Assembly (NCBI GenBank): GCA_021793315.1
Contig: JAJYSZ010000011.1
Span: 1 to 54,287, forward strand
DNA: 54,287 nucleotides
Direction: 5' to 3'
DNA from: Bacillota bacterium
GTDB lineage: Bacteria; Bacillota; Sulfobacillia; JAJZYS01; JAJYTV01
The translations under genes were made by a program, and so were the position numbers. Numbering within the stretch: the first letter of the stretch is position 1; every line of letters begins with the position of its first letter. Shown here one piece after another: positions 1-54,287 of this stretch. Under the pieces are notes generated by a model. It worked only from the letters and a program-made list of their open reading frames with translations. It searched no databases and was not told where the DNA came from.

Positions 1-1
1 G

Positions 2-1312
2 GGTACGAACGTCTACGTGCCGGCCTCCCAGGCCGACCAGGCGCGGGTGGATCTTGCAACGCAGGGGCTGCCCGCCCAAGGCTTCGAGGGCTACTCGGGC
101 GTGCTCTCGAGTTCCGGCCTTGGCATGACCGACCAGCAGTTCAACCTCGCGACCCAGAATGCCCTGCAGAACGACCTCGCCCAGACGGTGGAGTCCATCT
201 CGGGCGTCGCCAAGGCGAACGTGCTCTTGCAGCCCGCACAGCAGTCCGTGTTCGTCGACCAGCCGCAGTCCCAGGCGACGGCTGCCGTCTTCGTCGACCT
301 CGAGCCGGGCATCAGCCTGACGCCCAGCCAGGTGTTGGGCATCGAGGAGCTGGTTGCGCACTCGGTGCAGGGGCTGGGGGTGGACCACGTCTCGGTGGTC
401 GACCAGAACGGCGATCCCCTGACCGCCGCGAGCACCGCGGACCCCTCGCCAGGCACCGGCGGCGGCGCCAGCGGCGAGATGGCCCTGCAGCGCCAGTTCG
501 AGCAGAACCTGAACGAACAGCTGACGGCGCTCTTGCAGCCGATCGTCGGCGCGGGCAACGTGGTGGTGCAGGCGAGCGCCACCCTCGACACGACGCAGAC
601 GAAGACGCAGTCGAGCGTCGTGCAGCCGCTGGCCGCAGGCCAGGGCGTCCCGGTCTCGAACCACACGATCAAGGAGACATTCACCGGCACGGGCGCGGCG
701 CCGGCGGTCTCCGGTTCGACCTCCACGCCGACCTACCCCTCCGGCTCGACCTCGGGCCAGAACAACCTCAACTACACCGACTCGACGATCAACTACCAGG
801 TCTCGCACATCAATCAGACGATCACCTCCCAGCCGTTCACGCTCAAGGGACTGACGGTGTCGGTGATGCTGAACTCGACGGCCTATCACCTGACGACGCA
901 GAACCGCAAAGCCCTCCAGCAGCTGATCGGCACGGCGGTCGGCTACACGACGGCCAAGCTGACGCAAAGCGACGTCACGATCTTCTCGGCCCCGTTCCAG
1001 AAGGCCAAGGTGCCGGTCTTCCCGACCTCCACCCTGCCGGCGTCCCCGACGATGCTGGCGGCGGGGGCCGGTGCGCTCGTCCTGCTCGTGGTACTCGCAT
1101 TCATGCTGCTGCGCAGGCGTGGGCGCGGAAGGCACCCTGCCCCGAGAGTGCAGCGGCAGCCTCTCCAACCGGCGCCAGAACCGTTGGCGCCCTTGGCGCC
1201 AGACCCGACGCGCCTGGTGATGGACCGCGTCAAGGAACTCGTACAGCACGATCCTGAAGAAGCGGCCAACTTGGTGCGCACGTGGCTGCGCGAGGACACG
1301 AGGCGTAGATAA
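2..1312 (+). CDS. fliF: Flagellar MS-ring protein FliF, 5'-truncated by the window edge
   Basis: FliF forms the membrane MS ring that anchors the flagellar rotor and export gate. The reading frame is open from base 2, so the first transmembrane helix and the start of the YscJ/FliF domain lie outside the window. Visible are the ring-building region (VFVDLEPG, ELVAHSVQGL), a long Ser/Thr/Gly-rich linker, the second transmembrane helix (MLAAGAGALVLLVVLAFMLL) followed by an RRRGRGR stop-transfer patch, and the FliG-binding C-terminal tail (VKELVQHDPEEAANLVRTWL). Family membership is clear. The next gene is flgM rather than fliG, which is an unusual neighbour for fliF. Confidence 0.95.
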   Translation, partial: GTNVYVPASQADQARVDLATQGLPAQGFEGYSGVLSSSGLGMTDQQFNLATQNALQNDLAQTVESISGVAKANVLLQPAQQSVFVDQPQSQATAAVFVDLEPGISLTPSQVLGIEELVAHSVQGLGVDHVSVVDQNGDPLTAASTADPSPGTGGGASGEMALQRQFEQNLNEQLTALLQPIVGAGNVVVQASATLDTTQTKTQSSVVQPLAAGQGVPVSNHTIKETFTGTGAAPAVSGSTSTPTYPSGSTSGQNNLNYTDSTINYQVSHINQTITSQPFTLKGLTVSVMLNSTAYHLTTQNRKALQQLIGTAVGYTTAKLTQSDVTIFSAPFQKAKVPVFPTSTLPASPTMLAAGAGALVLLVVLAFMLLRRRGRGRHPAPRVQRQPLQPAPEPLAPLAPDPTRLVMDRVKELVQHDPEEAANLVRTWLREDTRRR

Positions 1313-1456
1313 GGAGGCCTGTGGCGGAGCTACGGGGCGCAGGATGGGCCTGGGTGAACGAGATGGCCGGAAATCGCCCGTAAGGGGAGTTCGTGCGGCG
1401 CGGGAACGCGCGATAAGGAAGATAGAGGGATCGGTGTGAACGAGGAGGTGGGTAAG

Positions 1457-1720
1457 GTGAAGGTGGACGAGGTGTCGGGCATCCCGGAGGTACCGCAGGT
1501 CCGGCAGGGACAGGCGGCGCGGGAAGCCGAGCTGCAGCGGCAGAATGTGCAGCCGCCGACGCCGCCCGACCAGGTGGAGATCTCGCAGGCGGCCCGCTTC
1601 GCGGCCGCTCCTGATCAGGCGGCCCGCATCGAGAAGCTGAAGGCCGAGGTGCAGAAGGGCATCACGGTGCAGCCCGACAAGATCGCTTCGGCTCTCGTCA
1701 GCCAGGGAGTCGTGCGTTGA
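1457..1720 (+). CDS. flgM: Anti-sigma-28 factor FlgM
   Basis: FlgM holds the flagellar sigma factor (FliA/SigD) inactive until the hook-basal body is finished, then is exported. The protein is small (87 aa) with a disordered, Pro/Gln-rich N-terminus and the conserved C-terminal sigma-binding helices (RIEKLKAEVQKGITVQPDKI, then ASALV). A GTG 21 bases upstream is in frame, but the strong ribosome site GAGGAGGTG at 1442-1450 sits between the two, so the GTG at 1457 (MKVDEVSG) is preferred. Its stop overlaps the flgN TTG start (TTGA). It heads flgM-flgN-flgK-flgL, the usual late-gene order in Bacillota. Confidence 0.85.
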   Translation: MKVDEVSGIPEVPQVRQGQAAREAELQRQNVQPPTPPDQVEISQAARFAAAPDQAARIEKLKAEVQKGITVQPDKIASALVSQGVVR

Positions 1721-2049
1721 CGGGCGATGGAGATCTCAGGGCCGCGATCGGGCTCTATGAGGACCTTTCGGCGCTTCTCGACCAGATCAAGGCCGCGGTC
1801 ATCGGCGCGGACTCGGAGACGTTGTCCGAACTCGTTCTGCGGCAAGAGGAACTGCTCAGACGCGTCGCGGATCTCAGGTTGCCGACATCGGCGGCGCCGG
1901 AACTCGCGCAAGAACTGGAGCGTGCGGCAGCGGATGCGTTGCGGCGCAACACGCAGAACGGAATTCTTCTTCGCGAACAGCTGGCACTCATCCAAGTGAC
2001 GATGAAGGCGATCCTTGGCGAAGGCAGTGCGGTGAACCGACTGGCCTGA
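1717..2049 (+). CDS. flgN: Flagellar export chaperone FlgN
   Basis: FlgN is the cytoplasmic chaperone for the hook-filament junction proteins FlgK and FlgL, which are encoded immediately downstream. The 110-residue product is almost entirely helical (LYEDLSALLDQIKAAVIG, ELVLRQEELLRRVADL) and ends in the amphipathic helix typical of the family (REQLALIQVTMKAILG). The start is TTG overlapping the flgM stop. Assignment rests on size, helix pattern and position between flgM and flgK, because sequence conservation in this family is low. Confidence 0.8.
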   Translation: MTGDGDLRAAIGLYEDLSALLDQIKAAVIGADSETLSELVLRQEELLRRVADLRLPTSAAPELAQELERAAADALRRNTQNGILLREQLALIQVTMKAILGEGSAVNRLA

Positions 2050-2079
2050 TCGCCGGGGTTCTGAAAGGGGGAACCCAGG

Positions 2080-3597
2080 TTGCCGTCGGCGTTTTTCGGC
2101 CTCGACATCGCCAATACTGCCTTGAGCGCCGCACAGACCCTGATGGATGTCGCTGGCCAGAACATCGCCAACGATGCGACGCCTGGTTATTCCCAGCAGG
2201 TGGCGAGCCTCGTGGCAACACCGCCATATGCCCAACCCGATATGGGGGGCCTTTACACCCCGCAGCTCGGCACCGGCGTCGAAGTGCAGTCGGTGAACCG
2301 GGTGCGAGCGAACTATTTGGATGGACTTTTCCGCACGACGCAGAGCGACGAGAGCTACTACTCGACGCGCTCCAACTATCTGCAGGCTCTGCAGAGCGTC
2401 TTGAACGAGCCGGGCTCCAACGGGCTGTCGTCCACCGTGAACCGCTTCTTCTCGGACTATCAGACGCTTTCCCAGAACCCCCAGAGTTCTGCCGCGCGCA
2501 CCGTGGTACAGCAAGACGGCGAAGCGCTGGCGGCCCAGATCCAGCAGATCTATCAGGGGCTGCAGAACGTTGGCCAGCAGGCGCAGAGCCAGGCCACGCT
2601 GGATGTGCAGACGGTGAACTCGGATCTGCAGCAGCTCGCGAATCTCAACACGACGATCTCGCAGGCGCAGGCGATCGGCCAGCAGCCGAACGATCTCCTG
2701 GACCAGCGGGACAACCTCCTGGACAGCCTATCGAAGCTCATCAACATCAACGTGTCGACGCAGTCTACCAAGGTTGGCTCCTATGTCACGTCGCAGGTGA
2801 CAGTGACGACGCCCGCAAGCGGTGGGGGCGCTGTCACTCTCGTAGACGGCGGCCAGTATGGGTCGATCAGCCTGACGCCAGCTGGTTCCGGTCCCCAGTT
2901 CACCCTTAACGCGACAGATGCAGTGACGGGTCCGGTATCGCCTGCGCCGACGATCGCACCGACCGGCGGTACGATCGGCGCCGCCTATCAGCTCGTGAAC
3001 CAGGACCTGAACCCGACGCCATCTTCCGGGGCCAGTCTGATGAGTGAGTTCAACTCCGCCGTGCTGAGCCTCGTGAATGGCATCAACACGGTGCAGATGC
3101 AAGGTGTCTACCCCGTCTACGCGAGCGGTAGCACGACTCCGTCCTCTTGGGCGAACGGGCAGGCGTTCTTCGTGTCGCCGACGAACGCAACGGGTACTTT
3201 GACGACCTCGGACGTCCCTGGCCTGGAAGTGAACCCGGCCATTCAGAACGACATCAGCCAGATCACGACCACGACGCAGCCGAATCCGGCCGTGGGCGAC
3301 AACTCCAACGCCATCGCGATGGCCGACCTCGGCCAAGGGCAGCAGGGGCCGGTCCAGGCCTATGCGGCGTTTGTCTCGGACATGGGCGCGTCTGTCGACC
3401 TCTCGCAGAACCTCCAGAGCACGTCCGATTCGCTGCTCAATCAGATTACATCGCAGCGTGAGCAGACGTCTGGTGTCTCGATCAATGAGCAGATGACCAA
3501 TCTCGTTCAAGCGCAGAGCATGTACACGGCTGCCGCCAAGGTCGCGGAAGCCATGGACAGTTCTCTCCAGTCCCTGCTCAGCGCGATTCAGCCGTAG
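2080..3597 (+). CDS. flgK: Flagellar hook-associated protein 1 FlgK
   Basis: FlgK is the first hook-filament junction protein, exported through the flagellar type III system. The N-terminus carries the axial-protein signature (GLDIANTALSAAQTLMDVAG, then NIANDATPGYSQQ) and the C-terminus the matching coiled-coil region (SGVSINEQMTNLVQAQSMYT, then AAAKVAEAMDSSLQSLLS). The 505-residue length is normal for the family. The TTG start is set by AAAGGGGG about 8 bases upstream. flgL follows after 41 bases. Confidence 0.95.
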   Translation: MPSAFFGLDIANTALSAAQTLMDVAGQNIANDATPGYSQQVASLVATPPYAQPDMGGLYTPQLGTGVEVQSVNRVRANYLDGLFRTTQSDESYYSTRSNYLQALQSVLNEPGSNGLSSTVNRFFSDYQTLSQNPQSSAARTVVQQDGEALAAQIQQIYQGLQNVGQQAQSQATLDVQTVNSDLQQLANLNTTISQAQAIGQQPNDLLDQRDNLLDSLSKLININVSTQSTKVGSYVTSQVTVTTPASGGGAVTLVDGGQYGSISLTPAGSGPQFTLNATDAVTGPVSPAPTIAPTGGTIGAAYQLVNQDLNPTPSSGASLMSEFNSAVLSLVNGINTVQMQGVYPVYASGSTTPSSWANGQAFFVSPTNATGTLTTSDVPGLEVNPAIQNDISQITTTTQPNPAVGDNSNAIAMADLGQGQQGPVQAYAAFVSDMGASVDLSQNLQSTSDSLLNQITSQREQTSGVSINEQMTNLVQAQSMYTAAAKVAEAMDSSLQSLLSAIQP

Positions 3598-3638
3598 GAC
3601 GACGCAGACCCGGATCATTCGACGGGGAGGGAGAACCG

Positions 3639-4559
3639 GTGCGCATCACGGATCAGATGATGTATCAAAGCCTCACACAAAGCATTGACCAGGCCCAGGC
3701 CGCTTACGTTCGCACTCAGGAAGAGGCAAGCTCCGGCGTCTCCATCTCGCAGCCGTCGGACAATCCGGCAGGCACGGCGGTCGTTCTCCAGCTGACGTCT
3801 GCGCAGCAGCAGGTGACTTCCTGGCAAGGCAATGCGCAGGTTGCGCAAAGCAAGATGCAAACGGCGGACCAGGCCGTGTCGCAGATCCAGAGCGTCATTA
3901 CCTCAGCACAGTCGCTGGCTGAGCAGGGTACGTCCGGAAGCATGACAGCCCAGGACCTCACGGACCTGTCGCAAAAGGCGGTCTCCCTGGTTCAGCAGAC
4001 GCAGAGCCTGGCCAATACGCAATATGCCGGGGAGTACGTATTCTCCGGCGTAGCGCAGCAGCCGCCCGTCATAAGTGGGGCGTACAATCCAGGGGCAACC
4101 TCCGCGCCGCAGTCCATGGAAATCGGGCAAGGTATCAAGGTGCAGACTACGGTGGATGGAAACCAAGCCTTCAACACCGCGCCGGCGAGCACGCCAAGCG
4201 ACTGGAGCACCTACCATTCGTCGCAGGCTACCCTCCTGAACGTGCTGTCGGCCCTGCAGTCCGATCTTGCGAGCGGCAACACGTCCGCGGTGGAGGCAGA
4301 CCTCGGCGCTTTGCAGGCACAAGGCGACAACATCTCCAGCCTGCGCGCGGATTTGGGCGCCAATATGGAGCAGGTGCAGGCAGCGGTTTCGCAGCTGACG
4401 ACCATGAGTTCCACGCTCCAGATCGAGCAGGGCAACGTGGAAAACGTGGACATGACGAAGATCCTCACCCAGCTTACGGCGCAGCAGACGGCCTACCAGG
4501 CGGCTGTGGCGGCTGGGGCCAACATGAAGCTACCCACGCTGGCCAGCTACTTGAGTTGA
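3639..4559 (+). CDS. flgL: Flagellar hook-associated protein 3 FlgL
   Basis: FlgL is the second junction protein and a short flagellin relative. The N-terminal helix MRITDQMMYQSLTQSI and the motif GVSISQPSDNPAGTAVVLQL match the flagellin/FlgL D0-D1 region, and the C-terminus (DMTKILTQLTAQQTAYQAAV) ends in the paired D0 helix. The length of 306 aa is typical. The GTG start follows GGGAGGGAG by a normal distance. The operon ends here at a strong hairpin, and the next genes are convergent. Confidence 0.94.
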   Translation: MRITDQMMYQSLTQSIDQAQAAYVRTQEEASSGVSISQPSDNPAGTAVVLQLTSAQQQVTSWQGNAQVAQSKMQTADQAVSQIQSVITSAQSLAEQGTSGSMTAQDLTDLSQKAVSLVQQTQSLANTQYAGEYVFSGVAQQPPVISGAYNPGATSAPQSMEIGQGIKVQTTVDGNQAFNTAPASTPSDWSTYHSSQATLLNVLSALQSDLASGNTSAVEADLGALQAQGDNISSLRADLGANMEQVQAAVSQLTTMSSTLQIEQGNVENVDMTKILTQLTAQQTAYQAAVAAGANMKLPTLASYLS

Positions 4560-4569
4560 GGAAACGGAA

Positions 4570-4596
4570 GGAGCCGCACCCGCCCGGTGCGGCTCC
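4570..4596. terminator. Bidirectional terminator between flgL and the fliS-fliD operon
   Basis: A perfect 11-bp inverted repeat (GGAGCCGCACC / GGTGCGGCTCC) with a CGCCC loop lies in the 48-base gap between two convergent operons. There is no long U-run, but position and stem strength fit a shared terminator. Confidence 0.75.
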
Positions 4597-4607
4597 TCGC
4601 CAGCTGA

Positions 4608-4895
4608 TCAGAACTTCCCGTTGAGTAAGCGGCCCGCAGCGTCCTGCCTCCTGCCGAAGTTGCGCAGCAGCGCACCCGTGATCCGGTGCTTGGTCGCGAG
4701 CTGGGCCGACACAAGATCGAGTTCCTCCAGGACATGCCTCACAACCGGCGTATCCGCCTGCTCGGGCGCAAGCCGGCCCAACAGCGCATCCGCAGCGCAG
4801 TGTGCCGTCCTGAAGGCCGACCAGTCGCCTTTTTCGAGCGCCGCCTTCTCCTGCTCGACCAGAGCGGCAAGGTCGGCGACATCCTGGCTAGGCAT
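4608..4895 (-). CDS. Small helical protein at the end of the fliS-fliD operon, FliT/FlgN-like
   Basis: This short protein (95 aa from ATG at 4895; an in-frame start 12 bases upstream is possible) has no recognised domain. It is predicted to be wholly helical, with two amphipathic stretches (ALVEQEKAALEKGDWSAF and VVRHVLEELDLVSAQLATK) and ends ALLRNFGRRQDAAGRLLNGKF-like, recalling the tails of FlgN/FliT chaperones. Its ATG overlaps the end of the acetyltransferase gene, so the two are translationally coupled. By position it could be the FliD chaperone FliT, whose sequence is poorly conserved. This is an inference from size and context only. Confidence 0.6.
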   Translation of the reverse strand: MPSQDVADLAALVEQEKAALEKGDWSAFRTAHCAADALLGRLAPEQADTPVVRHVLEELDLVSAQLATKHRITGALLRNFGRRQDAAGRLLNGKF

Positions 4896-5409
4896 GGGCC
4901 GAACCACCGGAACCGATCCAGGCAGCCATCAGCAGTTCATCAACTTGGTGGCCGTCGATCACGTATTGACCCTTGCGCACAGCCTCCACCTCGTAGCCGC
5001 TGTCCTCGAACAGGGCGCGCCCCGCGGCGTTGGTCGCCAGAACGCTGAGGGTGAGCTTGCGCACCCCGACCACCTGTGCCCAATTGCGCATTGCGGCCAT
5101 AAGCGCCTTGCCGACAGTTTGGCGGCGAGCGGACCTGTCCACCACGATGGCCATCGACGACACATGCAGGAGAGACTCCGTGGTGCCGCGCGAGGCATAG
5201 AGATAGCCGACCAGGTCGTCCCCGTGGAACGCGGTGAGCATCAGGTGGACGAGTGGGTCGGCGGAGGCGGCGAACTGGGCCTGTGTGTCGACGGTCAGGG
5301 GGAAGCGGTCGACGCCAAGGGAGCGGTCTTCTTCCGCCACCTTGTTCACCAGAGCGACAATCTGCTCGGCGTCCTCCGGGCGAGCGCTGCGGACTGTGGG
5401 CGTAAACAT
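4888..5409 (-). CDS. GNAT-family N-acetyltransferase within the flagellar cap operon
   Basis: The 173-aa protein is a single GNAT domain. Motif A is MAIVVDRSARRQTVGKALM (acetyl-CoA pyrophosphate loop, Q/R-x-x-G-x-A form), followed by KLTLSVLATNAAGRALFEDSGY, the usual N-x-x-A-x-x-L-Y/F-x-x-x-G-[FY] motif B. It starts three bases after the fliD stop, so it is co-transcribed with the filament cap gene. Acetyltransferases encoded in flagellar loci can modify flagellin or glycan precursors; that role here is inference. The acceptor cannot be read from the sequence. Confidence 0.85.
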   Translation of the reverse strand: MFTPTVRSARPEDAEQIVALVNKVAEEDRSLGVDRFPLTVDTQAQFAASADPLVHLMLTAFHGDDLVGYLYASRGTTESLLHVSSMAIVVDRSARRQTVGKALMAAMRNWAQVVGVRKLTLSVLATNAAGRALFEDSGYEVEAVRKGQYVIDGHQVDELLMAAWIGSGGSAHA

Positions 5410-5412
5410 GGG

Positions 5413-6831
5413 CTAACCTCCGCTTGAGCTGGAGCTTGAACTGGAGGAACCACCGCTGCCGTTGTTCAGCATGGCGGTGAGTAGGCCGGACAGCTGGTCT
5501 TTCTGCGACGTCACCGCGATCAGCGCCTGCATCTCCTGATTGAACTGGTCCTGCAAGGCGTTCTGCTGAATGGTGATGAGGCCCTGCTCCTGAGTCTCCT
5601 CGTTCGTCAGGTCCGAGATCTGGCTTTGGATGTTGGTCTGAACACCGGCAATTACCCCGGTGCTGGTGTCGCCAAGGTTATTGAGGACCGTCTTCAGCTG
5701 CGTGGCCACTCCGCCCGAGCCGGTGAAGATGGCCTGAAGTGCTTGCGCGTTGGAGGTAGCGGCCGACTGAAAGGTACTGGCCGAGAACGCGAGCTGGGTT
5801 GTGTTGTCCGACTGAAGGTTGATGGTGATGCCCGCATCCGCGATACTCTGGTACCCGACCGGGGCCGACGAATTCGTTGCCAACAGGGCCGAGTTGATCT
5901 GCTGCATGATGCCGTCGGCTGTCGGGTCCCCTTGGAGGATCGCACCCTTGCCTGTAGCCTTGTTGATGGCAGACTGGAGTGCGTTGTAGTCGCTGATGAA
6001 TTGGTTCAGGGCAGATTGGGCCTGACTTGTGGAGGTCGAGACAGTGACGGTGGTCGAGCCGGCCCCCTGCAGGTTCAGCGTAAGGCCCGGGACGGCCACG
6101 GAGTCTGTGCCGGTCGTGCTGGATGTTTGCACGCCGTTTACGGTGTAGACCCAGGACTTGCCCGTGTTAGGCTGCTCCACCATTCCGAGTCCGCTCGACC
6201 CCGTACCCTTCAGGATGTTGCTCGGGTCGCTGATGTTGAGTGCCTCGTACTGAGTGGAATCCAAGGCCAGATAGTAGGAAGTGACGCCATTGTTGGTGCC
6301 GGTCATGACGGTGGCAGTCGCGCCAGCGGAGGCGGCGTTGATCTTGGCAGCGATGGAAGTCAAGCTGTCCGTTGACGTGACGTTGATGGAGGAGCCGTTG
6401 ATCGTGAAGGTTCCCTGGAGATTCAGAGCACTGCTGGATGATGCCTCCGACTGACCAAGCCACTGATCGTAGGCGCCCTGCGTGGTCACGTCGACGTTGT
6501 ACGTGCCGGCACTGGCGGTCGAGGATGCACTTGCGTCGACTACGCCTGTGGGCGAGACCGACGCGGAAGGTGACGACCACGTCGTTGCGGTGGAGAGGGC
6601 GCTTGCATCGCTGGCGAGAGCATTGACATCCGCTTGAATACCGGACCAAGTTTGCGAGACCTGAGTAAAGTTTGAAATCTCATTTGTAAGGGTTTGGATA
6701 GGTTGCTCGAGCGCGGTCTCCTCCTCCTGCTGCAGCTGTGACAAGCCAGTAAGGTTCAACCCAGGATAGAGAGCCTGCAGCAACTGCGGGTTGTTCAGCA
6801 GACTGCCGAGGGGCGAGGCACCACTGCTCAC
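5413..6831 (-). CDS. fliD: Flagellar filament cap protein FliD
   Basis: FliD (HAP2) caps the filament tip and promotes flagellin polymerisation. The N-terminal FliD_N region (LLNNPQLLQALYPGLNLTGL, then EEETALEQPIQTL) and the C-terminal coiled coil (IQSQISDLTNEETQEQGLIT) are clear. The protein (472 aa) ends in a low-complexity Gly/Ser tail with nine consecutive serines. The GTG start overlaps the fliS stop (GTGA), and the GNAT gene follows at once. The poly-Ser tail is unusual and may be exposed at the filament tip. Confidence 0.93.
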   Translation of the reverse strand: MSSGASPLGSLLNNPQLLQALYPGLNLTGLSQLQQEEETALEQPIQTLTNEISNFTQVSQTWSGIQADVNALASDASALSTATTWSSPSASVSPTGVVDASASSTASAGTYNVDVTTQGAYDQWLGQSEASSSSALNLQGTFTINGSSINVTSTDSLTSIAAKINAASAGATATVMTGTNNGVTSYYLALDSTQYEALNISDPSNILKGTGSSGLGMVEQPNTGKSWVYTVNGVQTSSTTGTDSVAVPGLTLNLQGAGSTTVTVSTSTSQAQSALNQFISDYNALQSAINKATGKGAILQGDPTADGIMQQINSALLATNSSAPVGYQSIADAGITINLQSDNTTQLAFSASTFQSAATSNAQALQAIFTGSGGVATQLKTVLNNLGDTSTGVIAGVQTNIQSQISDLTNEETQEQGLITIQQNALQDQFNQEMQALIAVTSQKDQLSGLLTAMLNNGSGGSSSSSSSSSGG

Positions 6832-7202
6832 TTGGAGTCACCTCCTTGGGAGACACCTTCGAATCCATCTCGCAGATTGCCCAGCACCAAGGCGACACCG
6901 TCGATCGCTTCCCCGTCGTGAGAGATGTTTGCCTTGCCCAAGGTGATTTCGCACCAAGAAAAGAGATCCTTCAGGTTCTGCCCAACTTCTTCTGTACTGT
7001 CCCAATTTGCGCTGCGCAACTGCACCAGCACCTGCTGCGCCGACACAAAGTGTTTGTTTGAGGTAGCCAGGTCTTGCGCTGCAAGGGCACGGCGCCCCAC
7101 CAAGATCGAATCTACCAGCACCCGAAGCAGCGTGCCCATGGATGCGCTGTCCGAAGTGGCCTCTCGTTGAATCCGCCGATACGCTTCGATTCCGCTTTTC
7201 AT
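6828..7202 (-). CDS. fliS: Flagellin chaperone FliS
   Basis: FliS binds the C-terminal helix of flagellin in the cytoplasm and keeps it from polymerising before export. The 124-aa protein begins MKSGIEAYRRIQREATSDSA, matching the FliS N-terminal Tyr-containing segment, and has the four-helix pattern including LLRVLVDSILVGRRALAAQD and the C-terminal LVLGNLRDGFEGV. ATG at 7202 is chosen because AAGGGTGAT lies just upstream; the frame stays open further 5' into the fliC terminator. It is coupled to fliD by a 4-base overlap. Confidence 0.82.
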   Translation of the reverse strand: MKSGIEAYRRIQREATSDSASMGTLLRVLVDSILVGRRALAAQDLATSNKHFVSAQQVLVQLRSANWDSTEEVGQNLKDLFSWCEITLGKANISHDGEAIDGVALVLGNLRDGFEGVSQGGDSK

Positions 7203-7228
7203 GCGATCACCCTTATATGAGATGGGGC

Positions 7229-7261
7229 ACTGGGTGCAGGGCGTGGGCCCGTGCACCCAGT
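7229..7261 (-). terminator. Hairpin terminator downstream of fliC
   Basis: The 10-bp arms ACTGGGTGCA / TGCACCCAGT enclose a GC-rich loop between the fliC stop and the fliS start. It probably terminates most of the flagellin message while allowing some read-through into fliS-fliD. Confidence 0.7.
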
Positions 7262-7282
7262 ACTAGGACGCCGGTTGGGCCT

Positions 7283-8803
7283 CTACGGGATGAGCTTCAG
7301 GAGCGCCTGCGGCATGGCGTTGGCCTGAGCCAGCATACCGACACCGGCCTGCTGCAGGATCTGGTCACGCGTCAGGTTTGACATGCCCGACGCGATGTCC
7401 GCGTCCATGATCTGCGCGCGCGCCGCCGTCAGGTTCTGCGACGAGGCCTGCAGGTCCGACGCGGCGAACTGAAGGCGGTTCTGGTAGGCGCCGATCGTGG
7501 CGCGCTGGTTCGAGACCGTGTTGATGGCGTTGCCCAGCACAGTCAAGGCAGCCTGTGCGTCCGCCTGCGTTGTGATGTCGATGCCGGTGGTCGCCTGGGC
7601 GTTGCCTGTACCGTTCGTGTAGGTGTTGGCTGAGCTGCCGCTCTGTGCAAGGGTAAATGCGGTAGCGGTCAGCGCGGTCGGGGCAGCTGGCGCGATCGCG
7701 GTGGCGGGGCTCGTGTAGGCTTGGGTCGTGTAGCTGTTGGACGTCTCGCCAGCAGCGGTTCCCTGCACCGCGAAGGAGAGAGCCCCACTGCCAACGGAGA
7801 CGCTCTCCACCGTACCGGTTGCGATTGCACCCTTGACCGTGGTTGTGCCTGCAGCGGCGCCAGTCAGCGAGAAGTTGGTCGATGTCGGGTTCACGGTGAA
7901 CTGCAGTGTGTCGCCAGCGGTCGCGGCCGCGAGCGTGAGGGTCATGGCACTGCCGTTCAGCATGACGTTGTTGAAGGCCAAACTGCTGGTGGAGGCCGTG
8001 TACTGGGTGGAGGTGCCCGAGGCGCCGTCCGTGACGGCGATTGTGGTGTTGCCGCCGGAGACCGAGGAGACCACCTGCACCGACGCGGTGTCCGCGGTCG
8101 ACGCGTTGTAGGAACCGGCGAGGGTCTTGAAGTCGGCGGTCGTGCCGCCGATGCTGGACAGGTTCCACGGTGTGACGGTCGCAGCCAGGGAGTAGGTGCC
8201 GACCGGTACACCAGCGGCGTTGACCGTCTGGCCACCAGCCAGGCCACCGGCTTCAGCGACTTGTCCGGCGGTACTGACAGTGCCGTTCAAGCCTGTGACA
8301 CCCAGCGAATACGCGTCAGCCGCGGCGATGCCTACCTGCAGGGCCTGGTTCTGGTCGGCGCCGATCTGGATGGACTGTCCCTGGAAGTTGCCACCCAGAA
8401 GGTTCAAGGTGTTGAAGTTCGTGTCGTTGGTGACCTGCGAGATCTGCTGAGTGTACTGGTTCATCTCAGCCTGCAAGGCGCCCAGGTCTGTCGAGTTGTT
8501 GGTGCCCGTGGCGGCCTGTGAGGCCAAAGACCGCATGGACTGCAGGATGCTCTGGATCTGTCCCAAGGCGCTGTCGGCGGTCTGGAACAGGTTGATGCCT
8601 GTCTGAGCGTTCTGGTAGGCCTGGTTCATGCCGCTGACTTCGCTCTGCATCTGCTGCGCGATTGCGAGGCCAGCCGGGTTGTCCGCGGCCGAGTTAATCT
8701 TCAGACCTGAAGACAACTGACCGAGGACATTCGTCATGTCGTTCTGCGTGTTGCTGAGGTTCAGCCACGCATTCATGGCGGCGACGTTCGTGTTTACGAA
8801 CAT
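7283..8803 (-). CDS. fliC: Flagellin
   Basis: This is the filament subunit, 506 aa from the ATG at 8803 (MFVNTNVAAMNAWLNLSNTQ); the open frame continues upstream but lacks flagellin similarity. The D0/D1 regions are canonical: LSSGLKINSAADNPAGLAIA near the N-terminus and NRLQFAASDLQASSQNLTAA with DADIASGMSNLTRDQILQQA at the C-terminus, ending MPQALLKLIP. The central D2/D3 region (about residues 170-420) is variable and Ala/Thr/Gly-rich. GGGAAGG precedes the start. fliS, its chaperone, is the next gene. Confidence 0.97.
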   Translation of the reverse strand: MFVNTNVAAMNAWLNLSNTQNDMTNVLGQLSSGLKINSAADNPAGLAIAQQMQSEVSGMNQAYQNAQTGINLFQTADSALGQIQSILQSMRSLASQAATGTNNSTDLGALQAEMNQYTQQISQVTNDTNFNTLNLLGGNFQGQSIQIGADQNQALQVGIAAADAYSLGVTGLNGTVSTAGQVAEAGGLAGGQTVNAAGVPVGTYSLAATVTPWNLSSIGGTTADFKTLAGSYNASTADTASVQVVSSVSGGNTTIAVTDGASGTSTQYTASTSSLAFNNVMLNGSAMTLTLAAATAGDTLQFTVNPTSTNFSLTGAAAGTTTVKGAIATGTVESVSVGSGALSFAVQGTAAGETSNSYTTQAYTSPATAIAPAAPTALTATAFTLAQSGSSANTYTNGTGNAQATTGIDITTQADAQAALTVLGNAINTVSNQRATIGAYQNRLQFAASDLQASSQNLTAARAQIMDADIASGMSNLTRDQILQQAGVGMLAQANAMPQALLKLIP

Positions 8804-8917
8804 GTCCTTCCCGCGCCCTCCGACGCGGATTTCCCTTCCCTTCCTTGATGATCTCGCTCCCCCGTCGAGGAGCATCTGGAGGGTGAACCCTCTAGAGGTT
8901 CTACCTGTCCTATCGGT
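8804..8917 (-). promoter_or_regulatory. Leader and possible sigma-28-type -10 of fliC
   Basis: On the - strand the sequence ACCGATAG (8917-8910) resembles the flagellar sigma-28 -10 element GCCGATAA, but I see no TAAA -35 at the expected 15-base spacing. The resulting leader would be about 105 nt. It carries a small hairpin (GAGGG/CCCTC with a 4-base loop) near 8880 and a purine-rich run of GGA motifs (AAGGAAGGGAAGGG, CGGAGG, GGAAGGAC) up to the start codon. No csrA or fliW gene is in the window. Confidence 0.35.
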
Positions 8918-9043
8918 CGTGGTCGGAAGATCTGGAGAAGCGAAATGCCGCCAATAGTGGCCTAGCTTCCCTATGAAGGGCGTCCATCTTGCGCTAGCGG
9001 CCTCATTCTGCCGGAAAGCTCGCCTTTGCTCCCGTTTGGTGCA

Positions 9044-9661
9044 CTAAAGCTTGCGCATAGCCTGCAGTCGCTTGCGTTCCTGGCGCAATACGTAGGCGAT
9101 GACGCGGTCCTGGTCCATCTCCTTGATCTCCATGAAGTCGCAACCGATCAGCCGGCCCCCCTGTGGCGACTCTCCCGAGCGCACGACGTACATGGTGAGA
9201 GGGATCGGGGCACCGGTCTCGAGGAAGAGCGTCGCGGAGACGATGTCCTGCTTCATGATGCCGGTGGCCGGCGGGCAGTGGGCGAGGAGGCCGCAACCGG
9301 AAAGGTCGACCGCCCGGCAGGCCGTCTCGCCAATGATGAGAGGCAGATCCACCGGCGTGCGGTGGAAGCGCCGCTTGGCGAAGCGCTCGATCATCAAAGG
9401 TTGGCGCGCGGTGACGCTGCCTTCAGCCGCCGACAGGACGTCCAGCTCGGCCACGAAGGTTGCCGTGTCGGCGTCGACGCGGGCGATGATGTGGCTGCCT
9501 GCCGGGAAGGGGACGCCGCGCCACCGCCTGCCGAGAGGGACGAACGTGAGCGTGCGCCCGTCCTGAGATGCGAGTTTTGCCGGCAGCACCACCGGGCCGT
9601 CGGGAGTGGCGCGCTCGAGGGAAACCTCGGCACCGACCGGAAACTCATGCGACTCTTCCAA
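9044..9661 (-). CDS. YcgR-like flagellar brake protein with PilZ domain
   Basis: The protein (205 aa) has two domains. Residues about 8-90 form a YcgR-N-like beta domain (FPVGAEVSLERA ... VPLGRRWRGVPFPAGSHIIA). Residues about 95-200 form a PilZ domain with the c-di-GMP-binding signatures RRFHR (97-101) and DLSGCG (119-124), the R-x3-R and D-x-S-x-x-G motifs. YcgR proteins bind c-di-GMP and slow the motor. It is transcribed divergently from the fliN-che operon. Binding residues appear intact, so it is probably a functional receptor. Confidence 0.88.
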   Translation of the reverse strand: MEESHEFPVGAEVSLERATPDGPVVLPAKLASQDGRTLTFVPLGRRWRGVPFPAGSHIIARVDADTATFVAELDVLSAAEGSVTARQPLMIERFAKRRFHRTPVDLPLIIGETACRAVDLSGCGLLAHCPPATGIMKQDIVSATLFLETGAPIPLTMYVVRSGESPQGGRLIGCDFMEIKEMDQDRVIAYVLRQERKRLQAMRKL

Positions 9662-9891
9662 ACTTGCGGCCCCCCGCTGAGGATGCTTTCAGAGGGATCA
9701 TGTGACTTCGCAGGATAAAGTCTTTGGGTAGAGAATCAGGACCGAAGTTCTTAGCCGGATCTCGCGCCCACGGTAGCAGATGGGCTAAAGTGGTTACAAG
9801 CGAGAAAGGTACATTAGGACCTATTCGACGCAGACCTCCCCATTCATGCTGCATTAACGGCGATGGCCGCTGGATCGGAGGCGATGACGAT

Positions 9892-10323
9892 ATGGCCGAA
9901 GATCCCATGCTGAGCCAGGCAGAGATCGATGCTCTGCTGCGTTCGCTGCAGGAGGAAGCACCGCAGCCGGACGCACCGGCGCAGGAGGCCGCGACCGCCG
10001 TCACGCAGACGTCCGCCCTGGCCAGGCCCAGGGCAGCGGTGCCGGCGCACGCCGCCTATGACCTGCCGCCGGGGTTCGGCCTTCTGCTCGGCGTGCAGGT
10101 TGCGCTGTCCGTGGAGATCGGCAGCACGGTGCTGGAGCTTGGGGAACTGCTGCAGCTCGGGCGCTCCTCGCTGATCGTGCTGAACGGCCGCGTCGACGCC
10201 CCCCTGATTCTGCGGATCAACGGCGTGCCCTTCGCCGAGGGCGTCGTCGTCGAGACGAACGGCCGGTACGGTCTGCGCATCACGGAACTTTTGCAGCCCG
10301 AGGAAGGAGCTAAGGCCTCTTGA
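9892..10323 (+). CDS. fliN: Flagellar motor switch protein FliN (FliY-like N-terminus)
   Basis: The C-terminal SpoA domain (VQVALSVEIGSTVLELGELL, then LIVLNGRVDAPLILRINGVP) is the C-ring FliN fold. Unlike ordinary short FliN, the N-terminus carries MLSQAEIDALL (residues 6-16), the peptide by which FliM and FliY bind CheY-P, separated by a Pro/Ala linker. It therefore looks like a reduced FliY. ATG at 9892 is chosen with GGAGG 11 bases upstream; the frame is open further 5' without similarity. Its stop overlaps the cheX TTG start. No fliM lies in the window. Confidence 0.9.
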   Translation: MAEDPMLSQAEIDALLRSLQEEAPQPDAPAQEAATAVTQTSALARPRAAVPAHAAYDLPPGFGLLLGVQVALSVEIGSTVLELGELLQLGRSSLIVLNGRVDAPLILRINGVPFAEGVVVETNGRYGLRITELLQPEEGAKAS

Positions 10324-10784
10324 ACGTCGAGTGGATCAACCCGTTCATCCGCGCCGCAAACCATGTGCTTGGCGAGACTGTTTCCTTCAGCCCCGCGGAG
10401 CTTGGCCAGCTTCAGGTGGAGGAGATACCCTACACTACGCAGGACGTCACCTGCATGCTCGGAGTGTCGGGCGTTCTGTCGGGCTCGGTGCTCTTGGGCA
10501 TGCCGGAAGCCGTGGCGACGGTCATCATCGAGCGGATGGTCGGCCAGCCCACACCCGTGTCGGACGCTCTTGGAGAGTCCGCCCTGGGCGAGGTCGTCAA
10601 CATGATCTCAGGTTCGGCCCTGCGCTTCCTCGAAAGCGCCGGCTACACCTGCACCATCACCCCGCCTGTCGTGATCCGCGGCCGGGGCGCCGTCATCTCC
10701 ACCGCGGCCAAGAAGCGGCTCGTCGTGCCCATGCGCTATGGCGACGCCCTGATGCATCTCGCCGTTTCGCTGCAGCAGGGCTGA
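10320..10784 (+). CDS. cheX: CheX-type CheY-P phosphatase
   Basis: The 154-aa protein matches the CheX/CheC/FliY phosphatase fold. It begins with the CheX N-terminal pattern NPFIRAANHVLGETV and carries one active-site helix, ESALGEVVNMISGSALRFL, containing the E-x-x-N catalytic pair. CheX dephosphorylates CheY-P and usually works as a dimer. The TTG start overlaps the fliN stop, so motor switch and phosphatase are co-translated. A CheC-like gene further down the operon gives a second candidate phosphatase. Confidence 0.85.
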   Translation: MNVEWINPFIRAANHVLGETVSFSPAELGQLQVEEIPYTTQDVTCMLGVSGVLSGSVLLGMPEAVATVIIERMVGQPTPVSDALGESALGEVVNMISGSALRFLESAGYTCTITPPVVIRGRGAVISTAAKKRLVVPMRYGDALMHLAVSLQQG

Positions 10785-10797
10785 GGAGGACTACCCG

Positions 10798-11868
10798 ATG
10801 AGGCGCATGCGTCTAGGCGAGGGAGCCGTCGGCTATACGCTCGCAGACCCCCCGACCGACGCCACCGGACGGCCGCTCGCGCCGCGCGGCACCGTAATCG
10901 ACGAGGAACTCCAGAGGCGTCTGCGGGCAGCGGGCGTCCACATAGTCTTTGTCGATGACGCCGCCTTCCAGGATCTTCAGTACTCTTCGCTGGTCTCCCC
11001 GCCGACGCTCCGCCTGGCGGCCGCCGTGTACCGCGAGGCCAGAGAGCGCCTGCAGTCGCGCCCCAACGAACCCCTGCCCTACGTGCCCTTCCTGCACCTG
11101 GCGCAGGCGGTGATCCAGGATTCCTTCGATACGCCGCTCGACATGGCCGCCGTGCTGCACCCGCAAAACCAGGCACAGCGCGACGAGATCCATGCCCTGA
11201 ATCGCGCCAGCCTCGCGGTGCGGCTGGCGCATGCCATGCGTCTGCCGCGCTACGCGAACGACCTCGCCGCCGGGGGCCTCGCCTGTGACCTCGGCATGAT
11301 GCTGGTGCCGTCGGAGATCCGGTGGCGCCAGGGGGATCTTTCCTCGGCGGACATGGAGGCCCTGCATGCCCACATCGGCTCCGGGCTGCGCCTGGTCGAG
11401 GGGAGAGAGGGCTGGACGGCCGTGACGCGCGCCGCGATCGCCCAGCACCACGAGCGGATGGACGGCAGCGGCTACCCGAACGCGCTGCGTGGCGAGGATA
11501 TCCACCCGACGGCGCGCATCCTGGCGGTCTGCGACGTCTTTTCCGCCATGCTGCTGCCACGGCCCGACAGGGAGGTCCTCTCCCCGGAGGAGGCCCTGGC
11601 CGAAGTGGATGGGGCGGCTGGCAGCCTCTTCGACTACGACACGGTCGTCGCGTTCCACCACATGGTGCCGCCGTTTCCGGTCGGGACCGAGGTGGAACTC
11701 TCGACCGGTGAGCGGGCCGTGGTGCTGCGGGTGCCCGGCAGCCTCAAGGCCCGGCCGCTCGTCCGGGTGTTCATGGACCGAGACGGCAACCGGCTGTCCG
11801 AGTTCGCCGAGCTGGACCTCAGCCAGCGCGACATGCAGGCGACAACCATCTTGCGCGTGATCGCTTAG
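10798..11868 (+). CDS. Degenerate HD-GYP domain protein in the chemotaxis operon
   Basis: The middle of this 356-aa protein (about 130-255) is an HD-GYP domain, family c-di-GMP phosphodiesterase. The signature HHERMDGSGYP (217-227) and ARILAVCDVFSAM are present. The HD dyad, normally L-H-D-I-G-K, reads ACDLGM (162-167), so a metal-binding His is Cys and the Lys is Met. An N-terminal region of about 120 aa and a C-terminal beta-rich domain (GTEVELSTGERAVVLRVPGS) flank it. Catalysis may be lost or altered, leaving a binding or sensing role. GAGGAGGAC precedes the ATG. Confidence 0.82.
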   Translation: MRRMRLGEGAVGYTLADPPTDATGRPLAPRGTVIDEELQRRLRAAGVHIVFVDDAAFQDLQYSSLVSPPTLRLAAAVYREARERLQSRPNEPLPYVPFLHLAQAVIQDSFDTPLDMAAVLHPQNQAQRDEIHALNRASLAVRLAHAMRLPRYANDLAAGGLACDLGMMLVPSEIRWRQGDLSSADMEALHAHIGSGLRLVEGREGWTAVTRAAIAQHHERMDGSGYPNALRGEDIHPTARILAVCDVFSAMLLPRPDREVLSPEEALAEVDGAAGSLFDYDTVVAFHHMVPPFPVGTEVELSTGERAVVLRVPGSLKARPLVRVFMDRDGNRLSEFAELDLSQRDMQATTILRVIA

Positions 11869-11889
11869 CTGAATCGGGGGGAAGAGGCA

Positions 11890-12249
11890 GTGGCCAAGAT
11901 CCTGGTGGTGGACGACGCCATGTTCATGCGCAGCAGACTGCGCGGACTGCTCGAAGGAGCCGGGCACACCGTCGTGGAGGCGGCGAACGGCAAGGAGGCC
12001 GTCGAGACCTATGAGCGCGAGCGGCCGGCCCTTGTGCTGATGGACGTCACGATGCCGGAGATGGACGGGCTCGAGGCCCTGAAGCGCATTCGCCAGGGCA
12101 CCCCTGCCGCGCGCGTGATCATGTGCTCCGCGCTCGGCCAACAGTCGATCGTGCTGGAAGCGATCAAGGCGGGAGCCAAGGACTTCATTGTCAAGCCATT
12201 CCGGCCGGAAAAGGTATTGGAGGCCGTCACCCGCCAGGTAGTGGGCTAG
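11890..12249 (+). CDS. cheY: Chemotaxis response regulator CheY
   Basis: This single receiver domain of 119 aa has the acidic pair D8/D9, phosphoacceptor D52 in LMDVTMPEMDG, the switch Ser S80 (MCSALGQQ) and K102 (IVKPF), all in the expected places. Phosphorylated by CheA, it binds the motor switch, probably through the EIDALL peptide of the FliN encoded upstream. The GTG start is 21 bases after the HD-GYP gene, with GGGGGGAAGAGG-type purines before it. Confidence 0.94.
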   Translation: MAKILVVDDAMFMRSRLRGLLEGAGHTVVEAANGKEAVETYERERPALVLMDVTMPEMDGLEALKRIRQGTPAARVIMCSALGQQSIVLEAIKAGAKDFIVKPFRPEKVLEAVTRQVVG

Positions 12250-12278
12250 AGGAACTCGGACTTTTCTTATTCTTACGG

Positions 12279-12284
12279 TATAAT
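12279..12284 (+). promoter_or_regulatory. Candidate vegetative promoter -10 ahead of cheW
   Basis: A perfect TATAAT sits in a short AT-rich island (TTTTCTTATTCTTACGG precedes it) inside otherwise very GC-rich DNA, 45 bases before the cheW ATG. The -35 is poor (CGGACT at 16 bases). It would give cheW-cheA and downstream genes an internal, flagellar-independent start. Confidence 0.5.
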
Positions 12285-12328
12285 TTGGTCGCCCAGGACG
12301 TGGTTATCGGGCGCCGGGGGTTGAAGCA

Positions 12329-12853
12329 ATGAGCGACGGGGACCTGCAGTTTGTGCTCTTTGAGATCGAAGGCGTCCGCTACGGCGTGGAAGTGGAGAAC
12401 GTTCTGGAAGTCATTACGCGCCCTGAGGTAAGCCAGGTGCCCTCCGCCCAGGACTTTGTCCAGGGCGTCATCAATCTGCGCGGCAAGGTCCTTCCCGTCA
12501 TGGATCTCAGGCGGCGCTTCCGCCTGGGGGGCGATTCCACCCGGTCGACCCACATCGTCATCATGCAGCTGCACAGCGAGACGGCCGGCATTGCCGTGGA
12601 CGGCGTGTCGCAGGTGGTGCGCATCCCGGTCGAGGCGATCGAGCCCCCTCCCGCCGCGATCTCCGGGCCGCAGGCGCGCTACGTCGTGGGCATCGCGAAA
12701 CTCACGGGCTTCCTCGTCGTCCTGCTGGACCTCGCTCAGGCGTTCGAGGAATCGGACCTCGCCATCGAAGCCGGCCCCAAGGCAACCCTTGGAGCCAGTC
12801 ACACGGCCACGCAGGGTCAAGCTGGGATGCGGGGGGCAGACCATGGCGAATGA
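12329..12853 (+). CDS. cheW: Chemotaxis coupling protein CheW
   Basis: CheW links receptors to the kinase CheA in the signalling array. The 174-aa protein has the two SH3-like beta barrels of the family: VLFEIEGVRYGVEVENVLEV and the hallmark GVINLRGKVLPVMDLRRRF, then VDGVSQVVRIPVEAIEPPP. The C-terminal 25 residues after the fold are low-complexity and overlap the start of cheA by 11 bases. The ATG follows a GGGGG purine stretch by 8 bases. No chemoreceptor gene is in the window. Confidence 0.94.
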   Translation: MSDGDLQFVLFEIEGVRYGVEVENVLEVITRPEVSQVPSAQDFVQGVINLRGKVLPVMDLRRRFRLGGDSTRSTHIVIMQLHSETAGIAVDGVSQVVRIPVEAIEPPPAAISGPQARYVVGIAKLTGFLVVLLDLAQAFEESDLAIEAGPKATLGASHTATQGQAGMRGADHGE

Positions 12854-14822
12854 TCTCGGCTGGTCCTTGACCGAAGACGATCGGCAGCTGTTCCTTGCCG
12901 AAGCCGAGGAGCTCGTGCAGGTGCTCGAGTCCGGTGCGCTCGCGATGGAGCAGGGCGGCATCGCCGATGACACACTCCAGGCCATGTTCCGCGCCGCGCA
13001 TACCCTGAAGGGCAATGCGGGCCTGATGGGTGAGCAGGGGCTCGCCGATCACATGCACCGTCTCGAGGCCCGCTTCGACGACCTCCGCGCGGGGCGTGTG
13101 GCGCTGACGCCCGCCATGATCCAGGCGGTGCTCTCCGGCATCGACACGATGCGGGATCTTCTGGCGATGTTCGCCCGCGGCGAGTCGCCCGCCGCGGCCC
13201 CCGAGGCGTCTTCCGCGTCGGACGTCGGGGCCGCGGCCGCCGAGGCGGAGATCGCTGACGACGTTGCGGTCATCGCGGGCCCGGCCGGGTCTGGCGGGCC
13301 GCGCTACCGCGTACGCCTCGAGGTCAGCGCGGATTGCCCCATGCCTGCCGTGCGCATCTTTCAGGCCTACCAGGCGCTCTCGCGGGCCGGCCGCATCGAG
13401 TCGAGCCAGCCTGGACAGGAGTCGCTGGCCCAGTTCCAGGGTCGTGCGGCCGAACTCCTTCTGGTGCTCGATTCCGCGGCTTCCCCGGGTTCCGGGACGG
13501 AACTGATCGCCGCGGCGCTCGAGGGCGTCGACGACATCGGCCTCGCGCGCGCCGAAGAGGAGAAGCCCCTGGCGGCTGCTCCCACCGCTGCCGGTTCCGG
13601 CTCGGGCGGTGCCGGCGAGAACCTGGAGCAGTCCGGGGCTCAGACGGTGCGCGTGCGCGTCGACCTCCTCGACCACCTGATGAATCTCGTCGGCGAGCTG
13701 GTGCTTGATCGCACGCGGGTCGCCGACCTGATCGGCCACCTCGAGGGCGGGGGCAAGGATCAGGACCAGGAAGAGATCCGCAATGAGCTCTCCCGGACCT
13801 CGGTCCATCTTGGGCGCGTCACGCTGGATCTGCAGGAGACCATCATGAAGGCCAGGATGCTGCCGATCGAGCACCTCTTCCGGCGCTATCCGCGCCTCGC
13901 CCGAGACCTCGGCCAGAAGGCGGGCAAGAAGGTCCAGTTCGAGATGACAGGTCTCGACACCGAACTCGACCGCATGGTCATGGACGAGCTCGGCGACCCT
14001 CTGACGCACCTGTTGCGCAATGCCGTGGACCACGGGATCGAGCGGGCGGAGGTGCGCAGGGCCGCCGGAAAGCCCGAGACGGGTCGGGTGCGGCTGCACG
14101 CCGGCACCGAGGAAGGCTACATCGTCATCGAGCTATCGGACGACGGCGGCGGCATCGACGTGCAGCGGGTCAAGGAGGTAGCGCTGCAGCGCGGCGTGAT
14201 CACTCCCGAGCAGGCCGAGCAGCTGACGGAGCGGGAAGCCCAGGAGCTGATCTTCGCGCCGGGCTTCTCGACGGCGAGCCAGGTTACCGAGATCTCCGGG
14301 CGAGGCGTGGGGCTCGACGCCGTACGCAGCTCGCTCGAGCGCCTGTCGGGTCTGATCGAGATCGTGAGTCAGCGCGGTGAGGGCACCACCTTCCGGCTGC
14401 GCATACCGCTCACCCTGGCGATCATGCGAGCCCTTTTGGTGCGCACCGGCGAGGAGATCTACGCCTTGCCGCTCAGCGCGGTGCGCCAGATCGTCAAGCT
14501 CACCGAGACCAACGTCCAACAGACCTACGGGCGTTCCCTGCTGGCGGACCGTGGCCAGCTGATACCCCTGCAGGGACTCTCCAAGCTCTACAGCGGGCCG
14601 GAGCGCGCGGACGAGAGCTTCGCCGTCGTCGTGGGCAGCGGCCGCCAGCAGATCGCCCTCAGGGTGGAGGCGCTCCTGGGGGAACAGGAGATCGTGCTCA
14701 AGTCGTTCGGAGACTTCCTCGGCGCTGTGCCGGGCCTCACCGGCGCGACCATCCTGGGCGACGGCCAACTGGCCCTCGTGACGGACGTGCGCTTCTTCCT
14801 GCAGGGCAAGGAGGCCTCATGA
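12843..14822 (+). CDS. cheA: Chemotaxis histidine kinase CheA
   Basis: All CheA modules are visible in 659 aa: HPt domain P1 with phospho-site H53 (FRAAHTLKGNAG), a P2-like CheY/CheB-binding region (RYRVRLEVSADCPMPAVRIF), the P3 dimerisation helices (RVDLLDHLMNLVGELVLDRT), the HATPase P4 with N box HLLRNAVDHGIE, G1 DDGGGID and G2 GRGVGLDAV, and the CheW-like P5 (EEIYALPLSAVRQIVKL). ATG at 12843 is chosen because the HPt begins right after it; the frame is open much further 5' inside cheW but that is a shadow. It ends in an ATGA overlap with the CheC-like gene. Confidence 0.96.
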   Translation: MANDLGWSLTEDDRQLFLAEAEELVQVLESGALAMEQGGIADDTLQAMFRAAHTLKGNAGLMGEQGLADHMHRLEARFDDLRAGRVALTPAMIQAVLSGIDTMRDLLAMFARGESPAAAPEASSASDVGAAAAEAEIADDVAVIAGPAGSGGPRYRVRLEVSADCPMPAVRIFQAYQALSRAGRIESSQPGQESLAQFQGRAAELLLVLDSAASPGSGTELIAAALEGVDDIGLARAEEEKPLAAAPTAAGSGSGGAGENLEQSGAQTVRVRVDLLDHLMNLVGELVLDRTRVADLIGHLEGGGKDQDQEEIRNELSRTSVHLGRVTLDLQETIMKARMLPIEHLFRRYPRLARDLGQKAGKKVQFEMTGLDTELDRMVMDELGDPLTHLLRNAVDHGIERAEVRRAAGKPETGRVRLHAGTEEGYIVIELSDDGGGIDVQRVKEVALQRGVITPEQAEQLTEREAQELIFAPGFSTASQVTEISGRGVGLDAVRSSLERLSGLIEIVSQRGEGTTFRLRIPLTLAIMRALLVRTGEEIYALPLSAVRQIVKLTETNVQQTYGRSLLADRGQLIPLQGLSKLYSGPERADESFAVVVGSGRQQIALRVEALLGEQEIVLKSFGDFLGAVPGLTGATILGDGQLALVTDVRFFLQGKEAS

Positions 14823-15337
14823 GGCAGGGTGCCGATCCGCACGCGCTCGGCCCCGTGCTTGCCGACCTGCTCGGCGTGCCGGTGGAGCTGAGCGAGCAGG
14901 GCCGGCAGGCAATCGCCCTGCGCGAGCTGCCGAATCTGGCCGGGCCACCCGAGGAACCGTCCGTGGCGGTCTACCTGAGCGATGAGAACGGACGCGGGGC
15001 GCAGGTCCTGCTTCTCTTCCCGCTCCCCGATGCCCGGGCGCTCGGAGATCTCATGCTTGGCGAGGGCGCGGGCCCCGAGGAGATCCTCGATGCCTGCCGC
15101 GAGATCGGCAATGTCATCGCGGGCCGCTTCCTGTCGGATCTGGCCGACGCGGAGAGCGGCCGTCTGACGCCGACGCCGCCGCTTTCCACGGTGGACATGG
15201 CCGGAGCGGTGATCAGCTCGGTCCTTGCGAGCTCCCCCAGCGGAACCGGCGTCGTCAGTCTCCGCATCCGGATGCATGCCGGCGATCGCCGCATCTGCGC
15301 GACGCTCATCCTTCTGCGCATGGAGGCCGGCAGGTGA
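14819..15337 (+). CDS. cheC: CheC-like CheY-P phosphatase / CheD partner
   Basis: The 172-aa protein has one clear CheC-family active-site helix, ACREIGNVIAGRFLSDLAD, with the E-x-x-N pair. The N-terminal half (LADLLGVPVELSEQGRQAIA), where classical CheC has a second centre, lacks it. CheC binds CheD, and cheD is the next gene with a GTGA overlap, which supports the assignment. It may act mainly through CheD rather than as a strong phosphatase. The start overlaps the cheA stop. Confidence 0.82.
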   Translation: MRQGADPHALGPVLADLLGVPVELSEQGRQAIALRELPNLAGPPEEPSVAVYLSDENGRGAQVLLLFPLPDARALGDLMLGEGAGPEEILDACREIGNVIAGRFLSDLADAESGRLTPTPPLSTVDMAGAVISSVLASSPSGTGVVSLRIRMHAGDRRICATLILLRMEAGR

Positions 15338-15813
15338 GCCGCGCCTTGCCGGTCGGACTGGGCGAGGTCCGGCTGAGCCGAGACCAGTCCGAGCAGCTCT
15401 GCGTCTTCGGCCTCGGCTCCTGCGTTGCGGTCTTTCTTTATGCCCCGTCGGTGCAGGCGGTGGCGGCCGCGCACGTCGTCCTGCCGAAGAGCCCGCAATC
15501 GTCCCCGGGCGACGGATCCGAGCCCGGCCGTTACGCGGATCGCGCCGTGCCGCTGCTCATTGCCGAAATGGCCAGGGCGGGGGTTCCGAAATCTGCCCTG
15601 CGGGCCGCAATCGCCGGTGGGGCTGCGGTGCTCGGCTTCACCAGCGCGATCGGCGAGCAGAACATCCAGGCGGTCCGCCGCGAGCTGCTGCGACTCGGCA
15701 TCCCGATCGAGCAGGAGGACGTAGGCGGCAGCCGGGGCCGCTCGGTCATCTTCGACGCCGGGCAGCGGCGGCTCGATGTGCGCGTGCTGGCGGCCCCCAA
15801 CGTCAACATCTGA
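15334..15813 (+). CDS. cheD: Chemoreceptor glutamine deamidase CheD
   Basis: CheD deamidates receptor glutamines and is regulated by CheC. The catalytic Cys is C30 in FGLGSCVAVFLYAP and the His is H47 in AAAHVVLPKS, with the usual spacing. AIAGGAAVLGF and the terminal fold elements follow. At 159 aa the length is normal. Translation is coupled to the upstream cheC-like gene by a GTG start overlapping its stop. Confidence 0.93.
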   Translation: MSRALPVGLGEVRLSRDQSEQLCVFGLGSCVAVFLYAPSVQAVAAAHVVLPKSPQSSPGDGSEPGRYADRAVPLLIAEMARAGVPKSALRAAIAGGAAVLGFTSAIGEQNIQAVRRELLRLGIPIEQEDVGGSRGRSVIFDAGQRRLDVRVLAAPNVNI

Positions 15814-15855
15814 CCTTTCGCCCGAGTTCCGCCGCCCTGCAGGAGGTTCGACGAT

Positions 15856-16923
15856 ATGCTTCAGGGTACCGTGCGCGTCCTCATCTGCGACGACTCCGCC
15901 GTCGCCCGCCAGTTCATCGCGCGTGCCGTGGAGGGCGTGCCGGGCATCGAAATCGCCGGCCGGGCGGGCAGCGGCGAGGAGGCCCTGCGCATGGTGGGCC
16001 TCCTGAAGCCGGATGTCATCACAATGGATGTCGAGATGCCCGGCATGGGCGGCATCGAGGCGGTGCGGCAGATCATGCGGGCGGCGCCGACGCCGATCCT
16101 GATGGTCTCAAGCCTGACGCACGAAGGCAGCCGCGTGACGATGGAGGCCCTGAACGCCGGTGCGCTGGACTTCGTGGCGAAGCCGGCGAACCAGGAAGCA
16201 GCGCAGCATCTCGCCGGCGTTGTGGCGGAGAAGCTGCTCCAACTGGGCGAGCGCGGCAGGCAGGCTCTCGTGCTGCACAGCCGGCCGGCCATCTCCCCAG
16301 CCCAGCCAAGGGCGGTCACATCTCCCGCACCAGTGCCTTATGGCGCACACACGCCTCTTGTCATCATCGGTTCCTCCACAGGCGGTCCCAGGGCTTTGTT
16401 CAGTGTCGTGCCGCGGCTGCCCAGCCACTTCCGTCCGGCCGTACTGATCGTCCAGCACATGCCGCCGGGGTTCACGAAGTCCCTCGCGGACCGCCTGCAC
16501 GAGCAGGGCCCCTTGCCGGTACGGGAAGCCGAGGACGGCGAGGAACTGCGCGACGGCGTCGTGCGCGTGGCGCCCGCGGGTCATCACATGGTGGTGGCGG
16601 GCAGGCTCCTGAAGCTTCAGGACACGCCGAGCGAGCACGGCGTGCGCCCCGCCGTGGACGTCACGCTGCGCACCGCGGCCGCGAGCTATTCCGGGCCCGT
16701 CGTGGCGGCCATCCTCACGGGCATGGGCCGCGACGGCACGGAAGGTGCCCGCCGCGTCCACGAGGCGGGCGGGCGCGTGATCGCCGAGTCCGAGCGCACG
16801 GCGCTCATCTATGGCATGCCGAAGTCGGTCGTCGAGGCAGGCGTCGCCGACAGCATCGCCGACCTCGGCAATGTCGTGGACGAGATCGTGCGTTTCGTGG
16901 AGGAGGTATCCCGTGGCCACTGA
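15856..16923 (+). CDS. cheB: Chemotaxis methylesterase CheB
   Basis: CheB removes methyl groups from receptors. The N-terminal receiver domain has D12/D13, phospho-site D58 (ITMDVEMPG) and K109 (FVAKP). After a Pro-rich linker the esterase domain shows catalytic S174 (GSSTGGP), H201 (VQHMPPGFTKSLADRL) and D293 (TGMGRDG). All three catalytic residues are intact in 355 aa. AGGAGG lies 9 bases before the ATG. The end overlaps cheR by 11 bases. Confidence 0.95.
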   Translation: MLQGTVRVLICDDSAVARQFIARAVEGVPGIEIAGRAGSGEEALRMVGLLKPDVITMDVEMPGMGGIEAVRQIMRAAPTPILMVSSLTHEGSRVTMEALNAGALDFVAKPANQEAAQHLAGVVAEKLLQLGERGRQALVLHSRPAISPAQPRAVTSPAPVPYGAHTPLVIIGSSTGGPRALFSVVPRLPSHFRPAVLIVQHMPPGFTKSLADRLHEQGPLPVREAEDGEELRDGVVRVAPAGHHMVVAGRLLKLQDTPSEHGVRPAVDVTLRTAAASYSGPVVAAILTGMGRDGTEGARRVHEAGGRVIAESERTALIYGMPKSVVEAGVADSIADLGNVVDEIVRFVEEVSRGH

Positions 16924-17683
16924 CGACTACCAGGCGCTGCAGCAGGCAGTACGCCAGAGATTGGGCCTTGATCTCAGCCACTACAAGCGCGAGCAGATGG
17001 AGCGCAGACTGAGGGCCTACGCCCAGCAGCACGGCTACGGCGGCCTCGACGGTCTCGCCCAGGCGCTCGGCCACGAGCAGCCGCTCGGCGAAGAACTCCT
17101 CTCCTATCTGACTATCCACGTCTCCGAGTTCTTCCGCGATCCCGACTTCTTCACGCGCCTGCGCGAGCTCGTCGGCACCTTGCCGCGGACCGAGGCGCTC
17201 AGGGTCTGGAGCGCCGGCTGCTCGATCGGCGCCGAGGCGTACTCCCTGGCGATGCTGCTTTTCGAGGAGCGCGGCCCGGCCATGGCGCACATCCTGGCGA
17301 CCGACATCGACGACAAGAGCCTTGAGCGCGCCAAGGCAGGCGTCTACCGCGAGGATGAGCTCAAGAAGGTGGACCCCGGGCGCCTGCACCGCTATTTCAG
17401 CGAGGAAGGCGCGCAGTTCAGGGTGCGGGAGGATTTGAAGCGTCTCATCACCTTCCGCCACCACGACCTCCTGCGGGACCCCTACCCCGAGCAGCAGGAC
17501 CTCATCCTCTTCCGCAATGTCGCGATCTATTTCACCGAGGCGGCGAAGACGCAGGTTCTCCAGGGCTTCGCCCATGCGCTCGCTCCGCACGGGCTGCTGA
17601 TGGTGGGGGCCACGGAGGCCATCTTGCGGCCGCAGGAGGTAGGCCTGCGTCAGGTGCGGCCATTCTTCTTCGCTCGCGCCTGA
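16913..17683 (+). CDS. cheR: Chemotaxis methyltransferase CheR
   Basis: CheR methylates receptor glutamates using S-adenosylmethionine. The N-terminal helical domain (LDLSHYKREQMERRLRAYAQ) and the catalytic domain are present: VSEFFRDPDFFTRL, the SAM-binding WSAGCSIGAEAYSLAM, ATDIDDKSL and LFRNVAIYF. The SAM motif reads S-I-G-A-E-A where most members have S-T-G-E-E-P, a mild deviation. GTG at 16913 is chosen because AGGAGG lies 8 bases upstream and the domain begins there. The length (256 aa) is typical. Confidence 0.94.
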   Translation: MATDDYQALQQAVRQRLGLDLSHYKREQMERRLRAYAQQHGYGGLDGLAQALGHEQPLGEELLSYLTIHVSEFFRDPDFFTRLRELVGTLPRTEALRVWSAGCSIGAEAYSLAMLLFEERGPAMAHILATDIDDKSLERAKAGVYREDELKKVDPGRLHRYFSEEGAQFRVREDLKRLITFRHHDLLRDPYPEQQDLILFRNVAIYFTEAAKTQVLQGFAHALAPHGLLMVGATEAILRPQEVGLRQVRPFFFARA

Positions 17684-17748
17684 CGGCAAGGAATGCGCGG
17701 GAACTTTTGCGAACCGTACGCTAACCGCCTCTGAAGGGACGTGCCCGG

Positions 17749-18777
17749 TTGCCCTACGAACCCCTCAGCAACATGCAGGTGCGCATGCGCATCAAGGACC
17801 GCGGACCAGGCTACAGTGCCTGTCCGGTGACGGCAGGCGGCGGCCGATCCCTGCTCGTCCAGGTGCCGCGCGGCGAGGGAGGCCTACCTTGGGTGCCGCC
17901 TGGCACCGAGGTGGAGCTGCTGCGCAAGGATGGGCTCAGGGCAGCGGCGGGCACCGTGCGGGCGCGGACGCTCCGCCCCGTGCCGAGCTTGGCCGTCGAA
18001 CTCTCAGAACCGCTGATCCAGGACGTTCTCTACATGCCCAAGGAAGGGCGTGCCATCCTGGTCACCGGCGGCAAGGGAGGTTCCGGCAAGACGTTCGTCT
18101 CGCTCGGCCTCTCGCTGCTGCTCGCCCAGCAGGGCGCCCGTGTGGCCCTGATCGACGCAGACCTCGGCACGGCTGACATTGCCGTGAACCTGGGTCTGCA
18201 GAGCGAGCCGCACCTCGGCCATGTGCTGGATCGCAAGGTGTCGAGTGAGGCGGCGCTGCGGCAAGCGGTGCGGCCGAACCTCGCCGTCCTGCCGGGGGCG
18301 ATGGGAGCCCGCTGGGGCGACCCCTCCGTCTGGAAGCTCGGCCGTCTCCTCACCGTGGTGCAGGAACTGCGCCCGCTCTATGACTTTGTCGTGCTGGACT
18401 CCCGCGCCGGCGTCGGGCAGGACGTCACGGCCCTCTGGCAGGGCGTCGACCGCGTCCTCTTCGTCACGATCGACGAGCCCGCGAGCATGGCGGACACCCT
18501 CAGCCTGCTCCAGGCGTTCGGCGAGACGGGTCGGCTGCGCTCCGGCGCCTTGGTGGTCAACCGTGTGCACAGCTACCGCGACGCCTCCGAGCGCCTGCTC
18601 ACCTTCGCCAAGACGGTGCGCGAGCAGACGGGCAAGGAGATGCCGCTTTGGGGCGTCCTGCAGGAAGACCCTCGGGTGCATGCGCTGGCGGCGGAGGGCA
18701 AGCTTCTGATTGAGGCCTATCCCCTGGCACCCACCACGGTGGCGCTGCGTCAACTGGCGGCGCGCGTCCAGGCCTAG
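17749..18777 (+). CDS. MinD/FlhG-type ATPase with a YcgR-N-like N-terminal domain
   Basis: Residues about 100-342 form a ParA/MinD ATPase of the FlhG (YlxH) type, which controls flagellar number and position: deviant Walker A GGKGGSGKT (107-115), ALIDADLGTADI and the Walker-B-like FVVLDSRAGV. Residues about 8-90 do not belong to that family and resemble the N-domain of YcgR (GYSACPVTAGGGRSLLVQVP, then PPGTEVELLRKDG). The same pattern occurs in the PilZ protein at 9044-9661. No PilZ signature is present. The TTG start is weakly supported by AAGGGA upstream; ATG at 17773 is an alternative. It is last in the che operon. Confidence 0.82.
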   Translation: MPYEPLSNMQVRMRIKDRGPGYSACPVTAGGGRSLLVQVPRGEGGLPWVPPGTEVELLRKDGLRAAAGTVRARTLRPVPSLAVELSEPLIQDVLYMPKEGRAILVTGGKGGSGKTFVSLGLSLLLAQQGARVALIDADLGTADIAVNLGLQSEPHLGHVLDRKVSSEAALRQAVRPNLAVLPGAMGARWGDPSVWKLGRLLTVVQELRPLYDFVVLDSRAGVGQDVTALWQGVDRVLFVTIDEPASMADTLSLLQAFGETGRLRSGALVVNRVHSYRDASERLLTFAKTVREQTGKEMPLWGVLQEDPRVHALAAEGKLLIEAYPLAPTTVALRQLAARVQA

Positions 18778-18903
18778 GGCTAGGGCGCCCGCAGGTCTTG
18801 CAGGAGCATTTCGGGCCACCTGGAATGACATCCTATCCGCAGATCGGGCCCGTCGAGGCATCCTGCCGGGCAGGCGGCCCTTTGCGGGGAAGGAGGACGT
18901 TTG

Positions 18904-19338
18904 ATGCCCAGACTTGAGTCGGGAGACCAGTTCCCGGAGCTGCCGGGACTCGGCCCCGTCAACGCAGCGCGCGGCCAAAAGCCGTTTGTGCTCTATTTCT
19001 TCCCGAAGGCGTTCACGGGAGGCTGAACGACCGAGGCGCAAGACTTCGAGCGGTCGCTCGATCAGATGGGACCTAGAGGCATCCAGGTGTTCGGCTGCAG
19101 CACAGACGCGGCAGAGGTGAACCAGCGCTTCCAGCAGGAGCTCGGCGTCCACTTCCCGATCCTCTCGGACGAGGGGGGCGAGGCGGCCAGGGAGCTTGGC
19201 ATTCTGGGCGATACGGGACATGCCAAGCGCACCACCTTCCTCGTCGACGCGGCGGGCGTGCTGCGCCGGGTGTGGTACGACGTCAAGGTGGATGGCCACG
19301 CCGCGGCGGTGGCCACGGCGACCGAGTCCTTCAGCTAG
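18904..19338 (+). CDS. Selenocysteine-containing peroxiredoxin (BCP/AhpC-TSA type), in-frame TGA read as Sec
   Basis: Reading through one TGA (19024-19026) gives a 144-aa peroxiredoxin: FVLYFFPKAFTGG-U-TTEAQDFERSL, then GIQVFGCSTD and a normal C-terminus (FLVDAAGVLRRVWYDVKVDG), stop TAG. The TGA, codon 41, sits exactly at the peroxidatic Cys of the family motif P-x-A-F-T-x-G-C-T-T-E. The frame is intact on both sides with normal codon use, and AAGGAGG lies 7 bases before the ATG. A SECIS-like hairpin follows the TGA. There is no resolving Cys at +5 (Gln); C65 is the only Cys. Selenocysteine peroxiredoxins are known in some anaerobic Bacillota. A nonsense pseudogene is the alternative, but it would need a chance TGA at the one residue Sec replaces. 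Confidence 0.88.
19046..19061 (+). promoter_or_regulatory. Bacterial SECIS element
   Basis: A perfect 6-bp stem TCGAGC / GCTCGA carries a GGUC apical loop. The stem starts 19 nt and the loop 25 nt after the TGA, inside the coding frame. Bacterial SECIS elements need a small stem-loop with G among the first loop bases at about this distance. A competing 6-bp stem (CGACCG 19028-19033 with CGGTCG 19051-19056) is also possible. Confidence 0.75.
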
Positions 19339-19347
19339 ACACAGAGG

Positions 19348-19383
19348 AACCAGGGGCGGTCCCACGCGGGATCGCCCCTGGTT
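19348..19383 (+). terminator. Terminator of the selenoprotein gene / che operon
   Basis: A continuous 16-bp stem (AACCAGGGGCGGTCCC paired with GGGATCGCCCCTGGTT, one G-U pair) with an ACGC tetraloop, followed by CGTCTT, begins 10 bases after the peroxiredoxin stop. Confidence 0.88.
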
Positions 19384-19481
19384 CGTCTTGGGCCATGCCT
19401 TCAGTTGCCTCTTGCTTCTGCCAGCCCGAATGGTGCGGAATGTGGGCTCTGCCAAGGGAGCGGAGGGCGACGCAGTTCCAA

Positions 19482-19524
19482 GCACCCGGCAGCGAGTCGC
19501 GTTCGACGACTCACTGCCGGGTGC
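19482..19524. terminator. Second long hairpin, probable terminator for the convergent binding-protein gene
   Basis: Arms GCACCCGGCAG / CTGCCGGGTGC (11 bp) continue after a C-A mismatch into GAGTCG / CGACTC (6 bp) around a 7-base loop. It lies in the 322-base gap between convergent genes; apart from this and the preceding hairpin I see no gene in that gap. Confidence 0.6.
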
Positions 19525-19660
19525 CGCTTGGGTTAGGAGGCGATGGAGTTTCAGGCTTGCCTTCTTGCAAGGCCGGACACGGCGATGGCCCCAGACGGTC
19601 CGGCGTGGACGCGTTCTTCACCATGGACACCCGGTCCATCCGTGTCAGGTGGCAATTGCG

Positions 19661-21403
19661 CTAATGGGCAACCGTCACCCAGTTCATCAGGGTGAAGTCC
19701 TGAACCGCATCGAAGTATCGTGACATGCCGTGTACGTACGGCGCCACTTCGTTGACAGTGTAACCGCTGGGAAGCCACAGCATCGGCAGATCCTTCGCCG
19801 TTGCTACGGCATACTGGTACATGTGCTGCTTAACCTGGGCGGGCGTGCCTGGCAAATACTCGTTGGCGATCGCCTGAGTGAAGGGCTTGTAGTTGTAGTC
19901 GTCCTGCAGGGCGTACCAGCCCCACATGCCCGACCCGGTCGGGTAGAAGTCCGGCTCGTAGCACCATCCGCTGTTGAACTGGAACGCCCACTTGGAACTC
20001 GAACCGGTTGCGTCCGCCATGGCTGCCAGAGTGTCGATGGCGACCGGGACGGGCGTTATCTTGATGCCCTCTTTCGCCCAGTCCTCTTGAAGAATGATGA
20101 GCGCATTGGCCGTCTCAGTGGAGCCGGAGCCGTAGAACGCCTCAAACTGGAGCTTTTCGTTGCCCTTCTGCATGACGCCCTGAGCGTTCTCGTTCCACCC
20201 GTCGCTCTCAAGAAGGCGCTTTCCAGCCGCCGGATCGTATGGGTAGGGATTCGGGATCGAGGTGACGCCGAACACCGCCTTGGTCAGCTTCGGAAAGCCG
20301 GCGGGAATGGCGGAATAGTTTTCCACGTAGAGCCCAGGCCCGTAGAGCACTTTGCCGACCTGCGGCTGGTTGATGCCCATCTCCAGCGCCTGGCGGACTT
20401 TCTGGTCCTGGAAGGCTGCTCCGACGTCAAGCGAGTCGCTGGCCGAGTTGAGGCGCATGCCGTACCAGCAGAAGCCTTCGCTGAGCGTCTTGTTGTAACT
20501 GCCCTTGAGGTCACCCAGGGAGCCGAACATGCTTGGGCCGACGTAGCCGGCGTTGATGACGCCCTTCTTAAGATCGGCGAACTCGGACGCGTCCGACGCC
20601 TCGTACTGCTCAATCCAAGTCGCGGTCGCCTTGTGCCCACCGTAGGCGGGGTTCGGCACGAAGGTGTACGACTCGTTCATGATCATCGACTTGAACTTGT
20701 ACGGGCCGGAAACGGCCTTGTACTCCGATGCAGTCGGCTTGTTGAAGACTTGGCTGAGCAACTTGAGATCTGCCGTGTAACTGCCGCGGTCCCAGATTGC
20801 CTTCGGCATCGGCTGGATTTGGCCCAGACCATTCAGCTCGAACCAGGCCGGGTTAGCCGCCTTGCTCAACGTGTAAACGACCTTGTCCGTGCCTTCTGCC
20901 TTTGCTGAGACCAAATGAGGCGTGCCACTGCTCGGCGGCAGACTCCCGAATCCGCACCCGCCGTAGACATACGGGGGATTGGACATCGTGCAGGAGGCGA
21001 GCAGAACATTCGATGTCCACGCTACGTCCTCAGCCGTAATGGGCTTGCCGTTGGACCACTTCCAGGGCTTAAGCGTCACAGTGAAGACCGAATCGTTGGC
21101 GTTTGTCGTGATGCTTTTTGCCAGCGAGTCTGCCCAGTCCACGGTGTCCGTGCCGGAAACCATCACGACTGGCGCGTAGAGCATGTACTCGACAGCACTG
21201 TTCCAAGGTGTGTAGGCGGCCGAGTTCGCCACAGGAGCATAGTCATTGATGGCGGTTTGCGTTGGCAGGGCCGTCACCACGTCATTCGCTTTCTGTAGAG
21301 GAGCCTGTTGCGTCGCAGAACCAGAACCGGTGCCGCAGGCTGCCGCCGTTATGGCAACGGCAGCGATGGCCGCAGATAGCAGTGGGAGGCCGGACCTTTT
21401 CAT
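19661..21403 (-). CDS. Oligopeptide ABC transporter substrate-binding lipoprotein (SBP family 5)
   Basis: The 580-aa precursor starts MKRSGLPLLSAAIAAVAITA and has a lipobox ending in Cys (AAACGTG), so it is a lipid-anchored extracellular protein. SBP_bac_5 features include VTLKPWKWSNGKPITAEDVA, the substrate-site region GPYKFKSMIMNESYTFVPNP and VRQALEMGINQPQVGKVLYG. ATG at 21403 follows AAGGAG; the frame is open 10 codons further without a ribosome site. It lies on the same strand as the oppC-oppB genes, with the MoxR module between, and may serve them. No ATPase gene accompanies it. Confidence 0.9.
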   Translation of the reverse strand: MKRSGLPLLSAAIAAVAITAAACGTGSGSATQQAPLQKANDVVTALPTQTAINDYAPVANSAAYTPWNSAVEYMLYAPVVMVSGTDTVDWADSLAKSITTNANDSVFTVTLKPWKWSNGKPITAEDVAWTSNVLLASCTMSNPPYVYGGCGFGSLPPSSGTPHLVSAKAEGTDKVVYTLSKAANPAWFELNGLGQIQPMPKAIWDRGSYTADLKLLSQVFNKPTASEYKAVSGPYKFKSMIMNESYTFVPNPAYGGHKATATWIEQYEASDASEFADLKKGVINAGYVGPSMFGSLGDLKGSYNKTLSEGFCWYGMRLNSASDSLDVGAAFQDQKVRQALEMGINQPQVGKVLYGPGLYVENYSAIPAGFPKLTKAVFGVTSIPNPYPYDPAAGKRLLESDGWNENAQGVMQKGNEKLQFEAFYGSGSTETANALIILQEDWAKEGIKITPVPVAIDTLAAMADATGSSSKWAFQFNSGWCYEPDFYPTGSGMWGWYALQDDYNYKPFTQAIANEYLPGTPAQVKQHMYQYAVATAKDLPMLWLPSGYTVNEVAPYVHGMSRYFDAVQDFTLMNWVTVAH

Positions 21404-21792
21404 CAAAAAGCATCTCCTTGGATGAGCGGACACTGTGAAGACGGATCGATGAGGAAGAACGCGTCAGTTCCTCCGCGCCGCAAGGGCGCTTTCAGGGCGA
21501 GGCATGGGGTTGCAGCGTTACGAAGACCTCCCCTCCTCTTGCATGTGGGTTGCTATTGTCTCTTCACGATGCCCCAGTGGTTTCCTCCATAACTTCAGAC
21601 ATTAGGAATCCCGATTCCACACCTTGCGGACCGTGGAAGCAGGTCCGCCGTCATCCAGGGCGTGAGCATGGTGGCGTCCACGAAGGCGCGGAGATCGGCG
21701 GACACCGAGCAGCCGCGTGTCGTCCGCCTCACAACCGCCTCCTGATCGCCTGGCATGCAACGGAACTGCGCCGTGCGGCGGGCCCATGGACG
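21404..21792. other. Non-coding gap of 389 bases
   Basis: No convincing gene on either strand. It contains a 7-bp hairpin (GCGGACC 21626-21632 / GGTCCGC 21642-21648) that could end the MoxR-DUF58 transcript, and the AAGGAG site of the binding protein at its left end. I could not identify a clear promoter or riboswitch. Confidence 0.5.
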
Positions 21793-23001
21793 CTAGCCTT
21801 CCGGCGGGGGCGTACGGCGCCCCCTTCTGCCGAAACGACGGACAAACGCCGCGACGAAAGCGCGCGCCTTGGTTTCCGGGAACGGCTCTGTGAAGCCGTA
21901 TCGCGCGTGCTCGTAGGTGGCGAGCCATGCATCCTCCCAGCCCTGGCTCCTGGCAAAGCGCCTGGCGGTGGTGCCCGGGGGCAGGGGCTGGGTGCGCACG
22001 TGCAGGCCTACGGTGCGTCGGACCAGGCGGCGGGCCCCTTCGCCGTAATCCCCGGCCCGGCGCCGCCGCGGCACGGCCGAGCGGCCGAGGTCCTCGTCCT
22101 GTCCGGGCAGGTTGGTGTCAGGCTGTTGCTCGGGCTCCTCCACCTGCCCGCGCCGGTAGAGGAGATAGACGACCAGGAGCACGACCAGGACGGCCAGCAC
22201 GATGAGCGCGATCTCAAGGTGGTGCATGAAGGCAGCCGAGTGCGCGCGGTGCGGAAAGTGCGGCTGATTACCCTTCAGGTTGCTCTTGCCCTGCGAGGGG
22301 AGCTTCGGCTTGCGCTGCAACAGGAGGCCGATGAAGAACTGCACGACATACCCGAGGACATAGGCGATGGGCTGGAAGACGGCGGCCAGCGCAGGCTGGA
22401 GGAAGTCGAAGAGGTGGTGCTGGGCGGCGATGCGCACGGCGCCGATGATCGCGGCGATTACGGCCGCGACGCCGGTGATGGCGAGGGAGAGCCTGAGCCC
22501 GGGCTGCGCGCTGGCCGGACGGGCGTCTCCGGCTTCCCGGCTGTGGGCGAGCGGCAGCCCGACGAGGGCGCCAACCAGGTACAGAAGGGCACAGAGCGCG
22601 ATCAGCCAGGCGCTCGGCCGGCCGACGAGCGCCCGCGCCAGGACGACGAGCAGCAGAAGGGCCATGCCGCGCTTCTGCTCCACGCGCAGGAAGCTGACGG
22701 TGGCCTGGCGAGGGAGCGTCAGGGCCCTTGTGCTCTGCAGAAGCAGGAGGATGACCGCGAAGAAGAGGTCCTGGACCGGCACGACCAAGGCCGAGACCGC
22801 AGCGGCCAGCAAAGCGGCTACGATGCTCAGGCCGTTGCCGCGCGGGCGCACCAACGCCGGCAGGAGATAGGCGAGGGGGAAGAGCCAATAAGGGACGGGA
22901 ATGCCCGGCCAGGTCGCCAAGGTGATAAGAATGGCGCTGGACCAGCCGAAGGCCATGAGATGGAGGCTGAGCCGCGGCAGCCGCTGCAGGTCGCTGTTCA
23001 T
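21793..23001 (-). CDS. Integral membrane protein of the MoxR-DUF58 module (TgpA/DUF4129-like)
   Basis: The 402-aa protein has about six N-terminal membrane segments (for example WPGIPVPYWLFPLAYLLPAL and MALLLLVVLARALV), two or three more around residues 170-225, another near 265-285 (IALIVLAVLVVLLVVYLLY), and a cytoplasmic Arg-rich C-terminal domain with GTTARRFARSQGWEDAWLAT, reminiscent of DUF4129. Such proteins usually follow DUF58 genes in MoxR operons. No transglutaminase Cys-His-Asp set is visible. ATG overlaps the DUF58 stop (ATGA). The function is unknown. Confidence 0.7.
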   Translation of the reverse strand: MNSDLQRLPRLSLHLMAFGWSSAILITLATWPGIPVPYWLFPLAYLLPALVRPRGNGLSIVAALLAAAVSALVVPVQDLFFAVILLLLQSTRALTLPRQATVSFLRVEQKRGMALLLLVVLARALVGRPSAWLIALCALLYLVGALVGLPLAHSREAGDARPASAQPGLRLSLAITGVAAVIAAIIGAVRIAAQHHLFDFLQPALAAVFQPIAYVLGYVVQFFIGLLLQRKPKLPSQGKSNLKGNQPHFPHRAHSAAFMHHLEIALIVLAVLVVLLVVYLLYRRGQVEEPEQQPDTNLPGQDEDLGRSAVPRRRRAGDYGEGARRLVRRTVGLHVRTQPLPPGTTARRFARSQGWEDAWLATYEHARYGFTEPFPETKARAFVAAFVRRFGRRGRRTPPPEG

Positions 23002-24247
23002 AGCGCCACGGGGAGCGGCCGCACGCGGGGAGGTATGGCCGGGTCCCCCTCCTGCGCGGGACCGGTCTGCAGGAAGAAGGTGCGGTGGTCCCTAGCCGCG
23101 CGCATCAGCGCGAACTGCAGTTCCTTCGTGAGATACGGCGCGATGGCGACGATCTGCACCTGATAGTCGAGCGTCGGCAGTTCCTCCAGCAGGATGAGAG
23201 GCAGGTTGCGGAACAGGCCGGGCGGTCGGAGCTGCGCCAAGGCTGCCAGGATGCGCCCGAGCTGCTGCGGGCCGCCGCGCGGTCGTTCGCGCACCGAAAA
23301 AGGCCGCTTGCCGGCCGCTTCGCTGAAGACGCCTGTGACGTAGAGCCCGACGGCCTGCCCGCGCTCGATCAGATGGTTTGCAAGGCTGGCCGTGATCTCG
23401 ACCGTGCGTTCCAGGACCTCTGTGTCGATCCCGTCCCAGGGGTTGCGCGCGGTGGTGGGGTCGAGGAAGATCGCGGTCTGCGCTGTCGCGACGGTCTCGT
23501 AGGTGCGCACGAAGAGCTCGCCTCGCCGGGCGCTCTGGCGCCAGTCGATGCGGCGCAGGGGGTCGGTGGGCTGGTAGGGGCGAGGACCAAGGTAGTGGCT
23601 CTGCTCGTCCAGGAAGGAGCGTCCGCGCCGCTCGCCGAGCGGCATGGCCTCCCGGATCTCCGCGTGGATGTCCCGCAGGTGCGGGTAGCATAGGAAGTCG
23701 GTCTCGCCCGTCAGCTCGTGGCGCGAATCCTCGATGCCCAGAGGGTCCGTCAGGTGCACCGCCAGGGGCCCGATGCGCTGCAGCCCGCGCTGTGGCACCT
23801 GAAGCTGGATGCGGCGCTCCACCCGCTCATGGGCGCCGAGCGAGAACGGCAGGGGCAGCACGGCATCGAACGGCGACGTCTGCAAGGTGAGGCCCGACGC
23901 CTCCACTTTGCGCGCGAGGTGGAGTTCGAGGCGCAGCCAGGGCAACGGCAGTCGGCTCCTGTTGGCCAACTGGAGCCTGAGTTCCACCGGTTTGTCGGGG
24001 AAGACCCGGCGCGGAGCTACGCGCAGGGTGACGGCAAGAGAGCGCCACATCCTGGTCCGGTAGTACCAGGCGACGCGCGAGGTGGCAAAGAAGATGGCGA
24101 GCAGGGCTACGAGCAGCCAGTCGCCGCGCCAGAGGGCGTAGAGGAGCGCAGCCGCGCCAAGCAGGTCCAAACCGGGTCGCTCCCAGGAGCGCGCAGCGGA
24201 TCCGGAAACGTCCCGCTCGCGACGCTGCGCCCCCTCAACCTGGCTGA

Positions 24248-24251
<4 letters not shown>
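22998..24251 (-). CDS. DUF58 domain protein
   Basis: Two N-terminal membrane segments (LDLLGAAALLYALWRGDWLL) precede a beta-rich region and a DUF58/von Willebrand A-like domain. The DUF58 signature DPLRRIDWRQSARRGELFVRTYE-type motif lies around residues 235-257, and an incomplete MIDAS-like segment (AIFLDPTT) follows. At 417 aa the length is normal. It is coupled by 4-base overlaps to moxR upstream and to the membrane protein downstream. These modules are thought to act as MoxR-chaperoned metal-insertion or assembly systems; the client here is unknown. Confidence 0.85.
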
Positions 24252-25195
<944 letters not shown>

Positions 25196-25261
25196 CTTCT
25201 GCCTCCTGACGCACGCGGACGTGCCATGAACTGAAGTACGCTGCGCGAAGCTTGGCCCCTG

Positions 25262-26176
25262 CTAGCCGAAGCGGATCCTGGGGTCCGCGGCGGCGGAGAG
25301 GAGGTCCGTGAGGAGATTGAGCGCCACCGTGGCGATGCCGACCACCATGACGAGGTTCAGCACGAGGCCGTAGGCCCGCATGTAGAGCGCGCCCATCAGG
25401 GCACCGCCGATGCCCTGCATGCCCATCTGCCCCTCCACCACGATCAGATTGCTGAGCAGCACCGGAAACGACATGCCCATGATCGAAAGCAGCGGCAGAA
25501 GGGCGTTCCGCAGGACATGACGGCGCACCACGCGCCGCTCCGTCTGACCCTTGGCCCTGGCTGTGCGGACGTAATCGGAGAGCAGCGCCTCCTCCATGGC
25601 GGCCCTAAGGTGGATCGACCAGCCCGCCACCGTCGTGAGTGCCACCGTCACGACGGGGATGACCAGGCTGAGGGCCCAGTCGCCGAAGCCCTGGTTGCCC
25701 TGAAAGCCGGGCGGTACGAGGGGGACCCAGCCACGCTCGATGCCGAGCCACCAGAAGAGGAGGGCGGCCAGCCAGAACGACGGGAACGAGTAGAAGAGCT
25801 GCGCGAGAAAGCTTGTGAGGCGATCGAGCCAGGATCCCGGGAAGCGGGCCTGCCCGATCGCGATGACGACGGAGATGGCGAGACCGATCCCGCCGCCGAG
25901 CGCCAGCAGGAGGAGCGTCGTCGGCAGGACGGCGAACGCGCCGGAGAGTCCCCCGGCAAAGAGGAGCCGGAGCCAAAGCAGATACTGCTGCGGCCAGCTA
26001 AGGCCAAGACCGAGCATCAGGTCGAGCGCGTGCACCTTGGCCGGTGTGGCGTGGCGGCCCAGGAGGATGCTCCCTGGGTCACCGGGGTAGAGCTTCATCA
26101 GCAGGAAAATCACGATACTGACCGCGATCAGGCTCAGGACCGCTTGGACGATCCGCCTTGCGGCGTAGCGCGTCAT
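25262..26176 (-). CDS. Oligopeptide ABC transporter permease (DppB/OppB type)
   Basis: The 304-aa protein starts MTRYAARRIVQAVLSLIAVS, the standard DppB N-terminus, and has about six membrane segments. The ABC-permease loop reads DYVRTARAKGQTERRVVRRH, matching the family D-Y-V-R-T-A-R-A-K-G motif that docks on the ATPase. Its ATG overlaps the stop of the oppC-like gene (ATGA). The open frame runs on upstream through oppC in another phase, which is a shadow. Confidence 0.92.
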   Translation of the reverse strand: MTRYAARRIVQAVLSLIAVSIVIFLLMKLYPGDPGSILLGRHATPAKVHALDLMLGLGLSWPQQYLLWLRLLFAGGLSGAFAVLPTTLLLLALGGGIGLAISVVIAIGQARFPGSWLDRLTSFLAQLFYSFPSFWLAALLFWWLGIERGWVPLVPPGFQGNQGFGDWALSLVIPVVTVALTTVAGWSIHLRAAMEEALLSDYVRTARAKGQTERRVVRRHVLRNALLPLLSIMGMSFPVLLSNLIVVEGQMGMQGIGGALMGALYMRAYGLVLNLVMVVGIATVALNLLTDLLSAAADPRIRFG

Positions 26177-27066
26177 GGAGCTCCCGCCCCTCTCTGCAGG
26201 CGTGGGTTGAAGGCCCCTCGCAGGCTTTCGGTCAAGGCGAAGACAGACATGATCAGGGCGGCGAACAGGACGCCGGGCGGGATGATGAGCCACCAGTCGT
26301 TGTAGGAGGCATAGTTGACGCTCGTCGCAATCATCGTCGCCCAGTTCCACGGGGGGCCGAGTCCCACGCCGAGCGCCGTGGCCAGGGCGATGAAGAGGAC
26401 CGCGTTGGCGAACTGCGTGGCGAAACAGGCCGCGATGGTGTCGAAAGAGTTGGGCAAAATGTGCCGCGCGAGCACCTGACCCGCGGGCAGACCCTCGGCA
26501 CGCGCAGCTTCCACGTACGGCATCTCCCGGACGAGGATGACCCGCGCCCAGACGAGTCTGGCGGTCGCCGGCCAGAGCGTCAGGGCGACGATGCCCATCA
26601 AGGTGTAGACGTTTTGGCCGAGCAGGGACTGGACGATGATGATCGGAATGATCTGCGGGATGCTCAGAACCGCGTCGGCCGTGCGCATCAGAGGGCCTTC
26701 CAGCTGGCGGTTCAGAGCCGCCATGAGCCCGCCGCCGACCCCGAGCCCGGTTGCCGCGATCGCGGTGACGAATCCGGTGACGATGGGGAGGCGCCCGCCC
26801 AGCATGAGTTCCCAAAGGTTGTCCCGTCCCAGCGCGTCGGCGCCAAGCGGGTACCCGTGGCCCGGCGGCGCAAGCATCGCGGCCACGTTGTACGTGGCGG
26901 TGCGGCGCCAGACGACCGGGCCGCAGAACGAGAAGAGGATCAGGAAGAGAAGGAGGCCGGCACCAAGCCAGAAGTCGGGATGTCGGAGAAGGCGCCGCCA
27001 AGGCTTGCGGATGGCGGCTTCCATCGGATGCGCCTGCGGGCGATGTTCCGCGGCAAGCAACCTCAT
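26173..27066 (-). CDS. Oligopeptide ABC transporter permease (DppC/OppC type)
   Basis: This DppC-like permease of about 297 aa has an N-terminal cytoplasmic tail, one membrane helix (WLGAGLLLFLILFSFCGPVV), the periplasmic loop YPLGADALGRDNLWELMLGG (the G-T-D-x-x-G-R-D family motif), and five further helices. The coupling loop is EMPYVEAARAEGLPAGQVLA. GTG at 27069 and ATG at 27066 are both possible; GGAG lies close upstream. Here the permeases come first in the operon and the binding protein last, the reverse of the usual order, and no OppD/OppF is present. Confidence 0.9.
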   Translation of the reverse strand: MRLLAAEHRPQAHPMEAAIRKPWRRLLRHPDFWLGAGLLLFLILFSFCGPVVWRRTATYNVAAMLAPPGHGYPLGADALGRDNLWELMLGGRLPIVTGFVTAIAATGLGVGGGLMAALNRQLEGPLMRTADAVLSIPQIIPIIIVQSLLGQNVYTLMGIVALTLWPATARLVWARVILVREMPYVEAARAEGLPAGQVLARHILPNSFDTIAACFATQFANAVLFIALATALGVGLGPPWNWATMIATSVNYASYNDWWLIIPPGVLFAALIMSVFALTESLRGAFNPRLQRGAGAP

Positions 27067-27300
27067 CACTCCAGAAATACCGCATGAACACTAGCAAAGG
27101 AAACTTCTGCACGACTGATGGCAATCCTGTAGGCGCAGGCGGGAAAGGACCAGAATGGTCTCCTGGCGCGGCGCGGACGGCGCAACACGCGCAGTCGCCG
27201 CGGCAGCGAATCTTCAGAAGGCATGGACCGATTTAATGGCTGCCTTAGAACAGGTGTGTATCTTGTGTCCAGAGAGACGAACAAGGAGGTAATGGCCAGC

Positions 27301-28398
27301 ATGCGACCAAAGGTGCTGCTTTCCGTGCTAGGCGTTGCCGTGCTCAGTTCTTTGGCAACGCTCGGTGTCTCGTCGGTGCTCGGCACGGCGACGCACGTGC
27401 CGATCGTCACAGCACAGAGCAGCGATAGCGTGCCGATCACGACATCGACGATCCCCGACATGGTGGCCCAGACAAACCCTGCGGTCGTCCAGATCAATGC
27501 CATCCAGACGCAGACCGTCCAGCAGCCGATATTCGGCTTCGGCACCGCGCCGCAGTCCGGGAGTTCGTCGGTGCTCGGCAGCGGGTTCCTGATCTCCTCG
27601 AGCGGCGACATCGTGACGAACGACCACGTCGTCAATAACGCCCATGACATCACCGTCAGCGTGCTCGGCTACTCGACGCCCTTCAAGGCGCAGGTGGTCG
27701 GCACCGACTACAACCTCGACCTCGCGCTCCTTAAGATCACAGCGCCGAAGCCGCTCCCGTACCTCACCTTCGCGAACTCCTCGGGCATTCAGATCGGCCA
27801 GTTCGTCGTCGCGATCGGCATGCCGTACGGCCTCAGCCACACGGTGACGTCCGGCGTCGTGTCGGCGCTCGGCCGCCCGCTGCAGATCGGCAACCGCTCA
27901 TACCGGGACCTCCTGCAGACCGACGCGGCGATCAACCCCGGCAACTCGGGCGGACCGCTCCTGAACCTGCAGGGCCAGGTGGTCGGCGTGAACACGGCCG
28001 TGAGCACGCAGGGCCAGGGCATCGGCTTCGCCATCCCGGTCAACACCGTCACGCAGGCCTTGCCGTACCTCGAGCAGGGCAAGGCGGAGCCTGAACCTTG
28101 GCTTGGCGTGGCGGTCGAGGATGTGGCGACGGCGCAGTACATTCCGCAGGGATTCACCGGCAACAGCGGCGTTCTGGTCGACCAGGTGGTCTCCGGCAGC
28201 CCGGCCGCCAAGGCGGGCATGCAGGCCGGCGACGTGATCGAGGCCTTCAATGGCCAGCCGACCCCGACCACCGACAACCTGATCGAAGACGAGTACACTA
28301 CGAAGGTTGGTCAGACCGTCACGCTCAAGCTCTGGCACCAGGGCTCGACCGAGACCTTGCGGGTCGTGATGGGCAACATGCCGAACCAGGGGAGCTGA
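27301..28398 (+). CDS. HtrA/DegP-type membrane-anchored serine protease with PDZ domain
   Basis: A 365-aa envelope quality-control protease. One N-terminal membrane anchor (VLLSVLGVAVLSSLATLGVS) is followed by the trypsin-like domain with the catalytic triad H109 (VTNDHVV), D140 (LDLALLKI) and S216 (NPGNSGGPLL), then a PDZ domain from about residue 265 (PWLGVAVEDV ... AGMQAGDVIEAFNGQP). ATG at 27301 is preferred over 27292 because AAGGAGG ends only 2 bases before the latter and 11 before the former. A classical terminator follows. It is divergent from oppC. Confidence 0.93.
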   Translation: MRPKVLLSVLGVAVLSSLATLGVSSVLGTATHVPIVTAQSSDSVPITTSTIPDMVAQTNPAVVQINAIQTQTVQQPIFGFGTAPQSGSSSVLGSGFLISSSGDIVTNDHVVNNAHDITVSVLGYSTPFKAQVVGTDYNLDLALLKITAPKPLPYLTFANSSGIQIGQFVVAIGMPYGLSHTVTSGVVSALGRPLQIGNRSYRDLLQTDAAINPGNSGGPLLNLQGQVVGVNTAVSTQGQGIGFAIPVNTVTQALPYLEQGKAEPEPWLGVAVEDVATAQYIPQGFTGNSGVLVDQVVSGSPAAKAGMQAGDVIEAFNGQPTPTTDNLIEDEYTTKVGQTVTLKLWHQGSTETLRVVMGNMPNQGS

Positions 28399-28420
28399 TA
28401 GGGCTCCATCGGCTCTGGCG

Positions 28421-28452
28421 AGGCGGGCGCGCTGCAGGCGTGCCCGCCTTTT
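28421..28452 (+). terminator. Rho-independent terminator after the htrA-type gene
   Basis: A 12-bp stem AGGCGGGCGCGC / GCGTGCCCGCCT (one G-U pair) with a TGCAG loop is followed directly by TTTT, 22 bases past the stop. Confidence 0.9.
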
Positions 28453-28619
28453 CCATGGAACGCGGCCCATCTACGCATAATGGCGTCAGGGGCCTCAACC
28501 GCCGCGCCAGGGATTGCCGCGCCTTGGTGCGACCCCCGCGCAGGGTGCGGTCGGCCACGCGGCGAAAGCCTTCCAAAGTTCGCACGTTCAGATGTGCATG
28601 TGACAAGGAGCCATGATTC

Positions 28620-30623
28620 TTGCGTTCTGGACGTTTTTGGGCCATAGCGGCGGGCTTTGTCGCCGCTGCACTCGCCGCGGGCGGATGCGGTCTTGCGCAG
28701 CAGGCGGTAGGACCGGTCTCCGAGCCGTCGGCGACCATCCAGGCATCGCTCGCGCAGACCGTCTACACGGCGGTGGCCTTCGTCGGCCGCCACGGCGTGC
28801 TCGCGGGCTACGAGGAGACGCTCGGCGGGCAGGCGCCCGCGACGCAGCCTATGCAGACCTTGCCTGGCACGAGTGAGATCCTGCGCACGTCGGACGGGGG
28901 ACGCACCTGGCAAAAGACGTCGCTCGGCAACTGGCAGGTCACCGGGATCGACATGGCGACGGCCAGGATCGGCTACCTGACCGCCATGAACCTCAGCGGC
29001 GGGTACGCGGTGCTGCGCACGGAGGATGGGGGTCGCAGCTGGCGACGGGTGCTCCGGGCTCCCTTTCAGCCGACCATCGTGCGCGTCTTCGACCCCGCGA
29101 AGGTCCTCCTGCTCTCCAACGGGGAGTTCTGGTCCACGGCGGACGCTGGCCGGGAGTGGCACAGCGTCCGCCCCGACCTGCCCGGCATCGCCGCGGCCAG
29201 CTTCACGTCGCCCCTGGCCGGCTACGCCGTCGCGGGTGCGAGCATCTTCGCGACGCGCGACGGCGGTGTGCACTGGCAGAAGCAGTACGCCCTGCCGCAG
29301 GCTCTCGTGCTGCAGCTCGGGCCGGCCACCGGCGCGACGCTCGACGTGCCGTCCGGCGGGCGCGGCTGGGCATCGTTCACCCTTTCCGCCTGCTGGCCTG
29401 GCGGCTGTCCGAACGTCGTCCTGCACCAGGACCGCGTCGGGCGCTGGCGGATCGTGAGCGGCGAGGACGCCGGCCCTCTCGGCGGCGTCACGGCTTCCGA
29501 GGACCGGTTTCCCGGCGGGGCGCTGGCGCTCTGGAGCACCGGGCCGGAATCTGCCGTCTGGGACGGCGCCGGCGGTCTCTGGCAGACCGCCGATGGCGGG
29601 GCGACATGGCAGGAGATCGGTGCGCCGAAGGCCCACCAGCCAAGCCCGCCGTTCGTGGCGGTCAGCGGTGTGCGGCATGGCGACATCTGGGCCATCGGGC
29701 AGGATGCGTGGGGCGGCTACCTCCTGCACGACACAAAGACCGGCTGGCAGCAGGTGCGGCCTCAACCGTTCCCGGTCTCGGCCGTCGATTTCATCACGCC
29801 GGACGTGGGTTACGGCATCGGGCTCAGCTGGGACCCGCACGCCATCGTGGGCACGAAGGACGGCGGCCGCAGCTGGACGATGCTGAGCCAAGTCGGCGGC
29901 GGTCTGCCGATCGCCCTCGCCTTCGTCAGCCCCGAGCACGGCTACCTGGTGACGGCAGGTTCTGGAGGCACCCTGCTCGGGACTTCGAACGGGGGCAAGA
30001 CCTGGCAGGCGATCGCGACATTTACGGCCCCGCCAGCTTCCCTTGCCTTCCCCAGCGCCGTGGATGGCGCTGTGCTGCTGGAGACTGGCCCTGGCTGGCC
30101 GCTGCGGTTCTCCCTGCACGAGACAGCGGATGGCGGCCAGACCTGGCGTGCGGGGACCATCCCGGACGCTCTCACGGATACGCTTGCCACCAAGACCCCG
30201 ATCGTCGTGACCTCGGCGGCTGCCGCCTTGCCGAGTCCGACGGACGGCTACTTCCTGGCCCTCGTCGGCCATGAGCCGCAGCTTTGGCAGACGAAGGCGG
30301 GAACATGGCAGGCCCTCTCGGTGCCGCCCGGCGAGGCGGCTCGCGGCAGTGGCCCAGAACAGTACCAGGGCGGCGCGCTGTCGGCGACACCAGGGGGCGA
30401 CGTCTGGCTGGCCCTCCAGCCGGTCTGGGCCGGCGCGCCGGTGCGGGTCATGCGGCGCACAGGCACAGGGTGGCAGACCTATGACCTGCCGTTGCCCATC
30501 CACCTGAACCTGCCGGCGGGCAGCGAGGCGATCTCGGCCTTCGGCCCAGGCGAGGCCGTGCTCTTGACGAACCTCGGCCCGCTCGAGACGAGCGATGGCG
30601 GTCGCACCTGGCAGCGACCCTGA
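28620..30623 (+). CDS. Lipoprotein with nine Asp-box (BNR) repeats, beta-propeller
   Basis: A 667-aa secreted lipoprotein: signal peptide FWAIAAGFVAAALAAGGC with the lipobox Cys, then a body built from Asp-box hairpins S/T-x-D/N-x-G-x-x-W. I count nine: SDGGRTW, EDGGRSW, ADAGREW, RDGGVHW, ADGGATW, KDGGRSW, SNGGKTW, ADGGQTW, SDGGRTW. This is the sialidase/VPS10-type propeller seen in photosystem-assembly factor Ycf48-like and other extracellular proteins; the ligand is unknown. The TTG start is set by AAGGAG 9 bases upstream; an ATG 7 bases earlier is out of frame. Confidence 0.85.
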   Translation: MRSGRFWAIAAGFVAAALAAGGCGLAQQAVGPVSEPSATIQASLAQTVYTAVAFVGRHGVLAGYEETLGGQAPATQPMQTLPGTSEILRTSDGGRTWQKTSLGNWQVTGIDMATARIGYLTAMNLSGGYAVLRTEDGGRSWRRVLRAPFQPTIVRVFDPAKVLLLSNGEFWSTADAGREWHSVRPDLPGIAAASFTSPLAGYAVAGASIFATRDGGVHWQKQYALPQALVLQLGPATGATLDVPSGGRGWASFTLSACWPGGCPNVVLHQDRVGRWRIVSGEDAGPLGGVTASEDRFPGGALALWSTGPESAVWDGAGGLWQTADGGATWQEIGAPKAHQPSPPFVAVSGVRHGDIWAIGQDAWGGYLLHDTKTGWQQVRPQPFPVSAVDFITPDVGYGIGLSWDPHAIVGTKDGGRSWTMLSQVGGGLPIALAFVSPEHGYLVTAGSGGTLLGTSNGGKTWQAIATFTAPPASLAFPSAVDGAVLLETGPGWPLRFSLHETADGGQTWRAGTIPDALTDTLATKTPIVVTSAAAALPSPTDGYFLALVGHEPQLWQTKAGTWQALSVPPGEAARGSGPEQYQGGALSATPGGDVWLALQPVWAGAPVRVMRRTGTGWQTYDLPLPIHLNLPAGSEAISAFGPGEAVLLTNLGPLETSDGGRTWQRP

Positions 30624-30676
30624 GGCGCCTTGCCAAACGCCGGAGCGTGCGGCTTGGGAGCGAGCAGCAACAAAAG

Positions 30677-30707
30677 GCGGGGAGCCGTCCCTAGGGCGGC
30701 TCCCCGC
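30677..30707. terminator. Bidirectional terminator after the Asp-box lipoprotein gene
   Basis: Perfect 11-bp arms GCGGGGAGCCG / CGGCTCCCCGC enclose TCCCTAGGG. CAAAAG on the left gives a U-run for transcripts arriving on the - strand. Confidence 0.85.
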
Positions 30708-30720
30708 TGGCGGTCCTGAG

Positions 30721-31095
30721 CTACTTTCCGAGGGCCTTCGCGAGGGACACGATGCCAGGTTCGCCAAGACCCGTCGCGGCGTCCCAGCCGGGACCAGCGC
30801 TGTCATACCAGTTGTCGCCGGCCGTGATGTCACGCATGCCCTGCCCGTGCAGGCCGGCGTCGTAAGCGCCGGAAGCCGCGAACGGGGAGATGCCCCCCGC
30901 CGCCCCCAGCTGGAACTGCTGGTCCATCAGGCACAGCCGGGGGTCGTAAACTGCCCGGCCTTGCCCCAGGAGACGGAGATGTCGAAGCCGATGTTCGCGC
31001 CGGACGCCATCGACCCGGACTGCTCGACGTCAAGCGGGGTCTCGGAGCCGCCCTGGCCGGCAGGCCCTTCAAGCAGTGCTGTTCGCTTGCCGGAT
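30721..31095 (-). pseudogene. Remnant of an S53 (sedolisin/kumamolisin) acid protease with internal deletion
   Basis: Two pieces of an S53 peptidase lie in different frames. The first (up to about 31095, ending 30927) reads GSETPLDVEQSGSMASGANI, which keeps the catalytic Glu and Asp with the family spacing E-x-x-x-D. The second (30927-30721) reads GMRDITAGDNWYDSAGPGWD and AATGLGEPG, the calcium-site C-terminus of the family. About 200 residues in between, including the S-G-T-S catalytic Ser, are absent, and the propeptide is missing. The two join at a TGATG. It is a decayed gene wedged between a terminator and livF. Confidence 0.72.
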
Positions 31096-31809
31096 TCAGT
31101 GGCCGCCGACGCCGAAGTATGCCTGGCGCACGGCGTCATCGGCCTCGAGTTCCGCGACGCTGCCCGCGAAGGAGATCCGCCCGCCATCCAGCACGTAGGC
31201 CCGGTCGGCGATCTCGAGGAATTTGACGTTCTGCTCCGCGATCAGCATGGTCGGCCCGTTCTCGCGCAGATTCCTGAGTACCGCCACCACCTCGCCGACA
31301 AAGCGCGGCGACAGGCCGGCCGACGGTTCGTCCATCAGGAGAAGGCGTGGCGGCACGACGATCGCCTTGGCCACCCCGAGCATCTTGCGCTGCCCTCCGG
31401 AGAGGCTCGCGGCACTCGCCGCGTGCAGCCGGGCAAGGTCCGGGAAGGTCGCGTAGAGTTCCTCGATGCGGCGCCGCAGCTCGTGCCGCGGCAGGCCGAA
31501 GCCGCCCACCTGCAGGTTCTCGTCGATGCTCAGGTTCGGGAAGACACCGAGCTCGGTCATGTAGTGGATGCCGCGCTGGACCCGAAGATCCGGGCGCAGG
31601 CGCTCCATGTGCTGGCCGCCCAGCAGGATATCGCCCTTGAGCAGGGGCCGCAGGCCCATCAGGGTCTTCAGAAGGGTGGTCTTGCCGGCGCCGTTCGAGC
31701 CGAGCAGGACGGCCACCTCGCCTTGCGCTAGCTCGAGGTCGACACCCCAGAGCACCTGCAGTCTGCCGTAGGCCGCCTCGATGCCGCGCGCGGCGAAGAA
31801 GGGCTCCAT
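31096..31809 (-). CDS. livF: Branched-chain amino acid ABC transporter ATPase LivF
   Basis: A 237-aa ABC ATPase of the HAAT family: Walker A GSNGAGKTT, signature LSGGQRKM, Walker B LLLMDEPSAGLSP, and H-switch replaced by the usual IAEQNV segment. ATG at 31809 (MEPFFAARGIEAAYGRLQVL) matches the LivF N-terminus; an upstream in-frame extension lies inside livG and is discarded. It is the last gene of livJ-livH-livM-livG-livF, 4 bases after livG. Confidence 0.92.
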   Translation of the reverse strand: MEPFFAARGIEAAYGRLQVLWGVDLELAQGEVAVLLGSNGAGKTTLLKTLMGLRPLLKGDILLGGQHMERLRPDLRVQRGIHYMTELGVFPNLSIDENLQVGGFGLPRHELRRRIEELYATFPDLARLHAASAASLSGGQRKMLGVAKAIVVPPRLLLMDEPSAGLSPRFVGEVVAVLRNLRENGPTMLIAEQNVKFLEIADRAYVLDGGRISFAGSVAELEADDAVRQAYFGVGGH

Positions 31810-31813
31810 TGCA

Positions 31814-32521
31814 TCAGCCTCCAAGGAAGACCTCGACCACCTTCGGGTCCTTGGCCGCGGCCTCGAGTTTGCCGAAGAAGATTTCCGCGCCGGCATTCAT
31901 CACCACGACGTCGTCCGTGACCTTGGCGAGGAAGCCAAGCAGGTGCTCCACGACCAGCATCGTGATGCCCTCCTTGCGCAGGGCGTTCAGCTTCTCGGCG
32001 ACGAGATCGAGGTCCCCCGGGCTGAGACCGGCTCCGAGCTCGTCGACCAGAAGCAACTGGGGGTCGGTCGCGAGGGCGCGTCCGAGGTCGAGAAGCTTCT
32101 GCTGCGCGGTATTGAGCGAGCTCGCCTCGCGGTCCGCCAACTGGCCGAGGTCGAGAAAGCCCAGGATGTCGTCCGTCTTGCGCTGGCTGCGCCGGCTGTG
32201 GCCAAGGGCCACGTCGACATTCTGCCGTACCGTGAGCGAGCCGAACGGCTTGGGCACCTGGAAGGTGCGGTTGACGCCGAGGTGGCTGAGCTGGTGCGGC
32301 AGGCGCCCCGTCACGTCCTGGCCGCCAAGGCGCACCTTGCCGGCGGTCGGGGCGTAGATGCCCGAGATGATGTTGATGAGCGTCGTCTTGCCCGAGCCGT
32401 TCGGCCCCACGAGACCCAGGGCGCCTCCCTTGGGCACCTGCAGGTTCACGCCGCGCAGGGCCTGGAACCCGCCGAAGCTCTTCTCGACGCCTTCCACGAC
32501 CAGGAGAGCGTCAGAGGACAT
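31814..32521 (-). CDS. livG: Branched-chain amino acid ABC transporter ATPase LivG
   Basis: A 235-aa ABC ATPase with Walker A GPNGSGKTT, the LivG-specific segment GVNRTFQVPKPFGSLTVRQN and Walker B LLLVDELGAGLSP. The signature reads LNTAQQ instead of the LSYGQQ/LSGGQ form, and the Walker B continuation is D-E-L rather than D-E-P. It is somewhat shorter than most LivG proteins. GAGGAGGGG precedes the ATG. It overlaps the end of livM by 11 bases. Confidence 0.9.
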   Translation of the reverse strand: MSSDALLVVEGVEKSFGGFQALRGVNLQVPKGGALGLVGPNGSGKTTLINIISGIYAPTAGKVRLGGQDVTGRLPHQLSHLGVNRTFQVPKPFGSLTVRQNVDVALGHSRRSQRKTDDILGFLDLGQLADREASSLNTAQQKLLDLGRALATDPQLLLVDELGAGLSPGDLDLVAEKLNALRKEGITMLVVEHLLGFLAKVTDDVVVMNAGAEIFFGKLEAAAKDPKVVEVFLGG

Positions 32522-33431
32522 GGGTTCCCCTCCTCTTCAGGAGCGATGCGGCACCATCCGGCAGGAAGAGCACCAAGAGGATGATCAGAAGGCCGTAGAT
32601 CAGCTGGAAGTACTGCGGATCCGAGATGCCGATGGTGTTGTACATGCCGTAGAGCACCACCGTGCCGAACAGCGGGCCGAGCAAGGTGCCAGCGCCGCCG
32701 AACAGCGTGAAGACGATGGCGAAGATGCTGATCGAGAGCGAGAATACGGCGTCCGGATAGAAGACGGAGGTCTGCCAGGCAAAGGCGCCGCCCACGACGC
32801 CGGCGATCGCCGCCGAGATCATCCAGGCGAACGTGCGCTGGCGCACCACCGGTACGCCGGCCATGGCGGCCGACACCGGATCGTCGCGCATCGCCTGGAG
32901 CGCAGTGCCGAAGCGGGAGCGCCGGATGTACAGCACCACCGCCACCGTGAGCGCCAGGATCGCGACCATGACGTAATAGCTCAGGGTCGGGTTGAACTGC
33001 GAGACTAGCTGGATGCCGTACGGGCCGTAGGTGACGTTCTGCAGGGAGGGGTTGGAGACGATCAGGTAGACCGCCTGCGACGCCGCCAGGCTCGCGATGG
33101 CGAAGTAGGCGCCGGAGAGACGCAGCAGCGGCGAGAGCAGCAGGCCGAGCAGTACCGCGATGGCGCCGCCGCCCAGCAGCGCCAGGATGGGCGGCCAGCT
33201 TAGATGCAGCATCAGAAGCGACGCGCCGTAGGCGCCGATGCCGAAGAAGCCGACATAGCCGAACGGCAGGTAGCCCGTGAAGCCGTAGAGGATGTTCACG
33301 CCCTGGGACAGCGCGATGTAGACCATCATCTGAAAGAGCAGCGTCTCGTTGCTGTAGGCCTGAGGCGCCAGGACGAAGGCCACGACGACCACCACGACGA
33401 CGAGGGCGTCAACCCACCGCCGCCTAAGCAC
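32511..33431 (-). CDS. livM: Branched-chain amino acid ABC transporter permease LivM
   Basis: About nine membrane segments in 306 aa, with LivM-type motifs (ILYGFTGYLPFGYVGFFGIG, SGAYFAIASLAASQAVYL, SRFGTALQAMRDDPVSAAMA). The start is uncertain: GTG at 33431 overlaps the livH stop and has AGGTG close upstream, while a TTG 18 bases earlier lacks a site. The A-M-R-D-D/E-x-x-A loop is the ATPase-docking region. Confidence 0.9.
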   Translation of the reverse strand: MLRRRWVDALVVVVVVVAFVLAPQAYSNETLLFQMMVYIALSQGVNILYGFTGYLPFGYVGFFGIGAYGASLLMLHLSWPPILALLGGGAIAVLLGLLLSPLLRLSGAYFAIASLAASQAVYLIVSNPSLQNVTYGPYGIQLVSQFNPTLSYYVMVAILALTVAVVLYIRRSRFGTALQAMRDDPVSAAMAGVPVVRQRTFAWMISAAIAGVVGGAFAWQTSVFYPDAVFSLSISIFAIVFTLFGGAGTLLGPLFGTVVLYGMYNTIGISDPQYFQLIYGLLIILLVLFLPDGAASLLKRRGTHVL

Positions 33432-34296
33432 TGCGCACCTGCCGGCCAAAAAGGCCGCTCGGCTTGATGAGCAGGACGAGCAGCAGCAGCAGGTAGGGCA
33501 GCAGGGCGGACCAGGACGGCAGGTAGGTCTGCATCAGCATCAGGGCGATGCCGTAGATCAGACCGCCCGCCACGGTGCCCAAGGGGTTGCCGAGCGAGCC
33601 AAGGACGATGACGGCGAATGCCGTGACGGTGAGCCCGACGCCGAGGTCTGGTGTGATGCCGCCGAGCATGAACGGCGCAAGTGCCCCCGCCGCCGCCGCC
33701 AGCCCGAGTCCGATGGCAAAGGCGATGGCCGAGACCTTGTGCACGCTGATTCCGCTCACTTCGGCCTCTTCCCGGCTCGCCATCACCGCACGGGTCGAGT
33801 AGCCGATGCGCGTACGGTAGAGGTAGAGGTAGACGAGTAGCAGCGCCAGCAGGCTGACGAGGCCGCTGACCACCCAGACAGCCGGGAAGGGCTGGCCCAG
33901 GATGTTGATCGGCGCCTTGCCGAACACGGGCTCGTAGATCGACTGCGTGTTGTTGCCGAACTGCATCACCGCGAGGGCCTCGATGACCTGCGAGAGGCCG
34001 AAGAACAGCACGAGCGAGATCATCTCGGGGTCCTTCGTCGTGGCGATGCGGGGGACGAGAACGTAATAGAGGCCGATGCCCACCGCGAAGATCAGCACTG
34101 CGGCCAGCACGAGCGACCAGAGCGGGTGCAGGTGCCACGCGGAAAAGGCGGTGACCGCGGCGAAGCCGCCGATCATCACGAAGTCTCCGTGCGCCAGGTT
34201 CACCATGCGCAGGACGCCGAAGGTGAGGTTGAGGCCGAGGCCGATGAGGGCGTAGTAAAGGCCGAAGAGGACACCGGCGATCAGGGCGTAGAGCAT
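33424..34296 (-). CDS. livH: Branched-chain amino acid ABC transporter permease LivH
   Basis: A 290-aa integral membrane permease of the HAAT family. The N-terminus MLYALIAGVLFGLYYALIGL and LNLTFGVLRMVNLAHGDFVM are LivH hallmarks, and STRAVMASREEAEVSGISVH is the coupling loop. ATG at 34296 is chosen with AAGGAAGG upstream; an open extension through the preceding hairpin is ignored. It pairs with LivM. Confidence 0.93.
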   Translation of the reverse strand: MLYALIAGVLFGLYYALIGLGLNLTFGVLRMVNLAHGDFVMIGGFAAVTAFSAWHLHPLWSLVLAAVLIFAVGIGLYYVLVPRIATTKDPEMISLVLFFGLSQVIEALAVMQFGNNTQSIYEPVFGKAPINILGQPFPAVWVVSGLVSLLALLLVYLYLYRTRIGYSTRAVMASREEAEVSGISVHKVSAIAFAIGLGLAAAAGALAPFMLGGITPDLGVGLTVTAFAVIVLGSLGNPLGTVAGGLIYGIALMLMQTYLPSWSALLPYLLLLLVLLIKPSGLFGRQVRSA

Positions 34297-34327
34297 GGCT
34301 GCCTTCCTTTCGGCATCCGCCGGGGAT

Positions 34328-34367
34328 GATGCCGGCCGGCCCTCCCGGGGGCGGGCCGGCCGGCATC
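34328..34367 (-). terminator. Intercistronic hairpin between livJ and livH
   Basis: A 15-bp perfect stem GATGCCGGCCGGCCC / GGGCCGGCCGGCATC with a 10-base loop and no U-run lies after the binding-protein gene. Such hairpins usually give partial termination or stabilise the livJ message so that the binding protein exceeds the permease. Confidence 0.8.
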
Positions 34368-34400
34368 GCACTACAGCCGGACGGAATCAGCGATCGCGGG

Positions 34401-35639
34401 TCAGTGGACTGCCGTGCCGGTCGCCACCGCCGACGGGTAGATGATCACGGTCTTGAGACTGCTGCCGGACGCCTGCAGCTGGCCCACGGGCAAGGTCTCG
34501 CCCATCTGGGCGCCTTCCTTGTTGATCGTGAAGTTGCCGTCGAGCGTGAACATGTGGATCTTTCCGGCGGCGGCCCTGAGGTCGAGCTGCGAGAGGGACT
34601 TCGCCGTCTCGAGCGTCTTCTGGATCACGAGGCCCGTGTTGTAGCCGGCGATGTCGAGGAAGTTCGGCGCGGAGCCGTTCGCGGCCTGGAAGGCCTGGTT
34701 GAACTGCGAGATGGTCATGCCGTAGTTGACGCCGCTATTGTAGGCGAGAAGCGGCGGCGTCGGGTAGGTCCAGGTGTTGGTGAGCGTCTTCACGCCGACG
34801 TTCTGCTCGAGCAGGCTGAGCTCCTGGCCCGGGAAGATCGTGAAGAGGAAGCCGAAGTGCTGGCCCGAGGCGGCCAGGTTCTGCAGGAAGGCGATGTCGT
34901 TGTTCGGGTAGCCGAGCTCCAAGACCGCGTCGGGGTTCGCCTGGGCGATGTTGTGGATGATGACGTCGTAGTTGGAGGTCGTCGTCGGCACGCCCTGGTT
35001 GTAGACGGGCGTCACGCCGCCGGCCTTGAGCTGCGTCGTCAGGGTCTGGTCCTGCGACTGGTCGAAGTCGTTCTCGGCGTACACGATCGCGACCTTCTTG
35101 AAGTTCTGGCTCAAGAGGTACTTGGCCAGGTTGTCAGGCCAGACCGCGGAGGTCGGCAGACCGGTCAGGACGATGTACGGGTTGTTGGGTGTGAAGAAGC
35201 TCGCACCGGTACCCGTCGGGTTGAAGAGCACCATCTTGTGCTCCTGCGCGATCGGCACCGCGACCGACGTCAGGACGGAGCCGAAGTCCGAGACCAGGAT
35301 GTTGACCTTGTTCTGGGTGATGAGCTGCGTGTAGAGCGTCTGGGCGGTGTTCGCGTCGCTCTGGTCGTTGTAGTCGACGAGCTTGACCGGAATCTTCTTG
35401 TTGTACGCCTTGACGAACACGCCGCCACTCTTGTTGACCTGGTTCATCCAGAACTTGAGTCCTGCGAGTTCAGGCAGGGATGATGTCGCGTAAGAACCGG
35501 AGCCTGCATAGAGCGTGCCGATCGAGATGTCCTTCGGAGCCGTGGATGACGTCGTCGTGCTTGTGGTCGAACCGCAGCCTGCGATTAGCAGCGCAGCTAC
35601 GCCGGCCAGACCGAAAAGGTAGCGCCTCAACTGCTTCAC
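34401..35639 (-). CDS. livJ: Branched-chain amino acid-type ABC substrate-binding lipoprotein LivJ
   Basis: A 412-aa precursor with signal peptide YLFGLAGVAALLIAGC ending in the lipobox Cys, followed by a Ser/Thr-rich spacer and a type I periplasmic-binding fold (peripla_BP_6): ISIGTLYAGSGSYATSSLPE, VKLVDYNDQSDANTAQTLYT, KKVAIVYAENDFDQSQDQTL. The GTG start at 35639 has AGGATC and GAGGAGG upstream; the frame is open 22 codons further without a signal-like sequence. The ligand may be a branched-chain amino acid, amide or other small polar solute. Confidence 0.9.
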   Translation of the reverse strand: MKQLRRYLFGLAGVAALLIAGCGSTTSTTTSSTAPKDISIGTLYAGSGSYATSSLPELAGLKFWMNQVNKSGGVFVKAYNKKIPVKLVDYNDQSDANTAQTLYTQLITQNKVNILVSDFGSVLTSVAVPIAQEHKMVLFNPTGTGASFFTPNNPYIVLTGLPTSAVWPDNLAKYLLSQNFKKVAIVYAENDFDQSQDQTLTTQLKAGGVTPVYNQGVPTTTSNYDVIIHNIAQANPDAVLELGYPNNDIAFLQNLAASGQHFGFLFTIFPGQELSLLEQNVGVKTLTNTWTYPTPPLLAYNSGVNYGMTISQFNQAFQAANGSAPNFLDIAGYNTGLVIQKTLETAKSLSQLDLRAAAGKIHMFTLDGNFTINKEGAQMGETLPVGQLQASGSSLKTVIIYPSAVATGTAVH

Positions 35640-36044
35640 CGATCCTGTCGCCTCCTCGAAGCTTCTCGGGGCTCGGACGAGTGGGCTCAGTCCACCTTGG
35701 TCCATAAAGCATTATAACCACGGCAATGGCGAATCGAGCACATATGGGATAAAGCAGTAACAATAATGGGCCATTCGGCGTACGCTGGCCGGAGCATGCC
35801 CCAAAACAAGGCGATTTCGAGCTGTTTCGACAAAAGAAGCGCGACCTCAGGACGGCCAGGCGGAAATTAAAGGCCTGCAGCATCTAGCCCATGCAAGCAG
35901 GAACCAACGGACATCGGGCGAATTGAATTCATGATTTCGTAACTTCAGAAGAATTTGGCTCTTCAAGCGAAAGGAGGATCGGCGGGACCGGCTTTGGGCG
36001 ACGCACGGCCGTACACGACATCCCATGCAGTTTGGAGGTGCCCC
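35640..36044. other. AT-richer divergent intergenic region between livJ and the peptide-uptake operon
   Basis: About 400 bases noticeably lower in G+C than the surroundings, without a convincing gene. It must hold the promoters of both divergent operons. Apart from a - strand TATAAT, I could not settle the + strand promoter (TTGAAT near 35923 is a possible -35) or an operator. Confidence 0.6.
35711..35716 (-). promoter_or_regulatory. Candidate -10 element of the liv operon
   Basis: TATAAT on the - strand (context GTGGTTATAATGC), 71 bases upstream of the livJ start. No good -35 at 16-18 bases; the TGG before it partly resembles an extended -10. Confidence 0.45.
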
Positions 36045-37661
36045 GTGTTGAAGACAACCTGGCAGCGTTTCGTGACCCTGGCGGCAGCCGTCGTTATTCT
36101 CGGCGCCGCCGCAGGGTGCGGCACTCAGACATCCTCAGCGCCTCAGTCCAAGGGACCCGTGCAGGGCGGCACGCTGTCCATCGAGGTCTCCGCCGACCCG
36201 GTCGGTCTTGACCCCGCCACGACCCTCGACAACGACTCCGGTTACGTGCTCGGCACGCTCTATGACGGTCTGACGGCCTACGCACCCGGTTCGACCAAGG
36301 TCGTGCCGGGCCTCGCGAAGAGTTGGCAGATCACGAACGGCGGCAAGACCTACATCTTCACCTTGCGCCAGGGCGTGAAGTTCTCCGACGGCACGGCGTT
36401 CAACGCGCAGGCCGTCGCGTTCTGGGTCGATCACCTGATCAACCCGAAGAACCCGGACTACTACGGCAACCTCAAGGGCGCCGAGACGTTCGTCCCGTTC
36501 ACCTTCGGCAACGTCACCGGCACGCAGGTCCTCGGCCCCTACAAGATCGCCATCAACATGAGCCAGCCGAACGGTGAGTTCCTGGCGGACCTCGCCATGG
36601 TCTGGAACGGCGTCACCAGTCCCAAGATGCTCAAGACCTACGGCACCGACGCCTGGCAGCATCCGTCGGGCACCGGCCCGTTCGAGTTCGTGCGCTGGGT
36701 CAAGGGCCAGTATGTCGAGGTCAAGGCGAACCCGAACTACTGGGGCGGCAAGCCGCACCTGTCGGAGATCCTCTTCAAGATCATCCCTGACCAGTCGACG
36801 CAGCTGCTGTCCCTCAAGACGGGCGCGATCAACATCCTGACGGACGTCGCGCCGAGCGAGATCCCGACGATCAAGGCCGCCAAGAACCTGACCCTGCTGG
36901 CGGAGCCGGGCCTCGACGACAACTATGTGTCGTTGCCGGTGCAGACCCCGCCGTTCAACAACCCGCTCGTCCGCCAGGCCGTGAACTACGCGGTCAACAA
37001 GCAGGCGATCGACCAGCACCTCTACGGCGGCTACGCCCAGGTGATGAACTCGCCGCTGCCGACCGTGGCCTTCTCCTACGACAAGAGCATCCCGGCGTAT
37101 CCCTACAACTTGCAGAAGGCGAAGCAGCTGATGCAGCAGGCGGGGTACGGCAAGGGCTTCAACTTCACGATGGACGTCTACAACAACGCCCGCGGCTACA
37201 ACCCGATCGGCGGGCCTGAGCTCGCGGTCGCCATCCAGAGCGACCTGAAGGCGATCGGCATCAACCTGACGCTCAACACGCTCGACCCCGCCACCTGGCT
37301 CGCGCAGGCGCGGTCCAACAGCTTCAACAAGATGTCGCTCGCGGGCTGGACCGGCGACAACGGGGACCCCGACGACATGATCTCGCCGCTGTTCAACGGC
37401 AACGCGTTCCTGACGGGCAACTTCTCGCACTACAGCAACCCGACGGTGAACCAGGACTTCGCGAAGGCCCTGCTCACGTCGAACTCGGCGCAGCGCGCGG
37501 CGTACTACGTCCAGATCCAGAAGCAGATCATGAAGGACGCGCCGGCGATCTTCCTCAACTACACCAACCTCATGCGCGCCGAGACGTCGAACGTGCACGG
37601 CTTCGTGCCCAACCCGACGTTCTTCTACGTGAACATGAACCAGGTCTGGCTCTCGAAGTAA
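36045..37661 (+). CDS. Peptide ABC transporter substrate-binding lipoprotein (SBP family 5)
   Basis: A 538-aa lipoprotein precursor: WQRFVTLAAAVVILGAAAGC with the lipobox Cys, then the SBP_bac_5 domain (VGLDPATTLDNDSGYVLGTL, TYIFTLRQGVKFSDGTAFNA, VRQAVNYAVNKQAIDQHLYG). GTG at 36045 follows GGAGG by 6 bases; TTG at 36048 is equally possible, and the 30 codons upstream are not signal-like. It is first in an operon with its own permeases and a set of hydrolases, so it probably delivers the peptide-like substrate they degrade. Confidence 0.92.
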   Translation: MLKTTWQRFVTLAAAVVILGAAAGCGTQTSSAPQSKGPVQGGTLSIEVSADPVGLDPATTLDNDSGYVLGTLYDGLTAYAPGSTKVVPGLAKSWQITNGGKTYIFTLRQGVKFSDGTAFNAQAVAFWVDHLINPKNPDYYGNLKGAETFVPFTFGNVTGTQVLGPYKIAINMSQPNGEFLADLAMVWNGVTSPKMLKTYGTDAWQHPSGTGPFEFVRWVKGQYVEVKANPNYWGGKPHLSEILFKIIPDQSTQLLSLKTGAINILTDVAPSEIPTIKAAKNLTLLAEPGLDDNYVSLPVQTPPFNNPLVRQAVNYAVNKQAIDQHLYGGYAQVMNSPLPTVAFSYDKSIPAYPYNLQKAKQLMQQAGYGKGFNFTMDVYNNARGYNPIGGPELAVAIQSDLKAIGINLTLNTLDPATWLAQARSNSFNKMSLAGWTGDNGDPDDMISPLFNGNAFLTGNFSHYSNPTVNQDFAKALLTSNSAQRAAYYVQIQKQIMKDAPAIFLNYTNLMRAETSNVHGFVPNPTFFYVNMNQVWLSK

Positions 37662-37671
37662 AGGAACGCGA

Positions 37672-37696
37672 GAGGGGCGGCCCTGCCGCCCCTCTG
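37672..37696 (+). terminator. Intercistronic hairpin after the binding-protein gene
   Basis: An 11-bp perfect stem AGAGGGGCGGC / GCCGCCCCTCT with a CCT loop, no U-run, lies between the binding protein and its permease, like the one between livJ and livH. Confidence 0.7.
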
Positions 37697-37717
37697 CCGC
37701 GGAGGGGAGCGTGACCC

Positions 37718-38722
37718 ATGCTCGCCTATGTCGTGCGCCGGCTGCTCTGGGCGATACCGGTGCTGCTCGGCGTGCTGATCGCCGTGTTCATCGGCCTGCA
37801 CGTCGTACCCGGCAACGTCGCCCAGTCGATCGCAGGTGCCCACGCCACACCAGCTCAGATCAGGCTCCTGACGCACCAGCTTGGTCTCGACAAGCCACTC
37901 TGGGACCAGTTCTGGGTCTATTTCGTGCAGATTGTGCAAGGACATTTCGGCACGTCCCTGCAGTACCACAACGCGGTCGCCGAGGACATCGGCCAGGCCT
38001 TTCCGATCACCCTGCAGCTCACGATCGCCGCGTTCATCATCGCCGGCGTGGTCGGAGTCCTGGCGGGCGTCCTGGCTGCCGCCTTCCGCAACACATGGCT
38101 GGACAGCCTGATCATGGTCTTCGTGCTGGTCGGCATCTCGATGCCGATCTTCTGGACCGGCGTAATGCTGATCCTGGCCCTCGGCGTCGACTTCCCGATG
38201 TTCCCCTTCTCGAGCGTGATCACAGCCGGCACCGTCCTGCCGCACATCACCGGCCTGCCGCTGGTCGACGCTCTCCTGAGCGGCAACCTGGCCGCGGCGG
38301 GCGACGCGTTCAACCACCTCGTGCTGCCCGCGATCACCCTCGCCACCTATCCCCTCGCCTTTATCACCCGCATGACGCGCGGGGCGATGATCGAGGTGCT
38401 CTCGCAGGACTACCTGCGCACGGCGAGGGCCAAGGGGCTGCGCGAGCGCTCGGTCGTATGGAAGCACGCGCTGCGCAACGCCTCGCTGCCGATCGTCACC
38501 GTACTCGGTGTGCAGGTGGGAGCGCTGCTCTCGGGCGCCGTCCTGACCGAGACGATCTTCGCCATCCCGGGCATCGGCCGCCTGATGATCCAGGCGATCC
38601 TGTTCCGCGACTACCCGCTGGTCCAGGGCATCGTCATCCTCGCGGCCTGCATCTTTGTCCTCATCAACCTGCTCGTGGACCTCATCTACGCGCGCCTCGA
38701 CCCCCGCATCCGCTACAGCTAG
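37718..38722 (+). CDS. Peptide ABC transporter permease (DppB type)
   Basis: A 334-aa permease starting MLAYVVRRLLWAIPVLLGVL, with the family loop DYLRTARAKGLRERSVVWKH and the C-terminal LVQGIVILAACIFVLINLLV, LDPRIRYS. About six membrane helices. It forms a pair with the next gene 12 bases downstream. It is longer than the other DppB copy in the window because of the extra segment around residues 150-205. Confidence 0.94.
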   Translation: MLAYVVRRLLWAIPVLLGVLIAVFIGLHVVPGNVAQSIAGAHATPAQIRLLTHQLGLDKPLWDQFWVYFVQIVQGHFGTSLQYHNAVAEDIGQAFPITLQLTIAAFIIAGVVGVLAGVLAAAFRNTWLDSLIMVFVLVGISMPIFWTGVMLILALGVDFPMFPFSSVITAGTVLPHITGLPLVDALLSGNLAAAGDAFNHLVLPAITLATYPLAFITRMTRGAMIEVLSQDYLRTARAKGLRERSVVWKHALRNASLPIVTVLGVQVGALLSGAVLTETIFAIPGIGRLMIQAILFRDYPLVQGIVILAACIFVLINLLVDLIYARLDPRIRYS

Positions 38723-38734
38723 GAGGGACGTACC

Positions 38735-39634
38735 GTGGCTTTGCCCATTGCGGAGTTGCAGGGGGAGGAGTCCAAGGTGACGTCCCCCACCTCGGAAGGG
38801 CAGCGTGCCTGGCGCCACTTCCGGCGCAACGGCGGCGCCGTCATCGCGCTCGTGGCGCTCGGCATCGTCGTCCTGGCCGCGATCTTCGCGCCCTGGCTGG
38901 CGCACCAGAGCCCTTATGCGCAAAACCTGTCCCAGGCCTTGCAGGCGCCCTCCGGAGCCCATCTCCTCGGCACGGACGAATACGGCCGCGACGAGCTCGC
39001 GCGCGTGCTCTTCGGCGCGCGCACGGCGCTCGGGACAGGTCTCATCGTCGTTGCGATCTCGCTGACGATCGGGACGCTCTGGGGAATGCTCTCGGCCTTC
39101 TACGGCGGCATCTGGGACATGGTTCTGATGCGCGTCGCGGACGTCTTCATGGCGTTTCCGTTCCTGCTGCTCGCCCTGATGATCGTCGCGGCGCTCGGCC
39201 CCGGCCTCGTACAGGCCGAAATCGCCATCGCAATCACCTACATGCCCGTCTACGCCCGCCTGGTGCGCTCCGTAGGCCTCGGCCTCAAGAGCCTCGAGTT
39301 CGTCCAGGCGGCGAAGTCGGTGGGGGCGCGCGACGCCACCATCATCCGCCGGCACTTCCTGCCCAATCTCCTGCCCACCCTGCTCGTCCAGGCGACGCTG
39401 AACATCGGCACGGCGATCATCGACGTCGCAGGCCTCTCGTTCCTGGGCATGGGCGTACAGCCGCCGACGGCGGACTGGGGCGCCATGCTCTCGGACGGCC
39501 AGAACTTCATCCTGACCTCGCCCTGGCTCGTGCTCGCGCCCGGCATCGCCATCCTGATCGTGGTGCTGGCGGCGAACCTGGTGGGCGACGGGCTGCGCGA
39601 CGCGCTGGACCCGCGCCAGAGGCACCAGGCCTAG
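38735..39634 (+). CDS. Peptide ABC transporter permease (DppC type)
   Basis: A 299-aa DppC-like permease. A polar N-terminus (residues 1-25) leads into WRHFRRNGGAVIALVALGIV, then the periplasmic motif HLLGTDEYGRDELARVLFGA and coupling loop LEFVQAAKSVGARDATIIRR. It ends GDGLRDALDPRQRHQA, typical of the family. GTG start; an internal GTG at codon 15 is a weaker alternative. No DppD/DppF ATPase follows; the next gene is an oxidoreductase. Confidence 0.94.
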   Translation: MALPIAELQGEESKVTSPTSEGQRAWRHFRRNGGAVIALVALGIVVLAAIFAPWLAHQSPYAQNLSQALQAPSGAHLLGTDEYGRDELARVLFGARTALGTGLIVVAISLTIGTLWGMLSAFYGGIWDMVLMRVADVFMAFPFLLLALMIVAALGPGLVQAEIAIAITYMPVYARLVRSVGLGLKSLEFVQAAKSVGARDATIIRRHFLPNLLPTLLVQATLNIGTAIIDVAGLSFLGMGVQPPTADWGAMLSDGQNFILTSPWLVLAPGIAILIVVLAANLVGDGLRDALDPRQRHQA

Positions 39635-39665
39635 GGACATCCCGACCAAAAGGAGCTGACCCATC

Positions 39666-40445
39666 TTGTCCGAAGTCCTGCAAGACTTCCGTGGGCGTAC
39701 GGCGTTTGTCACCGGAGCGGCGCACGGCATTGGCCGCTCCGTGGCGGTGGAACTCGCGCGGCGTGGCGCGCGCATCATCGCGGCAGACGTGCTCGAGGGG
39801 GACCTCACCGACACGAAGACCGCCGTGCAGGCGGTCGGCGGCGAAGTCGTGGCGGTGGGGCTCGACGTCACCGACTCGACCCGCGTGACGCAGGCGATCG
39901 ACGAGGCCGCCGCGGGCGGCCTCGATGTGCTCGTGAACGTGGCCGGCGGCGTCTTGGGACAGGTCGGGCGGCCGATCGAGGAGATCTCGGACGAGGACTT
40001 CCTCGCCATCGTGAAGGTCAACCTGCAGGGCGCCTTCCACACCACCCGCGCCGCGGCGCCGCACATGAAGGCGAAGGGTTACGGCCGGATTGTCAACATT
40101 TCCTCGGGCGCCGGCCGCTCGGTGAGCCTCACGGGCATCCAGGCCTACGCCGCGGCCAAGGCGGGGCAGATCGGCTTCACGCGGCAGATGGCCCACGAGC
40201 TCGGACCTTTCGGGATCACCGTCAACAATGTCGCGCCGGGCTTCGTGCGCTCGAACCCCACGACCGAACGTCAATGGCAGTCCTACGGGGAGGAAGGCCA
40301 GGCAAAGCTGCTGGCCGGAATTCCCATGCGCCGGCTCGGCCGTCCGGAGGATATCGCGAACGCCGTCTGCTTCTTCGCGTCGGAGGCGGCCGGGTGGATC
40401 ACCGGGCAGACGCTGAGCGTGGACGGCGGAAAGTTCATGCAGTAG
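39666..40445 (+). CDS. Short-chain dehydrogenase/reductase (FabG-like)
   Basis: A classical SDR of 259 aa: cofactor motif TGAAHGIG, NVAGG, catalytic Ser in VNISSGAG and the Y-x-x-x-K pair in QAYAAAKAG, plus the C-terminal GWITGQTLSVDGG. The acidic residue after the second strand (AADVLEGD) suggests NAD(H) preference. The TTG start has AAAAGGAG 11 bases upstream. Being in the peptide-uptake operon, it probably oxidises or reduces a hydroxy/keto intermediate of the same pathway; the substrate is not evident. Confidence 0.9.
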   Translation: MSEVLQDFRGRTAFVTGAAHGIGRSVAVELARRGARIIAADVLEGDLTDTKTAVQAVGGEVVAVGLDVTDSTRVTQAIDEAAAGGLDVLVNVAGGVLGQVGRPIEEISDEDFLAIVKVNLQGAFHTTRAAAPHMKAKGYGRIVNISSGAGRSVSLTGIQAYAAAKAGQIGFTRQMAHELGPFGITVNNVAPGFVRSNPTTERQWQSYGEEGQAKLLAGIPMRRLGRPEDIANAVCFFASEAAGWITGQTLSVDGGKFMQ

Positions 40446-40449
40446 GGAG

Positions 40450-42180
40450 ATGTTCAGCTTGCCGCGCGCAGCAGAAGCGCAGGAGTCGCTGGATGAACTT
40501 TGCCTTCAGGTGGATGCAGAGCGCCTGATGTCCTTCACCCGGGACGTGTCGCAGGAGGTGCGGCTCTCGGGCAGCGAGGAGGAGAAGCGGGCCTTTGGCT
40601 GGCTGGCCGAGCGGCTTGAGGAGATGGGCGCCGAGGTGCGCCTCTCGGAGCACCCGGGCTTCGTCAGCTGGCCAGGACCGGCGAGCCTCGAAGTGTCCGG
40701 ACTCGGCAGCCTGCCCTGCATCACGCACGCCATGGCCAGGCCCACGACGGGCCTTGAGGGAGCCATCCTGGACCTCGGCGCGCTGGACCCGGAGGCGGTC
40801 GCGAGGACGGACGCCCAGGGCAGGATCGTGCTGCTCGACGGGGTGGCGAATCCCGCCCGCGTCCAGGCGGCGGAAGCTGCCGGGGCGGTGGGGGAGATCT
40901 TCGTCAGCGGCGAGCAGCGTCACGAGATGATCGTCTCGCCCGTCTGGGGCAGCCCCGGCGCCCAGGATCTCTCTCGCCTGCCGAGCACGCCGTCGGTGTC
41001 GATCGACCGCCAGACCGCCGAGGTGCTTCGCAGGCACCTTGCCTTGGGGCGGGCCAGGGCGACGATCCGCTCGGAGGTCTCGACCCGCTGGCGGCAGCTG
41101 CCGCTGCTGGAGGCGGACATCGCGGCCCCGGATGGCGAAGGGGACTTTGTCCTCTTCTCCGGCCACGTGGACTCCTGGCACCTCGGGGCGATGGACAACG
41201 GCAGCGCCAACGCCCTGATGCTCGAGATGGTCCGGCTGCTCGCGCCTTTGCGGGACTCCTTGCGGCGCGGGCTGCGTCTCTGCTTCTGGTCCGGGCACTC
41301 GCACGGCCGCTACGCAGGCTCGGCGCACTACGCCGACGAGCACATCTTCGAGCTGCGCGAGCGTTGCGTCGTGCACGTGAACGTCGACTCACCGGGCGGC
41401 CAGGGCGCCACCGACCTCAGCCACGCCATCACGAGCGCCGAGTTCCTGAACCTGGCGCGGGACAGCGCAGGCCCCGAGAGCGACGTGCCGTACGTCGGCA
41501 CGCCGCCGCTCAGGGCGGGCGACGAGTCGTTCCTCGGCATGGGCGTGCCGGCCTTGTTCATGGAGGTGTCGGAGCAGCCGCCGGGCGGCGAGGGCGGGTC
41601 CGGCGTCTCGGCGGGCGGCGGGCTCGGCTGGTGGTGGCACACCCCCGAGGACACGATCGACAAGCTTGATCCCGCGTTCCTCGTGCGGGATGCCCGCATC
41701 TACCTCAGGGCGCTCTACCGCCTCCTGACGGAGCCGGTTCTGCCCATGCAGGCGGCGGCGGCGACCCTCGAGGTGCTGCAGGAGCTCGAGGCGCGAGAGC
41801 AGGCGTCGGGGGGCCGCCTCGACCTTGAGCTCCCGATCGGACTCGCAAGGCGACTGCACCGGCGCGCGCAGGCGGTCGACGGGGAGGCGGAGCGGCTGCG
41901 GCAGACGGAAGGCGATGTGCCACCGCTGCCCGTGCGCCGCGTCAACAGGCGCCTCATGGGCCTGACCCGGGCACTCGGGCAGGTGCGCTACGCGCGTCAG
42001 GGCCCGACGGCCCAGGACCCGGCGCTGGCCCAGGAGCTCCTGCCGGGCCTCGACCGGGCGGCGGAGCTCGGTGCTCTGGCCGACGGCGACCCCATGATCG
42101 GGCATCTCAAGGTGGACCTCGGGCGCGAGCGCAACCGGATCGCGCTCGCACTTATGGAGGCCCTTGGCGCTTTGCGCTGA
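40450..42180 (+). CDS. M28-like (aminopeptidase) protein with an altered catalytic motif
   Basis: A 576-aa protein with M28-peptidase architecture: N-terminal part of the zinc domain, a PA-like insert (about 100-200), and the zinc core with SGHVDSWHLGAMDNGSA (ligands H239, D249), VDSPGG, GDESFLGMGVPALFM and WHTPEDTIDKLD. The segment where M28 enzymes have the catalytic and bridging E-E (W-x-x-E-E-x-G-L-x-G-S) reads WSGHSHGRYAGS. A Glu-poor helical C-terminal extension follows. No signal peptide, so it is probably cytoplasmic. The start may instead be TTG at 40459, which is better spaced from GGGAG. Confidence 0.82.
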   Translation: MFSLPRAAEAQESLDELCLQVDAERLMSFTRDVSQEVRLSGSEEEKRAFGWLAERLEEMGAEVRLSEHPGFVSWPGPASLEVSGLGSLPCITHAMARPTTGLEGAILDLGALDPEAVARTDAQGRIVLLDGVANPARVQAAEAAGAVGEIFVSGEQRHEMIVSPVWGSPGAQDLSRLPSTPSVSIDRQTAEVLRRHLALGRARATIRSEVSTRWRQLPLLEADIAAPDGEGDFVLFSGHVDSWHLGAMDNGSANALMLEMVRLLAPLRDSLRRGLRLCFWSGHSHGRYAGSAHYADEHIFELRERCVVHVNVDSPGGQGATDLSHAITSAEFLNLARDSAGPESDVPYVGTPPLRAGDESFLGMGVPALFMEVSEQPPGGEGGSGVSAGGGLGWWWHTPEDTIDKLDPAFLVRDARIYLRALYRLLTEPVLPMQAAAATLEVLQELEAREQASGGRLDLELPIGLARRLHRRAQAVDGEAERLRQTEGDVPPLPVRRVNRRLMGLTRALGQVRYARQGPTAQDPALAQELLPGLDRAAELGALADGDPMIGHLKVDLGRERNRIALALMEALGALR

Positions 42181-42193
42181 AGGAGGACGCGAA

Positions 42194-43240
42194 TTGCGGT
42201 ATCTTGTGGTAGGAGCGGGCGCAATTGGTGGCACGGTAGGTGCCTATCTGGTTCGGGCGGGCGAGGACGTCGCCTTTGTCGACAGGGACCGCGCGCATGT
42301 CGAGGCAATGCAGCGCGACGGGCTGAAGATCCAGGGCTACGAGGAGACCTTCTCCCTGCCCGTCCAGGCGATGCAGATCGAGGACATGGCGAAGATCGCG
42401 ACGCCTCCCGAGTTCGTGCTGCTCGCCGTGAAGGCGCAGCACACGCGCGAGGCCCTGCTTGCGGCCATGCCGGCTGTCGGTCCCAAGACCGCAGTGGTCT
42501 CGCTGCAGAACGGGCTCAACGAGCGGACGATCGCCGAAATCTGCGGCAGGGAACGCACCATCGGCTGCTTCGTCAACTTCTCCGCCGACTACCTCGGCCC
42601 GGGACTCATCCACTACGGCTCGAGCGGAGCGCTCTACGTCGGGGAACTCGACGGCCGCATGACGGACCGCCTCAAGGTCCTCGGGGAAGCTTTCGGGCAC
42701 TTCGGCAAGGTCGAGCTGACCGGCAACATCTGGGGCTATCTCTGGGGCAAGCTCGGCTACGCCAACATGCTGTTCGCCTCGGCGCTCGCCGACGAGACGA
42801 TGGGTGACGTGACGCGGCGCTATCCGGAACTGATGGTGGAGCTCGCCTGCGAGGTGTACGACGTCGCGGCGCGCGAGGGCGTGCGGCCCGAGGCGTTCGA
42901 CACGATCACGCCTGAGCTCTACTGGCCGCGCGAGCAGCAGGACTGGAGCCTGATCGGCCCTGCCCTCGAGCGCATGGCGGTCTGGCAGCTCGCCAGCCAG
43001 AAGACCAAGAGCGGCATCTGGCGAGACCTCAAGGTCCGCCATCGGCCCACCGAGGTGCGCGAGCAGCCCGGGCGGGTGCTTGAGATCGGCAGACAGCATG
43101 GCCTCCCGATGCCCCTCACCACCCGCCTTGTGGCGATGATCGAGGAACTGGAGCGCGGCGAGCGCGAGATGTCCTGGCAGAACATCGACGAGCTCGACGC
43201 GATGCGCGCGGGGAACAAGGCGTCGGGGCCGGCGAAGTAA
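42194..43240 (+). CDS. Ketopantoate reductase-like protein (ApbA/PanE family)
   Basis: A 348-aa NADP-binding oxidoreductase: Rossmann motif YLVVGAGAIGGTVGAYLVRA, then LAVKAQHTREALLAA and the family motif SLQNGLNE. The C-terminal helical domain has a conserved catalytic-type Lys region (WGKLGYANMLFASALA). It is about 40 residues longer than typical PanE. TTG at 42194 is set by AAGGAGG 8 bases upstream. Its location among peptide hydrolases suggests reduction of some 2-oxo acid rather than pantothenate synthesis. Confidence 0.85.
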   Translation: MRYLVVGAGAIGGTVGAYLVRAGEDVAFVDRDRAHVEAMQRDGLKIQGYEETFSLPVQAMQIEDMAKIATPPEFVLLAVKAQHTREALLAAMPAVGPKTAVVSLQNGLNERTIAEICGRERTIGCFVNFSADYLGPGLIHYGSSGALYVGELDGRMTDRLKVLGEAFGHFGKVELTGNIWGYLWGKLGYANMLFASALADETMGDVTRRYPELMVELACEVYDVAAREGVRPEAFDTITPELYWPREQQDWSLIGPALERMAVWQLASQKTKSGIWRDLKVRHRPTEVREQPGRVLEIGRQHGLPMPLTTRLVAMIEELERGEREMSWQNIDELDAMRAGNKASGPAK

Positions 43241-43257
43241 TGAAGGAGGATGGGCCA

Positions 43258-44637
43258 GTGCGCGAGGCTCTGGAACGGTACTTTGCAACAGAGCGGCAGC
43301 GTCAGCTCGAGGAGCTCCTGACCTTCCTGCGCATCGAAAGCGTGAGCGCGCAGCGAACCCATGCGCAGGACATGGAGCAGGCCGCGGAGTTTGTCGCCGC
43401 CGACCTGAGGCGCAGCGGCCTCGACCGGGTCGAGATCCTGCGCGGCGAGGGACACCCTGTCGTCTGGGCGGAGCACATGCCGCACAAGGACGGTCCTACG
43501 GTCCTGATCTACGGGCACTACGACGTGCAGCCGCCGGAGCCGCTCGAGCTCTGGCACTCGTCGCCCTTCACGCCGGACCTGCGCGACGGGCGGATCTATG
43601 CCAGGGGTGTCAGCGACGACAAGGGGCCGCTCTTCATCGCGCTCAAGGCGATCGAGGCCCTGCGCGCGACGGCGGGCGAGCTGCCCGTGAACGTGCGCTT
43701 CCTGGTCGAGGGCGAGGAGGAGATCGGCAGCCTCCATCTCGGCTCCACGGTGGCGGCCGAGCGCGAGCGCCTCAGGGCGGACCTCGTGCTGAGTGCCGAC
43801 GGCGCGATGTGGCGCCCGACGGAGCCGTCGCTGACCCTGGCCGGGAAGGGACTCTGCGGACTCGAGGTGCACCTCGAGACGGCGAACCAGGATCTGCACT
43901 CCGGCCGGCACGGCGGCGGCGTCCCGAACGCCCTGCACGCGCTCATCGAACTGCTGGCCGGCCTGCATGGCCCGGACGGGCGGGTGCAGGTCGAGGGGTT
44001 CTACGACAAGGTGCGGGAACTGACGCCGCAGGAGCGTGCGGAGATCACCTCCCTCGACTTCGACGAGGACGCCTACAGGCAGTCGCTCGGCATGGCGGAG
44101 CTCCACGGCGAGCAGGGCTACTCGACGCTCGAGCGCCAGTGGACCCGGCCGACGCTCGAGCTGAACGGCATGGGCGGCGGCTACCAGGGTGAGGGCGGCA
44201 AGACGGTGGTGCCGCGGGAGGCCATGGCCAAGCTGACCTGCCGCCTCGTGCCTGACCAGGAGCCGGAGGCGATCCTGGGACTGGTCAAGGCGGAGATCGA
44301 GCGGCGCTGCCCACCCTACGCGCGCGTCACGGTGCAGCGGGAAGGCGGCATGGCGCGCTGGTATCGCATGTCCCCCGACCACCCCGTGCTGGCGGTGGCC
44401 GGCGCGGTGCTGGAGGAGGTCATGGGCAAGCCCGCGGTGCGCGTGCGCATGGGCGGAACCGAGCCCTGCGCCGAGCTCTTCCAGCGCGAGCTCGGTATCC
44501 CGACGCTCTTCTACTCCTTCTCGACGTCAGATGAGCAGTACCACGCCCCGAACGAGTTCTTCCGGCTCGAGCGCTTCGACCAGGGCCTGATGGCCTGGGC
44601 CCTTCTGCTTGCGCGCCTGCCCGGTGGCATGCGCTGA
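43258..44637 (+). CDS. M20 family metallopeptidase (dipeptidase / ArgE-DapE type)
   Basis: A 459-aa di-zinc hydrolase: IYGHYDVQPPEPLELWHSSP (first zinc His and the H-x-D motif), GRIYARGVSDDKGPL (bridging Asp), VEGEEEIGS (general base and zinc Glu), SADG and the dimerisation lid beginning KGLCGLEVHLETANQDLHSG. All catalytic residues are present. GTG at 43258 is chosen because AAGGAGG lies 8 bases upstream; an ATG at 43240 overlaps the previous stop and would place that site inside the gene. It probably cleaves dipeptides or N-acyl amino acids. Confidence 0.92.
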   Translation: MREALERYFATERQRQLEELLTFLRIESVSAQRTHAQDMEQAAEFVAADLRRSGLDRVEILRGEGHPVVWAEHMPHKDGPTVLIYGHYDVQPPEPLELWHSSPFTPDLRDGRIYARGVSDDKGPLFIALKAIEALRATAGELPVNVRFLVEGEEEIGSLHLGSTVAAERERLRADLVLSADGAMWRPTEPSLTLAGKGLCGLEVHLETANQDLHSGRHGGGVPNALHALIELLAGLHGPDGRVQVEGFYDKVRELTPQERAEITSLDFDEDAYRQSLGMAELHGEQGYSTLERQWTRPTLELNGMGGGYQGEGGKTVVPREAMAKLTCRLVPDQEPEAILGLVKAEIERRCPPYARVTVQREGGMARWYRMSPDHPVLAVAGAVLEEVMGKPAVRVRMGGTEPCAELFQRELGIPTLFYSFSTSDEQYHAPNEFFRLERFDQGLMAWALLLARLPGGMR

Positions 44638-44665
44638 TCGGATCATGGCAGGGAGGTAGATGTTG

Positions 44666-45598
44666 ATGGCGGGTCTGGATACGGTGGCAGGGCGCAAGCT
44701 GCGCGGGTATCTCGAGGTTCCGGGTACCGAGGTGCGGATCCCATACACCGACGTGCGCGGCGTAAAGGACGGGCCGACGCTTCTGCTCTCGGGGGGTGTG
44801 CACGGAGGCGAGTACCCGGGTATCGCCGCGGCCATCGAGGTGGCGTCACGCCTCGATCCGCAGGAACTCCACGGCAGGGTGATGGTCCTGCACCTGACAA
44901 ACCCGCCTGCCTTCTGGGGCAAGAGCCAGTACTGGAACCCGCTCGACGGCAAGAACCTCAACCGCTGCTTCCCCGGCGACCCCGAGGGCAGCGCGTCGGA
45001 GCGCATGGCCGCGCGGGTGATCCAGGAACTCAGGCAGGCGAACTACTGGGTCGACATGCACGGCGGCGACATCCACGAGGAGCTTGTCCCGTTCACCATC
45101 TTCTCGGACCACGCCTCGGACGAGGTGCGCAAGACGTCCGAGGCCATGGCCAGGGCGTACGGCATCCCGCGCCTGATCCGCTCCGGGAGCGTCGCCGGCG
45201 GGAGCTACGCCGCGGCGGCAGAGCTGGGCGTGCCGGCGATCCTGCCCGAGTCCGGGCAGGTGGGCCAGCTTGACCCGGTGTCGCAGGCCATCCATGTGCA
45301 GGGCGTGTTCGACGTGCTGCACCTCCTGGGCTTCCTCGAAGGCGACCCGACGCCGCACACCGCGCCGCAGGTCTACACGCGGTTCGTCTGGAGCCGCGCG
45401 TCGCAACAGGGCTTCTGGCGGCCAAGGGTGCATCCGGGTGACCGCATCGCCCTCGGCGCCCTCGCCGGCATCCTGCACGACGTCTATGGCGAGACGCTCG
45501 AGGAGGTGCGGTCGCCGGAGGCGGGCGAGGTGCTCTTCACCGCGAGTTCGTTCGCAATCGGCGCGGACGACCCGCTGTTCGCGGTCGCGGCGCCCTGA
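44666..45598 (+). CDS. Succinylglutamate desuccinylase / aspartoacylase family protein
   Basis: A 310-aa zinc carboxypeptidase-fold deacylase. The zinc motif H-x-x-E is in SGGVHGGEYPGIAAAIE, the third ligand in WVDMHGGD, and NLNRCFPG is the substrate-carboxylate loop of the AstE/AspA family. The C-terminal beta domain (FWRPRVHPGDRIALGALAGI) is the usual subdomain. Of three closely spaced starts, ATG at 44666 is best placed from GGGAGG. It probably removes an acyl group from an N-acyl amino acid or related amide. Confidence 0.88.
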   Translation: MAGLDTVAGRKLRGYLEVPGTEVRIPYTDVRGVKDGPTLLLSGGVHGGEYPGIAAAIEVASRLDPQELHGRVMVLHLTNPPAFWGKSQYWNPLDGKNLNRCFPGDPEGSASERMAARVIQELRQANYWVDMHGGDIHEELVPFTIFSDHASDEVRKTSEAMARAYGIPRLIRSGSVAGGSYAAAAELGVPAILPESGQVGQLDPVSQAIHVQGVFDVLHLLGFLEGDPTPHTAPQVYTRFVWSRASQQGFWRPRVHPGDRIALGALAGILHDVYGETLEEVRSPEAGEVLFTASSFAIGADDPLFAVAAP

Positions 45599-45631
45599 TG
45601 TCGTGAGCCTGATGGGCGAGGGGGAAGAGGT

Positions 45632-46273
45632 ATGATCCAGACTGTCGTGGATCAGATCCGCACAGAGCTGCGCCGGCGCGTGCTGATGGGCAGCTGGAGC
45701 CTCGGCGAGCGGTTGTACGAGGAAGAGATCGCGCAGGATCTCGGCGTCAGCCGCAGCGCGGTGCGCGAGGCCGTGCGCCTTGTGGAGCAGGAGGGGCTCC
45801 TGGTGCGCGCCGCGCATCGCGGCCTCTTCGTCGCGAGCCCATCGGGCAGGGACACCATAGAGGTGGCGCAACTGAGGGCCGTGCTGGAGGCCAGCGCCGT
45901 GCGTTTCGGCACGGCGCCCGGCCCCGGCACGCTGCAGGAGCTCGAGCGCATCTGCCAGCGCCTGGATCGCATCCGCGACTCGGACCACCTGGAGGCGGTC
46001 AACCTGGATCGCGCCTTTCACGGCCTGATCGCGGCGCAGGCGCAGAATGCGCTCCTGCTGCGCAAGTATCACGAACTGGACGGACATATCGCGATTTTCT
46101 TCCACTGGGTGACGGCGCACGTCCCCGGACGCCTCGACGACATTGGCGAGCGCCACCGCCGGCTTCTCCTCGACTACGGCCAGAACGACCCCGAACTTTT
46201 CGCCCGGTCCGTGATGCAGCACTACGAGGAGGCAGCCGCAGAACTGGTGCGCCACCTACCCGATGCCGGGTAG
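45632..46273 (+). CDS. GntR/FadR-family transcriptional regulator
   Basis: A 213-aa regulator: winged helix (LGERLYEEEIAQDLGVSRSA, then VREAVRLVEQEGLLVRAAHR) and an all-helical FCD effector domain with its metal-site residues (D-x-x-F-H in LDRAFHGLI, then H near RHRRLLLDY and H in VMQHYEEAA). FadR-type regulators respond to organic or amino acids. As the last gene of the operon it is the likely local regulator of this cluster, probably acting at the divergent region upstream of the peptide-binding protein. Its stop codon lies inside the terminator hairpin. Confidence 0.9.
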   Translation: MIQTVVDQIRTELRRRVLMGSWSLGERLYEEEIAQDLGVSRSAVREAVRLVEQEGLLVRAAHRGLFVASPSGRDTIEVAQLRAVLEASAVRFGTAPGPGTLQELERICQRLDRIRDSDHLEAVNLDRAFHGLIAAQAQNALLLRKYHELDGHIAIFFHWVTAHVPGRLDDIGERHRRLLLDYGQNDPELFARSVMQHYEEAAAELVRHLPDAG

Positions 46274-46283
46274 GTGGCGCACC
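46246..46283. terminator. Very strong bidirectional terminator overlapping the GntR stop codon
   Basis: A perfect 17-bp stem (GGTGCGCCACCTACCCG / CGGGTAGGTGGCGCACC) with an ATGC loop. The left arm encodes the last residues of the regulator and the TAG stop is in the right arm. It separates the two convergent units. Confidence 0.9.
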
Positions 46284-46306
46284 CCTTCGGTCGACCTTTT
46301 GGTCTG

Positions 46307-47011
46307 TCAGTCTTCCCAGGGTCCCTCGATCGCGGCTCGCGTCTCGGCGACACCCTCCGCCCAGATCGCGAGCATCTCTTCGTCCGGGCGCTGGTAGCGG
46401 CCGCCGTAGTTGCCGTCGACCAGGTAGGCCCGCACTTCGCGCGGCGTGAGGACCCCGCGGCGGGCGGCGTCGGTCATCGGCTTCTCGGTGTCGGGCATCT
46501 GGACGTTCGCAAGGCGGGTCCAGGGGAAGTTCTCCATCCAGGAAGCGTGCGAATAGTTCGGGTCGAACGACGTCACCTTGGCGATCGTCTTGGGGGCGTT
46601 CCACCAGTTGTGGAAGCGCACGCGCGAGTCCGGGTGGTCCGCGACCCACTCGCCGGCGAGGGCGCCGGCGGGCTGGTTGCCGCCGTGCCCGTTGACGAGC
46701 AGGATGCGGCGGAAGCCGGAGGCGTGCAGGCTGTCCAGGAGGTCGCGCACGACCTGCACGTAGGTGGCGACGCGCAGGCTGAGGCTGCCGGGGAACTCCC
46801 GGAAGTACGGCGTGACGCCGTAGGCCTGGGCCGGGAAGACGGGCACGCCGAGTGGCTCCGCGGCCTCGACGGCCACGCGCTCCGCGAGGATGGCGTCGAC
46901 GCCCAGGCTCAGATAGCCGTGCTGCTCGACCGAGCCGAGCGGCAGCACTGCGCGGTCGTCATGACGAAGGTATTCCTCGACCTGCATCCAGTTCATGTCG
47001 ACGATGCGCAC
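46307..47011 (-). CDS. Creatininase-family amidohydrolase
   Basis: A 234-aa protein with the creatininase di-metal site: PLGSVEQHGYLSLGVDAIL (Glu, His, Asp ligands) and LLVNGHGGNQ (His), plus a C-terminal Glu (RPDEEML). Family members open cyclic amides such as creatinine or act on formamides. AGGAGGAG lies just before the GTG start. It is 11 bases downstream of the RraA-like gene, so the two are one transcript. The substrate is not evident from the sequence. Confidence 0.9.
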   Translation of the reverse strand: MRIVDMNWMQVEEYLRHDDRAVLPLGSVEQHGYLSLGVDAILAERVAVEAAEPLGVPVFPAQAYGVTPYFREFPGSLSLRVATYVQVVRDLLDSLHASGFRRILLVNGHGGNQPAGALAGEWVADHPDSRVRFHNWWNAPKTIAKVTSFDPNYSHASWMENFPWTRLANVQMPDTEKPMTDAARRGVLTPREVRAYLVDGNYGGRYQRPDEEMLAIWAEGVAETRAAIEGPWED

Positions 47012-47022
47012 AGGTACTCCTC

Positions 47023-47676
47023 CTAAACGGGCGGTTGGTTCGATCCGGGCGTGGGCGGGCGTCTGCGGGCAAGGGCGTCCTCGAGCCAGGAGAGGTCTTC
47101 CCCTGCGACGATCTGGGCCTTCTGCACCTCGTTTGCCTGCAGCACCGCGGGCAGCTTTGCGAGGATGGCTTCCGCATCGGAGCGCGGTATCAGCACGATG
47201 CCGTCCTCGTCGGCGAGCAGGAGGTCCCCTGGCGTGACGGTCACGCCGAGAAGCTCGGCGGGCTCGTCCAGCGCGACGAAGTCCTCCCGCCGGGGCTTGC
47301 GTGGCATGGTGCCGCGCGCGAAGACCGGCAGGGCCAGCAGGCCGGAGTCCCGGGCGTAGCCGTCGACGAGGAAGCCCGCCGCACCGCGCACGGCCGCCCG
47401 CAGGCTCAGGAGTTCTCCGACGAGGGCCGTCTCGCTGCCGCCGCCCACCGCGACCAGCACGTCGCCTGGCCTGGCCTGCACGGCCAGGGCCTGCAGCCCG
47501 AGGTTGTCCCCGGGACTGAGCTGGACGGTGCGCGCGAAGCCGCAGAGCCTCGTGCCGCCGATGGCCTTGAGGCCAGGCGGGAGCGGCACGCCGCCGGCGT
47601 CGGCGACGTCCGTGGAGGCGATGGCCGAGAAGGCCTGCCGCAGGCTCTCTGCGGCCGAATCAGGTACGTGGTCCAA
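47023..47676 (-). CDS. RraA-like / HMG-CHA aldolase family protein
   Basis: A 217-aa protein of the RraA/MenG-like fold: ASTDVADAGG at the N-terminus, VLVAVGGGSETALVGELLS, and the metal/substrate motif GFLVDGYARDSGLLALPVFARG-like (G-x-x-x-D-G-x-x-R-D). Members are 4-hydroxy-4-methyl-2-oxoglutarate or oxaloacetate lyases, and others are RNase E inhibitors; the intact Asp and Arg-Asp favour a lyase. TTG at 47676 is chosen from AAGGAGG 8 bases upstream, which lies inside the longer GTG-initiated frame. Confidence 0.85.
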   Translation of the reverse strand: MDHVPDSAAESLRQAFSAIASTDVADAGGVPLPPGLKAIGGTRLCGFARTVQLSPGDNLGLQALAVQARPGDVLVAVGGGSETALVGELLSLRAAVRGAAGFLVDGYARDSGLLALPVFARGTMPRKPRREDFVALDEPAELLGVTVTPGDLLLADEDGIVLIPRSDAEAILAKLPAVLQANEVQKAQIVAGEDLSWLEDALARRRPPTPGSNQPPV

Positions 47677-47811
47677 GGGTTCGCCTCCTTGCCTCACTTT
47701 ACGTATTTCGAAACTTCGACAAAACTCCTGCGTCGCCAGGCGCTATTTCTTGCGTCGTCCGCCTGCTACAGTGATTCGGGGGAAGCGCAACCGAGGAGGG
47801 CTCTATTAGTC

Positions 47812-49044
47812 ATGCCACAGCCTGAAGAGCTTCAACGCTACGCCGACATCATCGTCCGCGTGGGAGCGAACGTCCAGCCCGGCCAGGCCGTCACCCTGAC
47901 GGCACCGATCGACACCGCCCCCTTCGCCCGCCTTCTGGTGGAGCGCCTCTACGCGGCCGGCGCGGGCATCGTGCGCTTGCGCTGGCAAGACCCGCACTGC
48001 CAGCGCCTGACCTTCGAGAAGGCGGCCGAGTCCGAGCTTGGACGCGTGCCGAACTGGGAGCTGGCGCGCCAGCTTGAGGAGATCGACGACAACTCGGTTC
48101 GGATCTATATCGACGCCGAGGACCCGGACCTCCTGCAGGGTGTCGACGAGGGACGCATCGCCCTGGCGCACAAGGCGAGGGGCAAGGCGTTCAAGGCGGC
48201 CGATGACCGCATCATGGCCGATGAGGTGACCTGGGTCGTCTGCGCCAGCCCGTCCGCCGCCTGGGCGCGCAAGATGTTCCCCGAGATCGCGGATGAGGAT
48301 GCGGCCGTCGAGGCGCTCTGGCAGACGCTCCTGCGCGTGATGCGCACCAAGGGCGACGACGCGGTCGCCGTCTGGAACGAGCACTTCGACGACCTCGAGC
48401 GGCGGGCCGATTTCCTCAACAGCCGCCACTTCCGTCGCCTGCACTACCGTGCCCCCGGCACGGACCTGCACCTCGAGCTCCCGCCGCTCCACTACTGGAG
48501 CGCCGCGCGTACGCGCAACGCCCGCGGCGCGGCGTTCGCCGCCAACCTGCCGACGGAGGAGGTCTACACCCTGCCGGCCCGCGGCGGCGCGGAGGGCACC
48601 GTACGGGCGACGATGCCGCTCGTCTACCACGGCGTCGTGATCGAGGGGATCGAGCTGACGTTCCAGGGTGGGCGCGTCGTCGACTTCAAGGCCCAGACGG
48701 GCTACGAGACGCTGAAGCAGCTCATCGACACCGACGAGGGCTCGCACTACCTCGGCGAGGTGGCGCTGGTCCCGGTGACGTCGCCGATCGCGCAGGAGGG
48801 GCGGCTCTTCTACAGCACGCTCTTCGATGAGAACGCCTCCTGCCACCTCGCCATCGGCCACGCCTACCCGACCTGTCTCGTGGGCGGCCGGGAGATGTCA
48901 GAAGAGGAGCTCGCCCAGGCGGGACTCAACGACAGCATCACCCACGTCGACTTCATGATCGGGTCAAGCGCGCTGGACATCGACGGCGAGACGGATTCCG
49001 GCGAGCTGGTGCCGGTGATGCGCAAAGGTCTCTGGGCCTACTAA
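47812..49044 (+). CDS. M29 family aminopeptidase (AmpS/PepS type)
   Basis: A 410-aa thermophilic-type metalloaminopeptidase. It starts MPQPEELQRYADIIVRVGAN, and the C-terminal metal-binding half is clear: VIEGIELTFQGGRVVDFKA, FYSTLFDENASCHLAIGHAY and ITHVDFMIGSSALDIDG with the His and Asp ligands. The ATG follows GAGGAGGG by about 12 bases; the longer open frame upstream is antisense to the RraA gene and is a shadow. It is divergent from the creatininase/RraA pair and probably finishes hydrolysis of imported peptides. Confidence 0.93.
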   Translation: MPQPEELQRYADIIVRVGANVQPGQAVTLTAPIDTAPFARLLVERLYAAGAGIVRLRWQDPHCQRLTFEKAAESELGRVPNWELARQLEEIDDNSVRIYIDAEDPDLLQGVDEGRIALAHKARGKAFKAADDRIMADEVTWVVCASPSAAWARKMFPEIADEDAAVEALWQTLLRVMRTKGDDAVAVWNEHFDDLERRADFLNSRHFRRLHYRAPGTDLHLELPPLHYWSAARTRNARGAAFAANLPTEEVYTLPARGGAEGTVRATMPLVYHGVVIEGIELTFQGGRVVDFKAQTGYETLKQLIDTDEGSHYLGEVALVPVTSPIAQEGRLFYSTLFDENASCHLAIGHAYPTCLVGGREMSEEELAQAGLNDSITHVDFMIGSSALDIDGETDSGELVPVMRKGLWAY

Positions 49045-49058
49045 GGACCAGGCAGCCA

Positions 49059-49092
49059 AGGAGGGGCGAGGCAATGGTGCCTCGCCCCTCCT
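49059..49092 (+). terminator. Terminator after the M29 aminopeptidase gene
   Basis: A 15-bp perfect stem AGGAGGGGCGAGGCA / TGCCTCGCCCCTCCT with an ATGG loop, 14 bases after the stop. Confidence 0.88.
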
Positions 49093-49178
49093 GCGCGCAC
49101 ACGAGCCCGTGGCCGGGTGCTGGAGGCTGATGGCCAGGTGGATGGCTACCTGCTACGCTGACGGCGAGGAGACATTCG

Positions 49179-49482
49179 ATGCCAAACCAATATCGCAAGG
49201 GGACGGCGGCGATCACCCTCCGCATCCCCGAAACCATGAAGGACAAGATCAAGCGGGAAGCCGAAGCCGAGGAGACCTCGGGCAACCGGTTCATCTCGCG
49301 CGCCGTAGACCGGTCGCTGGCGGCCAGGCGACTGCAGGCGCGCGTTCTGAACCCCCTGCGACACAGTCCGCGCCGCAGACCTCGCGGTCCTGACGCCCTC
49401 CACTCTGGCCTTCGCCACCTGCCAGCGCGTTTTTGCAGCACAGGTTCGCCGCACAGGTCCTCGCACATGGGAGCTTCTATGA
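49179..49482 (+). pseudogene. Ribbon-helix-helix (CopG/Arc-type) protein, probably frameshifted
   Basis: The first 50 or so residues are a ribbon-helix-helix DNA-binding domain: KGTAAITLRIPETMKDKIKR then EAEAEETSGNRFISRAVDRS. After LNP the frame becomes Arg/Pro/His-rich noise. Dropping one C from the CCCCC run near 49352 would instead give DTVRAADLAVLTPSTLAFAT and a stop at 49480-49482, a protein of about 100 aa. It is therefore either a recent pseudogene, a short functional RHH protein with random tail, or a homopolymer error. It resembles the antitoxin half of a toxin-antitoxin pair. Confidence 0.55.
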
Positions 49483-49680
49483 TGGCGGAGGATTTTCTTC
49501 GCTTCGTCGATGTAGGGAGATCGCTTGCGGCAGATCCGTACCGCCGCAGCCATCGCCGGCGCCCTCGCGGCGAGCGGTCTTCGCCCCGTCCTCGTCGGCG
49601 GTTCGGCTGTGGAGTTCCATATGGCACGTCCGGGATGGCGGGCGTCGCTCTGCTCTACGTGGCGTCCGCACCCTAGGCGC
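49482..49680 (+). pseudogene. Fragment of a nucleotidyltransferase-like gene (toxin-type partner)
   Basis: In one frame MAEDFLRFVDVGRSL, and after a shift near 49525 the next frame gives RTAAAIAGALAASGLRPVLV then GGSAVEFH. The G-L-R-x-V-L-V-G-G-x-A-V-E-F motif is the N-terminal nucleotide-binding loop of minimal nucleotidyltransferases found next to small DNA-binding antitoxins. The expected D-x-D continuation is absent and all frames close soon after. I read it as the decayed second gene of the RHH pair. Confidence 0.5.
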
Positions 49681-49690
49681 CGCCAGGGTG

Positions 49691-49716
49691 CCAGCGGAAG
49701 GAGCGGCTTCCGCTGG
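49691..49716. terminator. Hairpin after the decayed gene pair
   Basis: 10-bp arms CCAGCGGAAG / CTTCCGCTGG around GAGCGG. It may be the surviving terminator of the decayed pair. The following 137 bases up to the next gene show nothing else. Confidence 0.5.
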
Positions 49717-49853
49717 TCGTGGAGAGACAGAGCGGGGCGGTGCCAGCGTTCCTTTCGTCTGCGGGCCTTGACGCTTGTCGGCTGCGTATGATGGAATCGA
49801 TCTCTGCCATGTGCTCATTCGCGCGCGGTTGAACCATGCAAGGAAGTGGTGGC

Positions 49854-50654
49854 ATGCGCCTTGGCAACATCCTCGCAGCCGTCGCTCTGCTGCTCGCCGC
49901 CGGCGGACTGGCTGGCGTCGCCAGCCGACAGGCGCTGCCGGCAAGCGTGCCGAACATGGGCGTGGCCATCGTCGTACCTGTGCCGCCGCCACCCGGGGCC
50001 CGCCGAAGCCCGAAAGCGTTTGGGCCGCTCGAGACGGTAGGATCGTCCTTCCTGCACGAGACGGTCGGCACGTACACGGCGCCCATGACCGACGTAGGGC
50101 TCTACGCCTACTACGCAAAGCGCCTCGACCGCCTTGGCTACAAGACGTCCAGCTCCGGCTACAGCTGCACCGGGGCGGGTCGGTGCGAGTCGTTCTGGAT
50201 GTTCGCGAAGGACGTCCACCAAGACGACAGCGTGGTCCTGTCCGTGCGCCCGGAGGGTAAGGGGAGCCTCTTCTCGGTCGCGCGTGAGCTCGTCGTCCTG
50301 CCTCCGCGCCCAGAGGCCAGCTTGGTTCCCGCCGATGTGCAGCGGGTCGTGCTCAAGGTGCAGGTGGACGACGGACCTGCATGGGCAACGCGGACGGTGA
50401 CCGAGGTGTCCGCGATCCGACGCCTCCGCGAGATCGTGAACGGCTTGACGTTCGCTGATCTTGGCAGCCACGGCCCGTGCTGGCCGAACACCAGGACAGC
50501 GACCGTGACGCTCATGACGCCCTATGCCGACTACGCCTTCCGGGAACGACCATGCGGCGTCGTCATGGGTCCGGGCGGTGTCACCCTGGGGGATGGGAGC
50601 GCGGCGCTCTGGCGGGCGGTCACGCAGCTGGCGGGCGTTTCAGCGCAGAACTAG
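49854..50654 (+). CDS. Secreted protein of unknown function
   Basis: A 266-aa protein with an N-terminal signal peptide or anchor (LGNILAAVALLLAAGGLAGV). I recognise no domain. Around residues 60-150 there is an alpha/beta segment with two Cys (YSCTGAGRCESF), and PCWPNTRTATVTLMTPYADY with FRERPCGVV near the C-terminus gives two more, so two disulfides are likely. ATG at 49854 is preferred from AAGGAAG upstream; ATG at 49836 is in frame. It is convergent with the cupredoxin gene. Confidence 0.7.
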   Translation: MRLGNILAAVALLLAAGGLAGVASRQALPASVPNMGVAIVVPVPPPPGARRSPKAFGPLETVGSSFLHETVGTYTAPMTDVGLYAYYAKRLDRLGYKTSSSGYSCTGAGRCESFWMFAKDVHQDDSVVLSVRPEGKGSLFSVARELVVLPPRPEASLVPADVQRVVLKVQVDDGPAWATRTVTEVSAIRRLREIVNGLTFADLGSHGPCWPNTRTATVTLMTPYADYAFRERPCGVVMGPGGVTLGDGSAALWRAVTQLAGVSAQN

Positions 50655-50690
50655 GTCGAGGGCTGGCCGGAAAGCGCCAGGGCAGACGAA

Positions 50691-50728
50691 GGCCCGGGCC
50701 GATCGCCTGCCGGCGGTCGGACCCGGGT
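50691..50728. terminator. Imperfect hairpin between convergent genes
   Basis: GGCCCGGGCCGATCGCC pairs imperfectly with GGCGGTCGGACCCGGGTC around a TGCC loop, in the 83-base gap between the secreted protein and the cupredoxin. Confidence 0.55.
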
Positions 50729-50737
50729 CTCGGCGTT

Positions 50738-51247
50738 TCAGTCGGCCTTCTTGGCGGAGGCCGAGACGCTGAGGCGAATCCACATGCCGGCCGGTTCGTG
50801 GCCAGGGACCGCGCAGACGATGTAGTAGCTGCCGGCGCGCGAGGCACGGAAGGAGAAGTGCGCCCGCTTGCCCTTGCCGACGCCCGCCGTGGCATCCTTC
50901 ATGCCAGCGCCGGGGAAGGCCGGCGTGACGCTCGTCTGGCTCTTGGTCACGACGGCGCTGTGCGGGATCGCCCCATGGTTGAGGAAGAGGACGGTCACTT
51001 CCCAGCCGCGCGGTACCGTGACCTCGCCCTTGCCCTTGGCGAGGCCGTTGAAGTTGAAGCCGCTGTTGGCACCCGTGGCCTGGGCCTCGATAAACAGCGT
51101 CACCGTCTTCTTGGCCGGATTCTGAGCCTTGACGATCGGGGGCGTCGCGCGGACGCCTGCGGCGGACGAGGCGGCGGCCGGACCGAGGAAACTGCCGAAG
51201 AGGAGCAGGGATCCCGCCAGGAGGGCGGGGAGGCGTGAGCGCAGCAT
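50738..51247 (-). CDS. Sulfocyanin-like cupredoxin
   Basis: A 169-aa exported blue-copper protein. The signal peptide (LPALLAGSLLLFGSFLGPAA) is followed by the sulfocyanin fold: GANSGFNFNGLAKGKGEVTV, LNHGAIPHSAVV (copper ligand H96) and YYIVCAVPGHEPAGMW (C145, H150, M155). All four type 1 copper ligands are present. Sulfocyanins carry electrons to terminal oxidases in some acidophilic archaea, and related proteins occur in bacteria. No oxidase gene is in the window. AGGGGGAA precedes the ATG; the MFS gene ends 45 bases upstream on the same strand. Confidence 0.87.
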   Translation of the reverse strand: MLRSRLPALLAGSLLLFGSFLGPAAASSAAGVRATPPIVKAQNPAKKTVTLFIEAQATGANSGFNFNGLAKGKGEVTVPRGWEVTVLFLNHGAIPHSAVVTKSQTSVTPAFPGAGMKDATAGVGKGKRAHFSFRASRAGSYYIVCAVPGHEPAGMWIRLSVSASAKKAD

Positions 51248-51292
51248 GTCGGTTCCCCCTTTTTCCGCAAGTTACCACAGGCCAGGGAAAGG

Positions 51293-52501
51293 TCAAGGTG
51301 ACGTGACCGCCCCTTTTCCATGACCTGAGGCGCGGCGCCTTTTGGCGACTAGCGGGGCTGCCAGGGCGAGCGAGAACCCGAGCAGCAGGTAGACGGGCCG
51401 CAGCCCGAACCGGCCCATGGCCCAGCCCTCGAGCGGGAAGAGCACGATCATGCCCAAGCTGAAGAGCGCTTCCGGTGCCGAGGCGATCGTTGCGCGCAGG
51501 GCGTCCGGCACCGTAAGGTTGAGCTCAGTCGCATAGAGCACATCCACGCCGCCCTCGACGGCGTCCGACGCGGCGAACGCGAGCGGTGCCAGAAGGCCCT
51601 GCGCCGAGCCGACGGCCGCGATCAGGACGCCGAGCCCGAGCGCGCCCTTGCGGATCAGGTCTCTGGCGTGCCGCGGGTCCAGGCGGTGGGAGAAGGCGCT
51701 GGCGCCGGCCGCCAGCAGCGAACTCAGGCCGATCACCGCGGTCGCGAGGAGAACCGTTTCGCCCTTCAGGGTCAGGGTGGACTGCCCGTACAGATGGTTG
51801 CTCGTTGCGACGATGCCAAGCAGGGCGCCGAAGAGCACAAGGGAGAGCAGGCCGGGGATGGACAGGACAGCCTGCAAGGCCGCGCGGAGGCTGGGTGGCT
51901 TCGTCGCCGGGGCGCCGGCGGCGAGGATCCTGGCATCGTCGGCCTTGGGCAGCACGCAAACCGGAACGATCGCCAGCAGGGTCAGCAGGGCCTGGCCGAA
52001 GTAGGCGTACCGCCAGCCGAACGCGAGAGCGAGCCAGCCGCCCAGGGGAGCGGCGAGGGCGCCGCTGAGGAGGGAGATGGCGTCCATCCGGCCGTAGAGT
52101 CGCGCGAAGGCCCGGCTGCCTTCCGGCAGGCGGCGGCTGAGGTCGTGCAGGAGGGCCTGGTCGGCGCCGCCGATGAAGCACCAGCCGAGGGCGCTGAACC
52201 CGAGCGCCAAGGTACCGGGCACAACGCCGTGCGGTGCGAGCAGATATTCGAGTGGCGGGCCGAGGACACCGATCACGAGCCCTGCGAGCAGGGAGCGGCG
52301 GCGGCCGTCGCGGTCGGCGAAGATGCCGGTGGGGATGCCCGCGGCGAACGAGACCAGATGGAACGCCGCCTCGGCAATGCCGACCTGCCAGAGGGACCAG
52401 CCGACGTGCAGCAGGTAGAGGATCCAGAGCGCTCCGGTGAGGCGCAGCCAGCGCAGAGCCACAAAGGCGTAGAACGCCTGCAGGATCTTGGGTATCGACA
52501 A
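51293..52501 (-). CDS. Major facilitator superfamily transporter
   Basis: A 402-aa protein with about 12 membrane helices and the MFS loop-2 motif in GIPTGIFADRDGRRRSLLAG (the G-x-x-x-D-R-x-G-R-R pattern). GRMDAISLLSGALAAPLGGW is the helix-5 antiporter-like region. The TTG start at 52501 has GGAGG 8 bases upstream; the open frame continues over a hairpin and a short upstream frame, which are not MFS-like. Efflux is more likely than uptake from the motif pattern, but the substrate is unknown. Confidence 0.85.
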   Translation of the reverse strand: MSIPKILQAFYAFVALRWLRLTGALWILYLLHVGWSLWQVGIAEAAFHLVSFAAGIPTGIFADRDGRRRSLLAGLVIGVLGPPLEYLLAPHGVVPGTLALGFSALGWCFIGGADQALLHDLSRRLPEGSRAFARLYGRMDAISLLSGALAAPLGGWLALAFGWRYAYFGQALLTLLAIVPVCVLPKADDARILAAGAPATKPPSLRAALQAVLSIPGLLSLVLFGALLGIVATSNHLYGQSTLTLKGETVLLATAVIGLSSLLAAGASAFSHRLDPRHARDLIRKGALGLGVLIAAVGSAQGLLAPLAFAASDAVEGGVDVLYATELNLTVPDALRATIASAPEALFSLGMIVLFPLEGWAMGRFGLRPVYLLLGFSLALAAPLVAKRRRASGHGKGAVTSP

Positions 52502-52525
52502 GCGGGCGACCTCCTCAAAGAACAA

Positions 52526-52546
52526 GGACCGGGCTGTGCCCGGTCC
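52526..52546 (-). terminator. Attenuator-like hairpin just upstream of the MFS gene
   Basis: 8-bp perfect arms GGACCGGG / CCCGGTCC around a 5-base loop; on the - strand it is followed by TTGTTCTTT, which resembles an intrinsic terminator tail. It sits between a 36-codon frame and the MFS start, whose ribosome site follows within about 20 bases. Confidence 0.6.
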
Positions 52547-52565
52547 GAGGAAGGTCGCGCGGGGG

Positions 52566-52676
52566 CTACCCTTGCATCGGTGCGGGCACAAGCGTGAGAG
52601 GGCATACCTCTCCCGTAGAGCCCGCAAAGCTGAAGCCGACGTGCCGGCAGACCGCGATGCCGTGCAGGAACGTCAC
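52566..52676 (-). CDS. Possible 36-residue leader peptide or small protein
   Basis: A short frame starts with GTG 9 bases after GGAGG and encodes MTFLHGIAVCRHVGFSFAGS followed by TGEVCPLTLVPAPMQG, stop TAG. It lies in the 294-base gap between the NCS1 gene and the MFS gene, behind the NCS1 terminator and in front of the attenuator-like hairpin. It has two Cys and no homologue I recognise. It could be a regulatory leader for the transporter, an independent small protein, or chance. Confidence 0.4.
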   Translation of the reverse strand: MTFLHGIAVCRHVGFSFAGSTGEVCPLTLVPAPMQG

Positions 52677-52746
52677 GGGCCGACACCTCCAGAGGAAAGA
52701 TCCGACCAGGCTACTATCGTACGGCCCCGTCGGGTCCTGCGCAACA

Positions 52747-52780
52747 GAAGACCCCGACGTCGACGGACGTCGGGGTCTTC
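52747..52780 (-). terminator. Terminator of the NCS1 permease gene
   Basis: A perfect 15-bp stem GAAGACCCCGACGTC / GACGTCGGGGTCTTC with a 4-base loop, 16 bases past the permease stop. Confidence 0.88.
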
Positions 52781-52795
52781 CTGTGGAACGCGCGA

Positions 52796-54181
52796 TCAGC
52801 GGGCGATGCTCGTCTCCGCACGCAGCTTCTGGCCGAGGAAGGCGATGTAGAGACCGCCGGCGACGATCACGCCGATGATCCAGGCGATGTCCGCGCCACC
52901 CATGGCGTTCGAGATCGGACCGACGTAGATCGTCGTGTCCATGAACGGGATCTCGACGAGACAGCCGATCAGGTAGGCGGCGATCGCCAGCCAGCGGACG
53001 CTGCCGTAGCTGCTGGTGGGGGAGAAGAAGGCGGTGTGGTCGTACTGGCCGTGGCGGACGAGGTAGAAGTCCGCCAGGTTGATGGCCGTCCACGGCACGA
53101 GGAAGTACGAGAGGAACAGGATGAAGTTCGAGTAGTTCGTCAGGAAGTTGCCCTGGCCGAGGATGGCGAAGAGGGTGCCGATGATCGCGACGCCGACGAT
53201 GAAGCCGACGCGGGAGCCCATCGACGCCTTGAGCCGCATGACGGCGCCGAGCGTCGTCAGGGAGGACATGAAGCCGCCGTAGAGGTTCAGGACGTTGACG
53301 GCCAGGATGCCGAGCACGATCAGAACCAGCATCACGCCGCCCAAGCCCCCCGCGAGGTGGGCCACCGTGGCGACGGCGTTGTCCATCTGCTTCGGCATCG
53401 CGGCGGCCAAAAGGGCGCCGAGCGCCATCATCCAGACCGACGCCACGACGCTGCCTGCGTAGGTATACCAGAAGGTCGCGGAGAGGTTCGTGGACTGCGG
53501 CAGGTAGCGGCTGTAGTCCGCGACGTACGGTGCGTAGGTGATCTGCCAGGTCGCCGCGACGGAGATCATCAGCAGGAACGGACCCCAGCTGAAGCCCTTG
53601 GTCGCGAAGACGGCCGCGGGGATGATGCCGCGCGCGAAGATCGTGATCGTGATGAGCAGGAACGCGATGCCCGCCAGGTAGGCGACGATGCGCTCGTAGG
53701 TGTGGATGAGGTCGTAGCCCCAGATCGCGAGCAGCATCGCGACGATGCTGAGGATGATTACGCCGGCGTTGATCGGGAGACCCGGCATGGCTGCCTGCAG
53801 GGCCTGGGCGCCGAGCACGTCGCTGGTGGCGAAGAAGCCGACGTACATGATGACGACGAGAATCAGCGGCAGGATGGCGCCGAAGAAGCCGAACTGCGCT
53901 CGCGACTGGATCATCTGCGGGATGCCGATGACCGGCCCCTGCGCGCTGTGGAACGCCATGAAGAGACCGCCGAGCACGTTGCCGATGATGATGGCGATCA
54001 GGGCCCAGATGAAGGGCACGCCGAACACCAGCGCCAGGGCGCCGGTGACGACGGTGGTCATCTGCATGTTCGAAGACCACCAGATGTTGAAAAGGCTCGA
54101 GGGCTTGCCGTGACGTTCTTCGGGCGGGATGTAGTCGATGCTGTGCTGCTCTACGGCGAAGGGCTTGGGCTGGGCGCTCAC
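52796..54181 (-). CDS. NCS1-family nucleobase/hydantoin-type cation symporter
   Basis: A 461-aa permease with about 12 membrane helices. NCS1 features include the N-terminal IPPEERHGKPSSLFNIWWSS-like segment (N-x-x-x-x-W-x-x-x-N-M), PVIGIPQMIQSRAQFGFFGA and TYAPYVADYSRYLP, matching the cytosine/allantoin/hydantoin permease group. The GTG start overlaps the previous stop and has AAGGAGG 8 bases upstream. The neighbouring creatininase-family and peptidase genes suggest a cyclic amide or nucleobase as substrate; this is inference. Confidence 0.9.
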   Translation of the reverse strand: MSAQPKPFAVEQHSIDYIPPEERHGKPSSLFNIWWSSNMQMTTVVTGALALVFGVPFIWALIAIIIGNVLGGLFMAFHSAQGPVIGIPQMIQSRAQFGFFGAILPLILVVIMYVGFFATSDVLGAQALQAAMPGLPINAGVIILSIVAMLLAIWGYDLIHTYERIVAYLAGIAFLLITITIFARGIIPAAVFATKGFSWGPFLLMISVAATWQITYAPYVADYSRYLPQSTNLSATFWYTYAGSVVASVWMMALGALLAAAMPKQMDNAVATVAHLAGGLGGVMLVLIVLGILAVNVLNLYGGFMSSLTTLGAVMRLKASMGSRVGFIVGVAIIGTLFAILGQGNFLTNYSNFILFLSYFLVPWTAINLADFYLVRHGQYDHTAFFSPTSSYGSVRWLAIAAYLIGCLVEIPFMDTTIYVGPISNAMGGADIAWIIGVIVAGGLYIAFLGQKLRAETSIAR

Positions 54182-54285
54182 TTGATAACCTCCTTGCGCG
54201 GCTGGGACTTCGGTCCGATCAGCGGGGTCTGGATGGGGATCTCCTGGAGCTTTTGCTCGGAGAGCTCGTAGCCGGCGTCGGCGTG
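54178..54285 (-). CDS. C-terminal end of an unidentified protein, 5' part beyond the window
   Basis: Only the last 35 residues are visible: HADAGYELSEQKLQEIPIQT followed by PLIGPKSQPRKEVIK, stop TGA overlapping the NCS1 GTG start. The overlap and the internal AAGGAGG show it is a real coding end, co-transcribed with the permease. The family cannot be told from this tail. Confidence 0.65.
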   Translation of the reverse strand, partial: HADAGYELSEQKLQEIPIQTPLIGPKSQPRKEVIK

Positions 54286-54287
54286 GC

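Follow-up and report, generated by a model that had tools for sequence, protein, structure and literature searches.

The gene at positions 18904 to 19338 of the window (the whole 54,287-nt stretch of DNA analysed here) very probably encodes a PrxQ-type peroxiredoxin with one selenocysteine (Sec), the TGA at 19024 being read as Sec. The initial annotation had described a frame that is open from ATG to TAG except for a single TGA at codon 41, and this description held: translation with TGA as U yields 144 residues, and the ATG follows a good Shine-Dalgarno-like AAGGAGG at a spacing of 7 nt. Also as foreseen there, the first in-frame start past the TGA is an ATG at 19066. Automatic annotation would miss or split this gene, a reading corrected here. 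The features are listed in Table 1.

Table 1. Coordinates of the Sec peroxiredoxin gene and associated features in the window.
Feature	Position	Strand	Details
Shine-Dalgarno-like AAGGAGG	18891..18897	+	read from sequence, upstream of ATG
PrxQ/BCP-type Sec peroxiredoxin gene (very probable)	18904..19338	+	144 aa, U41, ATG to TAG
In-frame TGA, very probably Sec 41, peroxidatic residue of PxxxTxxU	19024..19026	+	TGA in 7 genomes
SECIS-like hairpin TCGAGC-GGTC-GCTCGA	19046..19061	+	same in 7 genomes, codons 48-52 constrained
C65 codon, sole ordinary Cys	19096..19098	+	residue comparison across homologues
Stop codon TAG	19336-19338	+	
17-bp hairpin just past stop	19347..19384	+	-38.1 kcal/mol, z -5.6, no T run

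The read-through product matches Pfam AhpC-TSA with 93 bits over residues 22-122. The part after the TGA alone gives 63 bits, and the upstream 40 residues by themselves have no Pfam match. In an alignment of 46 homologues P34, T38, C/U41 and R109 are invariant, and column 41 is Cys or Sec throughout, which upholds the earlier placement of the TGA at the peroxidatic Cys position. The protein thus carries both the PxxxTxxC/U motif (here P34-x3-T38-xx-U41) and the conserved Arg of PrxQ/BCP peroxiredoxins. PrxQ models are its top NCBIfam matches, yet under their equivalog cut-offs. The PrxU model NF040737 demands 270 bits, and with a score of 33 bits the protein falls outside that family. The predicted fold (mean pLDDT 95.6) is closest to PrxQ among PDB structures; the top matches in sequence and fold are Xanthomonas campestris PrxQ (5imd/5iph) and a Burkholderia protein (5enu). 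The window protein differs from these PrxQ/BCP proteins in having Sec for the peroxidatic Cys, and Gln at both known resolving positions (Q46 and Q77), where a 2-Cys PrxQ has its resolving Cys at +5 or +36.

The TGA at codon 41 is common to seven genomes of two genera in one family, namely the window's own, three genus-mates and three genomes of a sister genus, so its occurrence there is not accidental. The sequences of the genus-mate orthologues are identical to those in the public Bacillota MAGs HSP1.bin35, LSA2.bin86 and SKS1.bin49. Further TGA-bearing homologues occur elsewhere in the class and also in other phyla, and the remaining aligned homologues have TGC or TGT (Cys) or TGA at this codon. 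Between the window gene and L104, dN and dS are 0.10 and 0.78 before the TGA and 0.09 and 0.76 after it, so purifying selection acts on both sides. The gene is otherwise undamaged, as had been supposed. The nearest homologue lacking a TGA (L107, from genome G046 of the same class; 52% identity) shares the PKAFTGG-C/U context, but its catalytic codon is TGC and it has no GGTC hairpin. SelA was not detectable in G046 (94% complete), and the sole match to the tRNA-Sec model there scored 48.9 bits, the level of a tRNA-Ser gene in the window's own genome.

A search for selA, selB, selD and tRNA-Sec had been proposed in the initial annotation, which would have taken the absence of selA, selB or tRNA-Sec from a complete genome as a refutation; all four were found in the window's genome (210 contigs, 90% complete). 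SelA (534 bits) lies on contig C207 and is followed immediately by SelD (352 bits; C207:19436-20359, L010 / L135), SelB is on C15 (310 bits), and the tRNA-Sec on C107 (69 bits) was confirmed by ARAGORN with anticodon TCA. SelD itself has an in-frame TGA (SASG-U-GCK) and is a candidate selenoprotein.

The table's SECIS-like hairpin was compared with the published bSECIS model, which has a small apical loop with a G in its first two positions, 16-37 nt after the UGA (PMC13188914). Here the GGTC loop starts 25 nt past the TGA, inside that range, and begins with GG. The loop letters are identical in E. coli fdhF, whose sequence we read for this comparison, and lie 18 nt past its TGA. Codons 48-52, in which the hairpin is encoded, show no synonymous change across the seven genomes (P = 4.5e-4); the background for this value was the 53 columns with an invariant residue (TGA column excluded), 13 of which have a single codon in all seven genomes. 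A run of five one-codon columns anywhere arose in 1.8% of shuffles. Loosely defined hairpins of this type follow 24 of the 1266 TGA triplets in the window (1.9%), so the presence of a hairpin alone is weak evidence. Folding energy does not discriminate either: the 47-nt stretch after the TGA has a z of 0.2, the SECIS hairpin is not singled out, and in the window's own genome it competes with a CGACCG/CGGTCG pairing and is not the minimum free energy structure of those 47 nt. The SECIS assignment therefore relies on position, loop and synonymous conservation. An Rfam search of 18800-19400 gave no match, and the SECIS_1 model RF00031 had none in the window's own genome and none in the controls either, so that its silence carries no information.

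Taking the machinery, the hairpin and the conservation together, we infer Sec readthrough: SelB and Sec-tRNA-Sec, placed by the hairpin, would read the TGA as Sec. Other readings of the open frame fare poorly. A true stop, in a pseudogene or through an assembly error, would need a single base change from a Cys codon, but it is highly improbable given a TGA in seven assemblies, dN far below dS downstream, no further damage and the Sec machinery in the genome. Resequencing to TGC or TGT at 19024-19026 had been named as a refutation, and since the TGA stands in six other assemblies it is no sequencing error. Decoding of the TGA as Trp or by a suppressor would also give the open frame; it is just as improbable, for TGA terminates 12 of the 22 genes in the window, nearly all of them Pfam-supported, which makes the genetic code itself standard, while homologues have Cys at the position and the genome encodes tRNA-Sec(TCA) with SelA, SelB and SelD. 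Each of these readings (sequencing error, pseudogene, reassigned code) is either ruled out or has very little probability. Least probable of all is that the real gene is the 493-residue ORF on the minus strand (18004-19485). It is a long open frame, but antisense ORFs of such length are frequent at 67% GC, and this one matches nothing in Pfam and runs across a plus-strand ParA/MinD-family gene; homology on the plus strand led us to reject it.

With Sec at position 41, the selenolate would attack H2O2 or an organic peroxide and become a selenenic acid, a conversion that belongs to the known chemistry of the peroxiredoxin family. The initial annotation had read the resolving position as Gln (Q46, at +5) and C65 as the only Cys, and both readings were correct; Q77 aligns opposite C84 of Xanthomonas PrxQ. 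Its further suggestion of an unusual resolving chemistry found no specific support: 60 of 75 Cys-type relatives equally lack both canonical resolving Cys, and C65 is confined to the genus. Of the 25 Sec relatives, nine are entirely without Cys. Judged from the sequences of these relatives, the missing resolving Cys is apparently an ordinary trait of this PrxQ branch, unconnected to Sec. Nor did a test on the tree support a tie between having Sec and having lost the resolving Cys; Cys members lack it too, and independent pairs are too few.

Could C65 nevertheless act as an internal resolver, through a Sec41-Cys65 selenenylsulfide at a novel resolving position gained recently in one genus? In favour of this, it is the only Cys and is retained in all four genus genomes where the gene was found. 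The sister genus, however, has the same Sec active site with Ala at position 65, the residue elsewhere is mostly Val, Ile or Met, and C65 aligns with the strand residue V72 of Xanthomonas PrxQ, which is no known resolving site. We know of no described PrxQ with such a geometry, and consider this route unlikely. With no Cys at positions 46 and 77, and given the nine Cys-free Sec relatives, direct reduction of oxidised Sec41 by an external thiol, either thioredoxin or a small thiol, would be the most likely course. The window's genome has a thioredoxin reductase, but the search of this incomplete assembly for a canonical thioredoxin gave only a weak partial match of 31.6 bits.

Sec peroxiredoxins form a well-recognised family of selenoproteins (PMC13188914, PMC9312934, PMC1794560). 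They have been known since 2001; the Eubacterium acidaminophilum protein PrxU (Soehling et al. 2001, as related in PMC9312934) has the peroxidatic Sec in common with the window protein. The window gene matches the reviewed members (COG1225/PF00578, PxxxTxxU; PMC13188914, PMC9312934) in fold, motif, TGA position and downstream SECIS-like hairpin. It differs from them in lineage (an uncultured Bacillota genus and its sister genus), in lacking the canonical resolving Cys and in having one lineage-specific Cys65. It is a genuine further example within this family, and no surprise. Upregulation of PrxU has been reported in Sulfobacillus thermotolerans (PMC7409299), and unlike the window protein a second Sec peroxiredoxin of the same genome (L133, minus strand of contig C65 at about 18109-18414, G000:C65) falls inside NF040737, with 354 bits. 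This uncultured Bacillota lineage would thus employ selenium in peroxide defence via two distinct peroxiredoxin subfamilies. L133 is of the PrxU/AhpC type with the motif FYPGDFTFV-U-PTE, and has Thr at the C-terminal resolving Cys of AhpC (VTP for VCP) in all five genus genomes read; L129 has PTP.

On a tree of 100 rows, the most parsimonious history of the Sec/Cys state requires about 10 changes, at least 4 of them on well-supported branches. By this tree the catalytic residue has changed repeatedly from one of the two states to the other, which fits the published evidence of Cys/Sec exchange (PMC1794560), and such Cys/Sec pairs lend themselves to tests of the advantage that Sec has over Cys. 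Two further Sec-peroxiredoxin subgroups were seen. One is divergent and comes from four other genomes of the class (L118, L120, L123 and L124), with the motif YPKDNT-x-GU and xNPGS in place of the usual GxSxDS; the other (L117, L119, L126 and L130, from four genomes of the same order) has YHLAFT-x-GU, and most of its members have a hairpin with an AGGT loop past the TGA.

Around the gene, a search for a classical promoter and terminator found neither; the very stable hairpin just past the stop codon probably marks the end of the transcript or stabilises it. Directly upstream, the window from 17 to 18777 holds flagellar genes (FliF, FlgK, flagellins and FliD), chemotaxis genes (CheA, CheD, CheB and CheR) and a ParA/MinD-family ATPase.
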